This document shows, one piece after another, positions 1 through 64,000 of a stretch of 64,000 bases of DNA; position 1 is the first letter of the stretch; each line of letters begins with the position of its first letter. The notes under the pieces are model-generated. The model did no database searches. It was not told the origin of the DNA and was given only the letters and a program-made list of their open reading frames with translations. Made by a program: the position numbers and the translations under genes. Source of the DNA: Acidisarcina sp. (GTDB lineage: Bacteria; Acidobacteriota; Terriglobia; Terriglobales; Acidobacteriaceae); NCBI GenBank assembly GCA_035539175.1, contig DATLIY010000006.1:124001-188000 (forward strand). The letters are read 5' to 3'.

Positions 1-2871
1 TGCGGGGACGGCGGTCTGGCCACCAGCGCCAGTCTCAACAACGTCAGCGCGATCACTGGCGACGTAGCCGGAAATGTCTACGTTGCCGACAATAATACGG
101 TCACAGTTCGCCGGATCGATGCCAGGACCGGCATCATCGATACCGTTGCAGGCAACATGGCGCTGGCGGGCAACTCCTATGACCCGCTGAGCAATGCATG
201 CGCCACGTCCAATGTGACCTCTCAAAATCCGCCCTGCGGCGATGGTCTCGCGGCCACCGCGGCTTTCCTCAATAATCCCAGTTCCATCGCAATCGATCCC
301 CAAGGCAATCTCTACATCGCTGACAAGGGAACCGATGTTGTCCGCGAAGTCAGCGGCGCCAGTTCTGCCATGGCCTTCGGCAGCCAGACGCTGGGCACGT
401 TCACTCCGCTGACGGTCACGCTGACGAATTCCGGCTCTCAACCGCTGACCCTCAGCGACATCAATGTCCCCATGAATTACGTGCAGCAGGCCAGCGGCAG
501 CAGCGACTGCACTGGCTCCATGACGCTCACCCCGGGCGGTGCATGCGCCCTGGACATCGCCTTCTTCCCCACGGCAACCGGCTCACTACTGGCGACATTG
601 ACCATCACCAGCAACGCGGCGAATGCCACCAACGGCCAGAACGTTATTGCGCTGTCCGGCACGGGCGTGAGCCCTGGCGGAACCACTGCCCAGACCATTA
701 CCTTCAACCCGCCCGCGGGACCCTTCTATGAAGGCGAACAGATTCCGTTGACCGCAACCGCCACCTCCGGATTGAATGTCGATTACCTGGTGACCAGCGG
801 CTCGGGAATCATCCTCAACAATGGAACCGCAAGCGCTGCATTAAAGATCACCGGAGCCGGCAATGTCACCGTTACTGCCTATCAGTTCGGCGACAGCCAA
901 TATGCCCAGGCGACGCCGGTTGCAGTCAGCCTATTAGCCACGCAACCCGTACTGACCATCACCGCGACGAGTCCGTCCCTGGTGGTGGGATCGGCTCTGC
1001 CGGTTTTCACCGGCTCGGCATACTTCACGGTCAGCGGACTGATCCCCGGCGATGCCGCATCGGTGGTCATCGGCCAACCGGCCTTCACCGTGCAAAACGC
1101 CTCCGGCGCAACCGTCCCAGTGGGAGCGACGCTCGAAGCCGGTACCTACACCGTGGTCATCGCGCAGGGTACGCTGAGCTTCCCGTCCTACTACAAGCCC
1201 AGTTTTGTCAACGGCACGTTGACGGTGACAGGCACAAACCGCCAGACTGTCAGCTTCACCGGTCTGCCCGCCACCGCCACCTATAATGCCGCAACCACTT
1301 ACTCGCTGATTGCCACCGCTCTGGACGCCACAACCGGACAGGCTGATGGTCTTCCCATCACCTATTCGGTGACCGGCCCAGCCACGGTGAGCGGCGACGT
1401 GCTAACCGTCAATGGCGCGGGCACGGTGACCGTAACCGCGACGCAGGCGGGCAGCGGTAACTACTCTTCCGCCTCGGCCAGCCAAACCATTCAAGTGGCA
1501 AAGGCCACGCTCACGGTAACCGCAGTCAGCCTCACCTACGCGCAGGGAGTTGCGCTGCCTGCGCTTACATCGTCCTCGAACTACACGATTACCGGTCTAG
1601 CCCCTGGGGACAATCTCACCGCCATCACCGGTCAACCCGCGCTTTCTATCGTGGACACCAAGGGGATCACCGGCACGCCCGGCGCAATTCTGGCAGCGGG
1701 AGCGATGCCTCCGGCTGGCGTCTACACCATCAACATCAGCGCGGGTTTCCTTGCCGCTACCAACTACAACTTCAACTTCGTGCCCGGCACCCTTACTGTG
1801 GGTAACGGTACCGCGCAGACCATCAATTTCCCGCCGATTCCAAACGTGGTGTATGGTGCGGCGCCCATCACGCTGGGAGCAACCGCCAGCTCCGGACTCG
1901 CGGTTAGCTATTCGGTCTCTCCGTCGAACCTTGCCATGCTCTCCGGCAACGTTCTTACAATCACCGGAGCAGGCAGCGTAACCCTAACCGCAACGCAGGT
2001 GGGCAACAACAACTACGCTCCCGCACAGCCCGTGCAGCAGACCTTTATCGTGGCGCCTGCTGTACTGACGGTCACCGCGAATAATGCAACGCGTCTCAAC
2101 AACACGCCCAACCCAAGCTTCAGCTACACTTTCTCGGGTTTCGTCAATGGCGATATGCAAGGCACCGCGGTCTCCGGTACCACGCAGCCCGTCACGACTG
2201 CAACAACCACATCGCCGGTGGGCCAGTATCCCATCACGTTCAGCCTTGATGCCAAGGGCAGCAGTGGTCTCGCCGCGATCAACTACACCTTCAACTATGT
2301 CCCTGGAGTTCTGACCATCACTAGTGGCGGTCCGGTATCCGGTTATACGCTCACGGCGTCGCCACAATCCGTCGCTGTTACACAAGGTCAGATTGTGCAA
2401 ACCCGGATCACGCTGTCACCAGTCAACTTCTATCAGGGGCTGGTAAATATGAGCTGCAACAACCTGCCGGCAAACGTGACCTGCACCTTTTCACCCGCGA
2501 CGCTCACTGCCAACGGGAACAACGAGCCGGTCAGCACAACACTCACCATTAACACCAACAGTGCTTCGCCTGTTGTGGGACAGCTACATCCTCAAGATGG
2601 CTCTTCAATGCTTGCGGCAAGCTTTTACATGCCGGGAGCCATGCTGGGACTGTGGCTTGCTCTCGCGCGTAAACGGCGGAACATAGGAGCCTGGCAACTC
2701 CTGGTGGTCGTTGCTCTGCTCTCGGGAGCGATCGGCTTGACGGCATGCGGCACTTCGACGAAGAACAACTCGTCGCTTGCCCAAACCGGCAGCAGCACCT
2801 TCACTGTAACCGCGAAAGATTCCGCGGGAAATGTGCTTCAGAGCATCACAATCGGTCTTACCGTTCGCTAG
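1..2871 (+). CDS. NHL-repeat / choice-of-anchor / MBG-domain exported protein (5' truncated)
   Basis: The reading frame is open from the first base, so the N-terminus and any signal peptide lie outside the window; the first internal ATG (157) is not the true start. Two NHL-type propeller repeats are visible at the N-terminal edge (each ending YVADNNTVTVRRI- or YIADKGTDVVREV-like). They are followed by a choice-of-anchor-D-like segment (SMAFGSQTLGTFTP...LTLTNSG pattern), then several MBG/Ig-like repeats marked by recurring QTITF, LTVTA and FVPGTLTV phrases. Near the C-terminus come a hydrophobic stretch, the basic cluster ARKRR, a second hydrophobic stretch ending LTACG, and a final beta-rich tail. 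A cell-surface or secreted binding/structural role is inferred; no enzymatic motif is seen. It shares architecture with the protein at 30514-32769. Confidence 0.8.
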   Translation, partial: CGDGGLATSASLNNVSAITGDVAGNVYVADNNTVTVRRIDARTGIIDTVAGNMALAGNSYDPLSNACATSNVTSQNPPCGDGLAATAAFLNNPSSIAIDPQGNLYIADKGTDVVREVSGASSAMAFGSQTLGTFTPLTVTLTNSGSQPLTLSDINVPMNYVQQASGSSDCTGSMTLTPGGACALDIAFFPTATGSLLATLTITSNAANATNGQNVIALSGTGVSPGGTTAQTITFNPPAGPFYEGEQIPLTATATSGLNVDYLVTSGSGIILNNGTASAALKITGAGNVTVTAYQFGDSQYAQATPVAVSLLATQPVLTITATSPSLVVGSALPVFTGSAYFTVSGLIPGDAASVVIGQPAFTVQNASGATVPVGATLEAGTYTVVIAQGTLSFPSYYKPSFVNGTLTVTGTNRQTVSFTGLPATATYNAATTYSLIATALDATTGQADGLPITYSVTGPATVSGDVLTVNGAGTVTVTATQAGSGNYSSASASQTIQVAKATLTVTAVSLTYAQGVALPALTSSSNYTITGLAPGDNLTAITGQPALSIVDTKGITGTPGAILAAGAMPPAGVYTINISAGFLAATNYNFNFVPGTLTVGNGTAQTINFPPIPNVVYGAAPITLGATASSGLAVSYSVSPSNLAMLSGNVLTITGAGSVTLTATQVGNNNYAPAQPVQQTFIVAPAVLTVTANNATRLNNTPNPSFSYTFSGFVNGDMQGTAVSGTTQPVTTATTTSPVGQYPITFSLDAKGSSGLAAINYTFNYVPGVLTITSGGPVSGYTLTASPQSVAVTQGQIVQTRITLSPVNFYQGLVNMSCNNLPANVTCTFSPATLTANGNNEPVSTTLTINTNSASPVVGQLHPQDGSSMLAASFYMPGAMLGLWLALARKRRNIGAWQLLVVVALLSGAIGLTACGTSTKNNSSLAQTGSSTFTVTAKDSAGNVLQSITIGLTVR

Positions 2872-2996
2872 AGCGGCTGTACTGCTATCTCCAACCGCAG
2901 TCGCGAAGGCTCAGGGCGTTCGAGCTTTCGCGATTGTGGGTTGGTTTCTCCCAAACAAACTCTCGTCGAAGTGGACTTCTACGTAGGAGCTGACCA

Positions 2997-3248
2997 TTGT
3001 TCTTGGCAGGATTGAAATTCGCCTTCGGCGCAATCACGGGCATGATCACATTAGCCTGCGCCATTATCGGACTACTCGCGTCCGCGGAGTGGTTCATGAG
3101 CCGGCAAGGTTGGCGCAGTCAAAGAAACAGATCTGGCCGGCCTGCCTCAGATGCCATTACCACGCCGAGTAGCCAGTCCCTTTTAGGCCCCAATGGGTCG
3201 GCTGATTCCGATGACATCGAGCCCCGAAAGATCGAATACTTGCAGTAA
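2997..3248 (+). CDS. small hypothetical membrane protein
   Basis: An 83-residue ORF starting at TTG, with a well-placed AGGAG at 2985-2989 seven bases upstream. Residues about 3-30 form one hydrophobic helix (LAGLKFAFGAITGMITLACA...), followed by a basic, polar and probably disordered C-terminal tail. No family is recognised. The ribosome-binding site and clear membrane helix favour a real gene, but length and the non-ATG start leave doubt. The 125 bases between the preceding gene and this one hold nothing else I can name. Confidence 0.4.
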   Translation: MFLAGLKFAFGAITGMITLACAIIGLLASAEWFMSRQGWRSQRNRSGRPASDAITTPSSQSLLGPNGSADSDDIEPRKIEYLQ

Positions 3249-3678
3249 GCGCCCAGCTTCAAAGCGTGCAATTGGATTGAGTCGGCGTGTGTTGGGATGG
3301 ACTTCCATCAAAAAAACGGAACTTGGACAGTCCTTCAAAGGCCTTCAAAGGCGCAAAGTGGCAGTCGGTCAACGACGCCTCCCAACAGCTATAACTAAAG
3401 AACGCATATCAAGTGATATTCGCACGACAGGGGACGATCTGTTCGTTCCGACGGGCGGGCGCCTCATCAGATGGAACGCGTCCTCCATCCTTCTATGACG
3501 GCACATTCGAGTATCTTCGCGCGTGCGGAATCCCCGGGGCCAGCCGACATCCCTAACTATCCCAGAGGTATTCCCGGCAACTAGACAAAATTTGCAATTA
3601 GTCGCAACTATTCACAGTTGGCGGTTTGCGCATAGAAAAGGCATCCGAGGATGCCCATCTTGCATGCTAATGATTCTC
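3249..3678. other. intergenic stretch with no supported gene
   Basis: About 430 bases with only short, low-quality ORFs and no recognisable protein similarity. It contains a perfect 10-bp tandem repeat (3332-3351, listed separately). It may be degraded sequence linked to the remnant beyond the neighbouring tRNA gene. Confidence 0.4.
3332..3351. repeat. perfect 10-bp tandem repeat
   Basis: CCTTCAAAGG occurs twice back to back (3332-3341 and 3342-3351). No gene starts immediately downstream, so a regulatory role is unsupported; replication slippage is the simplest explanation. Confidence 0.5.
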
Positions 3679-3766
3679 TGGTGCCGGGAGGGGGGGTCGA
3701 ACCCCCATGGCCGCAAGGGCCGGCGGATTTTGAGTCCGCTGCGTCTGCCAGTTCCGCCATCCCGGC
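3679..3766 (-). tRNA. tRNA-Leu(CAA)
   Basis: Read on the minus strand, the 7-bp acceptor stem GCCGGGA/TCCCGGC closes an 88-nt class II tRNA with a long variable arm, a GGTTCGACCCC-type T-arm and an encoded CCA end. The anticodon stem GCGGA/TCCGC holds the loop CTCAAAA, giving anticodon CAA (leucine, codon TTG). Confidence 0.95.
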
Positions 3767-3939
3767 TCTGCACTGCAATTATAGTAGAATCAATAACTTA
3801 ATTGACGTCTACTTCGCTGTTGCGGTGGACTCAAAAATACGAGTTGCAGTCACGTTTGCACCTGTTTCTTGAGCATTCTCAGTATCGCACAACTCTCTGG
3901 ACAGCAGCCAGCCTGTGCATAGGGGCAAGGCAAACGGTT

Positions 3940-4203
3940 GATATATACCTCGGGAACGTCTGGTTAGCTTCAGGGCAATCCAACATGGAGATGCCGTTGA
4001 AGGGATTCCCGAGTGATCCAATCCAAAACTCAGAGAAAGAGATTGCACAGGCAAATCTGACCAATGTACGCCTGCTGATGGTTGGCAACTCCGCTTCGAG
4101 TTACCCACGGGATGACATCCTGTCAGATAGATGGCGACTGTGTAGTCCACAAAGCGCAGCCTCACTTTCTGCAGTGGGGTATTTCTTCGGGCGCGAAGTG
4201 ACA
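3940..4203 (+). pseudogene. remnant of a sialate O-acetylesterase (SGNH-type esterase)
   Basis: About 88 codons match the first part of the sialate O-acetylesterase catalytic domain: the nucleophile block VWLASGQSNMEMPLKG, then the conserved run TNVRLLMV...YPRDD...W.LCSPQSAASLSAVGYFFGRE. An intact family member continues for several hundred residues with further catalytic blocks, including a histidine near the C-terminus. Here the similarity stops at about 4200 and the frame ends at 4275. Upstream, similarity begins abruptly and no signal peptide or start is visible. Both ends are therefore missing. An intact relative lies at 46427-48100 in the same window. The fragment sits 174 bases from a tRNA-Leu gene, a common site of integration and excision. 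Confidence 0.75.
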
Positions 4204-4341
4204 GATGGCCACACTGTCCTGCACAGCCGGCTTGCAGCATTTCGTTCTTACGCTGCCAAGGCCACTCAGAATTGAACATCCTTTTGCAATTGCCACTCTG
4301 GCTTGATAACAATGGCGAAAGCTCCCTCTTCGGCGTCGTGC

Positions 4342-5739
4342 TTATTGTTTCCAGCCGCCTCCTAGCACTCGATAGAGCGTTACCAGGCTCTGATATTCAC
4401 CGGTTCGTATTTGAGCCAGGGTGAGTTGAGCGGAAAAGAGCGAACGCTGATTGTCGAGAACTTCAAGGAAAGTTGTAATGCCTCCGCGGTAGCGCATTTC
4501 GGATATGCGTACTGCCTCCTGCAGGGTCTTCACGGACGCTTCTTGTCGAATCCGCTGTTCATGGATTTTTTGATAGCCGATGAGAGCATCCGAAACTTCG
4601 CCGAAGGCCTTTTGAATTGTTTGCTCATAGCCAATGAGGGCCTGACGCTCGGCGGATTGAGCGAGATGCAAATTTGAAATAAGCGCGCCGCCAGTAAAGA
4701 TCGGCTGAGCCAGGGAGCCGCCGTAGGACCAGATTCCGCTGTTCGCGCTCTGCCCAACCCCTGAAACCGCGAAATGCCCAAGGGCCCCGCCGCCGGAACC
4801 AGTCAAGCTGATCTTCGGGAAGAAAGCGGCCTTCGCAACTCCAATCTCGGCGTTTGCTGCAATCAGCGTCTGTTCTGCTTCGCGAATGTCGGGCCTGCGT
4901 TCCAGCAGCGCCGATGTCAGACCTGCGGGTACCTCAGGAGGAACATACTGCTCTGTGAGCTTTTGGCCTCGTGGAACCTTATCAGGATAATTTCCAAGCA
5001 GGATGCTGATGGCATCTTCAACCTGGCCAATCTGTCTTTCAATATCCGGGATCTGTGCATTTGCCGTATCGAGTACCTGTTGCGCCTGCAACACGTCGAC
5101 CTTGGTTGCTACGCCGCGGTCTACTCGCAGTTGCGTCAGCCTGACCGAGTTGCGTTGAACTGTAATCGTGTCGCGATCAATTTGAAGTTGCAGGTCGAGT
5201 CCGAGCAACTGAAAGTAATCGCTGGCGATATCGCTGACCAGTGTAAGGACGACAACGCGTTGTGCCTCCTGGCTGGCTAATAACTGCGCTCGCGAGGCCT
5301 CAGTTGCACGCCGCAGGCCACCGAACAGGTCTAACTGATAACTCGCATCTGTCGCCAAGGTAAGGATGTTGGATGTTTGCTGGGACGAGATTCTGCCGCC
5401 GCTGAAATCACCTGTCCCCTGAATCTGAGGGAACTGATTGGAACGTGTTATGCCTAACTGAGCTCTTGCCTGATTGATCCTCTCCGCTGCGGTTAGGAGA
5501 TCATAGTTGTGCTGGAGTGCGGTTCGGATGAGGTTTTGCAATATGGGGTCCTTAAAGATTTGCCACCAGGGAAGATCTGCGACGGACTGCGCCTGGGGTG
5601 CGCTCGGGGTATCTTGCGAATCTCTGTAAGCAGGCGGGATGGGTATGGATCGCCGGTGATAGTTCGGTCCAACGGTGCATCCCTGCAGAAAAGTCAGCAG
5701 CGTCACGATGGGTAGAACGGTATAGTGGCACTTCTTCAT
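4342..5739 (-). CDS. RND efflux outer-membrane lipoprotein, NodT/OprM family
   Basis: A 465-residue protein with an N-terminal lipoprotein signal (hydrophobic core, then LQGC and the family-typical CTVGPNY), followed by two OEP repeats rich in long helices and ending VTLYRVLGGGW, the usual C-terminus of this family. It forms the trimeric outer-membrane/periplasmic exit duct of a tripartite pump. It is the last gene of a three-gene minus-strand operon, starting three bases after the pump gene ends, so it should be co-translated with it. Length is normal for the family. The exported substrate cannot be read from the sequence. Confidence 0.92.
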   Translation of the reverse strand: MKKCHYTVLPIVTLLTFLQGCTVGPNYHRRSIPIPPAYRDSQDTPSAPQAQSVADLPWWQIFKDPILQNLIRTALQHNYDLLTAAERINQARAQLGITRSNQFPQIQGTGDFSGGRISSQQTSNILTLATDASYQLDLFGGLRRATEASRAQLLASQEAQRVVVLTLVSDIASDYFQLLGLDLQLQIDRDTITVQRNSVRLTQLRVDRGVATKVDVLQAQQVLDTANAQIPDIERQIGQVEDAISILLGNYPDKVPRGQKLTEQYVPPEVPAGLTSALLERRPDIREAEQTLIAANAEIGVAKAAFFPKISLTGSGGGALGHFAVSGVGQSANSGIWSYGGSLAQPIFTGGALISNLHLAQSAERQALIGYEQTIQKAFGEVSDALIGYQKIHEQRIRQEASVKTLQEAVRISEMRYRGGITTFLEVLDNQRSLFSAQLTLAQIRTGEYQSLVTLYRVLGGGWKQ

Positions 5740-5742
5740 CGA

Positions 5743-8700
5743 TTATGCCTCTGTCCCCGAATGCGCTTTGGCCGGGGCCGCACTCTTCCGCTTCGATGTG
5801 CTGAAGATCTTCTCCTTCAATCCCTCCGCCAACACGTAGAGCAGCGGAATGAACAGTGTTCCGACGGCGGTCGCGACGAACATTCCAAAACAGACTGCGG
5901 TCCCCAGCGAATGACGGCTGCCTGCGCTTGCTCCCTTTGCGGTGACGAGGGGAAAAACTCCTAGGATGAAGGCAAACGAAGTCATCAGGATGGGACGAAA
6001 ACGTAGCTTCGCGCCAGCGATAGCAGCCTCAACGAGCGTCAAACCTTTTTGCTCATATTGGGCTTTCGCAAACTCCACAATCAGGATCGCATTCTTCGCC
6101 GCGAGGCCAATGATCATGATCAGGCCAACTTGTACATAGACGTCCATTGCCAAGTGGCGTATCCAGATAGCGAGCAGCGCACCGAGCACGCCAATGGGAA
6201 CACCCAGCAATACAGAGAACGGAACGGCCCAGCTTTCGTAAAGAGCGGCTAGAGAAAGAAACATAAAGGCTACAGCCAGGAGAAGGATGGGACCCTGCTG
6301 GCCTGCAGACTCCTTTTCCTGGTATGCCGTTCCGGTCCAACTAAATCCGGTTCCTGCAGGCAGGCTCTTCGCGAGCTCTTCCATAGCTGCAATTGCCTGG
6401 CCGGAGCTATATCCCGATGCACCCGCGCCAGTGATCTCCGCCGCGCGATAGATGTTGTAGCGCATGATTGTATCCGGCGCGGTAACGGATGTAGATGTGA
6501 CAAGCGTACTGAGAGGAACCATCTTTCCGGCGGCACTCCTCACGTAGAGTCGGCCCAGGTCATCGGGTGAGGAGCGATATGGAAATTCGGCTTGCACGTA
6601 GACGCGCCAGATTCGTCCATAGAGGTTGAACTGATTGACATAGTAGCTACCGAGATACGTTTGCAGCGTTTGAAAGACGTTGTTCAGAGGGATGCCAAGA
6701 GACTTTACCTTGTCCCGATCGACGTTGAGTTGCACCTGCGGGACATTGGGTCGGAAGGTGGTGAATACGTTCGTCAGATCCTTTCTATTACTGGCAGCGG
6801 AAATAAATTGATCGGCAGTATTCGCGAGGAACGAAATATCGCGACCGCTCTGGTCCTGTAACTCAAACGAGAATCCACCTGATGCTCCCAGGCCGCTGAT
6901 TGCTGGTGGATTGAAGACCAGGATGGAAGCTTCCGGAAAGGCTGCAAACTTCTTACTCAACTGGCTTATGATTACTGGCGAAGTTAGTCCTGCAGCATCT
7001 CGTTCCGACCAATCTTTCAGGTTCACAAAGATCGTTCCCATATTGGAGCCGTTGGCGCCGCTTAGTAGGCCGAAGCCCGTGAGCGCGGTGACACCTCGTA
7101 CGCCAGCGGTGTGCAGGAGAATATCCTCGGCTCGATTCATCACCATCTGGGTGCGCTCCAGCGAGGCCGCGTCTGGGAGCTGGACGTTGATTAGGAAATA
7201 GCCCAGGTCTTCGGAGGGCAGGAAACCGGTAGGCACTTTCATGCCAAGCATTCCGGTTAAGACGTACAAACCAAGGAGGACAAGCACGGCGACGGGAGCG
7301 AAGCGGATGATGTGGCGGTTCGCGTCCACATATCCGTTGGTTGCACGCGCGAACAGATTATTGAAGACACGGAAAAATGCCCCGAGTGGGCCGTGCACTT
7401 CTTTCCGCGGACGCAACAACATCGCGCACAAAGCAGGAGTGAGGCTGAGGGCGACCAGTGCGGAGAGCGAGACAGAACATGCCAGCGTAAGTGCGAACTG
7501 CTTGTAGAGCTGCCCGGTAATCCCACCGAGAAAAGCAACTGGAACAAATACAGAACACAACACGATTGCGATGCCGATGACTGCGCCCGAGACTTCGTCC
7601 ATAGCTTTTATAGTTGCGTCCAGCGGACTAAGTCCTTCTTCGATGTGCTTCTCTACGGCCTCGACGACCACAATGGCGTCGTCGACCACAAGACCAATCG
7701 CCAGAATCATTGCGAAGAGAGTCAGCAGATTGATAGAGAACCCCAGCGCGACGAAAGCTGCGAAGGTTCCCACGAGGGAGACCGGAATCGCCAGCATTGG
7801 AATCAGCGTGGCGCGAAGGTTGCCGATAAAAACAAAGACCACAATCGCGACTAACCCCATCGCTTCGAAGAGAGTCAGAAGTACATCCTTGATGGATGCA
7901 ATGACAAACTGCGTTGTATCCAGTGCGATATCGTAGCGAAGCCCAGGTGGGAATGCCTTCGACAGTGTAGCCATTTTTGCTTCAACAGCTTTGGCCACAT
8001 CCAGAGCATTCGCATCGGGCAGTTGATAAACCAATATCGAGGCGGAAGGCGTGCCATTGTATTTTGCGGATGACTGGTAATCCTGCGCCCCGAGGTCAAT
8101 GCGGGAAACATCTTTTAGCCGCAGTACGGACCCATCAGGCCGGGTACGAATGATGATGTTGCCAAATTCACTTACATCTGTGAGGCGGCCTTCTGTATTG
8201 GCCGAGTATTGAAACAATTGGCCATGCGGCGCCGGGGGCAAGCCGAAACCTCCTGCTGCTGCCTGAACATTCTGGTCGTTTATGGATTGAATGATGTCGC
8301 TGGAGGTAACTCCGAGCTGTGCCAGCTCATCAGGTTTCACCCAGAATCTCATGGCGTAATCACGCTTGCCGATGGCCATAGTGGCCTGTCCGACCCCGGG
8401 AAGCCGGCCAAGCTCATCCGTAATAAAGACGGTGGCATAGTTGCTTAAAAAGGTTGAGTCGAAGGTTCCATCCGGTGAGGTGAGCGTGATGATTAAGACG
8501 ATGCTCGTGGATCTCTTCAGAACAGTGACGCCAGATTGAAGAACTTCGCTGGGCAGGGAAGGATTTGCCTGGTTGACACGATTCTGCACATCGACGGAGG
8601 CGATGTCTTTGTTCGTGCCGACCTTGAAAGTGCAGGTGAGGTTGTAGCTGCCATCGCTGGAGCTTCGCGACTGCATGTAGAGCATGTTCTCCACGCCGTT

Positions 8701-8907
8701 CACCTGCTGCTCAATGGGAGCCGCGACTGTCTGTTCTACAGTTTCCGCATTCGCTCCGGTGTACACAGCGGAGACCTGGATGGTCGGTGGCGTGATCTCA
8801 GGATATTGAGCGATGGGCAGGCTGATAATACTGACCCCGCCTGCAATGAGGATGACCAGCGAGATAACAATTGCGAAAACGGGATGATGGATAAAGAATC
8901 GGGCCAT
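5743..8907 (-). CDS. RND multidrug efflux pump, HAE1 family
   Basis: A 1054-residue inner-membrane proton antiporter of the AcrB type. It starts [19 protein letters not shown] (TM1) and carries the TM4 proton-relay pair in [17 protein letters not shown] and the TM10 lysine in [15 protein letters not shown]. Two large periplasmic loops with porter/docking sequence (for example [17 protein letters not shown]) lie between TM1-TM2 and TM7-TM8. It takes amphipathic compounds from the periplasm or inner membrane and passes them to the outer-membrane duct. It is flanked at 3-bp distances by its adaptor (upstream) and its outer-membrane lipoprotein (downstream). No local regulator is seen. Full length with all key residues present. 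Confidence 0.95.
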
Positions 8908-8910
8908 GAC

Positions 8911-10077
8911 TTACCCCTTGTTGTCGCTGGCTGACCTTTGAGGCTTGACCGTCATTCCGGGTCTCACCTTTTGGAGACCCTGCACAATTATGTTTTCGCC
9001 GCCCTGCAGACCCGAATGAATGATTGCGTATTGTTCGTACTCGCCATCCGTGGTTACTGTCTTCAGGGAGACCTTATTGTCCTTGCCAACTACCATCACG
9101 CCCTTTGTGTTTAGCGTTTCCGATATCGCCTCTTTCGGAACTAGAACCGCATTCGCTCTCTCTTCGCCAATAAACCTGACTCTCGCAAATTGGCCGGCAC
9201 GTAGCACGCCCTCTCGGTTCGGGAACTGTCCGCGCAAGGCAAGCGTTCCCGTCGTGGGATCTACCGTGCTATCCGCAAAGTTGATGAAGCCCGGATGCAG
9301 GAACGGATGGTTATCGGCCAGGATCAATTCCAATGGAATTTTTCCTACCGATGCAGTTTCCAGCTCCGGATGCCGTCTCCGGTAATCCAGGTAATTCGCT
9401 TCTGGGATGGAGAAGTACACATAAATTGGATCGTAAGAAGAGATCGTCGCAAGCAGGGTGTTCTGGCCCTGACCCACGAGATTTCCCGGTGTGACGATAA
9501 GCTTCCCGATAATTCCATCGATGGGTGAACGAATGGTGGTGTAACTCAGGCTGAGCTTTGCGTTATAGATATTCGCCTGGTCTGCCTGGATCGCCGCCTG
9601 ATATTGCGCCCGGGCCGCAACCGAGCTGTCCAAATCCTGGGCCGGCGCTGCCTGCTGCTCTACAAGGGGCTGAAGGCGCGCTACGTCCTGCTGGGCTTTC
9701 AGGAGGTTGGCCTGATCCTGTGCAAGTTTGGCCTGAGCGGCATCCAGCGCGGCGATGTATGAGGCTTGCTCAATCTGGCAAAGAACCTGGCCGGTCCTTA
9801 CGCGGCTGCCTTCCTTGAAATACACTTTTTCCAAAAAACCGGCGACGCGCGCTTCCACGTTTACCGTGTCCTTGGCCGCGGTCTGTCCAGGAAACTCACG
9901 ATAGATAGGAACAGTCTTTACCTCGACCGTGGCGACGATGACCGCTGGCGAAGGCAGTGCACTGGGTTGCGCATTCCTGGTGTGGCAACCGGTAGCGCAA
10001 ATCAGAAAAAAAAGTGGATAGATCCCTAAAGAATATGAGCCCCGGAACCCCTTGCTGATGCTCGGCAGTGCCCTCAT
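8911..10077 (-). CDS. RND efflux periplasmic adaptor (membrane fusion protein)
   Basis: A 388-residue AcrA/MexA-type adaptor. A hydrophobic signal ending ATGC (lipobox-like, then HTRNAQPS) suggests lipid anchoring. Next come the lipoyl/barrel-sandwich half motif (VNVEARVAGFLEKVYFKEGS...GQVLCQIE), a helical hairpin rich in Ala/Gln (about residues 105-160), the second lipoyl half (TTIRSPIDGIIGK), a beta-barrel and a membrane-proximal domain ending in the usual VIVQGLQKVRPGM. It is the first gene of the operon, so the promoter should lie in 10078-10200; I could not pick a convincing -35/-10 pair there. Confidence 0.93.
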   Translation of the reverse strand: MRALPSISKGFRGSYSLGIYPLFFLICATGCHTRNAQPSALPSPAVIVATVEVKTVPIYREFPGQTAAKDTVNVEARVAGFLEKVYFKEGSRVRTGQVLCQIEQASYIAALDAAQAKLAQDQANLLKAQQDVARLQPLVEQQAAPAQDLDSSVAARAQYQAAIQADQANIYNAKLSLSYTTIRSPIDGIIGKLIVTPGNLVGQGQNTLLATISSYDPIYVYFSIPEANYLDYRRRHPELETASVGKIPLELILADNHPFLHPGFINFADSTVDPTTGTLALRGQFPNREGVLRAGQFARVRFIGEERANAVLVPKEAISETLNTKGVMVVGKDNKVSLKTVTTDGEYEQYAIIHSGLQGGENIIVQGLQKVRPGMTVKPQRSASDNKG

Positions 10078-10478
10078 ACTTGCGCCCCCGATACGGAACC
10101 AATTATGCGGACAGGCGGCTTCTATAACGTGCTTCCCCGGAGTAGAAAGCCGCGAATCATAGTGTCTGCCCCGCGGTGAGAGAGCGATAAGGGCAGGCTC
10201 AGAGCGTTAAATTATGGCGAATCCATCATCGCTAAGTCAAACGTTAGGCGGATTTTCGCGGCGGATTTTCGTTCGGTCCTGCGAGCCGCAAAGGCGGTTT
10301 CCCCTCGGGATTCGTCTATGGAAATTGTTCCAACCAGAACTCAGTGATGACCGTCACTGTCGAGTGCTGCTTTCCGGGCCGATCATCATCGACACTCCTC
10401 GTTTGAAGCTTCGGAGTGCTGCCTGTCCGGTAGCCATCCTGTGTTGCGGAGAAATAAATCGTTGCTCGGAGGCCTGTT
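10078..10478. other. divergent intergenic region between efflux operon and redox cluster
   Basis: About 400 bases separating two divergent operons, so promoters for both should be here. A plus-strand ORF spans part of it but overlaps the next gene and has no recognisable features, so I do not call it. A 13-bp tandem repeat (10247-10272) is the only distinct structure seen. Confidence 0.45.
10247..10272. repeat. 13-bp tandem direct repeat
   Basis: GGCGGATTTTCGC (10247-10259) is followed directly by GGCGGATTTTCGT (10260-10272), 12 of 13 bases identical. It lies between the divergent efflux and redox operons and could be a regulator site or a slippage product. Confidence 0.5.
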
Positions 10479-12134
10479 GTGAGTCGGGGGCTGACCGTCA
10501 AGTTGCGTCGTACCTCGCAAGCGCTGTTCTTCCTGCTCTTCCTCTTCCTTCTGTTTCGAACTGAGCTGAAGGGAGCGTTGGGCGCGGGTAGCGACATCCA
10601 CTTGCGCTCGCCGGTGCGGCTGTTTTTTCTTCTCGATCCTCTCGTGGCCATCTCCAACGCGCTTGCCACCCATGCGCTCTATAGAGGGCTGGTTGTCAGC
10701 CTCGTGATCCTGATTCCGACGATGTTTCTGGGTCGCTTCTTCTGCGGCTGGATCTGCCCGATGGGATCCTTGAATCATTTTGTAGGGAATCTCAAGTGGT
10801 ACACCAAGCGGGGAAAGAATCTCGTCCAGTCGAACCGCTATAAGCCATGGCAGACGACGAAGTATTTTGTCCTGGCCGTGGTGCTGGTTGCAGCGTTTTT
10901 TGGTACAGCTTTGGTAGGCTGGTTCGACCCCTTCAGCCTTCTGGTGCGCTCCCTGGGCCTCTCCATTCTTCCGGCGTTGAATTACGCGGCAAATGGGGTC
11001 TTCCTGCCCCTGGAGCACGCGCACATCGACTGGCTTGCATCCACGGCGGGCACGATTCATGGCACATTGCGCACCTCACTGCTCAGTTTCAAGCAGCCCA
11101 TGTTTTTGCAGGGTGCGCTCCTGGGTTTCCTGCTTTTACTACTGCTTGCGTTGAACCTGCGGATCACCCGCTTCTGGTGCCGGGCTCTCTGCCCGCTGGG
11201 CGCTTTGCTGGGAGTGACCTCACGCTGGTCGATCTTTGGTCTTCATAAGGATCCTTCGACGTGCAATCAATGCAATCGCTGCGAGATGCATTGCCAAGGC
11301 GGCGACGATCCAATTGGCGGGGTGCCATGGCGCAAGGCCGAGTGCCACATGTGCATGAACTGTGTCGATGCGTGCCCGCATGGAAGCCTGCAGTTCAAGT
11401 TCTTCCGCAAGGGAAACGAAGTCGCCGGAACCAGCCTGGATCGCCGCAAGGCAATCACGGGGCTGGCGGCAGGCGCACTGGCCGTGCCGCTGCTGCGATC
11501 TACTCCGGGATTGGCCAAGGGGCGCGACGAGCACCTGATTCGTCCACCTGGCGCCCTTGATGAGACAGACTTTCTCTCGCGCTGCATTCGCTGTGGCGAG
11601 TGCATGAAGGTGTGTCCGAACAACTCGCTGCACCCCACGTTCACCGAGGCAGGTATCGAAGGTCTCTGGTCGCCGATGCTGCAGCCCAGGATCGGCTATT
11701 GCGAGCCGAGTTGCGTGTTGTGCTCAGAGGTGTGTCCGACCGGTGCGATCTGGAAGATCACTCCCAGGGAGAAGGGCTGGGTTGTCGGCGTCGAAGGAGG
11801 GTCGAATCCTATTCGACTCGGCACGGCTTTCTATGACCGCGGGCGCTGCCTTCCATGGGCGATGGCTACGGACTGCATTGTGTGCGAGGAGTGGTGCCCG
11901 GTTTCTCCCAAGGCCATTTACGTTCAGGAGGCCGAGGTTATCGACTCGCAGGGCAGCGTGAAGAAGCTCAAGCAGCCGCATGTGGATCCGAAGCGCTGCG
12001 TGGGCTGCGGCGCGTGTGAATACGCATGTCCGCTGCAGGAGCACCCCGCCGTGCATGTGACCAGTATAGGAGAGAGCCGCTCCAGCGCAAACCAGATTTT
12101 GTTAACAAGAAAGAATGGAAAGGCGAAATCGTGA
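10479..12134 (+). CDS. NapH-like membrane polyferredoxin fused to a NapG-like ferredoxin part
   Basis: A 551-residue GTG-start protein. The N-terminal part (about residues 1-230) has several membrane helices and the NapH/YccM-type loop FLGRFFCGWICPMGSLNHF plus a second one (FWCRALCPLGALLG). Then follow six cysteine clusters typical of 4Fe-4S ferredoxins: CNQCNRCEMHC, CHMCMNCVDACP, CIRCGECMKVCP, CEPSCVLCSEVCP, CIVCEEWCP and CVGCGACEYACP. Between the second and third lies DRRKAITGLAAGALAVPLL, which looks like an internal twin-arginine/anchor segment at the join of a NapH-like and a NapG-like protein. It probably moves electrons between the quinone pool and periplasmic clusters. Partner and acceptor are unknown. 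It overlaps the next gene by four bases (GTGA), so the two are translationally coupled. Confidence 0.85.
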   Translation: MSRGLTVKLRRTSQALFFLLFLFLLFRTELKGALGAGSDIHLRSPVRLFFLLDPLVAISNALATHALYRGLVVSLVILIPTMFLGRFFCGWICPMGSLNHFVGNLKWYTKRGKNLVQSNRYKPWQTTKYFVLAVVLVAAFFGTALVGWFDPFSLLVRSLGLSILPALNYAANGVFLPLEHAHIDWLASTAGTIHGTLRTSLLSFKQPMFLQGALLGFLLLLLLALNLRITRFWCRALCPLGALLGVTSRWSIFGLHKDPSTCNQCNRCEMHCQGGDDPIGGVPWRKAECHMCMNCVDACPHGSLQFKFFRKGNEVAGTSLDRRKAITGLAAGALAVPLLRSTPGLAKGRDEHLIRPPGALDETDFLSRCIRCGECMKVCPNNSLHPTFTEAGIEGLWSPMLQPRIGYCEPSCVLCSEVCPTGAIWKITPREKGWVVGVEGGSNPIRLGTAFYDRGRCLPWAMATDCIVCEEWCPVSPKAIYVQEAEVIDSQGSVKKLKQPHVDPKRCVGCGACEYACPLQEHPAVHVTSIGESRSSANQILLTRKNGKAKS

Positions 12135-12625
12135 AGCAGCGAGGGATGTATCAGAAATTTGCAATCATAATGATGGCGTTGGTGGCCCTGGCGGGTGTGG
12201 GATGCAAGCGGAAGCCGGTGAACCCGTTCCCCCCGACCAATACCGTCTCCGGGTGGGAGAAGGTTGGGGATACACGAACCTTCACTGCGGACGATCTGTG
12301 GCAGTACATCGACGGCGACTCCGAGCGGTATATCCAGGCGGGTGTAGTCGATGCTTCCAATGCCGATTACAAGTTCAAGGGTACGATCGAGGCTTCTGTC
12401 GACGTCTACACGATGTCGAAGGCGGCCGGTGCGGAAAAGATCTTCAATGCCGATCCAGCAGCTGATTCCAAGAGCGTTTCTGTAGGAGACAGCGCGCGCC
12501 AGTATGCGCAGAGCCTGATTTTCCGTAAGGGACGGTACCTGGTGCGCATCGTCTCGTTCACCACCACGCCGGAGCTCGGAGATGCGCAGATGGCTTTGGC
12601 ACATGCTATCGAGGCAAAGCTGTAA
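12131..12625 (+). CDS. small lipoprotein of unknown function (DUF6599-like)
   Basis: A 164-residue protein. I place the start at the GTG that overlaps the upstream stop (GTGA). An ATG at 12146 is an alternative, and a longer frame begins at 12026 inside the upstream gene but adds non-lipoprotein sequence. The N-terminus is a hydrophobic segment followed by ALAGVGC, a good lipobox. The mature domain includes FTADDLWQYIDGDSERYIQAG and ASVDVYTM, which I associate, from memory and without a search, with the DUF6599 family found beside such ferredoxin genes. No catalytic motif is seen. Being sandwiched between the polyferredoxin and the DUF362 genes, it is probably a periplasmic accessory part of the same complex. 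Confidence 0.75.
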   Translation: MKQRGMYQKFAIIMMALVALAGVGCKRKPVNPFPPTNTVSGWEKVGDTRTFTADDLWQYIDGDSERYIQAGVVDASNADYKFKGTIEASVDVYTMSKAAGAEKIFNADPAADSKSVSVGDSARQYAQSLIFRKGRYLVRIVSFTTTPELGDAQMALAHAIEAKL

Positions 12626-12696
12626 ATGCTGGCAGAGGACGCCGGTTGCCGACAGGGAAGCAGGGCAGCCGCCATCCACAAAAGGAGAGTGGGGAG

Positions 12697-13698
12697 ATGG
12701 GTAGCGACAACATGACAAACCGCAGAGATTTTCTCAGGACAGCAGCCGTCGGCGCAGCAGTTCTAGGTGCGGAAGGCAAGATCGCGCTCGCCAAAGCCGC
12801 ACCGGACACCGGCAAATCCAAGGTGGTCCTCGCCACGGACCAGGACCTTCGGGGACAAGGCGCGCTTCCTGACGAGCAGCGGGTGTTGAAGCTGCTGGAT
12901 CGTGCGATGCTCGCCTACGGAGGCCACTCCGCCGATTCCTGGAGGCGCTTTGTGCACAGTGGCGAGAAGGTCAGCATCAAGGTCAACACCATCGCGGGCA
13001 AGGGCATGTCCACGCATGTGCCGCTCGTGCTGGCCATCTGTGAGCGTCTGCAGCAGGCCGGCGTCAAGGCCGGCGACATTATCATCTGGGACCGCACGAA
13101 TCACGAATTGGAGAGAGCCGGCTATACCATCTCCACCGATCCCAATCGTGTTCGCTGCTTTGGCACGGATATGGCTGGCATCGGTTATGAAGAGGTACCG
13201 GAGAACTTCGGCAGCGTCTCCGTCAAGCTCTCCAAGATTCTGACACGCAACTGCGACGTGATGATCAACGTACCTCTGCTCAAGGATCACGAGGGTGCGG
13301 GCGTTACCCTCGCGATGAAGAATATGTATGGCGTTGTCGAGAAGCCCAACGCCTTGCACGGCGGGGGATGTAATCCCGCGGTAGCGGACCTGAACATGGT
13401 CTCCACGATTCGGCAGAAGATGCGGCTGACTGTGCTGGATGCCATGACAGGGCTCTACAACGGTGGTCCCGGCTTCCGGCCGGAATACACATGGCCCCAC
13501 AACTCGCTGCTGATTGCGCAGGACCGCGTGGCTCTCGACTACACCGGCTGGCAGATCATTGAGAAGAAGCGTGCGGAGAAGGGGTTGAAGACGCTGGCGG
13601 ATGTGGGCCGTCCTCCCGCTTATATTTCTACCGCCGCGGATGCGCAGCATAAGCTTGGCACCAATGATCCCAGGCAGATTTCGCTGATGGAAGCGTAG
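12697..13698 (+). CDS. exported DUF362-domain protein (first copy)
   Basis: Start chosen at ATG 12697, nine bases after AGGAG at 12683-12687, rather than an upstream in-frame start at 12646. The N-terminus has a Tat signal (NRRDFLRTAAVGAAVLGAEG). The body matches DUF362: EKVSIKVNTIAGKGMSTH, ILTRNCDVMINVPLLKDHEGAG and the block TLAMKNMYGVVEKP, followed by the C-terminal block VLDAMTGLYNGGPG...DRVALDYTGWQIIEKKR. The biochemical function of DUF362 is not established; members are often linked to iron-sulfur proteins. The Tat signal suggests folding or cofactor loading in the cytoplasm before export. It is followed at 10 bp by a second DUF362 gene. Confidence 0.88.
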   Translation: MGSDNMTNRRDFLRTAAVGAAVLGAEGKIALAKAAPDTGKSKVVLATDQDLRGQGALPDEQRVLKLLDRAMLAYGGHSADSWRRFVHSGEKVSIKVNTIAGKGMSTHVPLVLAICERLQQAGVKAGDIIIWDRTNHELERAGYTISTDPNRVRCFGTDMAGIGYEEVPENFGSVSVKLSKILTRNCDVMINVPLLKDHEGAGVTLAMKNMYGVVEKPNALHGGGCNPAVADLNMVSTIRQKMRLTVLDAMTGLYNGGPGFRPEYTWPHNSLLIAQDRVALDYTGWQIIEKKRAEKGLKTLADVGRPPAYISTAADAQHKLGTNDPRQISLMEA

Positions 13699-13708
13699 GA
13701 GCACGGCC

Positions 13709-14740
13709 ATGTCGGAGTCTGAGCAGAACAATCCGGTGAGCAAGCCGAAGCCCGAATCGGCAGGCGTGGAGTCTTCTCTCAGCCGTCGCGAAGCCCTGCT
13801 CCAGATCCTGAGATTAGCTGGAGCGGGAGCAGGGACTGCCGCGCTTGCCGTGTGGCTGAGCGAGCACAGCGAAAAGCCCGTCTCTGCTATTGCCGCCAAC
13901 CGCATGCGCGATCATAGCGTCGCGAGCGATGTGCGCTGGCCTGTACTGACAGTGGTGCAGGGCGGTGAGCCACCGGTACTGGTTCAGCGTGCGCTGGCGA
14001 ATCTTGGTGGAATTTCGCGGTTTATTCGCCGCGGAGAGAACGTGGTCCTAAAGCCCAACGTGGCCTGGGACCGCACCCCTGAGCAGGCAGCGAATACCAA
14101 TCCTGAGCTCGTGGCCGAGGTCGTGCGGCAATGCTGGCAGGCCGGGGCGAAAAAAGTGATTGTCACCGACGTCAGTTGCAATGATCCTCGCCGCTGCTTC
14201 CAACGCTCGGGAATCGAGGAGGCGGCAAAGCGGGAAGGCGCCGAAGTCATTCTGCCCGATCCGGCTCGCTTCCGTGAGGTTAACCTGGGTGGCGATGTGC
14301 TGCAGAACTGGCTGGTCTTCGAACCGTTTCTGAATGCCGACAAGGTCATCAACCTGCCTATCGCCAAGCATCATGGATTGACCGGCGCGACGCTGGGGAT
14401 GAAGAACTGGTATGGCATTCTTGGTGGCCAGCGCAACCGGCTGCATCAGCAGATCCATCAAAGTCTGGCGGATCTTGCTGCATTCATGCGGCCTACTCTG
14501 ACGATGATGGATGCATACCGTGTTCTGCTGCGGAATGGACCGACCGGCGGCAATCTCGAAGATGTCTCTGTAAAGAAGACCTTGATCGCCGGGACCGACC
14601 CGGTGGCCCTGGATGCCTACGTTGCCAAGGCCTACTGGAATCTGGACAGCGATCAACTTCCCTATCTCAAGTTGGCGAGTGATAAAGGCTTAGGTACGGT
14701 TGAGTTTGAAAAGGTTCACACTGTCGTCAGCACGGTTTGA
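13709..14740 (+). CDS. exported DUF362-domain protein (second copy)
   Basis: A 343-residue paralogue of the preceding product with its own twin-arginine-like signal (SRREALLQILRLAGAGAGTA, then a hydrophobic stretch), though preceded by an unusually long polar N-terminus of about 28 residues. DUF362 blocks are present: ENVVLKPNVAWDRTPEQAANTNP, NADKVINLPIAKHHGLTGATLGMKNWYGILGG and the C-terminal TLMMDAYRVLLRNGPTGG...VALDAYVAKAYW. The two copies probably work as a pair in the periplasm with the polyferredoxin and the small lipoprotein. It ends 15 bases before the stop of a convergent minus-strand gene. Confidence 0.88.
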   Translation: MSESEQNNPVSKPKPESAGVESSLSRREALLQILRLAGAGAGTAALAVWLSEHSEKPVSAIAANRMRDHSVASDVRWPVLTVVQGGEPPVLVQRALANLGGISRFIRRGENVVLKPNVAWDRTPEQAANTNPELVAEVVRQCWQAGAKKVIVTDVSCNDPRRCFQRSGIEEAAKREGAEVILPDPARFREVNLGGDVLQNWLVFEPFLNADKVINLPIAKHHGLTGATLGMKNWYGILGGQRNRLHQQIHQSLADLAAFMRPTLTMMDAYRVLLRNGPTGGNLEDVSVKKTLIAGTDPVALDAYVAKAYWNLDSDQLPYLKLASDKGLGTVEFEKVHTVVSTV

Positions 14741-14755
14741 GAATGGATGCCGCTA

Positions 14756-15406
14756 TCAGGCGGCTTTCTCCCGCACCAGCGCCGCCACCTTGGTCAAGTC
14801 TCGTATGAAGCTCTCCAGCTCGCGTCGCCTGTCCTGGTCCCCGGTGATGCGAAGAACTGCGGAAGGGTGAATGGTGATGAAGATCGGCGGCAGCCCCGCT
14901 AGTTGCATCACGTCACCTCGATGCTCGGTGATGCGATAGTCGCGCCCGAAGAAGATCTGAGCGGCGGTAGCCCCCAGGCAGATGAGTAAGCGGGGACGTA
15001 TCGCTGCAATCTCCGCTTCCAGCCAGGGTTTGCAAGCCTGCATCTCCAATCCGCGGGGCTTCTCGTGGATGCGCCGCGAACCTCGTGGCGTCCACTTGAA
15101 ATGCTTCACGGCGTTGGTAAGGTAGACTCGGTCGCGATCGATTCCAGCCTCGCGGAGGCAATGGTCCAGCAGGCGTCCGGCGGGGCCGACGAATGGCCTC
15201 CCTCCCAGATCCTCGTGATCGCCGGGTTGTTCGCCGATGAAGAAGAGGGATGCACCCGAAAGTCCTTCACCAAAAACAGCTTGGGTGGCACGCAAATACA
15301 AAGCGCAGCCATGGCAACTCTGAACCGCTTCTTGGAGCGAGCCCAGGCTGCGATCCCGCGGAAGATACTCCGCGGCGGAATGGGGGGAGCGATTCGTTTT
15401 GGTCAC
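14756..15406 (-). CDS. udgX: UdgX-type uracil-DNA glycosylase
   Basis: A 216-residue member of the family 4 uracil-DNA glycosylase superfamily. Motif 1 is GEQPGDHEDL (residues 58-67). The UdgX-specific loop GSRRIHEKP (109-117) has the histidine (H114) that in studied UdgX proteins bonds covalently to the abasic site after uracil removal. Motif 2 is HPSAVLRI (H180). C31/C34 and C125 (ACKPWL) fit an iron-sulfur cluster. KH at 101-102 replaces the KC of ordinary family 4 enzymes, as expected for UdgX. It removes uracil from DNA and stays attached. It stands alone, convergent with the redox cluster and downstream of the second RND operon. Confidence 0.88.
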   Translation of the reverse strand: MTKTNRSPHSAAEYLPRDRSLGSLQEAVQSCHGCALYLRATQAVFGEGLSGASLFFIGEQPGDHEDLGGRPFVGPAGRLLDHCLREAGIDRDRVYLTNAVKHFKWTPRGSRRIHEKPRGLEMQACKPWLEAEIAAIRPRLLICLGATAAQIFFGRDYRITEHRGDVMQLAGLPPIFITIHPSAVLRITGDQDRRRELESFIRDLTKVAALVREKAA

Positions 15407-15630
15407 TCTTGTGCGATGCGCCCAGGTTACGAATAGGTTAGTTGGATCGCAATATCTTCACGTCAGGCAACTCGAGGGAATTTTGCGGTTAGGAAGAGTG
15501 AAGTGGTTTCTTGAAGCCATTCTTGGAACCGTGGGTAGCACGAAAGACGATCGACAGCGTGTGTGAAGACAGACAAAAAACGGGCAAGGGGCCGTAGTGG
15601 CCCCTTGCCTGTTTGAAACAAGTACTGTGT
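15407..15630. other. intergenic region between the glycosylase gene and the second RND operon
   Basis: Holds the terminator of the RND operon (15575-15611) and presumably the promoter of the glycosylase gene in 15407-15560. No ORF is supported. Confidence 0.5.
15575..15611 (-). terminator. rho-independent terminator of the second RND operon
   Basis: On the minus strand an 11-bp GC-rich stem (GGCAAGGGGCC paired with GGCCCCTTGCC) around a 5-base loop is followed after two bases by TTTTTT. It lies just beyond the stop codon of the RND pump gene. Confidence 0.88.
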
Positions 15631-18600
15631 CTAATCGGAACTGGTGCTCATCTCCAGAGACTGTGGTGCCGAAGTATGACGGCTCAATTTGCTGAGCAGC
15701 GTCTTCAGCAGGACATAAAGTACCGGGATGAAGAAGAGATTCAGAACTGTGGATACGAGCATGCCGCCGACGATGGTGGTGCCCACCGAATGACGTCCCA
15801 GCGCGCCCGCACCCGTTGCAAAGACCAGTGGGAGAATACCGAGGATAAACGCGAACGAGGTCATGAGAATTGGCCGCAGTCGCAGTTCGGCAGCTTCCAC
15901 CGCCGCATCGGGGATCGATCGACCCTTTGCCAGCAACTGCTCTGCAAATTCAACGATGAGAATCGAGTTCTTCGCCGATAACCCGATCAGCATCACCAAT
16001 CCGATCTGGCAATAGACATCATTGGACAGACCGCGAAGTGCGACCGCGCCCAGCGCGCCCAGAATAGCCATGGGGACGGCGAGCAGAATGATGAAAGGAA
16101 GCGCAAAACTCTCATATTGCGCTGACAGCGTCAGATAGACGACGAGCAGGCCCAGACTGAAGATGATGATCGTCTTACCGCTGGATTCTATTTCTTCCAG
16201 TGCCAGAGCTGTCCAGGAGTAGCTCATGCCCTGCATCATATTTGCCTTGGCAAGCTCGGCCATGGCGATCAATCCCTGGTTGGAGCTGTAACCCGGAGCC
16301 GCTGATCCATCGATCTCCGCCGACCGGAAGAGATTGTAGTGATTGATCACCTGCGGTCCCGACGTATCCGTGACGGAAACGAGGTTATCGAGGGGAATCA
16401 TCTGGTTCGCATCAGAGCGGACATAAAATTCGCGCAGGTTGCGGGCGGTCATCCGGAAGGGCTGATCCGCCTGCACATAGACGCGATAGGCGCGGTTATT
16501 GAAGTCGAAATCGTTGACGTACTGGGAGCCCATGTACACGTTGAGAGCCGTGGTTACCTGCGAAAGCGGTACACCCATGGCTTTGGCCTTCTCGCGGTCA
16601 ATGGTCACCAGAAGCTGCGGATCGTTCGCTGTATAGCTGGTGAAGAGGTTTGCCAGATCCTTGCGCTGGCGGCTGGCAGCGACAATCTGGTGCACCACCC
16701 GGTCGAGGTCGCCGAGCGTGTTCTGCCCCAGGTCCTGGAGCTCAAACTGGAAACCGCCAAAACTTCCAATACCCTGGATGGCAGGTGGTTCGAGGGCAAC
16801 GACGATTGCTCCGGGAATCTGCAGCAGCTTCGGCGAGATATCCTTCACGATGTCTGCTGCGGAGTGGCCCTTCCCGCGGCGGCTCTGGCTTGGCATCAGA
16901 TTCGCAAAGATCAATCCTGAATTCGGCGCGCTGCCGGAGAAGCTAAATCCACCTACAGCAAACGCACCCTGGACATCATGGTTCTGCATGAGGACGGCAG
17001 TGGCCTGGTCCGCAATTCGAGTGGTGTAAGAGAGCGAAGCGCCCTGCGGAGCCTGAATCACAAGGATTAGGTAGCCCTGGTCTTCCTGCGGAACGAAGGA
17101 TGTTGGCACGTGCTGATATAGATAAGCGGTGCCGCCGAGCCCCGCAAAGAACAGGATCAGCATCAGGAAACGAAGCCGGAGCACAACATGAATGGCACGG
17201 CCATAGCCGGCGGAAATATCGCGGATGGCGGTATCGATGAACTCCGCAAAACGGCGATAGGCGCGTGAGAGAAAACCGATGTGGAGAAAGTCCAGTTGGG
17301 TGAACTTGGCCTCCTCGCCGCGGAGCAGCATGGCAGAGAGAGCAGGGGAAAGCGTCAGTGCATTAAAGGCGGAGATGGCGATCGCAAAAGCAATGGTCAG
17401 GGAAAATTGGCGGTAAAGGATGCCCGTTGTTCCGGGGAAGAAGGACACGGGGATAAACACGGAGATGAGGACGAGTGAGGTTGCAATGACAGCGCTAGTC
17501 ACCTCGGCCATGGCAACCGATGTCGCAGCATGAGGGTTCGTATGGTCGACCGAGATGTGGCGCTGCACATTCTCGATCACCACGATGGCGTCATCCACCA
17601 CCAGCCCTGTCGCCAGCGTGATTCCAAAGAGCGTAAGAGAGTTGATGGAGAAGCCAAAAAGCTTGATGAAGGCGAAGGTCCCGATAAGCGAAACCGGGAT
17701 GGTGACCGCCGGAATGATGGTTGCGCGCCAATCCAGCAGGAAGAGAAAGATGACGATGATGACGATAACGATGGCTTCGACCAGCGTCGTCAGAACTTCG
17801 TGGATGGAGTCACCGACAACCGTTGTCGAATCGAACGCGATCCTGTACTCAAGCCCTGGGGGGAACGACTTTGACAGTTCTTCAAGAACTGCCTTTGCCT
17901 TGCGGTCTACTTCCAGCGCATTGGCATTGGAGAGTTGCTGGACGCCAATACCCATGGCATCGTGACCGGAGTACTTGAGGTCCGAGGAGTACGTCTCTGC
18001 GCCAATCTCGGAGTGGCCTACATCCTTCAGCAGGATCAGTCCATTGGGCGTATTGCGAATAATGATCTTGTCGAATTGCGAGGGGTCCGTAAGCCGTCCC
18101 ACCACACGCACTGAGACTTGAAAATCCTGCTTGCCATTGTTGGGAGGCTGGCCAAGCTGACCGGCAGCTACTTCAACATTCTGCTCCTGCAATGCCGCGG
18201 TCACGTCTCCGGCGGTAAGCCCACGCGCAGCCAGGCGGTTGGGGTCAAGCCAGATGCGCATCGCATACTTGCGCTCTCCAAAGATCATGACATCGCCAAC
18301 ACCGGGGACGCGCTTCAACGTGTCCCGTACGTAGACGTCCAGGTAATTCGAAATAAATTCGTTGGAATAGCGCTGATCGCGAGTGAAGAAGCCAGCGCCA
18401 AACACAAAATTGTTGTTGGACTTGGTGATCGTGATGCCGGTGCTGTTCACTGCGGCGGGCAGGCGTCCCTGGGCTGAGGCAACACGATTCTGTACGTCGA
18501 CCGCTGCAATGTTGAGGTCGTAGCCAGTCTGGAAAGTGGCGGTGACGGAGCTGGTGCCGTCGTTGCCGCTCGTCGAACTGATGTAGCGCATTCCCTCGAC

Positions 18601-18816
18601 GCCGTTAATCGATTCTTCCAGTGGAATGGTCACTGCCGATTCCACCACTTGTGCATTCGCGCCAATGTAGTTGCTGGTCACGGAAACTTCCGGGGGAGCC
18701 AGCTGGGGATAGAGAGAGATTGGCAACGTGGGGATACATACCGCGCCCGCAAGGATAATCAGCAGCGCGCAGACGGTGGCAAAGATCGGCCGATGAATGA
18801 AGAAATCAACGAACAA
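15631..18816 (-). CDS. RND efflux pump, HAE1 family (second system)
   Basis: A 1061-residue AcrB-type pump starting MFVDFFIHRPIFATVCALLI. It has the proton-relay Asp pair in [17 protein letters not shown] and the TM10 lysine in GLSAKNSILIVEFAE, the usual twelve-helix layout and two large periplasmic loops. Its partner adaptor gene lies 78 bp upstream on the same strand. No outer-membrane duct gene follows: the operon ends in a strong terminator, so this pump must borrow a duct, for example one of the two NodT-type lipoproteins encoded elsewhere in the window. Substrate unknown. Confidence 0.94.
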   Translation of the reverse strand: MFVDFFIHRPIFATVCALLIILAGAVCIPTLPISLYPQLAPPEVSVTSNYIGANAQVVESAVTIPLEESINGVEGMRYISSTSGNDGTSSVTATFQTGYDLNIAAVDVQNRVASAQGRLPAAVNSTGITITKSNNNFVFGAGFFTRDQRYSNEFISNYLDVYVRDTLKRVPGVGDVMIFGERKYAMRIWLDPNRLAARGLTAGDVTAALQEQNVEVAAGQLGQPPNNGKQDFQVSVRVVGRLTDPSQFDKIIIRNTPNGLILLKDVGHSEIGAETYSSDLKYSGHDAMGIGVQQLSNANALEVDRKAKAVLEELSKSFPPGLEYRIAFDSTTVVGDSIHEVLTTLVEAIVIVIIVIFLFLLDWRATIIPAVTIPVSLIGTFAFIKLFGFSINSLTLFGITLATGLVVDDAIVVIENVQRHISVDHTNPHAATSVAMAEVTSAVIATSLVLISVFIPVSFFPGTTGILYRQFSLTIAFAIAISAFNALTLSPALSAMLLRGEEAKFTQLDFLHIGFLSRAYRRFAEFIDTAIRDISAGYGRAIHVVLRLRFLMLILFFAGLGGTAYLYQHVPTSFVPQEDQGYLILVIQAPQGASLSYTTRIADQATAVLMQNHDVQGAFAVGGFSFSGSAPNSGLIFANLMPSQSRRGKGHSAADIVKDISPKLLQIPGAIVVALEPPAIQGIGSFGGFQFELQDLGQNTLGDLDRVVHQIVAASRQRKDLANLFTSYTANDPQLLVTIDREKAKAMGVPLSQVTTALNVYMGSQYVNDFDFNNRAYRVYVQADQPFRMTARNLREFYVRSDANQMIPLDNLVSVTDTSGPQVINHYNLFRSAEIDGSAAPGYSSNQGLIAMAELAKANMMQGMSYSWTALALEEIESSGKTIIIFSLGLLVVYLTLSAQYESFALPFIILLAVPMAILGALGAVALRGLSNDVYCQIGLVMLIGLSAKNSILIVEFAEQLLAKGRSIPDAAVEAAELRLRPILMTSFAFILGILPLVFATGAGALGRHSVGTTIVGGMLVSTVLNLFFIPVLYVLLKTLLSKLSRHTSAPQSLEMSTSSD

Positions 18817-18894
18817 GGGGCAATTCCTCTCGTGTAAGCGGGGCCCTGGTATGTATCCCGCCCGGATTCGATTTCAGGAGGCCTGTGAAGAAGG

Positions 18895-19986
18895 TCAGCC
18901 GAGCGGTTGCACGGGAGCCCCATCCACCAGGAATTGCGTGCCGGAGACAATAACTTTGTCCCCGCTCTTTAGCCCATCCTGAACTGCATAGGTGTTGCCG
19001 ATCGTGTCGCCAAGTTTGACAGGGCGCTGGCGTGCAAAGAATTTTCCGTCCTGCGCTGAAGCAACAAAGACAAAGGTCTGACCGCCAAGCCGCGTAACCG
19101 CCAGGACTGGGACCACAGGGGCTGGATTCGTACTCCAGATCACGCGTGCCTTCACAAGCTGCGCATTGCGCAACGTCTCCAGGCTGGAGTGAACCGGCGC
19201 CTTTGCCAGGATGCCCTGCAGCTGGTTATCCACTTGCGGCGAGAGGAAAGAGATCGCCGTATGCTCCAGCAGCTTGCCGCTCGTGTCCATAAGGTCGACG
19301 CTTAGACCTCTGCGAACCTGCGACACGCGCTCTGTCGGAATGTAGATATAAGCCTCAAGATCGCGATTCTCGTCCACCGTGGTGAGCAGGGACGAGGGTG
19401 AAACGTAATCGCCAACATGCACAGGAACATCGCCGACCACTCCGGCAAAGGGAGCCGCAACGCGGTAATAGCTCAGCTCGCGCTCCTGCGTGATGCGGGA
19501 AGCTACAGCGGATTCATAATCCGCCTTCGAGTTTTTGTATGCTTGCTCGGCCTGATCCATGGCCGATTGGCTGATGATGCCCGCGTCTCGCAGCTTCTTC
19601 TGCCGCTCCACCTCGGTCTGGTTGTATTGGTAGAGTGCCCGCTTCTGCGCCTCCGTGGCACGTTGGGACTCAACCGTCGAAAGTTGTTTCACCGGATCGA
19701 TCACCATTAATATCTGTCCGGCCTTCACCTTGTCGCCGGAGTGCACCAGGATTCGCGTCAGCGTGCCATCTACCTGGGGATTGATCGTGGCAGAGCGGCG
19801 CGATTTGATGGTTGCGACATATTCGTCGCTCAGGGGCACCGGAGCCATCTCGACAGACAGCGTCTTGACCGGCATCGCGCGCATCGTGGGGGGCTCTTGC
19901 TGCGCAGCAGGCTTCGCACAGCCGCTAAGGTTGATCCCTGCGAAAAATAAAAGTGTTCCAGCGGTAATCGCGAACGTTCTCAACAT
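18895..19986 (-). CDS. RND periplasmic adaptor (second system)
   Basis: A 363-residue membrane fusion protein. The signal ends LSGCAKP, a lipobox-like site. Features in order: lipoyl half (TINPQVDGTLTRILVHSGDKVKAGQILMVID), helical hairpin about residues 90-150, second lipoyl half (YYRVAAPFAGVVGDVPVHVGDYV), beta-barrel and membrane-proximal domain ending GLKSGDKVIVSGTQFL. It is first in a two-gene operon with the pump. Its promoter should lie in 19987-20150, where a TATAAT on the plus strand (20109-20114) faces the opposite way. Confidence 0.92.
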   Translation of the reverse strand: MLRTFAITAGTLLFFAGINLSGCAKPAAQQEPPTMRAMPVKTLSVEMAPVPLSDEYVATIKSRRSATINPQVDGTLTRILVHSGDKVKAGQILMVIDPVKQLSTVESQRATEAQKRALYQYNQTEVERQKKLRDAGIISQSAMDQAEQAYKNSKADYESAVASRITQERELSYYRVAAPFAGVVGDVPVHVGDYVSPSSLLTTVDENRDLEAYIYIPTERVSQVRRGLSVDLMDTSGKLLEHTAISFLSPQVDNQLQGILAKAPVHSSLETLRNAQLVKARVIWSTNPAPVVPVLAVTRLGGQTFVFVASAQDGKFFARQRPVKLGDTIGNTYAVQDGLKSGDKVIVSGTQFLVDGAPVQPLG

Positions 19987-20162
19987 ATCCTCAACAAGAC
20001 ATCGGGTTGGGGTGGCCCGGTGGTCTTACCCGGCCGCGTGCTGCCGCATTCCAAAAGATGACCGCATGACATAGATCGGCAACAAAAAAGTGTCTTCCTT
20101 GTGCACCGTATAATACTAGGCTAGGCACGACAGTGGCATCAGAAGAATGTTCAATAGCAGCT

Positions 20163-20191
20163 TTGACATGGCAAGTCCAAGTTGTTACAGT
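20163..20191 (+). promoter_or_regulatory. sigma70-type promoter of tRNA-Glu
   Basis: TTGACA at 20163-20168, a 17-bp spacer and TACAGT at 20186-20191, placed about 50 bases before the tRNA gene. The perfect -35 and ideal spacing make it the best promoter match seen in the window. Confidence 0.75.
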
Positions 20192-20241
20192 CGATAGTGG
20201 TTCTACATGCCTGCCGCTGCCTCCAACAGCGCTGTACCAGC

Positions 20242-20319
20242 GTCCCCGTCGTCTAGCCCGGCCTAGGACACCGCCCTTTCACGGCGATAACACGGGTTCA
20301 AATCCCGTCGGGGACGCCA
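20242..20319 (+). tRNA. tRNA-Glu(TTC)
   Basis: Acceptor stem GTCCCCG/CGGGGAC, anticodon loop CTTTCAC giving anticodon TTC (glutamate), T-arm with GGTTCAAATCC, discriminator G and an encoded CCA. 78 nt including CCA. Confidence 0.96.
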
Positions 20320-20664
20320 ACATTCTAAAGAGCTTAAGAAGCTTCCCCAGTCCAGAAAAAGAACAAACAGAGTACATTTAGGTTTTAGCCTGCGTTGCGC
20401 GCGAAGGATATGAAGGATAGCTTGTCCGAAGTATGCCAAGCGACCTTGATCTAGAGGGAGCCATCTGCGGGGCGCGAACGATCTCTCGCCGACCGGCAGC
20501 TGCGAAAAAAGTAGATATCTGGGACTTTAAGCAAGAGGAACTGAGATGAGTGGCGGTGAGCGGAAGCCGTCGCTCTCTGCGCGGGCTCCCGGTTGGTTAC
20601 GATTCAAGGGATCGGGTCAGCAGTCGTCGTGCGGACCCAATCCTCACATCAAAATCAGAACCCA
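20320..20664. other. intergenic region, nothing recognised
   Basis: About 345 bases between tRNA-Glu and the end of the sulfatase gene. I see no supported ORF, no RNA fold I trust and no clear terminator for either neighbour. Confidence 0.4.
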
Positions 20665-22134
20665 TCATGGATAGAGCGTTGCAGGCGTAATCTCGCATTC
20701 CTGCTCGCCCGCTGCGAGCAGGCGCTTTTTCAGCTCCTCTCGCAACATAGCTGCCTGCTGCTTGAATTCCTGCCGTCCGGCGAGGTTCACCAACTCCGCC
20801 GGATCCTGATACAAGTTATACATCTGGTATTCATAGTAATGAGTGCTGGTTGACTGATCCCATCCTGTCTTGGTCGGGTCAACTACGCAGTAACACCACT
20901 CCTTTGTTCGGATGGCCCGGGCAAGCATCGACTCACTAATCTGCACGTATGCGACGTTATCCCAGGCGCGACGAGCCGACGAGTCAGTAATCAGCGGCAA
21001 CAAGTTTCGGCCCTTCATGGACTCTGGCACGGGAACACCGGCAGCAGAAAGTAAAGTCGGAGTCAGATCGAGCAGGCTCACCACCTCGGAAAGCTCCATG
21101 CTGGAATCGAAGCCCGGGCCCTGGAATATGAACGGAATCCTGATTGAGCTGTCGTGCGGGCTGCGCTTGTACTCCGTGTTCCTTGTCTTAAATTGGCAGC
21201 CGTGATCGCTTATGAAAGCAACAATCGTGCTATCCAGAAGATTCTGTTCTCGCAGAGTATCGATGATTGTTCCCACAGATTCGTCGATCTTCTGAACGCA
21301 TCCATAATAGTCCGGTAATTGGGTCTGCCAGTCGCCAGGGAACGGCCGCAGGTCGGCAGGAACAAAAGGATCTTTGAAGTTCTCGGCATAGCCGTTCGGG
21401 GCCACCATGCGGTGCAGATTGTTCTGCTGGTGTGGCTCTAGTTGCGACACGTAGAGCAAAAAAGGCCGTTGCTGAGGCTGACGCAGGAACCTGACGGCGC
21501 GCTCCGTGATGAAGTCAATACGGTATTGATCCTTGTACGAAATTTCGTCGCCGCTCCCATCCCATACACTGCCTTCGTAGGGATGAGTCGTACCTTCGTA
21601 CGAATTCGATCCTTCCCACAGATCGAGAAAACCGCCCCGGTCTTCTGGTGGAACATACCCTACACTCTTGTCGCCCGTCCCATGCGGCTTCATCAGATGC
21701 CACTTACCTATAAAATTTGCCGTATAGCCGTGGCTGCGCAGGACAGAGGCCAGAGTCGGCAGCGTGCGATCCATGCCGACCACATTTCGCCACTCTCCTG
21801 TTTCAGTAGCGTAGCGGCCAGTGATCATACAACTCCGCGCCGGTGAACAGAGGGGCTGAGGGGTAATCGCGTACTTGAAGGCCGTGCCGCGTTCGACGAT
21901 ACGGTCCAGATTCGGCGTTCTTGTTCTTGTATTTTCACGATAAGCCCCGATAAAATCCGCGCGAAACTGATCGGAGCAGATGAGCACGATATTCGGCTGT
22001 TGCTGTTTCGGATTCGATTTTGCGCTGCCGGCATGAGCCTCCTCAGCGGCTGAGGTTCCCATCGATGCAGCCCCCATTGCCAATCCAGAAACAACTGAAC
22101 CCTTCAAGAATTCCCGCCGGCTTGTTTCACTCAT
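20665..22134 (-). CDS. exported sulfatase (formylglycine type)
   Basis: A 489-residue sulfatase that hydrolyses sulfate esters in the periplasm or outside the cell. The Tat signal is SRREFLKGSVVSGLAMGAAS. The metal-binding start of the domain is PNIVLICSDQFRADFIGAY (D55), and the signature CSPAR at residues 96-100 holds the cysteine converted to formylglycine. Further typical blocks are GKWHL and FISDHG. A formylglycine-generating or anaerobic maturase is needed but is not in the window. It is the last gene of the minus-strand receptor/PHP/PLC-like set, 97 bp after its upstream neighbour. The substrate cannot be assigned from sequence alone. Confidence 0.9.
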   Translation of the reverse strand: MSETSRREFLKGSVVSGLAMGAASMGTSAAEEAHAGSAKSNPKQQQPNIVLICSDQFRADFIGAYRENTRTRTPNLDRIVERGTAFKYAITPQPLCSPARSCMITGRYATETGEWRNVVGMDRTLPTLASVLRSHGYTANFIGKWHLMKPHGTGDKSVGYVPPEDRGGFLDLWEGSNSYEGTTHPYEGSVWDGSGDEISYKDQYRIDFITERAVRFLRQPQQRPFLLYVSQLEPHQQNNLHRMVAPNGYAENFKDPFVPADLRPFPGDWQTQLPDYYGCVQKIDESVGTIIDTLREQNLLDSTIVAFISDHGCQFKTRNTEYKRSPHDSSIRIPFIFQGPGFDSSMELSEVVSLLDLTPTLLSAAGVPVPESMKGRNLLPLITDSSARRAWDNVAYVQISESMLARAIRTKEWCYCVVDPTKTGWDQSTSTHYYEYQMYNLYQDPAELVNLAGRQEFKQQAAMLREELKKRLLAAGEQECEITPATLYP

Positions 22135-22231
22135 TAGAAGATCATCCTTAATTCAAGATCGTTTGATCGCTGTACAGACAGCCGACACGTGGCGAAGTTG
22201 CCACAATAAGGCACGAGAGTCACTTCGCCAG

Positions 22232-23251
22232 TTATTTGCCTGGCTTTAGAACTGGAGAGTTCACGTGGCCTCGCACGAGCGTGGCTAAGGTCTCGTACTG
22301 GTCGGAAGCGATGAAATCGACGCCCGCTTCTTTGGCCGCTTTCCATCTAATCTCCGCCGCTTGTAATGATCCGAAGTTATAGTTTTCAAACCAGCCGTTC
22401 TGTTGGAATTGCTCCTTGCTTCCCCCATCAAGGGTGTAGAAGCGAATCCAATATCCCAACTGGTGCGAGTGCTGGACGAGTGCGCGCAGGCGAGTGTTGG
22501 AGGTTTCAGTCCATTCGCCGGCCTTGCGTTGTCCGCCATCCTCCACGACAGACCACGGGTTGTTCCACCAACGCCGATAGTTATTGGCCGGAACTGATAC
22601 CAACACTTCCGGAGCTGCCATTGGATTCGCTCCGTTGACATGCACGGCGCCGAATACGAGTAGGTCAGACCCGACCGGTAATTCATCGTAGAAGATTCGC
22701 TGCTGGACGTCGGATGTTCCCGTAACCACCAGCAGTGGTCCCACATTCACTGGCTTTTGATCGGAGATCTTTTCCCCGCGAACCGCAGTGGTTAGCCAGG
22801 GCCGATACTCTTTCAGTAATTCCCGTACAGCAACGATCAAGGCCGGATCATTCGACTTGAAATCAAGATTCAAAGTAATCAACGGCCACTGGGAGTGGGA
22901 GGGGCGGCGAAGCGCCTCTTCCATAACGGGCTTGATGCGTTCAAAGAAATGCTCACGAAGCGTAGGTTCCGCGCCTGTGATGCTCTTGAGATCGTGCGCC
23001 ACGACGACGCGCGTCATACCTGTCCGCGGATCTGTATAGAGCGCCAGATCCTGCTCAATCGCAATAGGGAATCCGGTTGAGAGAGCGCGTTCGATCCGGT
23101 CGTTCCAACGGCCGTTATAGGGATAGCAGTTATGGGCATCCGCGAGAACGCGAGCACCAGGTCCGAATTGTGAACCGGCTTGCGACAAGAGTTGCTGCGA
23201 TGCCAGGGGCAGCAGGCATGCAGAGATGAGCATGAGACGAATCAGCTTCAA
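22232..23251 (-). CDS. exported PLC-like phosphodiesterase (GDPD/PI-PLC superfamily)
   Basis: A 339-residue protein with a cleavable signal (RLMLISACLLPLASQQLLSQA). The start of the fold, ADAHNCYPYNGRWNDRIERA, then IAIEQDLAL, is the His/Asn-containing block of a PLC-like TIM barrel. VVVAHDL and the closing GVDFIASDQYETL follow the same fold. This superfamily cleaves phosphodiesters such as glycerophosphodiesters or phosphoinositides, but family members of this subtype are poorly studied and a different ester is possible. It lies 10 bp after the PHP gene, so the two are co-transcribed. Confidence 0.7.
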   Translation of the reverse strand: MKLIRLMLISACLLPLASQQLLSQAGSQFGPGARVLADAHNCYPYNGRWNDRIERALSTGFPIAIEQDLALYTDPRTGMTRVVVAHDLKSITGAEPTLREHFFERIKPVMEEALRRPSHSQWPLITLNLDFKSNDPALIVAVRELLKEYRPWLTTAVRGEKISDQKPVNVGPLLVVTGTSDVQQRIFYDELPVGSDLLVFGAVHVNGANPMAAPEVLVSVPANNYRRWWNNPWSVVEDGGQRKAGEWTETSNTRLRALVQHSHQLGYWIRFYTLDGGSKEQFQQNGWFENYNFGSLQAAEIRWKAAKEAGVDFIASDQYETLATLVRGHVNSPVLKPGK

Positions 23252-23261
23252 AGCGCGGCTC

Positions 23262-24773
23262 CTAAAACTCGAAGTAGATGGGGTTCCCGATCAGCAGCAG
23301 TTTGCCGTCGGCCGCACGCACATTTGCGCGTATCCAATGATGATTCGCATCGGCACGAACAATGAACGTATGCGATTCATCCTCTGAACCAATGCTTGTA
23401 GCGAGGTCGTCGCGCACTGCTCCGTCCTGGATGATCTCCAACCGCGCGCCAACAGCATGAGCGATATGAACGTTAAACGGAATCTCTTCTCCTGCGCGTA
23501 CCTTGAGCGCATCGCCCATCATGGCAGTCGCGCTGCCCGAGTGTCCGGTCATTTCCAGCCGGCGGTCACGGCTTCCTTCCAGATCAACGAAGACGTGTCC
23601 AGCGCGAATTCCGTCGATGATGGCATCTTCCGAGAGCTCACGCGCATAGATTACTGTTGTCGGATAACCGATGGAGCCAGGCCCCGGCGGAGGAAAAGCA
23701 ATTGGATTGTGGTTATCACTTCCTCCGATTCCGGCAATGTGGAAGCCGCGATTCAACAGTTGTTGCCAGAAGGGGATGCCTGCTGGGTTACCGCCATTCA
23801 CCACTTCCACGGCCTGGATAAGGCCCGGATCAAAGTCCGGCGGTGTCCACCCGCAACCCAGGCAGTGGTGGCCTGACTGGTGCGCGGGATGATTGATCGA
23901 AATGATTGCCTTCGCATCTCGTACCTGGCGCAGCAGAGCGTTCATATTCGCCACCTCGGGCGAGCCTATGCGAAAGTCGATGAAGCGATCAGTTCCGTAA
24001 ACGTTCGCGTGTCCCTGGTACGTCGTGATCTCGCGGCCATGCATTAGAAGCATGTTGTCGAAATAAGGCGCAAGCTCTCGCAGATCGTTATACTGCGAGA
24101 TCGTATTGTGGTCAGTAATGGCCACGAAGTCGAGTCCTCTCGCTGCGGCGCTCTCCAGCGTCTTGAAGAGCGGACAAGAAACGTTCTTGCCATTTCGGCT
24201 CTCGCATGTGCCATCGCTGTGGGCGTCGTGCATGTGCAAATCGCCCCGGTACCAACCGGCCCCGGTCCGCACAGCAGGGCTGAATGCGGGTGGCTCGTCG
24301 AATTGGACTCTAGCCGTATATTGCGCCGTGACATTTTCAGGAAGGTAGGGAATTCCCAACAGGAGCGTCCACGTGCCAGCCGGAATTGCACCGGACAGAT
24401 AGGATGGCGTGGCATCCGTCTCCGAGATAGTAATCGGGCCTCTCTTCCCTCCGCCCCAGCCTCGGAACCGCTCGGTATCCCAGATTCCAAGATTCAAGAC
24501 AACTCCATCTTCCTTGCCTGTATAGGACAACTCCACCGTAATCCGGCCCGTTCCTGAGGGCACAGTGAATGGCACCTTGCGATATGTCTGGTTATCGGCA
24601 TGCGTCAGAGTTCCACGAAGAACGAGATCTTTCGCAGATTCCGAGGCCTTCCGCGCATCAGCTTGCAGCCGGGATGAGGCAGGGCTTGCGTTACTCGCAA
24701 TATTTTGTTGCGCGAAGATTTGTACATTCAAGAAAAGAGAAATCACTATCGGCCAGAGACCGTAAACCTGCAT
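23262..24773 (-). CDS. exported PHP-domain metallohydrolase (CehA/McbA-like)
   Basis: A 503-residue protein with an N-terminal signal (IVISLFLNVQIFAQQ). Residues about 40-165 form a beta-rich region; the PHP domain follows with metal ligands in YRGDLHMHDAHSDGT, DFVAITDHNT, GREITTYQGHANVYG and ISINHPAHQSGHHC. PHP enzymes use a trinuclear metal site to hydrolyse phosphoesters; the CehA/McbA subgroup instead includes carbamate hydrolases, so the bond cut is open. Given its PLC-like and sulfatase neighbours and shared export signals, I infer a step in stripping phosphate or related ester groups from an extracellular compound. It lies 190 bp downstream of the receptor gene. Confidence 0.82.
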   Translation of the reverse strand: MQVYGLWPIVISLFLNVQIFAQQNIASNASPASSRLQADARKASESAKDLVLRGTLTHADNQTYRKVPFTVPSGTGRITVELSYTGKEDGVVLNLGIWDTERFRGWGGGKRGPITISETDATPSYLSGAIPAGTWTLLLGIPYLPENVTAQYTARVQFDEPPAFSPAVRTGAGWYRGDLHMHDAHSDGTCESRNGKNVSCPLFKTLESAAARGLDFVAITDHNTISQYNDLRELAPYFDNMLLMHGREITTYQGHANVYGTDRFIDFRIGSPEVANMNALLRQVRDAKAIISINHPAHQSGHHCLGCGWTPPDFDPGLIQAVEVVNGGNPAGIPFWQQLLNRGFHIAGIGGSDNHNPIAFPPPGPGSIGYPTTVIYARELSEDAIIDGIRAGHVFVDLEGSRDRRLEMTGHSGSATAMMGDALKVRAGEEIPFNVHIAHAVGARLEIIQDGAVRDDLATSIGSEDESHTFIVRADANHHWIRANVRAADGKLLLIGNPIYFEF

Positions 24774-24950
24774 TGCATTCCCTCATATCTCGGCGTGGAT
24801 GGAAAGCATCATCGCCAAAGCTCATCAGATTGGTTATGGGTAAAATTTTATGGGTTGGCGTTTTAGACAGCCGGGGAGACCATGACCACTTCATTCACTT
24901 GTGCAAAGGCCCGGAGAAAGGCAGTTCCCGTCCCCGGACCATAATGTAAC

Positions 24951-24963
24951 CGTAACAGTTACG
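24951..24963. repeat. inverted repeat immediately after the receptor stop codon
   Basis: CGTAACAGTTACG is a perfect 13-bp palindrome around a central A, abutting the receptor stop codon on the minus strand. It could form a short hairpin moderating read-through from the receptor gene into the PHP gene, or be an operator for a promoter in 24774-24950. No U-tract follows, so it is not called a terminator. Confidence 0.5.
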
Positions 24964-27900
24964 TTAGAAGTAGGCCTTCAGAGCAAACTGCACTTGCCTT
25001 GCATTTCCCCGAGTGCCATTGATTTGTGCGAATTGTGGATTCGTGAAATCCAGGGTTGCGAAGCTGTTCGAGAAGTTAGGATGGTTCAGGAGGTTGTAAA
25101 ACTCAGCACGGAACTCGAGGTCCGCACGTTCTGCGCGGAATCTCTTAAACGTGGAGAAGTCGAGGTTGGTATATCCCGGTCCGTGCGCTTGCGTTGCAGG
25201 TCCACCCAGCGGAGAGTAGTCGCTCTGGCCGATGGCCGTGGCAACGGGAGGATTCGAGAAAGCCGCCGGATTCAGGAATTGGGTAATGCCATGCGGCCCA
25301 TGGTGAGAGTACATCTTCTCGCCGGGAGCAACATTGGCGTTGCAGCCATATACCGCGGTGGTTGGGGTGGGACAACCGATGGTGAGCGGAAAACCGTCCT
25401 GCACGGTAAAGATCGCCTGTGCACTCCACCCGCCGATCATCCCATCCACCACGCGGGATGCACCGGTTGCAAGAAGCTTGCCGCGTCCTACTGGAAGCTC
25501 CCAAATGCCACTCGCATGGAAGATGTGCGGTGCATCACTTCCGCAGTATTCATAGGCCTTATGCAGGCCATAACCCGGAAGGTTGTAAGCGAGAGCCCGA
25601 TCCCCTTGGTCGCCCATTCCGATGGCACTGTGAGCGTCCGTCTTGCATACTGACTGCGTGAAGTTGGTAAGCAGGCTCAGGCCATTGCTAAAGCGACGTT
25701 CAAAGCTTATCTGGCCGGATTCATAGATGGCTGACCCATTCGGTAATAGATAAGCGATGTTGCGACCCAGGTCCGGATAGGGATCGTAGCTCAGCGTATT
25801 CGGCGTGCCTGGCGGCAGGATTACGGATGGCTGGTTCATGTATCCAGTGTCCAGCAGGTGATGACTGTTGTTGCCTACATAGCTGACTGTCACAGTCTGG
25901 CTACCTGTCAACTGGAATTGAACGGACCCGTTCCATTCCTGAGTGTAGCCCGACGTTCCATGACTCGAGAATGCGGTCGGGGCCAAACCTTGTGCCACGA
26001 ATTGTGGGCTTGACGGGCTGAGGTTCACTGCGTTCAGGCCGTTCTCGATGGTGGCAATTGTGCCGTTAGAAAACGTGATCGGGTGAGATGCATCGGGACG
26101 ATTGAAATAGAAGGTCGGGGAGAACGGATAGTTGCCGGCGGGATCGAACTGTCCACCTACGTTTTCGAACCCTGAATAGAAGATGCCGTAACCAGCACGA
26201 ATGACCAATTTCGGAGTTACCTGGTACGCCACTCCGAGTCGGGGAGCAAAGTTTGTTTTTGGAGTGTCACGGATGCTCGAGACGTATTTCAGAGCGATGC
26301 CATCCTTGGCAAGCAAATCTGTGAAAGAGGTTGCGAGCTGCAGATTTTTGGCGCTGTTTAGCACAACGAATTGCGCATTCGCGCCGTTTGCATCCGATAT
26401 CAAGCCGGCCTGGTTCCCATTCGCATCCCCGAGATCGCCAAAGTACTCCCAACGTATGCCCAGATTCAGCGTGAGATTCCGGGTCGCTTTCCAGTCATCC
26501 TGGAAATAGACGCCCAGTACGTTGCGGAGATCATCTGGAGTCGGAATGCCAGAGGCGCTCACAGCGTTCGCGCCTCCCACAAGATCCACGCCATTAGATA
26601 CCACGGATTTGATAGGCGTTAAGAGCAAATCGGCCATGCCGATCCCGTTGGTGACTCCGGGAATGCCCGTGTACCCTCCAAAGGAGAATGATCCGTGGGA
26701 GGTGGCAGGATCGCTCCAAGGGAATCTCAAGCGCTGATACTCAGCGCCAACCTTGAAACTATGGCCGCCTAAGATTTTGGTGAGGTTGTCGGTAGCCTGA
26801 TATGTATCACTCTTACGCCAGTTGGGGCTTGCGTAGCTGGCGGCGCCCAGTGAGGTCAATCCGCTAATGCCAATCGCCGGGAGCCCGCCGTTCCCATTGA
26901 CCTGAGGAATGCCCTGGATTCCATACGTCGCCGGAATACCCATGACATTTTGATCAACGAAGTCATTGAGCGTATAGAGATGGCTATAACCAAATCGCGC
27001 TTCATTGATCAGGGTAGGAGAGAGCACATGCGTCTCACTGATAGCCAGATTGAGTGAATGATCATTTCGATTTCCATTCCCCGAACCGAAGGTATGCGAG
27101 GACGCAGGCAGAGCCGTTGGATTGTACGTGCGCCTGTTAGTGTAGCTGGCACGTCCGAACAGTTGATCGCGATCACTAAAGTTGTGATCTATTCGCGTAT
27201 CGAAATGGTCGCTATTATCCGGCGTCTTCTTGGTGGCCTGGTAATTATTGGTAAACCCTGGCGCATTCGCCGCCGGATACAGTTGCAACAACCTGATGGC
27301 GACAGGATCAAGACGGTTCGCGGGGATTCGATTCAAGTACTGATACCACGCCGCAGTGGCGAAGTTTGTAACGCCGCGAATTCCGGGTGCGCCCGCTCCA
27401 ACGAATGGATCACGCACATAGCCATTCGCGGTGGCTGTCAAACCTGTAACCGGGTCGGCCTTTCCCTTCGTGACTACACGCGTGGTTGCAGGATCGAGAG
27501 CCGTTTCCTTATTGAAGGTTCGTCCGAGTGAATCCTTTGATGTCGCGCCAGTATATGCAAACAGATCGCTGAAGTCGGTGTACCCGCTACCCGATTCAGA
27601 GTTGGTGGGGACGGTTGATTTGGACGACCCGCCGGTGACGATGCGTGTGCCCTCGTAATCGACGAAGAAAAATGTTTTGTTCTTCCGGATAGGGCCACCC
27701 ACCGCAACGCCGAACTGATTCCTTCGCAGTTCGGTCGTCTTTTTGTTCGCTGGACTGGTGAAGTATTGACCTAAACCCATGGCATCGAACAGGTCATTCC
27801 GCATGAACTCCCACACGGAGCCATGGAACTGATTTGTACCGGACTTCACTGTCGCGTTTACTACGGCTCCGCCTGCGCGGCCGAATTCAGCACTGAAGTT

Positions 27901-28614
27901 GCTCGTCTGCAGCTTGAATTCTTGAATTGCATCGGGAGGAGGCAGATTCACGTACGCCGCGCCGTTCATAAAATCCACGGTATCGTTATTGTTGTCAATT
28001 CCGTCCAGGATGTAGTTGTTGTGAATACTAGGTAGCCCGTTCGCTGTGAAACTACCCGAGCCGTCAAGGCCGCGGGTTGGCTTTAGGCTCGTGACACCTG
28101 CATTCAACTGTGCGAGGAATGTGTAATTACGCCCGTTCAAGGGAAGATCATTGATTTGCTGTTGCGTCGCCACGGCTCCCAGCGAGGCATCCTGTGTTTG
28201 TAATTGCGGAGCGACGGCGGTCACTTCCACGTGCTCGGTCTTCCCGCCTGGCACCATCCTAAAGTCCGCGCGGACTTGCGCCTGGACGTCGACTGCAACG
28301 TGAGCGCTCATCTGCAGGAAACCCGGCGACACCGCTCTAACCACATATGAGCCAATTCTGACCGGGTTGAACGTATATGTTCCATCGGACCCCGAAAGGG
28401 TTGAAACTGCAAAACCAGTCCCGTCATTTGTGAGAGTGATCTCAGCATGCGAAATGACAGCGCCGTTAGGGTCCGTGACAGTCCCTCTGACCGCCCCAGC
28501 ATCAACCTGGGCAAACAAAGAAGCCGCGGCGCACAACATCGTCGCTATGACGATTGCCCGCAACCCGAGGGAAAACGAAAATAGTCTCACCAGTATCCTC
28601 CCGTGTTCGTACAC
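24964..28614 (-). CDS. TonB-dependent receptor with carboxypeptidase-regulatory-like domain (Oar-like)
   Basis: A 1216-residue outer-membrane protein. After the signal (ATMLCAAASLFAQ) comes a beta-sandwich domain (VRGTVTDPNGAVISHAEITL), then a plug with NDLPLNGRNYTFLAQL and GGAVVNATVKSGTNQFHG, and a long beta-barrel ending in an aromatic residue (FALKAYF), as needed for outer-membrane insertion. It is predicted to import a large substrate using TonB energy. Such receptors are abundant in Acidobacteriota and lack SusD partners, as here. It heads the set encoding PHP, PLC-like and sulfatase enzymes, all exported, so it probably takes up their substrate or product. Confidence 0.93.
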   Translation of the reverse strand: MYEHGRILVRLFSFSLGLRAIVIATMLCAAASLFAQVDAGAVRGTVTDPNGAVISHAEITLTNDGTGFAVSTLSGSDGTYTFNPVRIGSYVVRAVSPGFLQMSAHVAVDVQAQVRADFRMVPGGKTEHVEVTAVAPQLQTQDASLGAVATQQQINDLPLNGRNYTFLAQLNAGVTSLKPTRGLDGSGSFTANGLPSIHNNYILDGIDNNNDTVDFMNGAAYVNLPPPDAIQEFKLQTSNFSAEFGRAGGAVVNATVKSGTNQFHGSVWEFMRNDLFDAMGLGQYFTSPANKKTTELRRNQFGVAVGGPIRKNKTFFFVDYEGTRIVTGGSSKSTVPTNSESGSGYTDFSDLFAYTGATSKDSLGRTFNKETALDPATTRVVTKGKADPVTGLTATANGYVRDPFVGAGAPGIRGVTNFATAAWYQYLNRIPANRLDPVAIRLLQLYPAANAPGFTNNYQATKKTPDNSDHFDTRIDHNFSDRDQLFGRASYTNRRTYNPTALPASSHTFGSGNGNRNDHSLNLAISETHVLSPTLINEARFGYSHLYTLNDFVDQNVMGIPATYGIQGIPQVNGNGGLPAIGISGLTSLGAASYASPNWRKSDTYQATDNLTKILGGHSFKVGAEYQRLRFPWSDPATSHGSFSFGGYTGIPGVTNGIGMADLLLTPIKSVVSNGVDLVGGANAVSASGIPTPDDLRNVLGVYFQDDWKATRNLTLNLGIRWEYFGDLGDANGNQAGLISDANGANAQFVVLNSAKNLQLATSFTDLLAKDGIALKYVSSIRDTPKTNFAPRLGVAYQVTPKLVIRAGYGIFYSGFENVGGQFDPAGNYPFSPTFYFNRPDASHPITFSNGTIATIENGLNAVNLSPSSPQFVAQGLAPTAFSSHGTSGYTQEWNGSVQFQLTGSQTVTVSYVGNNSHHLLDTGYMNQPSVILPPGTPNTLSYDPYPDLGRNIAYLLPNGSAIYESGQISFERRFSNGLSLLTNFTQSVCKTDAHSAIGMGDQGDRALAYNLPGYGLHKAYEYCGSDAPHIFHASGIWELPVGRGKLLATGASRVVDGMIGGWSAQAIFTVQDGFPLTIGCPTPTTAVYGCNANVAPGEKMYSHHGPHGITQFLNPAAFSNPPVATAIGQSDYSPLGGPATQAHGPGYTNLDFSTFKRFRAERADLEFRAEFYNLLNHPNFSNSFATLDFTNPQFAQINGTRGNARQVQFALKAYF

Positions 28615-29042
28615 GTAACTTGCTCAAAAAAAATCGCACCTAAAGCTCTTCTTTTGGTGAGACACCAAAAAGACCGGCCTCATGGTGCATGATCTTTTGT
28701 CGTGAAGACATGTGAATTTTCATTCCAACGCTGCGAATGACCGATTACAAGGCAGTGAATATATGGCAAATAGACGTTATGCTTCGCCTGGGTGGTCGCG
28801 GCCTCAACGAAAGTTGCGGTCCGCGGTCATCCAAGTTTCTTTGATATTGGATAGCTTCCAAACGCTCAAAAGCGCGTTCTGCGGTTGAGGTTCATTTGCC
28901 GGAACGAGCATGCCCGCGGTTGTAAGTGAAGGAACTTTGTTGTGGGATCAGGCAATTGCCGTTAACGTAAACGTGGCTGTTGACGCCATCCGGTGCAGAA
29001 GGCTGAGAATACTTCCATATTCCAAGCTGGCGCCAAGCGGGA
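28615..29042. other. intergenic region before the TonB receptor gene
   Basis: About 430 bases holding the presumed promoter of the receptor operon, a 19-bp palindrome (28652-28670) and, at about 28960-28970, GTTAACGTAAAC, which partly resembles the TTAACGTTAA core seen at 30415 and 41654. No ORF is supported. Confidence 0.45.
28652..28670. promoter_or_regulatory. 19-bp palindrome upstream of the receptor gene
   Basis: TTTTGGTGAGACACCAAAA: two perfect 8-bp arms around AGA, 38 bases before the receptor start codon on the minus strand. This fits an operator for a dimeric regulator, with the adjacent LacI-family protein a candidate, or a hairpin in the 5' leader of the mRNA. The sequence alone does not separate these. 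Confidence 0.55.
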
Positions 29043-30182
29043 TTAGCTTTCCTGACGAGATATCCCGGCGGCCGCTTCGCCTTCTCCTGAAATTGCCGCA
29101 TTATCGTCGGGATGAGTTCGACCTTCGACAAGGCGCGGGAGAAAGAGGTGTAGGTTGCTGCGCAGAATGATATAAGGTGCAAGCTGGGTCACAGGTTCGG
29201 GACGAACGCCTTCAACAAGGTGACGGATAAGCGTTTCGAATGCGACTCTTCCCTGCGTAAACGGGCGCTGGTAGATCGTCGCCAGAATCTTACCCGACTC
29301 CAGAAGCGCGGCGAGTTCCGGGAACAAGTCTGTGGCCACGACCTGCACGCGTCCAAGAAGGCCGTGTTCTTCGAGTGCTTTGAGTACAGGCAGGCTGTTC
29401 GCGGTACTGATGTAGAGTCCTGCGGCTCTGGGTTTTCGCTTTAAGAGAGCGACTGTCGCCTGATAGGCATCTTTCGGTTGATCGTAGGTCTCGATCGCTG
29501 GTAACAGCGTCAGGTGCGGCGCGACGACCGCCAGTGTCCCTGCAAAACCGCGCAATTTTTCGCCGTGATCGTAGGTGCCCAGGTCTCCGGTAATGGTGGC
29601 AACCATGCTTTCCGATTGGAGCACCCGGCCAAGAAGTTCAGCGGCGATTGCCCCGCTCACCGCGGCATCGACGCACACCGCCGATAACCGGCTGGAGCGC
29701 GGAGCGTCGCTGGCAACGCAGACCACGGCTGTGCCTCTGTCCGTAAAGCGTCGGATTGTCGATTCCAGGATGGCAGGACTTCCCGGGGTGATCAGTATGC
29801 CGTCATAGTCACGTTCGAGGTCCTGCTCCAACAGTTCGACATCGCCTTCGCCAAGCCACGGATAAGCGCGGAAATCGAGATCCATCTTGACTCCCGAGAC
29901 GGCTGCCGCCGCGGTGCGCACACCCTCTCGCAGAGGATCGAAAAACGACGCAATCTCTTTGGGCAGGTGAACGGCAAGACGAATTCTGCGGTTGAGCTTC
30001 AAGTTGCGGGCAGCCAGATTGGGCCGGTACTGCAGGCGCTCTGCCATCTTCAGTACGTTTGCCCGCGTCTTCGCACTCACACCGCTGCGGTTGTGAAGGG
30101 CGCGATCGACGGTTCCGATCGAAATACCGAGTGCCTGGGCGATTTCCTTAATACCCGCAGGCTTGAAGCAATGGTCAATCAT
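29043..30182 (-). CDS. LacI-family transcriptional regulator
   Basis: Start placed at ATG 30182, because the helix-turn-helix (IKEIAQALGISIGTVDRALHNRSGVS) should begin within about the first ten residues. A GTG at 30245 would add 21 unusual residues and has no ribosome-binding site, but the chosen ATG has only a weak one too. After the hinge region (RPNLAARNLKLNRRIRLAV) comes a periplasmic-binding-protein-like sensor domain with ITPGSP, LYISTANSLPVLKAL and VVATDLFPELAALL, expected to bind a sugar or sugar-like effector. It lies upstream of the receptor set on the same strand and divergent from the NHL/receptor/hydrolase genes, so either could be its target. Confidence 0.88.
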   Translation of the reverse strand: MIDHCFKPAGIKEIAQALGISIGTVDRALHNRSGVSAKTRANVLKMAERLQYRPNLAARNLKLNRRIRLAVHLPKEIASFFDPLREGVRTAAAAVSGVKMDLDFRAYPWLGEGDVELLEQDLERDYDGILITPGSPAILESTIRRFTDRGTAVVCVASDAPRSSRLSAVCVDAAVSGAIAAELLGRVLQSESMVATITGDLGTYDHGEKLRGFAGTLAVVAPHLTLLPAIETYDQPKDAYQATVALLKRKPRAAGLYISTANSLPVLKALEEHGLLGRVQVVATDLFPELAALLESGKILATIYQRPFTQGRVAFETLIRHLVEGVRPEPVTQLAPYIILRSNLHLFLPRLVEGRTHPDDNAAISGEGEAAAGISRQES

Positions 30183-30296
30183 TTGTTCGCCAAATGATTC
30201 TACGGCAATCAAACTGAGCCAGGTCGCGGATTTCAGGTCCGGCACCGTTAGCAGGCTTGGCTTGGACCGCTTGCATGATATTGGTAAATAACCATC

Positions 30297-30324
30297 CCTA
30301 TATTAAAGATGCATTTATCCACAA
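30297..30324 (-). promoter_or_regulatory. candidate promoter of the LacI-family gene
   Basis: On the minus strand TTGTGG (30324-30319), a 16-bp spacer and TATAGG (30302-30297). Both boxes deviate from consensus and the spacer is one base short, so this is only a plausible match. Confidence 0.3.
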
Positions 30325-30414
30325 TGATTCCATCCCGTCTCGTTTGGGGCGGCGCCTGGGAAGCATAGGAATTACGCGGGGGAGGCCGCACCTCAGGTGC
30401 ATAGGCTTGGCGAG

Positions 30415-30456
30415 TTAACGTTAATAACCTCTCATGGAACGGAAAAAGACTTCCCC
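30415..30456 (+). promoter_or_regulatory. composite regulatory element, copy A
   Basis: Perfect palindrome TTAACGTTAA (30415-30424), 13 bases, then AACGGAAAAAGACTTCCCC (30438-30456), which contains the inverted pair GGAA/TTCC. The same two blocks with the same 13-base spacing occur at 41654-41695. It ends 57 bases before the start codon of the NHL-protein gene. The CG-centred palindrome resembles LacI-family operators, and a LacI-family gene is the divergent neighbour, so operator function is a reasonable inference. Confidence 0.65.
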
Positions 30457-30513
30457 TTTGTGTATGTGGAACCCTAGATTTAACCGGTTTTTAAACGAAG
30501 GAGTAGTCTCGCC

Positions 30514-32769
30514 ATGAACGTTTTGACTGCGAAGCAAAAGCTTCGGTTGGGCTGCATCGTTTTGCTGGCAGTTACCAGGGCAGCCACGGGGCAGACTGCC
30601 TCTGTCGTACTTGGTCCTGGGACGATTACGACGTATGCGGGGAACGGATCGGCGGGCTACACAGGAGATGGTGGAGCGGCGACTTCAGCGACGCTGAATT
30701 ATCCGAGTGAGGTGCGTTCGGATGGCTCGGGGAACCTTTACATACTGGATACGGGGAACGCGGCAGTGCGGGAGGTTCTGGCCTCCGACGGTACGATCCA
30801 CACGATTGCCGGGACGGGCACGGCCTGTTCGTCGTCGACGGCGCCCTGCGGCGATGGCGGCCCTGCGGTGCAGGCGCAGATCAGTTCGACGACGCGGGGT
30901 CTTTTCGTAACGCAGAGCGGGGTTGTATATATCGCGGATACGGGACTGAACCGGATCCGGATGATCGACGCGAGCGGCGTGATGCATACGGTGGCGGGGA
31001 CGGGTACGGCGGGAGCGGCCGGGGACGGGGGAGCGGCGACCTCGGCACAGCTGAACGCGCCACGCGGGGTGTATCTGGATGGCTCCGGGACCCTCTACAT
31101 CTCGGACTCGGGCAACAACACGATCCGCACGGTGAACAGCTCGGGGGTGATCTCGAAGTTCGCCGGCGGGGCGTCGAGCGTGTGCGCGGGAGCGACCGAC
31201 GCGATCGGCGATGGCTGCCCGGCGCTGAGCGCCACGCTGTCGCTGCCGGCGGCGCTGTGGGAGGACGGGTCGGGGAAGCTTTATATCGCCGATATCAACA
31301 ACCAGCGGGTGCGGATGATCGACCCCGGCGGCGTGATGTATACGGTGGCGGGGAACGGGACGGGGGGCTACAGCGGGGACGGGGGATCGGCTACTTCGGC
31401 CGAGCTTCACACGCCGCAGGACGTGGTGAGCGACGCGGCCGGGGACCTGTACATCGCCGACTATGCCAACAACCGGATTCGCTATGTGAACGTGGCGGGA
31501 ACGATCACGACGTTTGCGGGAACGGGGACGGCGGGCTACAGCGGTGATGGCGGTTCGCCCCAGCTGGCCCGGATCAACCAGCCGCACGGAGTGGTGCTCG
31601 ATCCTTCCGGCAACCTTTATATCCTGGACTATGGAAATCAACGGGTTCGCAAGGTGAACCTGGTGACCGCGGCGATGAGCTTCGGCAGCGTTATCAGCCA
31701 GCAGTCGAGCACGGCGCAGAGCGTTACGCTGACCTCGACCGGGATGATGCCGCTTAACATCACCGGCATCACGATCCCGCCGTCGTTCAAGCAGGTTGCC
31801 TCGGGCGGGACGGACTGCGCGAACGGCGCGACGCTCAACCCGGGCGCGGTCTGCCAGCTCAGTCTGGAGTTTACGCCCTCCGACAACAGCACGCAGAACG
31901 CCACGGTGACAGTCGCCACCAACGCCACGAACCTGAACGGCGGAGCGGTGAACATCGCGGTCAGCGGAACCGGGATCTACAACGCCACAGTCGCGACGCA
32001 GACGACACTGACGGCTACGCCCGCCAGCACGTACCCTGGGCAGAGCGTGACGCTGACGGCAACGGTGAGCGGAGCCGGCGGAACGCCGACGGGCACGGTT
32101 GGCTTCTATGCAGGCAGCACGCTTCTGGGCACTGTAACGCTCAGCTCCGGCACAGCAACGCTGAACACCACAGCGCTGCCTTCGGGAACGGACAGCCTGA
32201 CCGCGCAGTACAGCGGCGACGCTACCTTCAAGCCCTCAACCAGCCCTACAACCACCGTCACCGCCTACAGCGGCCCACCGGACTTTTCCCTCGTAGCCAG
32301 CACGACATCTGCAACCGCGCTTGCTGGTCATTCGGTACAGAGCAACATAGTGCTCACGTCGCTCTCTGGGTTTTCCGGCGCTCTATCGTTGAGTTGCAGT
32401 GGCTTGCCGCAGAACGCAAGCTGCGTCTTCTATCCAACCAGTGTGACGCTTAGCGCCGGCCAGAAGGTCACAGCATTCGTGACCATCGGCACGACGTCTG
32501 CTCCGCCCACCATCAATGCGAGCATCGGAGGCACCAAGGTTTCGCTCGGCATACTCGGCTTCTTTGGCGTGCTGTTTGCGCGTAGACGCCGAAAATGTCT
32601 TGCTGGGTTGTGCACGATTCTGCTGCTGTCGGCGCTTACCGGCGCGATCGGCTGCGCCAGCATACCGCCGCAGAATCACAACGTAGCTTCCGGAACATAC
32701 AACATCACGATCTCTGCCGCGAGCGGCAGCGTTACCCACAACGCCACGATTGCGCTGACGGTGCAATAA
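30514..32769 (+). CDS. exported six-bladed NHL-propeller protein with Ig-like domains
   Basis: A 751-residue protein preceded by AAGGAG. Signal peptide about residues 1-27 (ending ATGQT). Six NHL repeats follow, each with GDGG and a YI(A/L/S)D core closing in R(V/I)R, enough for one complete propeller. Then a choice-of-anchor-like domain (MSFGSVISQQSSTAQSVTL), a bacterial Ig-like repeat (TLTATPASTYPGQSVTLTATV) and a further beta domain that is interrupted by a hydrophobic stretch, ARRRRK, a second hydrophobic stretch and AIGCAS before a last beta-strand tail. No catalytic motif is seen; carbohydrate or protein binding at the surface is inferred. It is first in a run with a TonB receptor and two hydrolase-like genes. 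Confidence 0.88.
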   Translation: MNVLTAKQKLRLGCIVLLAVTRAATGQTASVVLGPGTITTYAGNGSAGYTGDGGAATSATLNYPSEVRSDGSGNLYILDTGNAAVREVLASDGTIHTIAGTGTACSSSTAPCGDGGPAVQAQISSTTRGLFVTQSGVVYIADTGLNRIRMIDASGVMHTVAGTGTAGAAGDGGAATSAQLNAPRGVYLDGSGTLYISDSGNNTIRTVNSSGVISKFAGGASSVCAGATDAIGDGCPALSATLSLPAALWEDGSGKLYIADINNQRVRMIDPGGVMYTVAGNGTGGYSGDGGSATSAELHTPQDVVSDAAGDLYIADYANNRIRYVNVAGTITTFAGTGTAGYSGDGGSPQLARINQPHGVVLDPSGNLYILDYGNQRVRKVNLVTAAMSFGSVISQQSSTAQSVTLTSTGMMPLNITGITIPPSFKQVASGGTDCANGATLNPGAVCQLSLEFTPSDNSTQNATVTVATNATNLNGGAVNIAVSGTGIYNATVATQTTLTATPASTYPGQSVTLTATVSGAGGTPTGTVGFYAGSTLLGTVTLSSGTATLNTTALPSGTDSLTAQYSGDATFKPSTSPTTTVTAYSGPPDFSLVASTTSATALAGHSVQSNIVLTSLSGFSGALSLSCSGLPQNASCVFYPTSVTLSAGQKVTAFVTIGTTSAPPTINASIGGTKVSLGILGFFGVLFARRRRKCLAGLCTILLLSALTGAIGCASIPPQNHNVASGTYNITISAASGSVTHNATIALTVQ

Positions 32770-32781
32770 AGGAACCCGGAA

Positions 32782-35700
32782 ATGAAAGAAACAATCATGC
32801 GCCGCATCGAAATCTTCTGCTGCATCGTGTTGCTGCTCACGGCATTTGTGCCGATGGCTAAGGCTCAGACAGCATCCGGATCGGTGAGTGGGGAATTGCG
32901 CGACACTTCCAACGCTCTGATCCAGAATGCTTCGTTAACGCTGACGGATATAAATACTGGTTTGAGCCGCACGACCACGACGGATGGGCATGGTATTTAC
33001 GCTTTTGCCAGCGTCCCCGCTGGCCAGTACCATCTGGTCGCGGAGAAGGACGGCTTCGACAAGATTGAGACCACTTTCAATCTTGAAATCGCCCAGCAAC
33101 AGCGCTTCGATTTTCAAATGAATGTCGGCTCCGTAAACCTCGTTGTCGAAGTAAAATCCGACAACGTTGCTATAGACACAAGCACTTCCGGCCTCGGCAC
33201 GGTTATCTCGAGTAAAGAGGTTACAAACCTTCCGATGGATGGCCGTAACGTGTTCGCGCTGGCTTCCCTGGTCCCCGGCGTTCTTCCGGGCGGAGGGTTC
33301 GGCGCCGGCCTGTCGACAACGCGCGGTGCGGCGATTGCCGCCGCATCAAACAATTTCCGCGCAAATGGCGGCGTTTCCGGCATGAACGAGATTCTGCTCG
33401 ACGGAATTCCGGTTACTGTCTGCTGTCAGGGGCAGCCTGCTCTGGTCCCCAATGTCGACATCGTTTCGCAGTTCAAGGTACAGACTAACGTTCCTCCCGC
33501 GAACTTCGGCCGCTCGAGTGGCGGCATTCTGAACATCATCACCAAGTCAGGAGGCGCGGCTGTCAGAGGTTCCATCTACGAATACATGCGCAACGCTGTG
33601 CTCGACGCAAATGGATGGTTCGCCAACCACAACAACGCCGGCGTACAGGCGCTCGTCTACAACCAGTTTGGCGGAACGCTTGGCGGCCCCCTCTGGATTC
33701 CGCATGTGCTGGATCGCAAAAAGACCTTTTTCTTCTTTGGCTTTGAAGGAGTGCAGTCCAGCCGTAGTACCTACAGCGAGATCACCGTACCCACGCCGCT
33801 GATGCGATCCGGCGATCTCTCCGAAGGGCCAGGCATCGTTTACGACCCCGACAATACTTTCACCGTCGGGGGGCAATTCAAGCGTCTGCCATTGCCGAAT
33901 AACGCCGCCGGAAAATGCTGCATCGTGCCGGCCAACAGGCAAAATAAGATTGCCCTGGCGATGATGTCGTTGTGGCCGGAGCCCAATCTGCCGACCCCGC
34001 AAGCGCCACGAGCCACCTCGAACTACGGCTTCTTCGCGCGCCAGTTCGATTCCGACCGGCAATATAGCGGCCGTGTCGACCGCACCATCAATCAGCGCTA
34101 CTCCTTGCTGTTGCGGGGCACCTACAGCACGAACGTCGACAAGCGCGGCGGCCCTTTCGGGAGCTACACCGATGTCAACTCCCAGCAGCAGTCCCTGCGT
34201 GCCTCCGTCATCGAGTGGGACAACACCATCGTGCTTACGCCTACGATGTTTCTCAACGCCCACTACGGCTTTTCCTGGCAAGCCAACCAGATGCATGGCG
34301 GGGGGCTTAATCAATCAGCGGTTGATTTCGGATTTCCCGGGAATTTCGTCGTGCAACAGCAAACGCCCGGCATTCCAACCGAATCGGTCAACGGCTACTG
34401 GGCAATCAGCCAGATTGCTGCGCAGCAGTTCTATCACTACACGCACATTGCCGGTTTGGGCATTACTCTGCAGCGCGGTCCACACACCTTCCAGGCAGGA
34501 TGGGATGGACGGCTGTTTCTGAACAACGTTTTCCCCGTCACCAACGGTGCGGGCTCTTTCGGATACGGCACGTTGTTCACTGTAGGCCCGCTCGGTACGG
34601 ATCAACCGGTTATTGGACAGGCGCAATACGACTCCTTCGCCTCGTATCTACTCGGTCTGCCTTCCGGTGGCAGTATCTCCGTCATGTCTGCCTTCGCCTA
34701 CCGGCAGCCTTACAGCGCATTCTATATTCAGGACGACTGGCGCGTGGTCCCGAGGCTGACGCTCAACCTCGGCGTCCGCTACGATCTTGAGGGCGGGCCG
34801 CTCGAGCGGAACAATAAGCTTTCGCAACTGAACCCCACCGCTGCTAATCCACTCTCGGGCGAAGTGGGCCTGCCATTCACAGGGACGATAGAGTATGGCG
34901 GCGCTGGTCGCAGCCGCCGTATGTGGACCATGCCGCTCAACGAATTTGCACCCCGAATCGGTTTTGCGTTCAATCTCTCCAATCAAAATGTTCTTCGCGG
35001 TGGTTATGGCATCTTCTATCTGCCTACCACGCAACGCCTCTACGACAGCGGTAATCCTGCCTTCGCCGTCACGACCCAATACCTGGCCTCGTTGAATGGC
35101 GGACAGACTGCGGCGGGCTCACTTAGCAACCCCTACCCGACGGGTATCGCTCAGGTTCAGGGGGCGAAAGCCGGCCCGATGGCCGCTATCGGCACAGATA
35201 TCGGGAGCGTGCTTTATAACTCGATTCCCGGCTATGTCCAGCAGTGGAATTTCGGCATCATGTCGCAGCGTACGCGAACCACCGTGGTTGGTCTTGCGTA
35301 TGCCGGCGCTCATGGCGTGCACCTGCCGATCCACCTCAACGCCAATGATCTAAACCCCAAGTACTTCGGCGCGCCTGGCGATACCAACGCCGTGAACAAG
35401 CTCTTGTACTCCCTCTACCCCAATCCCTTTCAGCCATACATCACCAGTGGTCCGCTGTCGCAGTCTACGATCTCGCAAAGGCAGTTGCTCAATGCTTTCC
35501 CGCAGTACAGTTCCGTCACCGAGCAGTATCTTTCGCGCGGATCGTCCTCCTACAACAGCCTGCAGGCCATCCTTCGGAGCCAGACGAATTACTTCACCGC
35601 AACGCTTACTTACACATGGTCGAAGAGCATCGGCAACGTGAACAACAACACGACCAGTTTTCTCGACACAGGCTCACCCAACTATCAGAACTCCTACAAC

Positions 35701-36303
35701 CTGGCCATTGAGCGCGCTGTCGATCCCACCGATACTCCTCAACGCTTCACAGCCGGGGTTATCGCGCGCCTGCCGGTCGGCCGTGGACAACTGTGGGGGA
35801 AACACATTGCAAGATGGGGCAATGCGCTCGTCGGGGATTGGACGCTGACGACGATCACCACCTTGCAAAGCGGTCTGCCTCTCAACGTTACCGCTGCGGG
35901 TGGTCCACTGCTTTCCGGACCGCGTCCGAATCGCGTACCTGGCGTAAACCCGCTCACCGTTGGTTCGATCCGCAATCGTCTGGGGCCGGATAGTCCCAAC
36001 GGCGTTGGCTACTTGTACCCTGGAGCCTTCAATTACACATTGGCCTTTCAGCTCGGCAATGTGCCGCGCTTGTCTCCCAATATTCGCGCTCAGGGTGTAT
36101 TGAATTCCGATATCTCGGCCATAAAGGACATCAACTTCGAGAGAGCCTGGCATCTGCAACTTCGCGGCGAGGCCTTCAATGTCTTCAACCGCGTGCAGTT
36201 TGACAGGCCTGCGTCGACATTCGGCCTGTCCACCTTTGGCGCGATCTCCAATCAAGCGAATCGTCCCCGTCAGGTTCAGGCGGCCATGAAGCTGATCTGG
36301 TAG
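32782..36303 (+). CDS. TonB-dependent receptor with carboxypeptidase-regulatory-like domain (Oar-like)
   Basis: A 1173-residue outer-membrane receptor starting 12 bases after the NHL-protein gene, with AAAGGAA ahead of the ATG; a second ATG at 32797 is possible. Signal peptide (IFCCIVLLLTAFVPMAKAQ), regulatory-like domain (SGSVSGELRDTSNALIQNASL), plug (VTNLPMDGRNVFALAS; GGILNIITKSGGAAVRG) and barrel ending VQAAMKLIW with a terminal aromatic. It is probably co-transcribed with the upstream NHL protein and the downstream hydrolase-like gene, so it is expected to import breakdown products of their substrate. Confidence 0.93.
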   Translation: MKETIMRRIEIFCCIVLLLTAFVPMAKAQTASGSVSGELRDTSNALIQNASLTLTDINTGLSRTTTTDGHGIYAFASVPAGQYHLVAEKDGFDKIETTFNLEIAQQQRFDFQMNVGSVNLVVEVKSDNVAIDTSTSGLGTVISSKEVTNLPMDGRNVFALASLVPGVLPGGGFGAGLSTTRGAAIAAASNNFRANGGVSGMNEILLDGIPVTVCCQGQPALVPNVDIVSQFKVQTNVPPANFGRSSGGILNIITKSGGAAVRGSIYEYMRNAVLDANGWFANHNNAGVQALVYNQFGGTLGGPLWIPHVLDRKKTFFFFGFEGVQSSRSTYSEITVPTPLMRSGDLSEGPGIVYDPDNTFTVGGQFKRLPLPNNAAGKCCIVPANRQNKIALAMMSLWPEPNLPTPQAPRATSNYGFFARQFDSDRQYSGRVDRTINQRYSLLLRGTYSTNVDKRGGPFGSYTDVNSQQQSLRASVIEWDNTIVLTPTMFLNAHYGFSWQANQMHGGGLNQSAVDFGFPGNFVVQQQTPGIPTESVNGYWAISQIAAQQFYHYTHIAGLGITLQRGPHTFQAGWDGRLFLNNVFPVTNGAGSFGYGTLFTVGPLGTDQPVIGQAQYDSFASYLLGLPSGGSISVMSAFAYRQPYSAFYIQDDWRVVPRLTLNLGVRYDLEGGPLERNNKLSQLNPTAANPLSGEVGLPFTGTIEYGGAGRSRRMWTMPLNEFAPRIGFAFNLSNQNVLRGGYGIFYLPTTQRLYDSGNPAFAVTTQYLASLNGGQTAAGSLSNPYPTGIAQVQGAKAGPMAAIGTDIGSVLYNSIPGYVQQWNFGIMSQRTRTTVVGLAYAGAHGVHLPIHLNANDLNPKYFGAPGDTNAVNKLLYSLYPNPFQPYITSGPLSQSTISQRQLLNAFPQYSSVTEQYLSRGSSSYNSLQAILRSQTNYFTATLTYTWSKSIGNVNNNTTSFLDTGSPNYQNSYNLAIERAVDPTDTPQRFTAGVIARLPVGRGQLWGKHIARWGNALVGDWTLTTITTLQSGLPLNVTAAGGPLLSGPRPNRVPGVNPLTVGSIRNRLGPDSPNGVGYLYPGAFNYTLAFQLGNVPRLSPNIRAQGVLNSDISAIKDINFERAWHLQLRGEAFNVFNRVQFDRPASTFGLSTFGAISNQANRPRQVQAAMKLIW

Positions 36304-36325
36304 AAACCTATGCGGGATTCCCGCG

Positions 36326-36337
36326 AATTACCGCAAT
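36326..36337 (+). promoter_or_regulatory. 12-bp element repeated before both sister hydrolase genes (copy 1)
   Basis: AATTACCGCAAT, 31 bases before the TTG start of the hydrolase-like gene at 36369. The identical 12-mer lies at 37826-37837 ahead of the sister gene. It may be a conserved regulatory or leader element, or survive from the duplication that made the two genes. Confidence 0.45.
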
Positions 36338-36368
36338 CCCTTAGGACACAACGAACGGAGGCAATACG

Positions 36369-37634
36369 TTGAATCGCAGAAAGTTCCTGCAGGCCGGAAT
36401 GGCCTCGATGGCTGGCTGGACTGCATACCGCGCGTTTGCGCAGAATAGCGGCGCTCTTTCCATGCCGCATCCCGACTTCCTTACATCCGAGGCGGAGATC
36501 CAGCGTGCTGTCGCCAAAGCCAGCCCGCTTCATGGGGCGCTGATCCCATCTGATATCAAGCGCCGCCTCGGTGCCACGCATTATGGTGGCAGGTACTTTT
36601 TCACCGACAAGCCGTATCTAGTCGAAGGCGCCGAGGCGCTACTCAACTTCGGTTCGCGCTCCATCAAGCTCTGGCTCGATAAGCGCCTCAAGGGTTATGA
36701 GTTTCACTGGCAATACCCGCTTGGACCGCAGGCCACGCTGCTCGATGTGCTGAAGCTTCCTGCCTTCCAGCATGTTCTCGATATGCCTTTCGAGGTCTAT
36801 AGCTTTGAAGTGGGCGCAGCCCGCGAGGAGGAGTTCGACCGCCGCGCCACTTTCGAACAGGAAGAGTCCGAGTTCGAAGCCCTGGCTGGATATCTCTATG
36901 AGCGTTTCCACAAGCGCAATGTCGTTTTCATTCTGCAGCACTGGGAAGGCGACTGGTTGCTGCGCGGAAATCAACGCGACGCCTTCCGCATCGGTAACAA
37001 GGTCGATGTCTCGGAACGGGCCGACGCGATGGTGCGTTGGCTAACCGCGCGGCAGAATGGCGTGAACCGCGCACGCGCCGCGTATCCGAATGCTACGTGC
37101 CGTGTTTTCCATGTCTCGGAGGTCAATCGCGTATACGACACGCTGTGGGGCTTGCCGGGGGTGATCACCGATGTTATTCCGCATGTCGAGGTCGACGGCG
37201 TCTCCTGGTCGAGCTATGACGGCATGGGCAGTGGCCCCGGCTCCGCGGTAAAAACCTGGCAAGGACTCGATATTATCGAGCACTGGTCGAGCCTCGGCCG
37301 CAAGAAGAAGCCATTCCTGATGATCGGCGAAGTTGGCCTTCCAGAGCACAGGCCAGGCCTGACGCCGCCCTTGATCACGCAGTGGTGGGATACGGCGATG
37401 TCGGTGTTTTTTGCACGCGAGATTCCCTACATCTTTCAGTGGGAACTCTTCGATAATGAGACGTTGGATAAGCAGAATAAGACGAAGCCCATCACCGATA
37501 TTTCGCAGCTCGAGGGCTTCTGGCTTATCAAGCCCGATGGCTCGCTCGGCATCGGCGCAACGTATCTGCACGCGTTGCTTACCAATCCAGGCGGTCGGCT
37601 GCCCACAGAGGTCCGTCGCAGTGCCGGAATCTAA
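36369..37634 (+). CDS. exported glycoside-hydrolase-like protein, TIM-barrel type
   Basis: A 421-residue protein. The start is TTG with GGAGG (36356-36360) eight bases upstream; a Tat-like signal follows (NRRKFLQAGMASMAGW). I cannot assign a numbered glycoside hydrolase family, but it has the hallmarks of a clan GH-A barrel: FILQHWEGDW (E193), HVSEVNRVYD (E251, candidate acid/base after a beta-strand), LMIGEVGLPE (E321, candidate nucleophile) and the closing YIFQWELFDN...GFWLIKPDGS. Every one of these blocks recurs in the next gene product, so the two are paralogues. It follows the TonB receptor by 65 bases. The role, inferred from context, is cleaving an extracellular polysaccharide. Confidence 0.72.
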   Translation: MNRRKFLQAGMASMAGWTAYRAFAQNSGALSMPHPDFLTSEAEIQRAVAKASPLHGALIPSDIKRRLGATHYGGRYFFTDKPYLVEGAEALLNFGSRSIKLWLDKRLKGYEFHWQYPLGPQATLLDVLKLPAFQHVLDMPFEVYSFEVGAAREEEFDRRATFEQEESEFEALAGYLYERFHKRNVVFILQHWEGDWLLRGNQRDAFRIGNKVDVSERADAMVRWLTARQNGVNRARAAYPNATCRVFHVSEVNRVYDTLWGLPGVITDVIPHVEVDGVSWSSYDGMGSGPGSAVKTWQGLDIIEHWSSLGRKKKPFLMIGEVGLPEHRPGLTPPLITQWWDTAMSVFFAREIPYIFQWELFDNETLDKQNKTKPITDISQLEGFWLIKPDGSLGIGATYLHALLTNPGGRLPTEVRRSAGI

Positions 37635-37664
37635 CTGGCGATGATGTCTGTTGCATGGAGAATA

Positions 37665-37698
37665 CTGCTTTGTGCGCGCAGCCGCGCGCACAAAGCAG
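37665..37698 (+). repeat. strong hairpin between the two sister hydrolase genes
   Basis: A perfect 14-bp stem (CTGCTTTGTGCGCG with CGCGCACAAAGCAG) around the 6-base loop CAGCCG, 30 bases after the stop of the first hydrolase gene. No T-run follows on the plus strand, so it is more likely an mRNA-stabilising or attenuating hairpin than a classical terminator. Confidence 0.7.
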
Positions 37699-37825
37699 AG
37701 TATGGATGCGATGCGGAGCGGCCTGCTGGCATTCCCGATCAGACGCGAAGTAAATCGCGGCGCGAGCGAGGGTAAGACATGCTGGCCTATCGATGCTCCC
37801 ATACGAACCCGGATGATTTACGGCT

Positions 37826-37837
37826 AATTACCGCAAT
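37826..37837 (+). promoter_or_regulatory. 12-bp element repeated before both sister hydrolase genes (copy 2)
   Basis: AATTACCGCAAT, identical to the copy at 36326-36337, 102 bases before the chosen start of the lipoprotein hydrolase gene and 24 bases before the earliest in-frame ATG (37862). Confidence 0.45.
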
Positions 37838-37939
37838 TACTTGACGCTCCCGCCATAGGAAATGAGGATGGTGCGTCGTGCGGTTCGCCTGCACTTTGCT
37901 GCTGTACGCGGAAATCAAACACAGAGGAAATTAATCAAA

Positions 37940-39658
37940 ATGCAGAGGAAGCGGCAGAGCATGGACCCTCGAACTTTTCTGGCGTTGGCGGTCCTGACGG
38001 CCAACGTGCTACTTGCAGGTTGCGGAGGCTATGCAGCGATTCAGGCACCGGCGCCATTGTCGCCCACGTCCCCGACAACGCAAACGACCATCGCCGACCA
38101 GATCGGCGTGACCAATGTGTCCGCGCTTTACCAGTACAACAAAAGCGAGTCGCTCCTCGATGAAGGGCGGAATCGCATGGCCTCCAATTCCAGCGAGTTC
38201 GGCGCCGGCCTCGGCACTCACGTGATGAAGCTCTGGTTATCAAGCAGCTATGCTACCTCCTATCCGAATACAACGGATTGGGGCACGATCAACTCGCTCT
38301 CCGACCTGGCCAACTCGCCTCCCTATACGCGCGCCTTCAACGATCCAAACTTCAATACCTATATTCTCGAGTCCTTCGAGTTCTGCCAGAAAACCAACAT
38401 TGGCACATGGGGAGAAACGCTCTGGAAGTCGGCCTCGTTTGCCACGGATACGACGTTGCAGAAGTGTGTTCACGATCAGTTCTACGCTCTGACGCAAGCC
38501 CTGCTGACCCATTACAACAATTCCGGCAAGACATTCGTGCTGCAGAACTGGGAGAGCGATAACGCGCTCGCTCCTCAAAACACCCGCGACTTCAGCCCCA
38601 CCCCGTCCGCGTCGCAAACATGCCCGGCCACCGATACCTCGGCCTTCTGCGTCGCCGTGCGCAACATGATCCTCTGGCTTCAACTCCGGCAACAAGGTGT
38701 TTCTGACGCCCGCAAAGCCACGTCTTATACGAATGTCACGGTTGCCGCTGCAGCGGAGATAAACCAGGTTCCCGGCTACAACTCCAGCTGGACTTACCCC
38801 AGCACCGTCGATCTGGTCATCCCGTCTCTGTCGATGGATCTGTACTCCTGCTCCTGCTACCCGCCGTCCGTTCCCGGTAATGAATATGCACTCTTCGGCA
38901 TGCTGGACTATCTCAAGAGCAAGCGCCACGACTCTGCGCAGTACGGGTCGCAGAATATCTACGTAGGTGAGTTCGCTACGCACGAGCAAATGTTCTACTC
39001 CGGCAATAACTGGACGGAGACCTCTTCGCAGCAGGCGCGCGTTGCAAATGCCCGGCAGGTGGAAAATGCTCTGCGCTGGGGTGCCCGCTGGGCCATTTAT
39101 TGGGAGCTCTACAACAACGTAGGCAGTGCATCGAGTAACGCCGGCTTCTGGCTGATACGCCCGCCCGGAGGCGGCTCCGACGGCCAGCAGCCCGACATGA
39201 CCCAGACCTGGGATTATTTGCAGAACATCATGGGGAAGGATATCGGCAACTACCGCTACGTTTACGAAGCGGAGAACCATTTCACCGCCGTCATCGGTGG
39301 AGCCGCCGCGGAAACAACAGACCCCTCTCTCTCCGGAGGGCGAGGCCTATGGCTTTCCGGTGCGAATGCGGGTTCCGCTCTTACCTTCGACGTCTACGTT
39401 CCTTCGAGCGGCAGCTATAAGCTTACGGTCGACATGCAGACTGGTCCGGCGCACGGTACTTTCAACGTTAAGCTCAATTCCGTCCAGGCAGGTTCAACCT
39501 ACGATACCTATAGCGCCACTAAGGGCTATCAGACTTACACGGTCTACACTGGAAATATACCTGCTGGCAACACAACTATAGACCTCGTCGTAAGCGGCAA
39601 AAATGCTTCGGCAACCGGTTTTGATCTTGTAGCCGACTCCATCCGTATCGCGCCGTGA
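37940..39658 (+). CDS. glycoside-hydrolase-like lipoprotein with C-terminal carbohydrate-binding-like domain
   Basis: Start chosen at ATG 37940, with AGAGGAAA about ten bases upstream; in-frame ATGs at 37862 and 37961 are alternatives, the first giving an unusually long N-terminal extension. The lipobox is VLLAGC, so the protein is lipid-anchored. The barrel domain repeats the blocks of the upstream gene: FVLQNWESDN, AAAEINQVPG, IYVGEFATHE, WAIYWELYNN and GFWLIRPPGG. A beta-sandwich of about 130 residues follows (YRYVYEAENHF...GGRGLWLSGANAGSALTFDVYVPSSGSYKL), resembling CBM6/CBM35-type sugar-binding modules. It probably binds and cuts the same polysaccharide as its sister at the cell surface. 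Family number not assignable by eye. Confidence 0.74.
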   Translation: MQRKRQSMDPRTFLALAVLTANVLLAGCGGYAAIQAPAPLSPTSPTTQTTIADQIGVTNVSALYQYNKSESLLDEGRNRMASNSSEFGAGLGTHVMKLWLSSSYATSYPNTTDWGTINSLSDLANSPPYTRAFNDPNFNTYILESFEFCQKTNIGTWGETLWKSASFATDTTLQKCVHDQFYALTQALLTHYNNSGKTFVLQNWESDNALAPQNTRDFSPTPSASQTCPATDTSAFCVAVRNMILWLQLRQQGVSDARKATSYTNVTVAAAAEINQVPGYNSSWTYPSTVDLVIPSLSMDLYSCSCYPPSVPGNEYALFGMLDYLKSKRHDSAQYGSQNIYVGEFATHEQMFYSGNNWTETSSQQARVANARQVENALRWGARWAIYWELYNNVGSASSNAGFWLIRPPGGGSDGQQPDMTQTWDYLQNIMGKDIGNYRYVYEAENHFTAVIGGAAAETTDPSLSGGRGLWLSGANAGSALTFDVYVPSSGSYKLTVDMQTGPAHGTFNVKLNSVQAGSTYDTYSATKGYQTYTVYTGNIPAGNTTIDLVVSGKNASATGFDLVADSIRIAP

Positions 39659-39874
39659 CTGGAAATACAAATGGGGGCTGTTGACGCTTGGGAAAAGTCC
39701 GATGATTGAAAGTAAAGTCGCCATCGCCGGCAAGAAAAACAACTCATGGGGCGAACGCAACGGCGGCCGACCCTCGAATACGTGGTCCACGGTGGGAGCA
39801 GCAACCTTCGGCGCGCAGGGATTCGCGATATCGAGGCCGGGAGTCAGGTTGATCTGCTAAAATCAACATCTCCC

Positions 39875-41257
39875 ATGCATGATGTCGAAAATCCGAAAAC
39901 ACCCCCAGGTGTCGAAAAACGATTATCGGGTAAAGTCATTGTCCCGGAAGTCGGCCTGAGTGCGGGGGAAGTTCTCGACCAATGCGCCAGAATTACGGAA
40001 AGCGAAGAGTTTCGAACAGCTCCCTTGCAGCAAAGGCTGCTTTTGCATTTAGTTTCAGAGACGCTCGAAGGGCGGGGGCTGGAACTGAAGGAGTATTCGG
40101 TCGGAGTTGAGGTTTTCAATCGAGGCGCCGACTTCGATCCTCGAACCGACGCTGTGGTTCGCGTCAGCGTTGGGCAGTTGCGCCGCCGCCTGGCAGCCTA
40201 TTACACGACCGCAGGCACTCAGGATGACATTGTCATCAATATTCCGAAGGGCCACTATTGGGCGGAGTTCAATCAGGCGTCCCGCAAGGAGGACTACAGT
40301 TCCGCCAGCGTGACGGTACCGCTCTCCGATGTTCCAGTGGAAGTGCAACCAATCCTTGAGCTCCCTGCCAAGAACCCAACACAGCGGTCGAAGCAGACCT
40401 TTTCGTGGCCGTGGCTTCTTGCAGTGGCACTAGTCGTGGCACTTCCTTCCTTCTGGCTGGGATTGCACCGCGGCTCCAGCCAGTCGGCACTTTCTGGCGG
40501 AGACATTCGCAAGAGCCTTTTCTGGTCAATGTTCTTAGAGGGAGATCCTCATGCCGTCGCGGTCATCGGAGTAGCCACCACGGCCTCGATTGGTCCGGTG
40601 GTGGTGCGTATGCCCAGCGTAAACGATGCAGGGGCAATCTCTACTAATAAGGAGATGCAGAAGATTGCTGCGCTTTTTGGGCAATCGCCTCTCCCGTATA
40701 GCGTTTACACGGGCATTGGAGACGCCATTGCGGCAGCGCGGCTGGAGCATGCCTTTGCCGCATCCTCGCTCGATTTGCCGATCCTTCCCTCGAAGGAGGT
40801 CCGTTTCAGCGATCTGCACTCGCAAAACGTTGTCTTTATATCCTCCCTGCGTTTCCGCGATCTGCACAGCTCGCTCGACCGCAAGCGAGATTTCGAGGCC
40901 GAGGATATCGGTGATGACCGCATTCGGATTGTGAACCATGCGCCTCGTGCCGGAGAGCAGTCATTCTATTATTCGATTGAGGGCTCATCCGGTCCATCAA
41001 CGGATTATGCATTGATCTCGATCTTGCCCGGAACGGAGAGCGACCACAGGATCATGGAAGTGGGCGGGACCGCTACGCTGGGCACAGCAGGTGCGGCCCA
41101 GTATCTCACTGAGGCTGCCAGCCTGTCGGAGTTGGATGGTCGATTAAGAAAGGACCGTCCTGCAGGTGCCTCCAGCGTGCAGGTGCTTCTGCGTGTCGAT
41201 ATCCTGGACAACCAGATCGTGTCCGTACACTATGCGACGCACCATTGGATCCGTTGA
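39875..41257 (+). CDS. membrane-anchored winged-helix transcriptional regulator (ToxR/CadC-like layout)
   Basis: A 460-residue protein if started at ATG 39875; an upstream ATG (39746) would add 43 residues of poor quality, and neither start has a good ribosome-binding site. The N-terminal part has a winged-helix-like domain with FRTAPLQQRLLLHLV, LKEYSVGVEVFNRGADFDPRTDAVVRVSVGQLRRRLAAYY and the wing INIPKGHYWAEF. One membrane helix follows (WPWLLAVALVVALPSFWLGL), then an extracytoplasmic domain of about 260 residues ending in TDYALISILPG...VQVLLRVD. The product of 54626-55918 has the same order and motifs. I infer a one-component sensor that reads a signal outside the membrane and acts directly on DNA. 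Confidence 0.75.
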   Translation: MHDVENPKTPPGVEKRLSGKVIVPEVGLSAGEVLDQCARITESEEFRTAPLQQRLLLHLVSETLEGRGLELKEYSVGVEVFNRGADFDPRTDAVVRVSVGQLRRRLAAYYTTAGTQDDIVINIPKGHYWAEFNQASRKEDYSSASVTVPLSDVPVEVQPILELPAKNPTQRSKQTFSWPWLLAVALVVALPSFWLGLHRGSSQSALSGGDIRKSLFWSMFLEGDPHAVAVIGVATTASIGPVVVRMPSVNDAGAISTNKEMQKIAALFGQSPLPYSVYTGIGDAIAAARLEHAFAASSLDLPILPSKEVRFSDLHSQNVVFISSLRFRDLHSSLDRKRDFEAEDIGDDRIRIVNHAPRAGEQSFYYSIEGSSGPSTDYALISILPGTESDHRIMEVGGTATLGTAGAAQYLTEAASLSELDGRLRKDRPAGASSVQVLLRVDILDNQIVSVHYATHHWIR

Positions 41258-41815
41258 TATCTTTCTCTTAACCGTAAAATCTTTACTGCCAGCCTAAAAA
41301 ATCGATGCTCCGGAAAAGGGCATTTCCGTGAAATTCACAAATGGAGTCGGGCTGTTGGATCCGTACTGATGTTTGCCGCGGACCTCAGCACCCAGGGCGA
41401 TTCGGGGAGCATTCTCCATCAAATAACTTCTAGCGATCAGTCCGTAAATGGCGCCTATCGAAAAGATCAGGAGCGCCTTATTTTCATGTTTTACGCAATT
41501 TCCCCAATAAGTTCTAACCTCAGTGGTCCTGAGAATCGTCCTGGGTTATGAAGAAGTACCCAGGAGGCCGGTCCTCATCTCAGGCTATCGAACTCTGCTT
41601 CAGCTCCCGGCGCGTCAGCTCTCTGCCGAACGCGCGGAAAATAGCGGGGAGCATTAACGTTAAGTACTTCCGGATCAACGGAAAAATACTTCCCAGCTTC
41701 CAGAAAGCCTTTTCTAATGTGGAGGTCTTTTTAATCTGCGATCCCGGCAAGGAAATTCAGGATAACGAAACGTTAGATTTCTCTCGACGAGCGCAGCAAA
41801 AGACAAGGGAATCAA
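41258..41815. other. long intergenic region before the FAD oxidoreductase gene
   Basis: About 560 bases with only weak ORFs. The notable content is the composite element at 41654-41695. I found no RNA structure or promoter pair that I would defend; a long 5' leader is possible. Confidence 0.45.
41654..41695 (+). promoter_or_regulatory. composite regulatory element, copy B
   Basis: TTAACGTTAA (41654-41663), 13 bases, then AACGGAAAAATACTTCCCA (41677-41695). The blocks match copy A (30415-30456) at 10 of 10 and 17 of 19 positions with identical spacing. It ends 120 bases before the start of the FAD oxidoreductase gene, suggesting common control with the NHL/receptor/hydrolase operon. Confidence 0.65.
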
Positions 41816-43960
41816 GTGAAACGAATTCTTCTTACGCTCAGCTTCGGAATAGTGTTTCTTGTCTCCTTCCCAACTGCTTTCTTTGCACAGCCCGCCCTCG
41901 ATAAGCATTACGACGTGGTTGTTGCAGGTGCGGGCACGGGGGGTGTGTCGGCTGCCATTCAGGCTGCCAGAATGGGAGCCCGGGTTGCCCTGCTGGAAGA
42001 GAGCGACTGGATTGGAGGCCAACTGGCTGCAGGTGTGGGGACGATGGATGAAGGCGTCGGGCCGAACGGTACGCCGCCATCCGGTATCTACGCGGAGTTC
42101 CTGAAGCGCGCCTCTGCCTACTACTCGAGCCGGGGAAAATCGATCAGCACATGCTACTGGAGTGCCAATCTGCAGCATTGCGTCACGCCAATCGCCGCAC
42201 GTGAAATTCTGATGGACATGATCGACGAGGTGAATGCGAAGGGCGCTCAGGGATCGCGCGGGCATATCGATCTTTACCTTCAGGATCGCGTTACCCGCGT
42301 TCTGGCGAAGGACGACGTTGTCACCGGTGTTGTTACGTCGCAGAATCAGCAATGGTCGTCTTCGATTCTCATCGACGCGACGGAGTATGGCGACGTAATC
42401 CCCCTGACGCCGGCGCGCTACCGTATGGGCCATTCCGTGAATGCAGACGGTGAGCCCAGTTGCATCCAGGCAATCACCTGGGTCGCTGAGATCAAAAAGT
42501 ACCCGCAGGGCATGCCCAAGGGGTTTGTGTTGCAGGATCCGCCGTCAGGGTATGAAAAGTGGAAACCGAACTTTGAAACCTCCATGCGCATCGACGGGAA
42601 CCCGGCAGATCGGAAGCTTCCGGTTAGCTTTGCTGAGTACGTTGGCTACCGGGGATTACCCGATACTGCCAATCCCGCGAATTATAACGGTGCCGAGATT
42701 GGCAAAATCACGCGCAGCGCGATGAACTGGTTCAACGATCTCGACGTGACCACCGACCTCTTCGACCGCACCAAGCGACAGCGGATTCTCTGCGAGGCGA
42801 AGCGGAAGACACTGGCCAATATTTACTACTTCCAGCATGAAATGGGCGAAACGCAATGGTCAGTGGCCAATGACGAAGGCTTTGACACGTCTTATAACAA
42901 GATGAATTCGTGCCCTGACATTCCGGCAGAATACAAAGCCGTCGAAGAAAATCTTCCCCAGATTCCCTATGTGCGCGAGAGCATTCGGATTGTAGGGGAA
43001 TACACGCTCACCGGTGGCGATATTCGCCGCGAGCGCAATTGGTCGATGTCGGTGAAGGGTTTCACGGATGCAATTGCTGTTGGTGATTACGCCGACGATC
43101 TCCATAGCTGTAACTCCAAGCCGGAATTCTTCGAACAGGACCTCGAACACATTACAGATTTGCCACCGGGGTTTCGCTTCGGACCATTTCAGGTGCCTCT
43201 GCGTTCCCTCATTCCAGAGAAAGTCGACGGACTTCTCGCTGCGGAAAAGAACATATCGCAATCGCGCCTGGCCAACGGAGCCACCCGGCTCCAGCCGATT
43301 ACGATGCTGACAGGTCAGGCGGCGGGTGCGCTGGCGGCGCTGGCGATATCCGAACACAAGCAGCCCAGGTATGTGGATCCGCAGCAAGTGCAGCTTACTT
43401 TGCTTGCGTCTGGAGTGATTCTCTCGCGTCAGCATCTGAGCCTCACGATCGGCTCCAAGGTGTGGCAGGCTGTCGAGTTTGCCCTCGTCAATGGATGGAT
43501 AGGGGACGAGGAGAACATCGACTTCGACCCGCACAAAACTGTCACGCGATCAATCGGGGCACGGATCCTGGCGAAAGCATTCCTGAGCAACAATTCTCAT
43601 AGCCTATCGGTGGCTGACATTACGCACAAGTTCGATATGGCGCCGAACACGGTGAAGCAGATCTATCCTGACGTTCCTCTTTATTCAGCCGATTTCAATG
43701 CCGTGACCGCCTTACATAATGAAGGGGCCATTGTGCCGTGCGTGCAGAAGAACAAGAATTTTTGCCCCGACGATCCGCTGACGCCAGGTGAATTTCTGCA
43801 ATCGGTAACGCGGTTAATGAGAAAGAAGAAGTGGGATTCGGGGACGGAAAAGCCGATGCTCGTGAATTCCACGCCTGACCGCGGACGTCAGCAGTTGACG
43901 ATCGAAGACGCGGCGGTCATTCTCTGTAACGCTGCACGCGTGAAGGCCAGCAGGAATTAG
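41816..43960 (+). CDS. exported FAD-dependent oxidoreductase
   Basis: A 714-residue GTG-start protein with AAGGGA seven bases upstream. A signal peptide (LLTLSFGIVFLVSFPTAFFAQ) is followed directly by the dinucleotide-binding motif YDVVVAGAGTGGVSAAIQAARMG, then GGQLAAGVGTMDEG and SILIDATEYGDVIPL, the pattern of the large FAD-oxidoreductase family often encoded with polysaccharide-degrading genes. A late block, ISQSRLANGATRLQP...TGQAAGALAALA, completes the FAD site. About 170 C-terminal residues form an extra domain with a repeated helical motif. Oxidation of a sugar or sugar acid is inferred from context; the electron acceptor is unknown. It follows the membrane-anchored regulator gene after a long gap. 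Confidence 0.85.
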   Translation: MKRILLTLSFGIVFLVSFPTAFFAQPALDKHYDVVVAGAGTGGVSAAIQAARMGARVALLEESDWIGGQLAAGVGTMDEGVGPNGTPPSGIYAEFLKRASAYYSSRGKSISTCYWSANLQHCVTPIAAREILMDMIDEVNAKGAQGSRGHIDLYLQDRVTRVLAKDDVVTGVVTSQNQQWSSSILIDATEYGDVIPLTPARYRMGHSVNADGEPSCIQAITWVAEIKKYPQGMPKGFVLQDPPSGYEKWKPNFETSMRIDGNPADRKLPVSFAEYVGYRGLPDTANPANYNGAEIGKITRSAMNWFNDLDVTTDLFDRTKRQRILCEAKRKTLANIYYFQHEMGETQWSVANDEGFDTSYNKMNSCPDIPAEYKAVEENLPQIPYVRESIRIVGEYTLTGGDIRRERNWSMSVKGFTDAIAVGDYADDLHSCNSKPEFFEQDLEHITDLPPGFRFGPFQVPLRSLIPEKVDGLLAAEKNISQSRLANGATRLQPITMLTGQAAGALAALAISEHKQPRYVDPQQVQLTLLASGVILSRQHLSLTIGSKVWQAVEFALVNGWIGDEENIDFDPHKTVTRSIGARILAKAFLSNNSHSLSVADITHKFDMAPNTVKQIYPDVPLYSADFNAVTALHNEGAIVPCVQKNKNFCPDDPLTPGEFLQSVTRLMRKKKWDSGTEKPMLVNSTPDRGRQQLTIEDAAVILCNAARVKASRN

Positions 43961-44057
43961 GGTCACTGCCTTCAAGGGCAAAAACGATGCAGGGGAGGGA
44001 ATCGAGGACAGCGAGGAGAGGCTGGTTATTCGGTAGCTCCTGCCGTTTTTGTCAGCA

Positions 44058-44091
44058 AGGTCCGCAAGCTGCCTGAACAGTTTGCGGACCT
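44058..44091. terminator. bidirectional terminator-like hairpin between convergent genes
   Basis: AGGTCCGCAA (44058-44067) pairs with TTGCGGACCT (44082-44091); after one G-T wobble, CTG/CAG extends the stem around a 6-base loop. It lies between the convergent FAD oxidoreductase and GH2 genes. There is no strong T-run on either side, so its terminator role is moderately supported. A second, smaller hairpin (GCACTG...CAGTGC) follows from about 44099. Confidence 0.55.
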
Positions 44092-44209
44092 ATATCAATG
44101 CACTGAGTCCCGTGGCGGGCCCCAGTGCTGAGCGTAAACCGTCAGCGATCCAGGGCAGCACGAACCAGCGGCCGTGCTGCACCCAGAAAGCGGGATTCTA
44201 CAATCCGTT

Positions 44210-46303
44210 TCATGCTTTTCGAATCACATTTTTGAGGGCCATAGCAGCAGGTTTTGGCTCCCCGTCAAAGTCAACAATGGACGTGTTGGCAGTGCAGGGG
44301 AAACAGTCGTGCCCCATCCAGAGAATCACTCCGCCGCATGCAGGGAAACGCGACTTCATGGCGGAGACGGCGAGCGTGAGCGCATCGGCCTGCCGCTTCT
44401 GGCTCCAAGTCACGAATTCTTCAAGAGACGCTGGCTCTCTCCCTTTCTCCAACGCGAATTTCGGCCACTCGATCCACCATGGCTGGCGGTTCCAGAGCGG
44501 ATTGCTGTGCGTTCCGGGCACCGCCGGCAGGTTCCCCCGGAAGCGGCGAATCATGGCCGCAGGGCTGGCCGAAGGTGCACCCATTTCGGAATGGAACATG
44601 GCGTCATCGTGCTGCCACAGATCGCGCCAGGCTCCGTCGACAGGGCCATCAAAGGTCCAGGGACCATGGACATCTTCGTGCTTATTCTCGCCGCACGTCT
44701 GTCGAGTGAAGCTGCCGATGGGGCCAAAGGGACTGGTGGGGACGAAGTAGCGGCCAGGATCGTGCTGCTGGACGATTTCTCTGAGCCGTTCGATCAGAGG
44801 ATGGTGCTCGATGGTAAGCGTTGGATCGCTGCTGACGTGACCCGCAAGGTCATCCTGCAGCTCGTTGCCGCCGCACCACAGAGCCAGCGATGTGTGGTGC
44901 TGCAGGCGCTGAATATACGACTCCGCCACCTCTGAGAGTCTCCGGATGGAGGTTTCATCCGCAGGCGGGTAGTTGTCCAGGCCGGAGCTGGAGAGAGGAA
45001 ATTCCTGCCAGACAAGAAAGCCATTTTCGTCGCACAGATCAAAGAGCCATTGGCGTTCAGGAAATCCGCCCCCCCATACGCGCAGCACATTCACGCCGAT
45101 ATCTCGATACACTGCGATTCTTTTGGTGTAGTCCTCGCGTTGCACGTCGGCAAAGTTGGGAAGAATCGGCGTCCAGTTCACTCCGAAGAGGAACAACTCC
45201 TTGCCATTCACGACGCAAAGATAGGGATGGGCGTTTTCCGCTGCACCCCGGGTGCGTTTCCACTCGATATGCCGGAAGCCAACTCGCAGCATTCTGGAAT
45301 CTATCAACTGATTCTGCTCGTCGAGAAGACGGATGTGGAGATCGTAGAGAGTCTGCTTGCCGAGTCCATTGGGCCACCAGAGTTCCACAGGCAAGTGATC
45401 CCATGAGAGCTCGGCAGCTCCCTCGCCAACAGCAACTGTTTGCTTGCGGAGTACCCGGTTGCCATCCTTGAGGGCCACTTCAAGAAGCTTGCCACCCGTC
45501 GTGGTAGCAGAGAATTGAAGGTTGCCAGTTATTGAATCGAGTGAAAGTCGCGGGATGCATCGAATCTTGCCAATTTCCGCTTCCCGCACGACTTCAAGAG
45601 TGACTGAATCCCAGATTCCGATCTGCACGAGGCGACTTGTCCAGTCCCAGGAGTAGTTGAAGCGCGGCTTTTCTTCTTTCATCCGCGATGTGTGTCCGAA
45701 CTGACCGAGCCAGCGGGGCGATTGCTGAAACCAGATTTGCAGCAGATTGCCCGATGGCTTTAGATGAGGCTTTAGATCAACCTCGTACGGCGTGAAGCTG
45801 CCTTCGAAATCGAGAACCGATGCCCCGTTTAGTAAGATACTGCCTGCATAGTCGAGCCCGCCGCAGCGTAGCCGCAACCTGGTTCCTTCCCGAAGCCACT
45901 CATCTGGAAGCTGTGTCTGATAGATCCAATCGCGATTCTCAACCCACTCCACCTCGCGAGCGTTCAGACCGACGTTCCAGTCCGGAATGATTCCGGCATT
46001 GAGCAGCGCCTTCTGTACGGATCCGGGTACCGGGGCGTCGATCGGACCAACTTCAGCATCCGGGGCCTGATGGATATCCGTGCACTTGTCTACACCCCAC
46101 AGAAAAGGGGCAAAGCCGCATACTTGCCATTTCAACGTACCCAGGTCCCAAACGCTCCGTGCATTGGGCGACTGGCGTCCTTCTGCGTTGCTAGTCTCTT
46201 TGCTCATTAGCGCGTCTGCCCCCGAAGGAGCCGCGAGAACAAGAGCGGCAGCACCGCCCATTTGGACAAATTCCCGCCGCGTCAGTCTTTCCTTTACAGG
46301 CAT
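44210..46303 (-). CDS. glycoside hydrolase family 2 protein (beta-mannosidase-like), exported
   Basis: Start placed at the ATG at 46303, with GGGAG six bases upstream, which puts the Tat motif near the N-terminus (RLTRREFVQMGGAAALVLAAP); ATGs at 46315 and 46348 lie further out. A 697-residue protein in GH2 order: sugar-binding jelly roll, immunoglobulin-like domain and TIM barrel. Barrel blocks include VNVLRVWGGGFPE, the acid/base site LWCGGNELQDD and the nucleophile site FHSEMGAPS. The GGNE block and overall layout favour beta-mannosidase-like members. It is last in the minus-strand glycan operon, with a 123-bp gap after the esterase gene. It would trim terminal sugars from oligosaccharides in the periplasm. 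Confidence 0.86.
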   Translation of the reverse strand: MPVKERLTRREFVQMGGAAALVLAAPSGADALMSKETSNAEGRQSPNARSVWDLGTLKWQVCGFAPFLWGVDKCTDIHQAPDAEVGPIDAPVPGSVQKALLNAGIIPDWNVGLNAREVEWVENRDWIYQTQLPDEWLREGTRLRLRCGGLDYAGSILLNGASVLDFEGSFTPYEVDLKPHLKPSGNLLQIWFQQSPRWLGQFGHTSRMKEEKPRFNYSWDWTSRLVQIGIWDSVTLEVVREAEIGKIRCIPRLSLDSITGNLQFSATTTGGKLLEVALKDGNRVLRKQTVAVGEGAAELSWDHLPVELWWPNGLGKQTLYDLHIRLLDEQNQLIDSRMLRVGFRHIEWKRTRGAAENAHPYLCVVNGKELFLFGVNWTPILPNFADVQREDYTKRIAVYRDIGVNVLRVWGGGFPERQWLFDLCDENGFLVWQEFPLSSSGLDNYPPADETSIRRLSEVAESYIQRLQHHTSLALWCGGNELQDDLAGHVSSDPTLTIEHHPLIERLREIVQQHDPGRYFVPTSPFGPIGSFTRQTCGENKHEDVHGPWTFDGPVDGAWRDLWQHDDAMFHSEMGAPSASPAAMIRRFRGNLPAVPGTHSNPLWNRQPWWIEWPKFALEKGREPASLEEFVTWSQKRQADALTLAVSAMKSRFPACGGVILWMGHDCFPCTANTSIVDFDGEPKPAAMALKNVIRKA

Positions 46304-46426
46304 CTCTTCTCCCATTTTCCTTGTGAATGCTGTGGCCTTTTCGGCCACAGCATTTTCATAAACATCCAGCGTCAGCCCGTTCGAGGCTGCTCTCCTATTT
46401 ATTCGAAGTTACATGTCAAAGTCTTA

Positions 46427-48100
46427 CTATTTGCTGCCCATCCCTTTGGCATTCTCACTTTGGGATTGGCGTTCTATTGCTGCCTCCGCTTCCGCGGCTG
46501 TACAGCCTTTAAGGAAAGCCGATTGCACTTTGTCCGTACGGAAGGGATAGGCGGCCAGATTGGCATCATTGGATAGATTGGCGCAATGATTCATGTCAGT
46601 GAAGGCATAAGTGACGGCCACAGGAGATTTCACCTGCGGATTGCTCACCTCAACACTGTTATTGACAATGCGTGCCTCTGCTTCCACAAAGCGCCGGTCT
46701 GTGCCGCAGATGGCGAACCCTGACAATCGGCCATCGCCTTCGACCTTCAACCCTTGTGCATGCTGGAAATGGAGAACTGCCTTTCCACCGTGGATCTCCA
46801 TTCGGTCAAAAATTGGTCCCTTGTATTCAATGGGCTCTTTATAGGCAATGCCGCGCGCTGCCAAAGCCATGCGCTCGCCGACCGGCTTCTTGTCGAGCGG
46901 ATGGATTGGTGATTTGTAACCGAAATCGCCGACATTCCAGGTCAATGGCAGATCGTGAACAGGAATCGCCGCGGTCTGCGGAACGGTTTGCGCAACCTCG
47001 AACTGGGCCTCACGCATATAAGCCCACGATTCCAGGTTGTTCAGCGGGATCTTTCCGCCATCATCATAAGCGCCCAGTTGGGTCAGAATAAACGCACGCG
47101 GTTGCCCTCCCCACTGATGACGCCAGTCAGCAATCAAAGCTGTCAAAGCCTTCTTGTAGAACTCCGCCCCAACCTCGCCCCACGCGGCATTGTTCTCGCC
47201 CTGCCCCCAGAGGAAACCGCGCACTGCATGGCGCGTAAGTGGAGCAACTTTTACATTGAACAATGCAGTAGCCTGGTCCCACGGCTGGTGATAGGGCCCC
47301 CAGTGGCCCACATTCCAGTCCACTGGGAGTTTGGCTTTGATTAACGGATCACTTTCAGCCGCGGCCCGGCTCATCCAACTCTCCACTCCCGTCGAGCCAA
47401 GGGCACTGTTCATCACACCTACGGGAACTTCCTTGCCGTTTTTATTCAGCGCTTCGTAAAGAGCCAACGCAAAGGTGTAAGCAATCCCGGAACAGTTGGC
47501 GACGTTTGCGCCACTGTTGGCCGGAACCCACCTGCCATTCACAGTGTCGTCCACCGGAGATTGAGGAACGCCATTTCGCCATGCCTCATCCACAGTGTCC
47601 TGATAGAAAATGCGGATGCTATCCCGCGTAGCAGAAGCCATCAAATCTTGGCCGCCCACAATATAGCGCAAGCGCAGTTCCATATTGGACTGCCCGCTAG
47701 AAAACCAGAGCTCTCCCACTAACACGTCATGAATGAGCAAGGGCGTTCCATCGCCGCTGATTTTGATGGAATATTTCTTAAAAGACGCCTTGAGAGGTCT
47801 AAGAGAAATTGCCCATTTTCCATCTGCGTCTGCGACGGCACTGCCTTTGTTTACCGTCGCTCCGGAGTCTTCATAAGAAATTTCGGCGGTTATGGTAGAG
47901 CCGGGAGATGCTTTGCCCCAGACCACAATCGGCTCTTCCTGCTGGAAGAGGATATGGTCCGATAGACTTTTGGGAAGTTGCAACGCAGCATAGCTGCGCG
48001 AGCAAAGAAACAGCATCGACATAAGTACACACGCTGTTACGAAGAGAAACTTGACGCACGAGTATCCTGCGGAGTTACGGCCTTCATTGTTTCCGTACAT
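46427..48100 (-). CDS. sialate O-acetylesterase-like SGNH esterase, exported
   Basis: Start chosen at ATG 48100, with AAAGG eight bases upstream; an ATG at 48133 is further out. A signal peptide (LFVTACVLMSMLFLCSRSYA) is followed by a beta domain (HILFQQEEPIVVWGKASPG), the nucleophile block ELWFSSGQSNMELRL, VPVGVMNSALGSTGVESWMS, the GQGENNA block and the catalytic His/Asp region SPIHPLDKKPVGERMALAAR. It removes acetyl groups from sugars; in plant-polysaccharide loci these enzymes deacetylate xylan, mannan or pectin, so the sialate name should not be read literally. It is part of the receptor/TPR/GH operon. A truncated relative is at 3940-4203. Confidence 0.88.
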   Translation of the reverse strand: MYGNNEGRNSAGYSCVKFLFVTACVLMSMLFLCSRSYAALQLPKSLSDHILFQQEEPIVVWGKASPGSTITAEISYEDSGATVNKGSAVADADGKWAISLRPLKASFKKYSIKISGDGTPLLIHDVLVGELWFSSGQSNMELRLRYIVGGQDLMASATRDSIRIFYQDTVDEAWRNGVPQSPVDDTVNGRWVPANSGANVANCSGIAYTFALALYEALNKNGKEVPVGVMNSALGSTGVESWMSRAAAESDPLIKAKLPVDWNVGHWGPYHQPWDQATALFNVKVAPLTRHAVRGFLWGQGENNAAWGEVGAEFYKKALTALIADWRHQWGGQPRAFILTQLGAYDDGGKIPLNNLESWAYMREAQFEVAQTVPQTAAIPVHDLPLTWNVGDFGYKSPIHPLDKKPVGERMALAARGIAYKEPIEYKGPIFDRMEIHGGKAVLHFQHAQGLKVEGDGRLSGFAICGTDRRFVEAEARIVNNSVEVSNPQVKSPVAVTYAFTDMNHCANLSNDANLAAYPFRTDKVQSAFLKGCTAAEAEAAIERQSQSENAKGMGSK

Positions 48101-48165
48101 GCAATCTACCTTTCTGATGAAATCGTTTGCCATTTACGAACACGACGGAATAAGCGCATCCGTAC

Positions 48166-49746
48166 CTAGTGGACGTGATCCTCGGTCGTGAGAAATTCAA
48201 CGCTGTGCGGAGGAAGACGCAACGCGATCTGGCCGGAGCGGGCATTCAGCGCTTCGGAGTCTTCCAGGTTTTCGTAGTTTGTCTTCTGATTGTCGGGAAC
48301 ATATTTGTAGAGTCTCCAGCGGGGAGAGCGCGGCATTGTGGGAAGCTCAAGAATGGTGCTGGCCTCGAGAGCGTGATCATTTACCAGCATGATGCTCCAT
48401 GTCGTTTTTGCGTCGCTCACGCTCCTGGCTGCCACGGCTCTTATTCCGGCGGTATCCGTTGGATCGCTGACCTGCAGAATCTGAGCTTCTGGCGGGAACA
48501 AATGTGCAAGCAAAGCCCACGACCGAAACCATGGCCGCACGCGGTCGTCTTCCGGTGTACCCATCGCACTGGCTTTGGTATTCCAGAATCCCCAGGTCTT
48601 CAGCGTCAGGCTGTCCGGGACGGCGGGATGATCTTTGACCGTATGCATAGCATCATCCAGATCCCATGCGGATGCTCCCATCCATCCAGCCTGTGCTACC
48701 TGGGCGGCATAGTCCGCCATCAGAACTCCATATAGATATGTCCGCACGCGTGGCTGCTGATCGCCGTTGATTCGACCCGTGATCAGACCAGACTCACCGA
48801 GGAAGAGCGGCTTGGATCCCGCATTGGGGTCGATCTTGAGGAGCGTCTGCCGTTTGTTGAGGAGCAGATTGAAAACGCTGCCACGCGTAACTTCGTCATC
48901 CGTGGCATACCAATGCATCTCCCATCCACCTACATAGGAAGCGGCGTCCCGTGCTGTCTCGTCCAACCAGTTCCAGTCACCGGAATTATCAGGACCGACC
49001 ATCGCAATCGCATGCAGTCCTTCCCGATCGAATACCTGACGTGCATGGATGAAGCCTTTCTTCCATGCCTGGTAATCCACACCCGCTCCTCCGCCCGGCC
49101 ACATCCAGCCGCCATTGGGCTCGTTCATGTAGTTGTAGAAGCGCAGCACGGTGTAATGCTTCTCCCGCGTCAAATACACCAAGAGCGGCGCAATGATCTC
49201 TGCCCAGCGTGCATCACCCGGTCCATTGATGGCAGCTACCGCCTCATCGTGAGGGAGGTGAGGCCATGACCATTCGCCCAGCATGACGGGGGTCTTTCTC
49301 GACTCCGCGTAATCGAGGATCCGCAGAAGTTGTCCAAATTCCTCCGGCACCTGGTTAGCATCGCCTCGCCACACATAATCGCCGCAGCCTCCGGCATCCA
49401 GCCGGCGGCAGTAGATGTTCGCGCTAAACATCACTCGAAGAAACGCAGGATGCAGTATGTCCAGCCGCGCCCTGATCTGTTCCCATTGCTTTTCTGTTGG
49501 TGGATATTGATACGGATCCAGTTGCACGCCAAATCCCTGGAAAGAAGGGACCAAGATGCGGTCGGTGTGGACAGACAGGCGCTCGACATGGTTTGCGACT
49601 GCTGCCGAATCCTGAGCGTCTGCGTACCGCGGCCGTGCACAAAGCCCACTCAACAAAATCAAAGTCACCAATAAAAGCAAGGAATTCATCGCCCGCAACC
49701 TGCTAGCGATCCCAGTCATCTTTATGCTGGCGAGAAAGTGATACAT
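48166..49746 (-). CDS. exported clan GH-A glycoside hydrolase (GH5/GH30/GH39-like)
   Basis: A 526-residue protein. I keep ATG 49746 because GAGGAG lies ten bases upstream, though ATG 49689 would give a more compact signal peptide (NSLLLLVTLILLSGLCA). The barrel carries the acid/base motif RFYNYMNEPNGG (E209), HWYATDDE after a strand, and the nucleophile motif PLFLGESGL (E318). A C-terminal beta domain (residues about 430-526) ends HSVEFLTTED, like that of GH30/GH39 enzymes. The exact family is not settled. It overlaps the TPR gene by 44 bases, implying translational coupling. Endo- or exo-acting cleavage of a plant or fungal polysaccharide is inferred from its neighbours. Confidence 0.8.
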   Translation of the reverse strand: MYHFLASIKMTGIASRLRAMNSLLLLVTLILLSGLCARPRYADAQDSAAVANHVERLSVHTDRILVPSFQGFGVQLDPYQYPPTEKQWEQIRARLDILHPAFLRVMFSANIYCRRLDAGGCGDYVWRGDANQVPEEFGQLLRILDYAESRKTPVMLGEWSWPHLPHDEAVAAINGPGDARWAEIIAPLLVYLTREKHYTVLRFYNYMNEPNGGWMWPGGGAGVDYQAWKKGFIHARQVFDREGLHAIAMVGPDNSGDWNWLDETARDAASYVGGWEMHWYATDDEVTRGSVFNLLLNKRQTLLKIDPNAGSKPLFLGESGLITGRINGDQQPRVRTYLYGVLMADYAAQVAQAGWMGASAWDLDDAMHTVKDHPAVPDSLTLKTWGFWNTKASAMGTPEDDRVRPWFRSWALLAHLFPPEAQILQVSDPTDTAGIRAVAARSVSDAKTTWSIMLVNDHALEASTILELPTMPRSPRWRLYKYVPDNQKTNYENLEDSEALNARSGQIALRLPPHSVEFLTTEDHVH

Positions 49747-50743
49747 ATCGATTAATCTCCTCGTTTGCTTTATCGCGGTTCCCCGCTTCTTTGTAGAGTT
49801 GAGCCAGCAGAAAATGCAGGCGTGGATTTTCCGGTCGCAGCGAGGATGCCGTGCGCATTTCTGAGAATGCCTGATTCTTATCGCCGGTCTGCTGATACAC
49901 CCGGCTCAGGAATTCGTGAGTCTCCGCATCATCGGGTGCAAGCCGCTCTGACTGCTGCAGCTGTCTCAGAGCATTGCTGAGGTCATGCTGTCGAAAAAGA
50001 AATTCGCCATAATGCAGCGAAGGCAGAGAGGAAGGCTTGGCCTCCTGCAGGTTGAACTCGATCGCACGCTGGTAGTGGCGTGAAGCGTCGGTGAACTTTC
50101 CCTCGCCCTCCAGCGACCGGGCCAAACCGTCTTCCGCCAAGGCATTGTGCGGAGCGAGTTTCAGACATGCTTCAAAGGCTGCCACCGCGTCCGCTGCCCG
50201 GTCCTGGCTATATTGGACACCACCCAGGTATCGCCAGGTCCGCCAATCCGTGGGCTGAAGTTGCAACGAGGCACGCAGCCATTTTTCGGCTGATGCCAGG
50301 TCCTTCAATGCAACATAGTCCAACGCGATAAAACGAAGCTCGTCGGCATTCGGCTGGCGAAACTTTAGGATCGCCGAAAACATATCGAGCGAGCGGTCGA
50401 ACTGATGATTCTGGTAGAGCGCAACTCCAAGCGTGGAATATAAATCGGCCGAGGGTCCCTTCTGCGCGATTTGCGCTTCGAGTTTCTGCACGGCGAGCGC
50501 GGCTCCTGCCTGCTCGGACGATGGCTGCGTTTGGATGGAAGCGGCCGCTGGCCGGGCTGCGGAACGATTCCCGCGAAGGCCAGGTTCAGGAAGAGTTGAC
50601 TGTCCAGGAAGATTGGAAGGAAAACACAGCAGCAGGAGAAGAGCGGCGAGATATCGCCTCTCTACTCCTGCGCTGTGGGGAACAGGAGATGGGCTCTTTG
50701 CAGAGCGCATCTCCTTCAAGTGGGCTGGGATATCAGAACTCAA
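49703..50743 (-). CDS. exported TPR-repeat protein
   Basis: A 346-residue protein. The apparent TTG start at 50743 overlaps the receptor gene by 11 bases and has GGAG six bases upstream; ATG 50710 is the alternative. A signal or anchor segment (YLAALLLLLCFPSNLPGQS) is followed by TPR units (GVALYQNHQFDRSLDMFSAIL, LGGVQYSQDRAADAVAAFEACL, FTDASRHYQRAIEFNL, LSRVYQQTGDKNQAFSEM, LAQLYKEAGNRDKANEEI). TPR proteins mediate protein contacts. Here it is encoded directly after the TonB receptor, so it may organise the receptor or the exported hydrolases in the periplasm. No enzymatic motif is seen. Confidence 0.84.
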   Translation of the reverse strand: MSSDIPAHLKEMRSAKSPSPVPHSAGVERRYLAALLLLLCFPSNLPGQSTLPEPGLRGNRSAARPAAASIQTQPSSEQAGAALAVQKLEAQIAQKGPSADLYSTLGVALYQNHQFDRSLDMFSAILKFRQPNADELRFIALDYVALKDLASAEKWLRASLQLQPTDWRTWRYLGGVQYSQDRAADAVAAFEACLKLAPHNALAEDGLARSLEGEGKFTDASRHYQRAIEFNLQEAKPSSLPSLHYGEFLFRQHDLSNALRQLQQSERLAPDDAETHEFLSRVYQQTGDKNQAFSEMRTASSLRPENPRLHFLLAQLYKEAGNRDKANEEINRYVSLSRQHKDDWDR

Positions 50744-53700
50744 AGCGCACTCCCAACTGTCCAGTACGACGGCCGGAGACGCCTGTTACGTGCCCGAAAA
50801 GCGGACTGCTGATGCTCGTGTTCGGGCCGCCCCAGTGGTGACGATTGAAGACATTGAACACATCGAAGCGAAGTGATCCATGGATGCGGTGCTCTTGTTT
50901 TCCGAGGAAGCCGAACGATTTCATGATGCTCATGTCTTCGCCGGCATAACCCCAATTTGTGAGAGCCGTGTAGCGCGCCGGCTGATTGCCGAACGAGCCA
51001 TATGGTGGATCGCTGAACATCGTAGGATTGAAGTAGAGTCCGCTTGGGTCCGAAAGGTTCGACAGGTTCAGCGTCTTGAACTTGCGTCCGGTACTCACGT
51101 TCGGATCACGGTTGGCGAAAACGCGGATCCACCCGGGATACGAGTTGCGCGACACGATTGCAGCGAACGGCGTCCCGGTGTTGTAGGAGAACTTCGAACC
51201 GATAGTGACTCCGCCGACGACGTAGTCGAGGGCGCGCGAGTTGGAAAGGAAGCGCTGTCCACGCCCGAACGGCAGATCATAGTTGAGGTAGCCCTTCAGC
51301 ACGTGAGTCATGTTGTAGTCGAGTACGTCGTGCACACGCTGCGCGGCGTCATAGGGGTTCTGCGAATAAGCAGGCCCGGGACCGTCCTGGTAGGCTCCGC
51401 CGTCGCTCACGTTGCCTTCTGCTCGCGACAATGTGTAGTTGAAGTCGGTGGTAATGTTGTGCCAGTGGTTGGTTTCGATTTCAGCGATGAGGGCGCGGTA
51501 GTGGCTGCTTCCTCCGGGAGTCCCAACGAAGCGCGGTAATTGTCCCGCTGAGGCCAGTTGCGGAAACGGGTTGATGGCCTGATATGCATAGCCCGAGAAT
51601 CCCGCATACGGATACGGCACGCCTGCGGCAGCAGCGCTGGCCGCGTCAGTGACCTTATCGTTTACGTGGCCACTCTGCAGCAGCGGTAGATAGGTGTTAA
51701 GCGTCGGGTAATCGAGGCCAACAAGGCTGGGGTCGTGCAGCCGTTTTCCTGCGTTCTCAATGTAGTTCACCGAGAACACGGCATTGTTTGAAATAGCATA
51801 TTGGAAGCCGACATTCCAGTTCTGGGTATAGCCGAGCTTCAACTGATCCGGCGAAACATACACTGCGCCGCCGGAAACATCGGTGAGAGTGCTAGTACGC
51901 GGCTTATACACTGGCTGGCCGGGATAACCGCCATCCCAGTTGAAGGCAATAGCATTCTGGGAAGGGTTCAGGACGTTGTTGGTGGCGATATAGCCAACCG
52001 CGCCGCCGCTGCCCGACAGCGGAACGCCGGTGAATTCATTAATTCCGAGCGGCACATAGAAGAGTCCGTAGGCTGCACGAATCACCAGTTTCTTGTATGG
52101 CTGATACACGCCACCGATATGTGGTCCGAGTTGCAGATAGCTCTGGTTCTTCTCGAAGCTGGCGCTGCCGCTCTCAGCGAACTGGTAGGCGCCAGGAATG
52201 TTGCCCCAGTTCGGGTTATGCGCGGTAATGTCGAAGTTCATCCAATGGCCGTTCTTCTCATGAAAACGCCCGTTGAATTCATAACGGAGGCCCAGGTTGA
52301 GCGTTAAGTTAGGACGAAGACGCCAGTCGTCCTGCGCATAAAGCGAGAACAACTTGCGGCGGCCGTGGAGCAGGAACTCTGCCGAATTACTGGCGCTCTG
52401 TACGTTGCCCAGAAGAAAGTTGGCAAATGCGAAGCCGACGAACGGCTGCGCCTTCGGGTCGAGCGGCCCCATAGTCTGGTTGGAGAAGTTGTATGTCTGC
52501 TGGCCCCCAGTCGTGCGGCTATTGACGATCTTTGCAATGAAGTCGCCACCGAACTTGAAGGTGTGTAGTCCGTGCGTCCAAGTAACGGCATCGTTGAAGA
52601 TCATGGCCGAGAAGACGTAGCCGTCCGCAAAGCGGGATCCGATAGACGGTTCTCCGTAACCAAGCGATTGATCCCTAAAATTGATGACCGGCATGTTCTT
52701 GATGCCGAGGGTCTGGCTGAAGCCGAGGGAAGCCGCATCGACGGAGTGGTCTGGCTGGTCGGCCGCCATATTTTCGTTGTAGGCTACCGATGCGAAGTTG
52801 AGAAGCGACGGGGAAAGCGTGGAGGTGAGTTGCACGCGAAGTGCACGGTTCACCTGCCGTTGCTTCTGCCCCTGACCTAGCGGACCGCCATCGGCGGAGC
52901 CCGTCTGCCAGGGGTTGGTTCCGTTAATCCGCGGCAACGACCACCAATTGTAGGACGATGTCAGTCGCTCGGTCTCCGTGATCTGGTGATCGAACTTCAG
53001 ATCGAGGTGCTGGTTGGTGAGCGACGGAATGCCTGAGAATGCAGGATAGTTGTTGAGCAGGCTGCTGTTGGTTGGCTGGTAGTACTGCTTGTATATGTTG
53101 GCTACCTTCGCGGATATCTGGCTAATGTTCGCTGAAGGGATGACGTTCCCTGCGAAAGGCGAATAGCAGGTTGTACCGTTAATGACCCGGGCAGTGTATG
53201 GATCGAAGATCTGGCCCTTCACATAAGGCTGCCCCGTACAGGGATTGATGACTGACAGCGGCGTGCTCAGCAGGGCGGAGAAGTCGCCATTTAGGAAGGC
53301 CGTCGTGGGAACGGTGGTACCGTTCTGCTGGTAAACGAGCTGTGACTGAAAATAATTTTCCCAGTCTCCGAAGATGAAGGTATGGTTTTTCCAGATGGGG
53401 CCGCCTAAGCTATAGCCTTGGTCATGGAAGCGGTCCAATGGACGCTTGTATTTGTGCGCGCAGGTAGCGTCTCCGGGGGCGCACTTGGACAGGAAGTATT
53501 TATTGCTCCAGGTGTTGGCGTCCAAAGCCTCGTTTGCCAGGAACCCGTAGGCACTGCCATGAATGGTGTTGGTGCCCGACTTGAGTTCCATGATTAGGTC
53601 GCCTCCGCCGGTGCGGGCGGCTTCGGCGGTGATGCCACTGGTCTGCACCTCGAACTGCTTGACGGCTTCCATGCCGACCACCTGGACGAATCCTTCCAGG

Positions 53701-54371
53701 CCTGCGGAGGCGTCTGTGCCATCCACGATGACATTCTTGGTCATATCCTGCGAGCCGGCAATGTGACCTGCGTAGTTACCGCCGGTCGTTGTTGGAGCCA
53801 GCGAGTATGCAAACGACGTAATGTCGCGGCCCCCATTAACCGAGAGCGGCAGATTTACGAGGGCGTCTGCATCGACATTAAAATTAATGACAGAGCGCTC
53901 ACTTTCCATGATCGGCAATGCATCAGAAACCACGACCGTCTCGGAGGCATTGCCGATCCCGAGTGTTTCATTCAACTCGGCAACCTGGCCAATGCGGAGC
54001 TCGACACCAGTCTGCTCGACAGTCTTGAAGCCGCTCTTCGAGAACCTCACCGAATACACGCCAATCGGCAGGTCGGAGATTCGGTATGTTCCGGTGTCAT
54101 TGCTCACGCCATTGAAGGTGACCCCGGTGGCGACGTTTCTTGCGGTAACGCTCACCCCGGAAACTACGGCTCCGGTCAGGTCAGAGACGCTTCCCGTGAT
54201 GCCACCGAGGTTGATCTGCGCCAGGGCTCCGCGGGTGAGGAGTATGACACTCAAAAGGAGCAAGAGGAGTCGTGACCATTTTGGGATCCTTGAACTGAAT
54301 CTGGCTGAACGCTGGAAAATCGGTCGTCCCCCGGGTACGTTGATGCTGTGAGGTGTAGCTTCCAAAGCCAT
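50733..54371 (-). CDS. TonB-dependent receptor with carboxypeptidase-regulatory-like domain (Oar-like)
   Basis: A 1212-residue receptor. An N-terminal extension of about 32 residues precedes the hydrophobic signal (SRLLLLLLSVILLTRGALAQ). Then come a regulatory-like domain (GGITGSVSDLTGAVVSGVSV), a plug (IMESERSVINFNVDADALVNL; GGGDLIMELKSGTNTIHG) and a barrel ending GQLGVRFEF with a terminal Phe. It is first of five minus-strand genes (receptor, TPR, GH-A enzyme, esterase, GH2) and divergent from a membrane-anchored regulator gene, so it is the expected importer of the glycan fragments this set makes. Confidence 0.94.
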   Translation of the reverse strand: MALEATPHSINVPGGRPIFQRSARFSSRIPKWSRLLLLLLSVILLTRGALAQINLGGITGSVSDLTGAVVSGVSVTARNVATGVTFNGVSNDTGTYRISDLPIGVYSVRFSKSGFKTVEQTGVELRIGQVAELNETLGIGNASETVVVSDALPIMESERSVINFNVDADALVNLPLSVNGGRDITSFAYSLAPTTTGGNYAGHIAGSQDMTKNVIVDGTDASAGLEGFVQVVGMEAVKQFEVQTSGITAEAARTGGGDLIMELKSGTNTIHGSAYGFLANEALDANTWSNKYFLSKCAPGDATCAHKYKRPLDRFHDQGYSLGGPIWKNHTFIFGDWENYFQSQLVYQQNGTTVPTTAFLNGDFSALLSTPLSVINPCTGQPYVKGQIFDPYTARVINGTTCYSPFAGNVIPSANISQISAKVANIYKQYYQPTNSSLLNNYPAFSGIPSLTNQHLDLKFDHQITETERLTSSYNWWSLPRINGTNPWQTGSADGGPLGQGQKQRQVNRALRVQLTSTLSPSLLNFASVAYNENMAADQPDHSVDAASLGFSQTLGIKNMPVINFRDQSLGYGEPSIGSRFADGYVFSAMIFNDAVTWTHGLHTFKFGGDFIAKIVNSRTTGGQQTYNFSNQTMGPLDPKAQPFVGFAFANFLLGNVQSASNSAEFLLHGRRKLFSLYAQDDWRLRPNLTLNLGLRYEFNGRFHEKNGHWMNFDITAHNPNWGNIPGAYQFAESGSASFEKNQSYLQLGPHIGGVYQPYKKLVIRAAYGLFYVPLGINEFTGVPLSGSGGAVGYIATNNVLNPSQNAIAFNWDGGYPGQPVYKPRTSTLTDVSGGAVYVSPDQLKLGYTQNWNVGFQYAISNNAVFSVNYIENAGKRLHDPSLVGLDYPTLNTYLPLLQSGHVNDKVTDAASAAAAGVPYPYAGFSGYAYQAINPFPQLASAGQLPRFVGTPGGSSHYRALIAEIETNHWHNITTDFNYTLSRAEGNVSDGGAYQDGPGPAYSQNPYDAAQRVHDVLDYNMTHVLKGYLNYDLPFGRGQRFLSNSRALDYVVGGVTIGSKFSYNTGTPFAAIVSRNSYPGWIRVFANRDPNVSTGRKFKTLNLSNLSDPSGLYFNPTMFSDPPYGSFGNQPARYTALTNWGYAGEDMSIMKSFGFLGKQEHRIHGSLRFDVFNVFNRHHWGGPNTSISSPLFGHVTGVSGRRTGQLGVRFEF

Positions 54372-54464
54372 TTATGCTGCCCTCCTTTTTGGTGCATAGG
54401 AAACTGCGAGGTTGGTGTGCTTGCCAATAAAAGCTTTCATGCGATATTCATGAAAAGGGATGAA

Positions 54465-54486
54465 CCGGATAAATCCCGGATAAATC
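54465..54486. promoter_or_regulatory. perfect 11-bp tandem repeat in the receptor/regulator intergenic region
   Basis: CCGGATAAATC occurs twice without a gap (54465-54475 and 54476-54486), about 95 bases upstream of the receptor start and 140 bases upstream of the regulator start. An 11-bp period places both copies on one face of the helix, as in sites of OmpR/ToxR-type winged-helix proteins. The adjacent gene encodes a protein of that layout, so autoregulation and control of the receptor operon are inferred. Confidence 0.6.
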
Positions 54487-54625
54487 CATGTAATTTCCTC
54501 ATGGAGCTATTATTTTCAACGAGTTACGGGTGCCAACGGAGACGTGCTACACTTCAGCGCGGGCTGCAGAGTGAGATTTTTCACCGGGGTATGGTATCGT
54601 TCCCATTACGAGAGGTCGGTTTTAG

Positions 54626-55918
54626 ATGGTGAGTGCGCGGGAGCTAACGGATCAGGGGCTTCTCGCGGACGCGCGCTGGCAACTCGTGGAGAGGATTGTC
54701 GCGACGGAGCCATTTCGACGTTCGGCCCGATATCGCGATCTGCTTCGTTATCTTGTCGAGCGCGCCATTACCAATCACCCGGAAGATCTGTCCGAGACGC
54801 ATATTGGACAGGCTGTCTTTGGCAAGCGACCCGATTACAGTCCTACCGAAGACAGCACAGTTCGAGTTCATGTACGTCAGCTCCGGCTCAAACTCCACGA
54901 ATACTTCGACGTAGCCGGCCGCGAAGAATCGATCCTGCTGGAGATTCCTAAGGGTGGGTTTGTACCTATCTTTAGGGAGGGAGTCCGGACGGTGGCTCCG
55001 TCCTTAGCCGACGCGCCGCCAGCGGAATCGCCAGCGACAGTTGCTGAGGTGAGGCCGAGGTCCCGCTTTATCATTCCAAGCCTGCTGGGTACGATCGCGC
55101 TCCTGCTCGCTGTGATCGCCTATCTGTCGTTTCTGCTTCAAACGTCCGCGCCACCCACGCACACGCCTTGGCCGCTCTCATTTTTTGTAAGTTCAGACGA
55201 GCCAACCGCCATTGTGACTGCCGATGTGAATTACGGGATGATGAATCTGATCCAGCAGAAGCATCGGACGCTACAGGAGTACCTGACGAAGGAGGCGGGA
55301 ACGGCTACTTCATCAGGCCCGGACCAGAGTCTGCTCGGCTACATTGGCCTCTCGAGCCTGACTTCCTCCGCAGATGCGGTGATCGCTGCCGGGCTTTCGT
55401 CCCTGATGGCGGGGTCGCACCGCCAAGTATCGGTTCGCTCTGCCCGCGATCTGCGCCCGCGTGATCTTGATTTCGGTAATTTTATCTTTCTCGGTAGTCC
55501 CACTTCGAATCCCTGGGTTTCAGAGTATCTGGACCGGACAAACTTCGAAGAAGAGGAGGATACGAGCGGCGGATACATTTGGAAGAATAAGTCACCCAGG
55601 CCAGGGGAACAATCCTCATTTAAATGTTTGAAGCAGACAGGGACGTCTGGCGATGATTATGCCGACATCGCATTTCTTCCGGGCCGGACGGGGAAGGGGT
55701 ACGTCCTCATCCTTCAGGGGTGCCAACAGGAAGGGACGGAAAGTACGCTGCTGTATCTGGGAGCTGAGAATCGCCGCCGCGACCTGCTCAAGGCGCTGGG
55801 CTTTTCGCGCCCACCGGACAAACCAGTGTTTTTTGAGGCACTGATCCGAACTCAAGTGATTGCGGGGGCTCCGAGCTCAACCACGGTCGTCGCCGCGCGC
55901 GTGGTGAATGCGCCTTGA
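54626..55918 (+). CDS. membrane-anchored winged-helix transcriptional regulator (ToxR/CadC-like layout)
   Basis: A 430-residue paralogue of the product of 39875-41257, starting at ATG with GAGG ten bases upstream. Winged-helix-like N-terminal domain: FRRSARYRDLLRYLVERA, LSETHIGQAVFGKRPDYSPTEDSTVRVHVRQLRLKLHEYF and the wing LEIPKGGFVPIF. One membrane helix (LLGTIALLLAVIAYLSFLL) leads to an extracytoplasmic domain ending DDYADIAFLPG...FEALIRTQ, again matching its paralogue. It is divergent from the TonB receptor gene of a glycan operon, so it probably senses a periplasmic cue of that pathway. The lack of a known sensor fold in the C-terminal domain makes the signal unknown. Confidence 0.78.
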   Translation: MVSARELTDQGLLADARWQLVERIVATEPFRRSARYRDLLRYLVERAITNHPEDLSETHIGQAVFGKRPDYSPTEDSTVRVHVRQLRLKLHEYFDVAGREESILLEIPKGGFVPIFREGVRTVAPSLADAPPAESPATVAEVRPRSRFIIPSLLGTIALLLAVIAYLSFLLQTSAPPTHTPWPLSFFVSSDEPTAIVTADVNYGMMNLIQQKHRTLQEYLTKEAGTATSSGPDQSLLGYIGLSSLTSSADAVIAAGLSSLMAGSHRQVSVRSARDLRPRDLDFGNFIFLGSPTSNPWVSEYLDRTNFEEEEDTSGGYIWKNKSPRPGEQSSFKCLKQTGTSGDDYADIAFLPGRTGKGYVLILQGCQQEGTESTLLYLGAENRRRDLLKALGFSRPPDKPVFFEALIRTQVIAGAPSSTTVVAARVVNAP

Positions 55919-56158
55919 GCGAACGGATGCAGAATAAATCTATGTTTCGGCTTGCTATAACCTTTTCCCCACAATAACTGAAAGAATCGGAATTCCGAGC
56001 GACCTTCCTGAACCCACCATAAATAACGCGCCATCGCGTACCCTCCCCGCATTTCTGCCATGCATGCTTCACAGAAGATAGCCTCGCATTCCGGGACCTT
56101 TGCGCTCTGGCACTGACTAAAGTTGTCGGCGGCCCCTGTCGACAACTATTAAAACATC

Positions 56159-56662
56159 GTGAAAATCCTTCAACTCTGTCCCCTTGCGCTATTTGTTTTG
56201 GGTGCTGTGGCGATTGCTCAAAACACCATGACCGTTTCGTCGACGTTCACAAAACCCGGACAACCCATCTCTAAGGTGTGCCAAGATCAGGTCGCCGTTT
56301 GGCGAACCATAGCCCCGCAGTTCCCCCATCCGAAGAAGTGGTCGTGGTTCATCCTATGTGACGACAATGCCTGGAAACTCTATCTGCAACATTCGGGCCA
56401 GGTGTTACCGGTGAGTACTATTTATAGCTCGACCGACATTGATGCCGGCACAACCTTTCTTCGGGGCACGACGCTGCTGCATCCTGATCTTCCCGAGGCT
56501 GCTCCCGACCACGTGATCGCCCATGAGCTTGCCCACATCATGCTTCACAGTCGAGACGAAGCCGTAGTTGAGGCACAGACTCGCAAGTGGCTGGAGCGGC
56601 AAAAACATGCTGTCGGCAGCCTGGTTCCTTTCAACCTGCCGAAACCGTCGGGTGCCAACTGA
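56159..56662 (+). CDS. small exported HExxH metallopeptidase-like protein
   Basis: A 167-residue GTG-start protein with no clear ribosome-binding site. Signal peptide about residues 1-20 (LCPLALFVLGAVAIAQ). The zinc-binding motif DHVIAHELAHIML (HELAH at 122-126) is followed by acidic residues (DEAVVEA) that could supply the third ligand. The rest resembles no named peptidase family that I recognise, and the protein is short for a full zincin catalytic domain. Two cysteines (41 and 67) could form a disulfide. It stands alone after the membrane-anchored regulator gene. A peptidase or non-catalytic zinc-binding role is possible. Confidence 0.6.
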   Translation: MKILQLCPLALFVLGAVAIAQNTMTVSSTFTKPGQPISKVCQDQVAVWRTIAPQFPHPKKWSWFILCDDNAWKLYLQHSGQVLPVSTIYSSTDIDAGTTFLRGTTLLHPDLPEAAPDHVIAHELAHIMLHSRDEAVVEAQTRKWLERQKHAVGSLVPFNLPKPSGAN

Positions 56663-56700
56663 GGAAGCGGGACTTGTAGGGTTTGTGTGGCTCACGGCAT

Positions 56701-56847
56701 CCCGGGATTGGCGAGACTTCGAAGGAGAGGGCAACTCGGTTTATAGTTGAGCCGCTCGATGATTTCTGGCCCACCGAGGCGGATTTCGCCAAATGGCCCG
56801 AGCCGGAAGACATTGGTGAAGTTGTTCTCTCTCTATCTATACAGTGA
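56701..56847 (+). pseudogene. C-terminal remnant of a short-chain dehydrogenase
   Basis: The frame reading GETSKERATRFIVEPLDDF, then WPTEADFAKWPEPEDIGEVV ends at TGA 56845-56847. The second part is the conserved C-terminal region of an SDR subgroup that normally continues LFLCSDDAKVIHGAAIPVYG. The nucleotide-binding and catalytic (YxxxK) parts are absent, and an in-frame stop at 56677-56679 closes the frame upstream. Only the last third remains, and the final segment has diverged (LSLSIQ). It lies just before the broken Rieske/FAD gene, which suggests the whole stretch 56663-58419 is decaying. Confidence 0.65.
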
Positions 56848-56920
56848 GATGCCAGAGTTATTCGCGGCGTGGCTGTATCTCTGTATACGGCAATCCACAT
56901 CCTATAAGCGAGCGTGCACT

Positions 56921-58419
56921 ATGCCAGACTTTAGATCAGGTTTTCCTTTAAAGGACCTTCTGGACGGGCGACCCGTTGCCGGTAAGGTCGAGGACAACGA
57001 TGTACTCCTCGTGCGGCATGGAAGCGAGGTGTTTGCAGTTGGGGCATTCTGTACTCACTATCACGGCTCGTTAGCGGACGGGCTTGTGGTCGATGACACG
57101 CTCCGGTGCCCGTTGCACCATGCATGCTTCAGCTTGCGAACGGGGGAGGCACTTCGAGCTCCAGCGTTTGACAGCATTGATTGCTGGGCGACCGAGATTG
57201 TCCAAGACATGGTGTACGTGCGCCAAAAGATATCGCGGCCCGTGGAGGAGTTGAAAGCTCCTGCTGGCGCACCAAAATCCGTCGTCATCATCGGAGGCGG
57301 TGCAGCAGCCTTCTCTGCTGCAGAGATGCTTCGCCGGGAGGGATACCAGGGAGAGCTGACGATGCTCAGTTCTGATGATGTCGTGCCGTGTGACAGGCCA
57401 ATCTCTCGAAAGACTATCTGGCTGGAACCGCGCCTCCCGAGTGGATTCCCTTGAAGCCTGCTGACTTCTATTCCTCTTTGAAGATCAACCTGATGCTAGG
57501 GACGCGTGTCACGGCCATTAAGCCGGAGATGAAAGAGGTCGTAAGCGAGTCCGGAAAATCATTCCAATATGATTCGCTTCTGTTGGCGACTGGAGCCGAT
57601 CCAGTACATTTGCCGCTTTCCGGAGCATCCGATTCTCAGGTCTACTATCTACGGTCGTTTGACGACAGCAAGTTGATCGCGGAGAAGGCTTCGGCTGCTC
57701 GCATGGTTATCGTTATCGGCGCAAGTTTCATCGGCCTCGAAGTAGCGGCATAGTTACGTGCGCGGAACATTGAGGTGCATGTTGTTGCGCCGGAGGAGCA
57801 GCCTCTGGCGAAGGTTCTGGGAAGGGAAGTAGGCGAGTTCATTCGCACGTTGCATGAGTCTCATGGCGTCGTATTCCACCTGCAGCGAACTGTTGCCAGC
57901 GTGAATTCTACAGGCGCAGTTCTGAGCGATGGAACATCCATCGCCGCTGACTTTATCGTAGTTGGAGCTGGTGTCCGACCGTCCTTAACACTCGCGGAAC
58001 TCGCTGGCCTGAATCTTGACCATGGTGTGTTAGTGGATCAATACCTGGAGACGAGTTGCCAGGGAATCTTCGCGGCTGGCGACATTGCCTGCTGGCCGGA
58101 TCCGCATACCGGGCGCTCGATCAGGGTGGAGCATTGGGTTGTCGCAGAACGCCAGGGGCAGGTTGCTGCAAGAAACATGCTTGGCCAGAAAGTGCCCTTT
58201 GATGCTGTCCCGTTTTTTTGGAGTCAGCACTATGATGTCACGATAAATTACACGGGTCATGCTGAGCGGTGGGATAGCATCCACATCGACGGATCTCTTG
58301 CAGAGCGAAGCTGTGCGATCGAGTATCAGCTTGGCGGTAAGGTCCTTGCGGTTGCCACGATTGGCCGAGATCTAGCGTGCCTCGAAGCAGAACGCAAAAT
58401 GGAGCAGAGCAACGGCTAG
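56921..58419 (+). pseudogene. Rieske / FAD-NAD(P)H reductase (AIFM3-like), inactivated
   Basis: About 500 codons encode an N-terminal Rieske domain (FCTHYHG and CPLHHACF cluster ligands) followed by a pyridine-nucleotide disulfide reductase-type domain (VVIIGGGAAAFSAAEMLRREGY; LLLATGADP; IVIGASFIGLEVAA; GIFAAGDIACWPD). Two lesions break it. A single missing base near 57400-57402 shifts the frame: adding one A after the CCA codon restores NLSKDYLAGTAPPEWIPLKP. An in-frame TAG at 57751-57753 then stands where the family has a residue before LRARNIEVHVV. The three pieces (56921-57454, 57451-57753 and 57775-58419) otherwise join perfectly. It would have moved electrons from NAD(P)H to a Rieske centre. 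A sequencing error could explain one lesion, but hardly both. Confidence 0.85.
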
Positions 58420-58599
58420 CGACAGAGTGGCACGGGGGAGGAGCCGCTGCTGCAGATTGCATATTGTTTTTTATTTTGATCCTGGCGTTCGTCCACCAGG
58501 CAAAGAAGTAGACGATCTACCCATACTAATGGGTTGCGAGAAGACGATCGGAACGACCTGAATCTTGTCGCAACCCAGGATCTATTTCTGGGTGGTGGC

Positions 58600-60027
58600 T
58601 CAGTTCCAGCCACCGCCCAGAGCGCTGTAGAGTTGGACGAGGGCCAAAGCCTCTCCCTGCTGTGCGTTCACCAGATTGAGTTGCGCGGAGAAGAGGTTGG
58701 AGTCGGTCGTAAGCACTTCAAGGTAGCTTGTCGATCCGCCCTGGTAGCGAATCCTTGCGAGACGGACTGCGTCCTGGGCAGCTTCCACAAGCTGCTGTTG
58801 CTGTTCGCGGGATGCGCGTTGCTTGTTGAGCGCAATCAACGAATTCGAGACATCGCGAAAGGCTCCGGCTATGGTCTTCTGGTAGTTCACGACCATCTCT
58901 TTCTTTGTTGCTTCGGAGAGTTTGAGCTGTCCGCGAAGCTTGCCGCCTTCGAAGAGGGGTTGCGCGATCGATCCGATGCCATAGATAAGCTTGCCGGATG
59001 GGTCGAACAGATTCGAGAACTCGTCACCGCCGAAGCCAGCCGATCCGCTGATGGAGAGCTGAGGGAAGAACTGGGCCCTGGCAACGCCGATTCTCGCATT
59101 TGCAGAGATGAGCGTCTGTTCGGCCTCCTGAATATCAGGCCGCCGTTCCAATAGCTGCGAAGGCAGGCCCACGGGCAGATTCTGTGGCGGTGGCGTGAAG
59201 GTGTAGTCCATGTTGCGCTTCACTGGCCCGGGGTTGCCACCTAACAAAAGATTGATGGCGTTTTCCTGCTGCTGAATCTGCTGCTCCAGTTGCGGAATCT
59301 CGGACGATGCAGTGTAAAGAAGCTGTTCCGCCTGCCGCACATCGGAGAGGGGTGCCGACCCTCCGCTTTCGAGGGTCTTGGTCAGCTTGACCGAATCCTG
59401 CCGGACGGCCAGCGTTTGCCGCGTGATCTGCAGTTCCTGGTCGAGAGCACGAAGCTGGAGATAGGCAGTTGCCACATTTTGCACCAGTGTCATGCGTACT
59501 GCTCGCTGCGCCCAGACCTGGCCGAGCAACTGGGCTCGTGCTGCTTCGTTCTGCCTGCGATACAAACCCCAGAAGTCGGGTGTCCATGAGCCGGAAAGAC
59601 TGAAGCTTCCACTGGCGATGGGGCTGGAGATCTGCTTGCTTAGGGACGAAGGCAGGTCGGCTCCAATTCCGCTGCCTCCGGCCGAGATCTGCGGAAACGA
59701 CTGGGAGCGAGTGATCTGAACCTGTGCTTCCTGTTCGAGCACACGATCTGCAGCCATGCGTACATCGTAGTTATTCTCCAGCGCCGTGCGAATCAGTGCC
59801 TGGAGTTCCGGGTCTTTGAAGACTTCGGACCAGCGCTCGTCACCGAGCGCGTTCTGCGCCTCGCTCTTGACCGCGGCATCGTCGGGCTCGCGAAAGGAGG
59901 GGGGCGTCGGGTAATTTGGCCTTGAGTACTTTGGCCCGACGGTGCAGCCGACAAGCGATGCGACCAGGGCCAAGGTGGACAGGGCCAGCGTGTTGCTGCG
60001 TTTGAGTCTCTTCAGTGAATTTCTCAT
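58600..60027 (-). CDS. RND efflux outer-membrane lipoprotein, NodT/OprM family (third system)
   Basis: A 475-residue outer-membrane duct protein. The lipobox is LVGC, followed by the family start CTVGPKYSRP. Two OEP repeats contain RAQLLGQVWAQRAVRMTLVQN and RIGVARAQFFPQLSISGS, and the protein ends LVQLYSALGGGW. It is last in a three-gene operon and overlaps the pump gene by four bases (ATGA), so translation is coupled. It may also serve the second RND system, which has no duct gene of its own. The 180 bases after its stop hold no supported gene. Confidence 0.92.
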   Translation of the reverse strand: MRNSLKRLKRSNTLALSTLALVASLVGCTVGPKYSRPNYPTPPSFREPDDAAVKSEAQNALGDERWSEVFKDPELQALIRTALENNYDVRMAADRVLEQEAQVQITRSQSFPQISAGGSGIGADLPSSLSKQISSPIASGSFSLSGSWTPDFWGLYRRQNEAARAQLLGQVWAQRAVRMTLVQNVATAYLQLRALDQELQITRQTLAVRQDSVKLTKTLESGGSAPLSDVRQAEQLLYTASSEIPQLEQQIQQQENAINLLLGGNPGPVKRNMDYTFTPPPQNLPVGLPSQLLERRPDIQEAEQTLISANARIGVARAQFFPQLSISGSAGFGGDEFSNLFDPSGKLIYGIGSIAQPLFEGGKLRGQLKLSEATKKEMVVNYQKTIAGAFRDVSNSLIALNKQRASREQQQQLVEAAQDAVRLARIRYQGGSTSYLEVLTTDSNLFSAQLNLVNAQQGEALALVQLYSALGGGWN

Positions 60028-63000
60028 GCCTGGTCTCCTTCGGTCAGCGATTGCGCGGTTGCTGGAGCCGCGCTCTGGTTCGAAGGTTGATCTTCGTCCT
60101 TTTCAGCGTGCTTCGCGGGATGCTTTGAGTCCATCGTTGTTGACTTGCCATCGCCGACGAAACGATGCGAGATGTATTCGACAACAGCGAAGGTTACAGG
60201 GATCATCAGGATGCCGATCAGCGTGGAGAGAGTCATTCCACCGATCACCACCGTGCCGAGGATGCGTCGTGAAACAGCGCCGGAACCAGTGGCTGTCCAG
60301 AGTGGCAGACAACCAAAAACAAATGCCAGGGCCGTCATGATGATGGGGCGGAACCTCAGCCGGGCAGCGTTCAAGGCAGCTTCCGCGATGCTTTGACCGC
60401 TCTCGTAATTGGCCTTGGCGAACTCGACGATCAGGATCGCATTCTTCGCGGATAACCCAATCAGCATGATCAGACCAATCGTCGCGAAGACGTCGTTTTC
60501 ATAGGCGCGCATATGAAGCGCAAGATATGCGCCGAGGATTGCGACTGGCGTGCTGAGCAACACGCTGAATGGCAGCGTCCAGCTCTCGTACTGAGCGGCG
60601 AGGATCAGGAAGACGAAGAGGATGGAGAGTCCGAAGACTGCCCACGTTGGGACTCCCTTAGCCGCTTTTGCTTCCTGGAACGACATGCCCTGATAGTCGA
60701 AGCCCATGGTAGCCGGCATCGTCTGGTGAAAGACCTCTTCGAGCGCCGCCCTTACCTGGCCAGAGCTGTATCCCGGCGCGGCGGTAACGTTGATCTGGCT
60801 CGAGGCGTATTCATTGAAGCGCATGATGAACTCAGGACCGGCGATCTGCTTTACGTTCACCAGCGATGCCAGCGGCACCTGGCTTCCGTTGGCGCTTCGT
60901 ACATAGAACTGGTTGATGTTCTCGATCTGAGTGCGGGAGCTTCCTTCCGCCTCAACATACGTCTGCCATTGCCGGCCAAAGCGATTGAAGTAGTTCACGA
61001 GATACCCTCCCATGAACGTCCCCATCGTGGCATAGATATCGTTGAGGCTGACCTGTTGCTGCATCGCCTTTTCTCTATCCACACTCGCATAAATCTGTGG
61101 GACTGCGGGCAGATAGGTGGGGATTGCGACCGCGATCTCCGGCCGCTTGGAGAGCGCCGCCAGGTAGGCGCCGAGGTTTTTGGTCAGCTCCGAATTGCTT
61201 TCGTTGCCGGAACGGTCCTGCAGGATGAACGTCACACCGCCTGAAGTTCCGACACCGGGAATCGCTGGTGGCGGAAATGCGAAGGCGATACCCTCACTCA
61301 GCCGTCCAAGCTGCTGTTGGATATTTGCCTGAATTGCATCCACTTGTTCCTGCTTGCTTTTGCGGACGTCCCATGGCTTCAGCGGTACAAAGAAGAAGGC
61401 TGTATTCGTGCTTTGGGTCTGCGATAGCAGGTTGAATCCGTTGACAGCGACCACGCCCTTTACGCCAGGCGTCTTCAACAATGCATCGGCGATATGCTGC
61501 GACGCTGCATCGGTGCGCTGCAGAGAGGAGGCATCTGGAAGCTGCAGGGCCATGAAGATATATCCCTGATCTTCCTGGGGAATAAAGCCTGTTGGCAGCT
61601 TCGCACCGGCAAACACGGCAATCACCGCGATCCCGGCCAGGAGAAGCATAGTCACTCCGGATTTGTGCACCAGCACGCTAGAGGTCGAGACGTAGCGGTC
61701 CGTGGTGCGTCCGAGGATCTTATCGAACCACTGGAAAAAGCGCCCCTTGTGTTCTTCCTCTTTAGGCTTCAACAACAGCGCAGCGAGAGCCGGGCTGAGC
61801 GTCAGCGCATTGAAGGCGGAAATGATGACGGAGATGGCGATGGTAATTGCAAACTGCTGGTACAAGCGTCCGGTAATGCCCGGAATTGCTGCGGTGGGAA
61901 TAAAGACGGCCGCAAGAATCAGAGCGATGGCTATGACTGGTCCGGAGACCTGCTCCATTGCCTTGATTGTTGCCTCGCGCGGCGTCAAACCTTGGTCGAT
62001 CAGGTGCTCGACGGCCTCCACTACGATGATCGCGTCATCGACAACAAGACCAATGGCAAGTACCAGGCCGAAGAGAGAGAGTGTGTTGATCGAGAATCCC
62101 AGCAGCGGAAAGACGATGAACGTGCCGATCAGCGAGACGGGCACCGCTACTAGGGGAATCAGCGTTGCGCGCCACCCCTGCAGGAATATGAAGACCACCA
62201 GGACGACAAGGCCCAGAGAGAGAAACAGAGTGACGACAATTTCATGAATACCGGCCGTCACTGCAGTCGTGGTATCGAGCGGAACACTGTAGTTGATTCC
62301 CGAAGGAAACTGGAGCGCTAGCTCCTTCATTCGCTGGTTCACGGCCTTGGCTGTGTCGACGGCATTCGAGCCCGGCAACTGATAGACGGCCATCATGCCA
62401 ACGGGCCCATTGTTATATCGAGCCGATACGTTGTAAACCTGCGTGCCAAGCTCGACGCGCGCTACATCCCTGAGGTGCAGGATGGAGCCATCGGGATTGG
62501 CGCGGAGGACGATGTTGCCAAACTCTTCCGGCGTGGTGAGGCGGCCCTGCGTACGCACCGTATAGGTGAACTTCTGCCCCTGCGGAACCGGCTCGCCGCC
62601 GATCTGCCCGGCTGGGTTAACGGTGTTTTGCGTCTGCAGCGCATTGATGATCTCTGGTACGGTTACGCTGAGATTTGCCAGCTTTTCTGGCTGCACCCAC
62701 ACGCGCATTGCATATTGACCGCCGAAGACCTGCACACGGGAGACACCCTTTACACGGGCAATCTCATCCTGCAGATTGATAATCGCGTAATTTGTCAGGA
62801 AGTCCGCACCATATTTGCCACTCGGCGAAGAGAGCCCGATGAGCATGAGTGGAGATGCGAGCGACTTCAGCACCGTTACGCCGGCGGTTGTTACCTCTGC
62901 CGGAAGTTGCCCTTGCGCCTGCGACACGCGCAGTTGCGAGAGGATCTGATCGGTGTCCGCGTTCGTCTTGACATCGAAATCTACATAAATGGCCGCCTGC

Positions 63001-63257
63001 CCGTTGTTGGCATTGACCGAATACATATAGGCCATGTTGTCGACGCCGTTCATCTGCTGCTCGATTGGCGTCGAAACTGACTGCACCAACGTCTTGGCGT
63101 CGGCTCCCGCATACATCGCCTGCACCATGATTTCCGGCGGGACGATGTTGGGGTATTGCGAAATCGGCAGCGTGAGCATGGAAACCGTGCCGAGGATGAC
63201 GGTCAGGATCGCGATAACGATGGCAACGATAGGCCGTCGGATAAAAAATTTCGACAT
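60024..63257 (-). CDS. RND efflux pump, HAE1 family (third system)
   Basis: A 1077-residue AcrB-type pump starting MSKFFIRRPIVAIVIAIL, with the TM4 Asp pair in [17 protein letters not shown] and the TM10 lysine in [15 protein letters not shown], plus two full periplasmic loops. Its C-terminal tail of about 35 residues is rich in Lys, Glu, Asp and Ala, slightly longer than usual and probably cytoplasmic and disordered. The adaptor gene lies 3 bp upstream and the duct gene overlaps its end. Substrate unknown. Confidence 0.95.
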   Translation of the reverse strand: MSKFFIRRPIVAIVIAILTVILGTVSMLTLPISQYPNIVPPEIMVQAMYAGADAKTLVQSVSTPIEQQMNGVDNMAYMYSVNANNGQAAIYVDFDVKTNADTDQILSQLRVSQAQGQLPAEVTTAGVTVLKSLASPLMLIGLSSPSGKYGADFLTNYAIINLQDEIARVKGVSRVQVFGGQYAMRVWVQPEKLANLSVTVPEIINALQTQNTVNPAGQIGGEPVPQGQKFTYTVRTQGRLTTPEEFGNIVLRANPDGSILHLRDVARVELGTQVYNVSARYNNGPVGMMAVYQLPGSNAVDTAKAVNQRMKELALQFPSGINYSVPLDTTTAVTAGIHEIVVTLFLSLGLVVLVVFIFLQGWRATLIPLVAVPVSLIGTFIVFPLLGFSINTLSLFGLVLAIGLVVDDAIIVVEAVEHLIDQGLTPREATIKAMEQVSGPVIAIALILAAVFIPTAAIPGITGRLYQQFAITIAISVIISAFNALTLSPALAALLLKPKEEEHKGRFFQWFDKILGRTTDRYVSTSSVLVHKSGVTMLLLAGIAVIAVFAGAKLPTGFIPQEDQGYIFMALQLPDASSLQRTDAASQHIADALLKTPGVKGVVAVNGFNLLSQTQSTNTAFFFVPLKPWDVRKSKQEQVDAIQANIQQQLGRLSEGIAFAFPPPAIPGVGTSGGVTFILQDRSGNESNSELTKNLGAYLAALSKRPEIAVAIPTYLPAVPQIYASVDREKAMQQQVSLNDIYATMGTFMGGYLVNYFNRFGRQWQTYVEAEGSSRTQIENINQFYVRSANGSQVPLASLVNVKQIAGPEFIMRFNEYASSQINVTAAPGYSSGQVRAALEEVFHQTMPATMGFDYQGMSFQEAKAAKGVPTWAVFGLSILFVFLILAAQYESWTLPFSVLLSTPVAILGAYLALHMRAYENDVFATIGLIMLIGLSAKNAILIVEFAKANYESGQSIAEAALNAARLRFRPIIMTALAFVFGCLPLWTATGSGAVSRRILGTVVIGGMTLSTLIGILMIPVTFAVVEYISHRFVGDGKSTTMDSKHPAKHAEKDEDQPSNQSAAPATAQSLTEGDQA

Positions 63258-63260
63258 CGA

Positions 63261-64000
63261 TTATTTCCCCGCAGACTGGTTAGGATTCGCTGTGGTAGCC
63301 GCCGGATGCGGATTTACCGGTACACCTTCGCGGAGCTTTTGCAGATTGTCGAGAATCACAGTGGTTCCGCTTGCCAGCCCGCTGTTCACAATCCAGTCAT
63401 TGCCGAATTGCTGCCCCAGCTGCACGTCAACCACGTGCACCTTGTGATCGGCGCTTACCGTGTATACCTGCTCCTGCCCCTGCAGCTCCTGTACAGCGAT
63501 CTGCGGCACCAGCACAACATCGCGACGGACTTCCGTCTCGGCCTTGACGCGCCCGAACTGTCCGGGGCGCAGAATATTGCCGGGATTTGGGAACACGCCG
63601 GCGATGCGGATAGCACCTGTCTGCGAGTTCATCTGTCGGTCGACAAATGCGATGGTGCCCTTGCGGGGATACGTTTCGCCATCCGCCAAGGTCAACGTGA
63701 GGGGAATCTTCGCGGTGTTGCTGAGCAGGCTTCCATGGCCCTTGCGAGATTGTTCTGTCAATGCGAGATATTCGCTGTCGCTGATCGAGAAGTAGACCCG
63801 GATAGGGTTCAGCTGGGAAACGGAAGTCAGTACCGATTGCGGACTCACGAGATTGCCGACCTGGGTTGTCGCCTGTCCAGCAACGCCGTCGACCAGCGAC
63901 CGAACCTGCGTAAATCCGAGATTAAGCTTCGCGTAAGCCACTGCGGCCTCGGCCGCCTTCACGGAAGCCTCCGCTTGAATCATCTGCTGTGTCTCGGTGT
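63261..64000 (-). CDS. RND periplasmic adaptor, third system (5' end beyond window)
   Basis: The frame is open to the window edge; the ATG at 63983 lies within the helical hairpin and is not the start. Visible parts are the end of the hairpin (AEASVKAAEAAVAYAKLN), the second lipoyl half (GFTQVRSLVDGVAGQATTQVGNLV), the beta-barrel (IPLTLTLADGETYPRKGTIAFVD) and the membrane-proximal domain ending GTTVILDNLQKLREGVPV. The signal peptide, first lipoyl half and operon promoter lie outside the window. Confidence 0.92.
   Translation of the reverse strand, partial: TETQQMIQAEASVKAAEAAVAYAKLNLGFTQVRSLVDGVAGQATTQVGNLVSPQSVLTSVSQLNPIRVYFSISDSEYLALTEQSRKGHGSLLSNTAKIPLTLTLADGETYPRKGTIAFVDRQMNSQTGAIRIAGVFPNPGNILRPGQFGRVKAETEVRRDVVLVPQIAVQELQGQEQVYTVSADHKVHVVDVQLGQQFGNDWIVNSGLASGTTVILDNLQKLREGVPVNPHPAATTANPNQSAGK

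Follow-up and report, generated by a model that had tools for sequence, protein, structure and literature searches.

The window, by which we mean the whole 64,000-nucleotide stretch of DNA analysed here, carries an operon that begins with the gene of an exported NHL-repeat protein, continues with those of a TonB-dependent receptor, a glycoside-hydrolase-like (GH) protein and a hydrolase-like protein with a CBM6/35 domain, and ends with the gene of a proposed one-component transmembrane regulator; the gene of an exported FAD-dependent oxidoreductase follows (Table 1). On its other side the operon is adjoined by a LacI-family gene and a further receptor gene (24964-28614). Two tRNA genes (Rfam) lie elsewhere in the window, at 3682-3766 (-) and 20242-20316 (+). 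A 42-bp composite element, in which two boxes are separated by a spacer, precedes both the NHL gene and the FAD oxidoreductase gene, and the Rfam scan gave nothing at either copy.

Table 1. Genes and sequence features of the locus, in window coordinates
Feature	Position	Strand	Remark
Probable LacI operator CGTTAACGTAAACG	28960-28973	.	Between lacI and receptor gene 24964-28614
LacI-family regulator	29043-30182	-	Goes with receptor 24964-28614 rather than with the NHL operon
Composite element, copy 1	30415-30456	+	Ends 58 bp upstream of the NHL start codon (ATG); conserved in G243
Distal box TTAACGKTA	30415-30423 (copy 1); 41654-41662 (copy 2)	+	From three-site comparison
Proximal box AACSGMAARANACTTCYC	30438-30455 (copy 1); 41677-41694 (copy 2)	+	From three-site comparison
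Possible -10, TAGATT	30475-30480	+	18 bp after TTCCCC; by reading
NHL-repeat exported protein, first operon gene	30514-32769	+	G243 orthologue, 57%
TonB-dependent receptor, OMP_b-brl_4 and carboxypeptidase-regulatory-like domain	32782-36303	+	Pfam; G243 orthologue
Exported protein without Pfam match, GH-like	36369-37634	+	GH-like by reading of the sequence, not from a database
Exported hydrolase-like protein with CBM6/35 domain	37862-39658	+	G243 orthologue, 60%
Proposed regulator, one-component transmembrane winged-helix protein, last operon gene	39746-41257	+	
Winged-helix domain of proposed regulator	39962-40285	+	Residues about 73-180; model pLDDT 95.8
Predicted membrane helix, residues 222-242	40409-40471	+	Helix from model; membrane nature from hydrophobic sequence
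Composite element, copy 2	41654-41695	+	121 bp before the FAD oxidoreductase ORF
Possible -10 in copy 2, TCTAAT	41713-41718	+	17 bp after TTCCCA; by reading
Exported FAD-dependent oxidoreductase (PF12831)	41816-43960	+	Between receptor and GH genes in G243

The pair of 42-bp elements described in the original prediction is confirmed, with both copies on the plus strand at the positions given there. They agree at 31 of 42 positions, and the agreement is distributed as had been described: the palindrome is identical (10/10), the spacer has diverged (4/13) and the second block differs at 2 of its 19 positions (17/19 identical). This is the maximum for any same-strand ungapped pair of 42-mers in the 9,546 intergenic bases of the window, and the best pair in dinucleotide shuffles of these bases (n=40) reached 29. 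The genome scan proposed beforehand, with a pattern of 27 fixed positions and at most 3 mismatches, found the composite at two places only in the 3,916,581 bases of the own genome, both within one 11-kb stretch; among 300 genomes of the family, the own one included, the same search at the same tolerance matched in the own genome only. The exact palindrome TTAACGTTAA is likewise restricted to these two places in the own genome; its reversed control occurs at 3, so that the bare palindrome is at chance level. The second block alone gave 8 further matches in the own genome at up to 3 mismatches, each with exactly 3 (reversed control, 4), and none elsewhere in that genome at up to 2. Since the composite and the bare palindrome are found only at this locus genome-wide, we regard the element as a local two-copy element and not as a genome-wide site.

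An orthologous gene cluster with a single copy of the element is present in a genome of another genus (G243). Its genes lie on one strand in the order regulator, NHL protein, receptor, FAD oxidoreductase, GH protein and CBM6/35 protein, with identities of 49% for the regulator and for the FAD oxidoreductase, 57% for the NHL protein, 60% for the CBM6/35 protein and 73% over 383 residues for the GH protein; the receptor aligns as two segments separated by what appears to be a frame break, at 72% (the longer segment) and 66%. The two frames of this receptor orthologue meet at about 34965 (L085; joined stretch L086+L084+L085), which is either a frame break or a sequencing error. In the same joined stretch, an exported ORF at 27209-28810 (+), with a FAD-binding-like N terminus by reading, separates the orthologues of the GH and CBM6/35 genes and runs in the opposite direction to the cluster; thus, the operon in G243 may end before its last gene.

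The G243 element, TTAACGGTAGCTGGCATCCACCTAACCGCAAGAAACTTCTC, is placed between the regulator gene and the NHL gene and matches 21 of the 27 fixed positions of the composite, whereas shuffling gave at most 19 for the 51.8-kb region (n=200) and at most 20 for the 236-bp stretch (n=5000). The distance from its end to the NHL start is 57 bp, compared with 58 bp in the own genome, the GTG in G243 being taken as the likely start because GAAGGAG precedes it, as it does the own ATG; conservation upstream of orthologues, which a binding site had been expected to show, was thus found. The distal-box region of G243 reads TTAACGGTAG, in which the palindrome is absent. Comparison of the three sites, which come from two genomes and from the one orthologous cluster found, gives the consensus TTAACG-K-TA, 14 variable bases, AAC-S-G-M-AA-R-A-N-ACTTC-Y-C; the AACG and AAC cores of the two boxes are 21 bp apart, and the conserved part consists of the two boxes, the palindrome not included. 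At up to 3 mismatches, this consensus occurs in 398 genomes of the family at the three known places only (2 of the 398 genomes), with 1 match for the reversed control, and because it was built from the same three sites, only its absence elsewhere is informative.

As the G243 copy stands at the same place before the NHL orthologue, copy 1 can be regarded as an inherited promoter element. The FAD oxidoreductase gene has changed its position: in G243 it lies between the receptor and GH genes behind the one element, and in the own genome it lies behind the regulator gene, 559 bp on, with an element copy of its own. Its tie to the element thus survived a change of gene order, which is good evidence of function. 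The recurrence of the same genes together with the element in G243 supports the reading of the paired copies as a regulatory site rather than a recent duplication, and the FAD gene inside the G243 cluster, with its single element, supports the small regulon that had been proposed from the NHL/receptor/hydrolase operon and the FAD oxidoreductase. Judged from sequence comparison, the element is genuine and conserved, an operator for a small regulon of polysaccharide genes.

Further clusters were sought with the proteins themselves. The GH protein has relatives at E<=1e-40 in 3 of 398 family genomes, the third being G152 (39% identical), and around the G152 relative no other cluster protein was found except a weak relative of the CBM6/35 protein. 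A scan of 84,980 species genomes with an alignment of the GH protein returned 12 loci; these were set aside as further orthologous clusters, being only 33-36% identical, with 11 titled as other phyla and one being G152 again. At E<=1e-150, the FAD oxidoreductase was found in 1 of 120 genomes, which is the own one. A search of solved structures with the GH protein gave weak matches, mostly to phage coat protein, which we take as chance.

The LacI-family protein combines the DNA-binding domain (PF00356, E 2.7e-11) and the periplasmic-binding-protein-like domain (PF13407, E 4e-39) of its family, and solved relatives that align over both parts include CcpA. Orthologues (E<=1e-60) occur in 19 of 80 genomes, own included; ten loci from the 18 other genomes were scanned, and the gaps were read at seven of them. 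The exact motif CGKTAACGTNNNCG is present in five of the ten loci (L043, L044, L045, L047 and L049) and absent from L046, L048, L050, L051 and L052, and sites of this or a similar form occur in L043, L044, L045 and L049, in the gaps that flank lacI or the receptor gene next to it. A matrix was made from six sites picked by eye beside the orthologues, one of which (the second of L044) is off pattern; it omits sites unplaced relative to genes, namely that of L047, the second one in L045 and two among the three of L049. With this matrix the site at 28960 ranks 1 of 63,987 window positions, at 21.8 bits, and the two composites rank 16 and 48, at 8.9 and 6.3 bits; the eye-picked sites make it a rough test, but the 13-bit gap is nonetheless large. 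The only exact CGKKWACGTWMMCG of the own genome is the one at 28960, and at up to 1 mismatch the sequence is not enriched there (25 places, against 44 for the reversed control). The original prediction had regarded the sequence at about 28960 as a weaker half-match of the composite; this was not borne out, for it is the best match to a different motif and a probable LacI operator. A weaker LacI-like site, CGTGTTCGTACACG, third in the matrix ranking, lies at 28602-28615, where receptor ORF 24964-28614 starts; together with 28960 it could permit looping.

Relatives of receptor 24964-28614 are found near lacI in L049 (59%), L050 (46%), and L043 and L045 (about 35% each). The ten LacI-orthologue loci contain no relatives of the NHL, GH, CBM6/35, FAD oxidoreductase or regulator proteins at E<=1e-15, and no LacI orthologue occurs in the 51.8 kb around the G243 cluster. 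From this distribution, lacI with receptor 24964-28614 and the operon from NHL to regulator appear to be separate modules that merely adjoin.

The bearing of these results on the composite is as follows. It had been proposed that the LacI-family protein binds the TTAACGTTAA palindrome of both elements, and it would then repress both transcripts. Indeed, a symmetric form of the LacI motif, CG-TTAACGTTAA-CG, has this palindrome as its central 10 bp, copy 1 stands 232 bp from the start of lacI in the gap that separates this gene from the divergent NHL operon, and a central CG is given for 1173 of 1303 LacI regulators in passages of a survey (PMC4052901). The same passages describe LacI operators as even palindromes, mostly of 16-22 nt (PMC4052901), whereas the palindrome of the composites has 10 bp only, lacks most of the outer CG pairs, scores far below 28960 with the rough CGKTAACGTNNNCG matrix and is not kept in G243; the modules are moreover separate in the relatives examined. 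We therefore consider binding and repression of both transcripts by this protein unlikely, and the assignment of the composites to LacI is probably wrong.

The likelier binder of the composites, from gene content and structural models, would be the product of the last operon gene. This protein has no significant Pfam match of its own and forms one family with 15 relatives; Trans_reg_C is matched weakly in 5 of the 16, this protein not among them. Its model consists of an N-terminal domain, the long hydrophobic helix (222-242) and a partly ordered C-terminal domain. Modelled alone, the N-terminal domain is made of helices and a C-terminal hairpin, the arrangement of an OmpR/PhoB-type winged helix, with pLDDT 95.8. 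Its ten best structural matches are all of OmpR/PhoB type (SaeR, PhoB on DNA, RpaA and others), with a best fold-match Z of 7.5, which is middling: ScpB, not a regulator, came 11th at 6.3 and E. coli CadC 12th at 6.1. Foldseek by itself gave nothing below E 1 for the winged helix, and with the whole regulator model weak matches only, BcsB first (E 0.006, TM below 0.22); the profile matches to RpaA (E 0.17) and SaeR (E 0.74) were also weak. A 19-residue stretch that contains the third helix is identical to the G243 orthologue at 16 positions, compared with 6-12 in 14 other members of the family, as would be expected if the own and G243 proteins read the same site. Regulator orthologues (E<=1e-55, with at most 3 candidates scored per genome) occur in 2 of 398 family genomes, the same two that carry the element, although any parts of a cluster inherited as a whole would be expected to co-occur in this way. 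In a plasmid search with the regulator (269 records), 13 of the 15 matches listed cover about a quarter of it, namely the winged helix, and one covers at least 80%. One family member, probably L082 1405-2904, matches a malectin domain (E 5.9e-14), a hint that the outer domains bind sugars.

The family to which this protein belongs is regularly found next to receptor genes. For the nine other members in the own genome, defined by E<=0.001 to the N-terminal domain, a TonB-receptor gene is the nearest detected neighbour in every case, with gaps of about 0.1-0.9 kb; the ninth lies in the window at 54626-55918, beside receptor 50733-54371. In other genomes (E<=1e-30, 80 genomes), a receptor gene adjoins the member in 5 of 5. 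The 14 pairs, of which 11 are divergent, exclude the proposed regulator and its G243 orthologue, which lie in the cluster of a receptor and not directly beside its gene; the count is to be read with the possibility of short genes in the gaps and with the fact that receptor genes are common here (there are more in L091 and L092). The pairing nevertheless suggests that members of this family are local regulators of receptor genes in general. Between receptor 50733-54371 and regulator 54626-55918, a perfect 11-bp direct repeat, GATTTATCCGG twice, occurs at 54465-54486 (-) and is a candidate site of the latter. Near-perfect 10-bp repeats, AACAAAGATT AACGAAGATT AACG, lie at about 17002-17535 of L090, between a paralogous regulator and a receptor gene.

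We propose that the element is a two-box site of one activator, the product of the last operon gene, which senses a product of the polysaccharide and is under positive feedback, and that the LacI protein acts on 28960; from the sequence evidence at hand we consider this the probable explanation. The outer domain of the regulator would sense a product of the polysaccharide taken up by the locus, and its cytoplasmic winged helices would contact the two boxes, which lie two turns apart, from the same side of the DNA. The bound regulator, beside a poor -35 region, would then recruit RNA polymerase, thus controlling both the NHL operon and the FAD oxidoreductase gene. As the regulator gene is last in the operon, positive feedback is expected. 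The LacI protein would control the neighbouring receptor module via 28960.

Activation, as opposed to repression, is suggested because no consensus promoter was found and a weak -35/-10 pair directly adjoins the proximal box; the scan at both elements was for consensus sigma-70 promoters, ECF promoters being outside it. It is conceivable that the second block is itself a sigma-factor promoter (ECF or housekeeping) and the remainder chance, since it ends in TTCCCA or TTCCCC, which could be a weak -35. The lack of a consensus sigma-70 promoter, the conservation of the distal box and the lack of other matches to the second block at up to 2 mismatches, which argues that it is not a general promoter, make this very improbable. 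On the minus strand, a terminator-like match at 41708-41688 overlaps copy 2 at chance level (0.7 expected), with none at copy 1. In the interval from the regulator gene to copy 2, no terminator-like site was detected on the plus strand, so that read-through is another way in which the FAD oxidoreductase gene could be transcribed.

At 21 bp, the boxes are two helical turns apart, a distance compatible with winged helices bound next to each other. A tandem direct repeat seen by eye in copy 2 (AACG-N6-ACTTCC / AACG-N7-ACTTCC) was not supported by shuffles and is kept only as a geometric suggestion: for 21-22-bp repeats, p was 0.47 in copy 1, 0.06 in copy 2 and 0.54 in G243. In nine paralogue regions, 10-11-bp repeats stand out in two, and other spacings stand out as well (26-27 and 30-31 bp in L092, 30-31 bp in L091).

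Two further possibilities concern the binder. First, the element may be bound by another regulator, encoded elsewhere in the genome: the binder is only predicted, and the joint occurrence of element and regulator in 2 of 398 genomes cannot separate the parts of one cluster. We judge this rather unlikely, considering that neither genome has the element outside this locus at <=3 mismatches, as expected for a local regulator. Second, there may be dual control, compatible with the activator explanation, in which the membrane regulator binds the whole two-box element and LacI also binds the palindrome present only in the own genome, thus linking the neighbouring modules. In the own genome, the distal box of each copy forms a perfect palindrome and coincides in part with the core of the LacI motif; however, the composites have low LacI matrix scores, and no second genome with both modules adjoining was found, so that dual control seems distinctly unlikely.

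The activator we propose resembles the transmembrane one-component regulators of the ToxR/CadC type, in that a cytoplasmic PhoB-like winged helix, a membrane helix and an outer domain are predicted. For CadC, one study describes a requirement for two sites close to the target promoter (PMC5430869), and another reports that such regulators reach higher numbers per genome in several groups, Acidobacteriae among them (PMC10269533). It differs from that type in the sparse Trans_reg_C matches of its family and in the link of this family to TonB-receptor genes. Its DNA-binding domain matches best those of OmpR/PhoB response regulators (PhoB, SaeR, RpaA and KdpE), including PhoB on pho-box DNA, and boxes spaced by whole helical turns would fit their mode of binding; unlike them, the modelled protein has no receiver domain and has a predicted membrane anchor. 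LacI systems have their counterpart in the neighbouring LacI-family gene with its probable CG-centred operator at 28960, whereas the composite, two-boxed and non-palindromic in G243, is without most of the outer CG pairs of LacI operators.

A defined 42-bp target and a named candidate protein make the regulator proposal testable, and the pairing of regulator and receptor genes at all 14 loci examined would let gene order predict the regulators of many such loci. How Acidobacteria choose the polysaccharides that they scavenge appears little studied; among the titles listed in searches of open-licence full texts that named these bacteria, none concerned regulators of their TonB-receptor loci. 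In Bacteroidota, polysaccharide utilization loci (PULs) have local regulators, SusR and HTCS, that are membrane-linked and encoded beside the receptor genes they control. We regard it as evenly balanced whether membrane-anchored winged-helix regulators, each with its TonB-type receptor, make up a widespread and largely unrecognised family that is the standard local control of polysaccharide-uptake loci in Terriglobia, with the composite as the first identified binding site of the family. Such a family would be an analogue of SusR/HTCS: a predicted membrane-linked regulator is again encoded beside receptor genes, but with another protein architecture and in another phylum.
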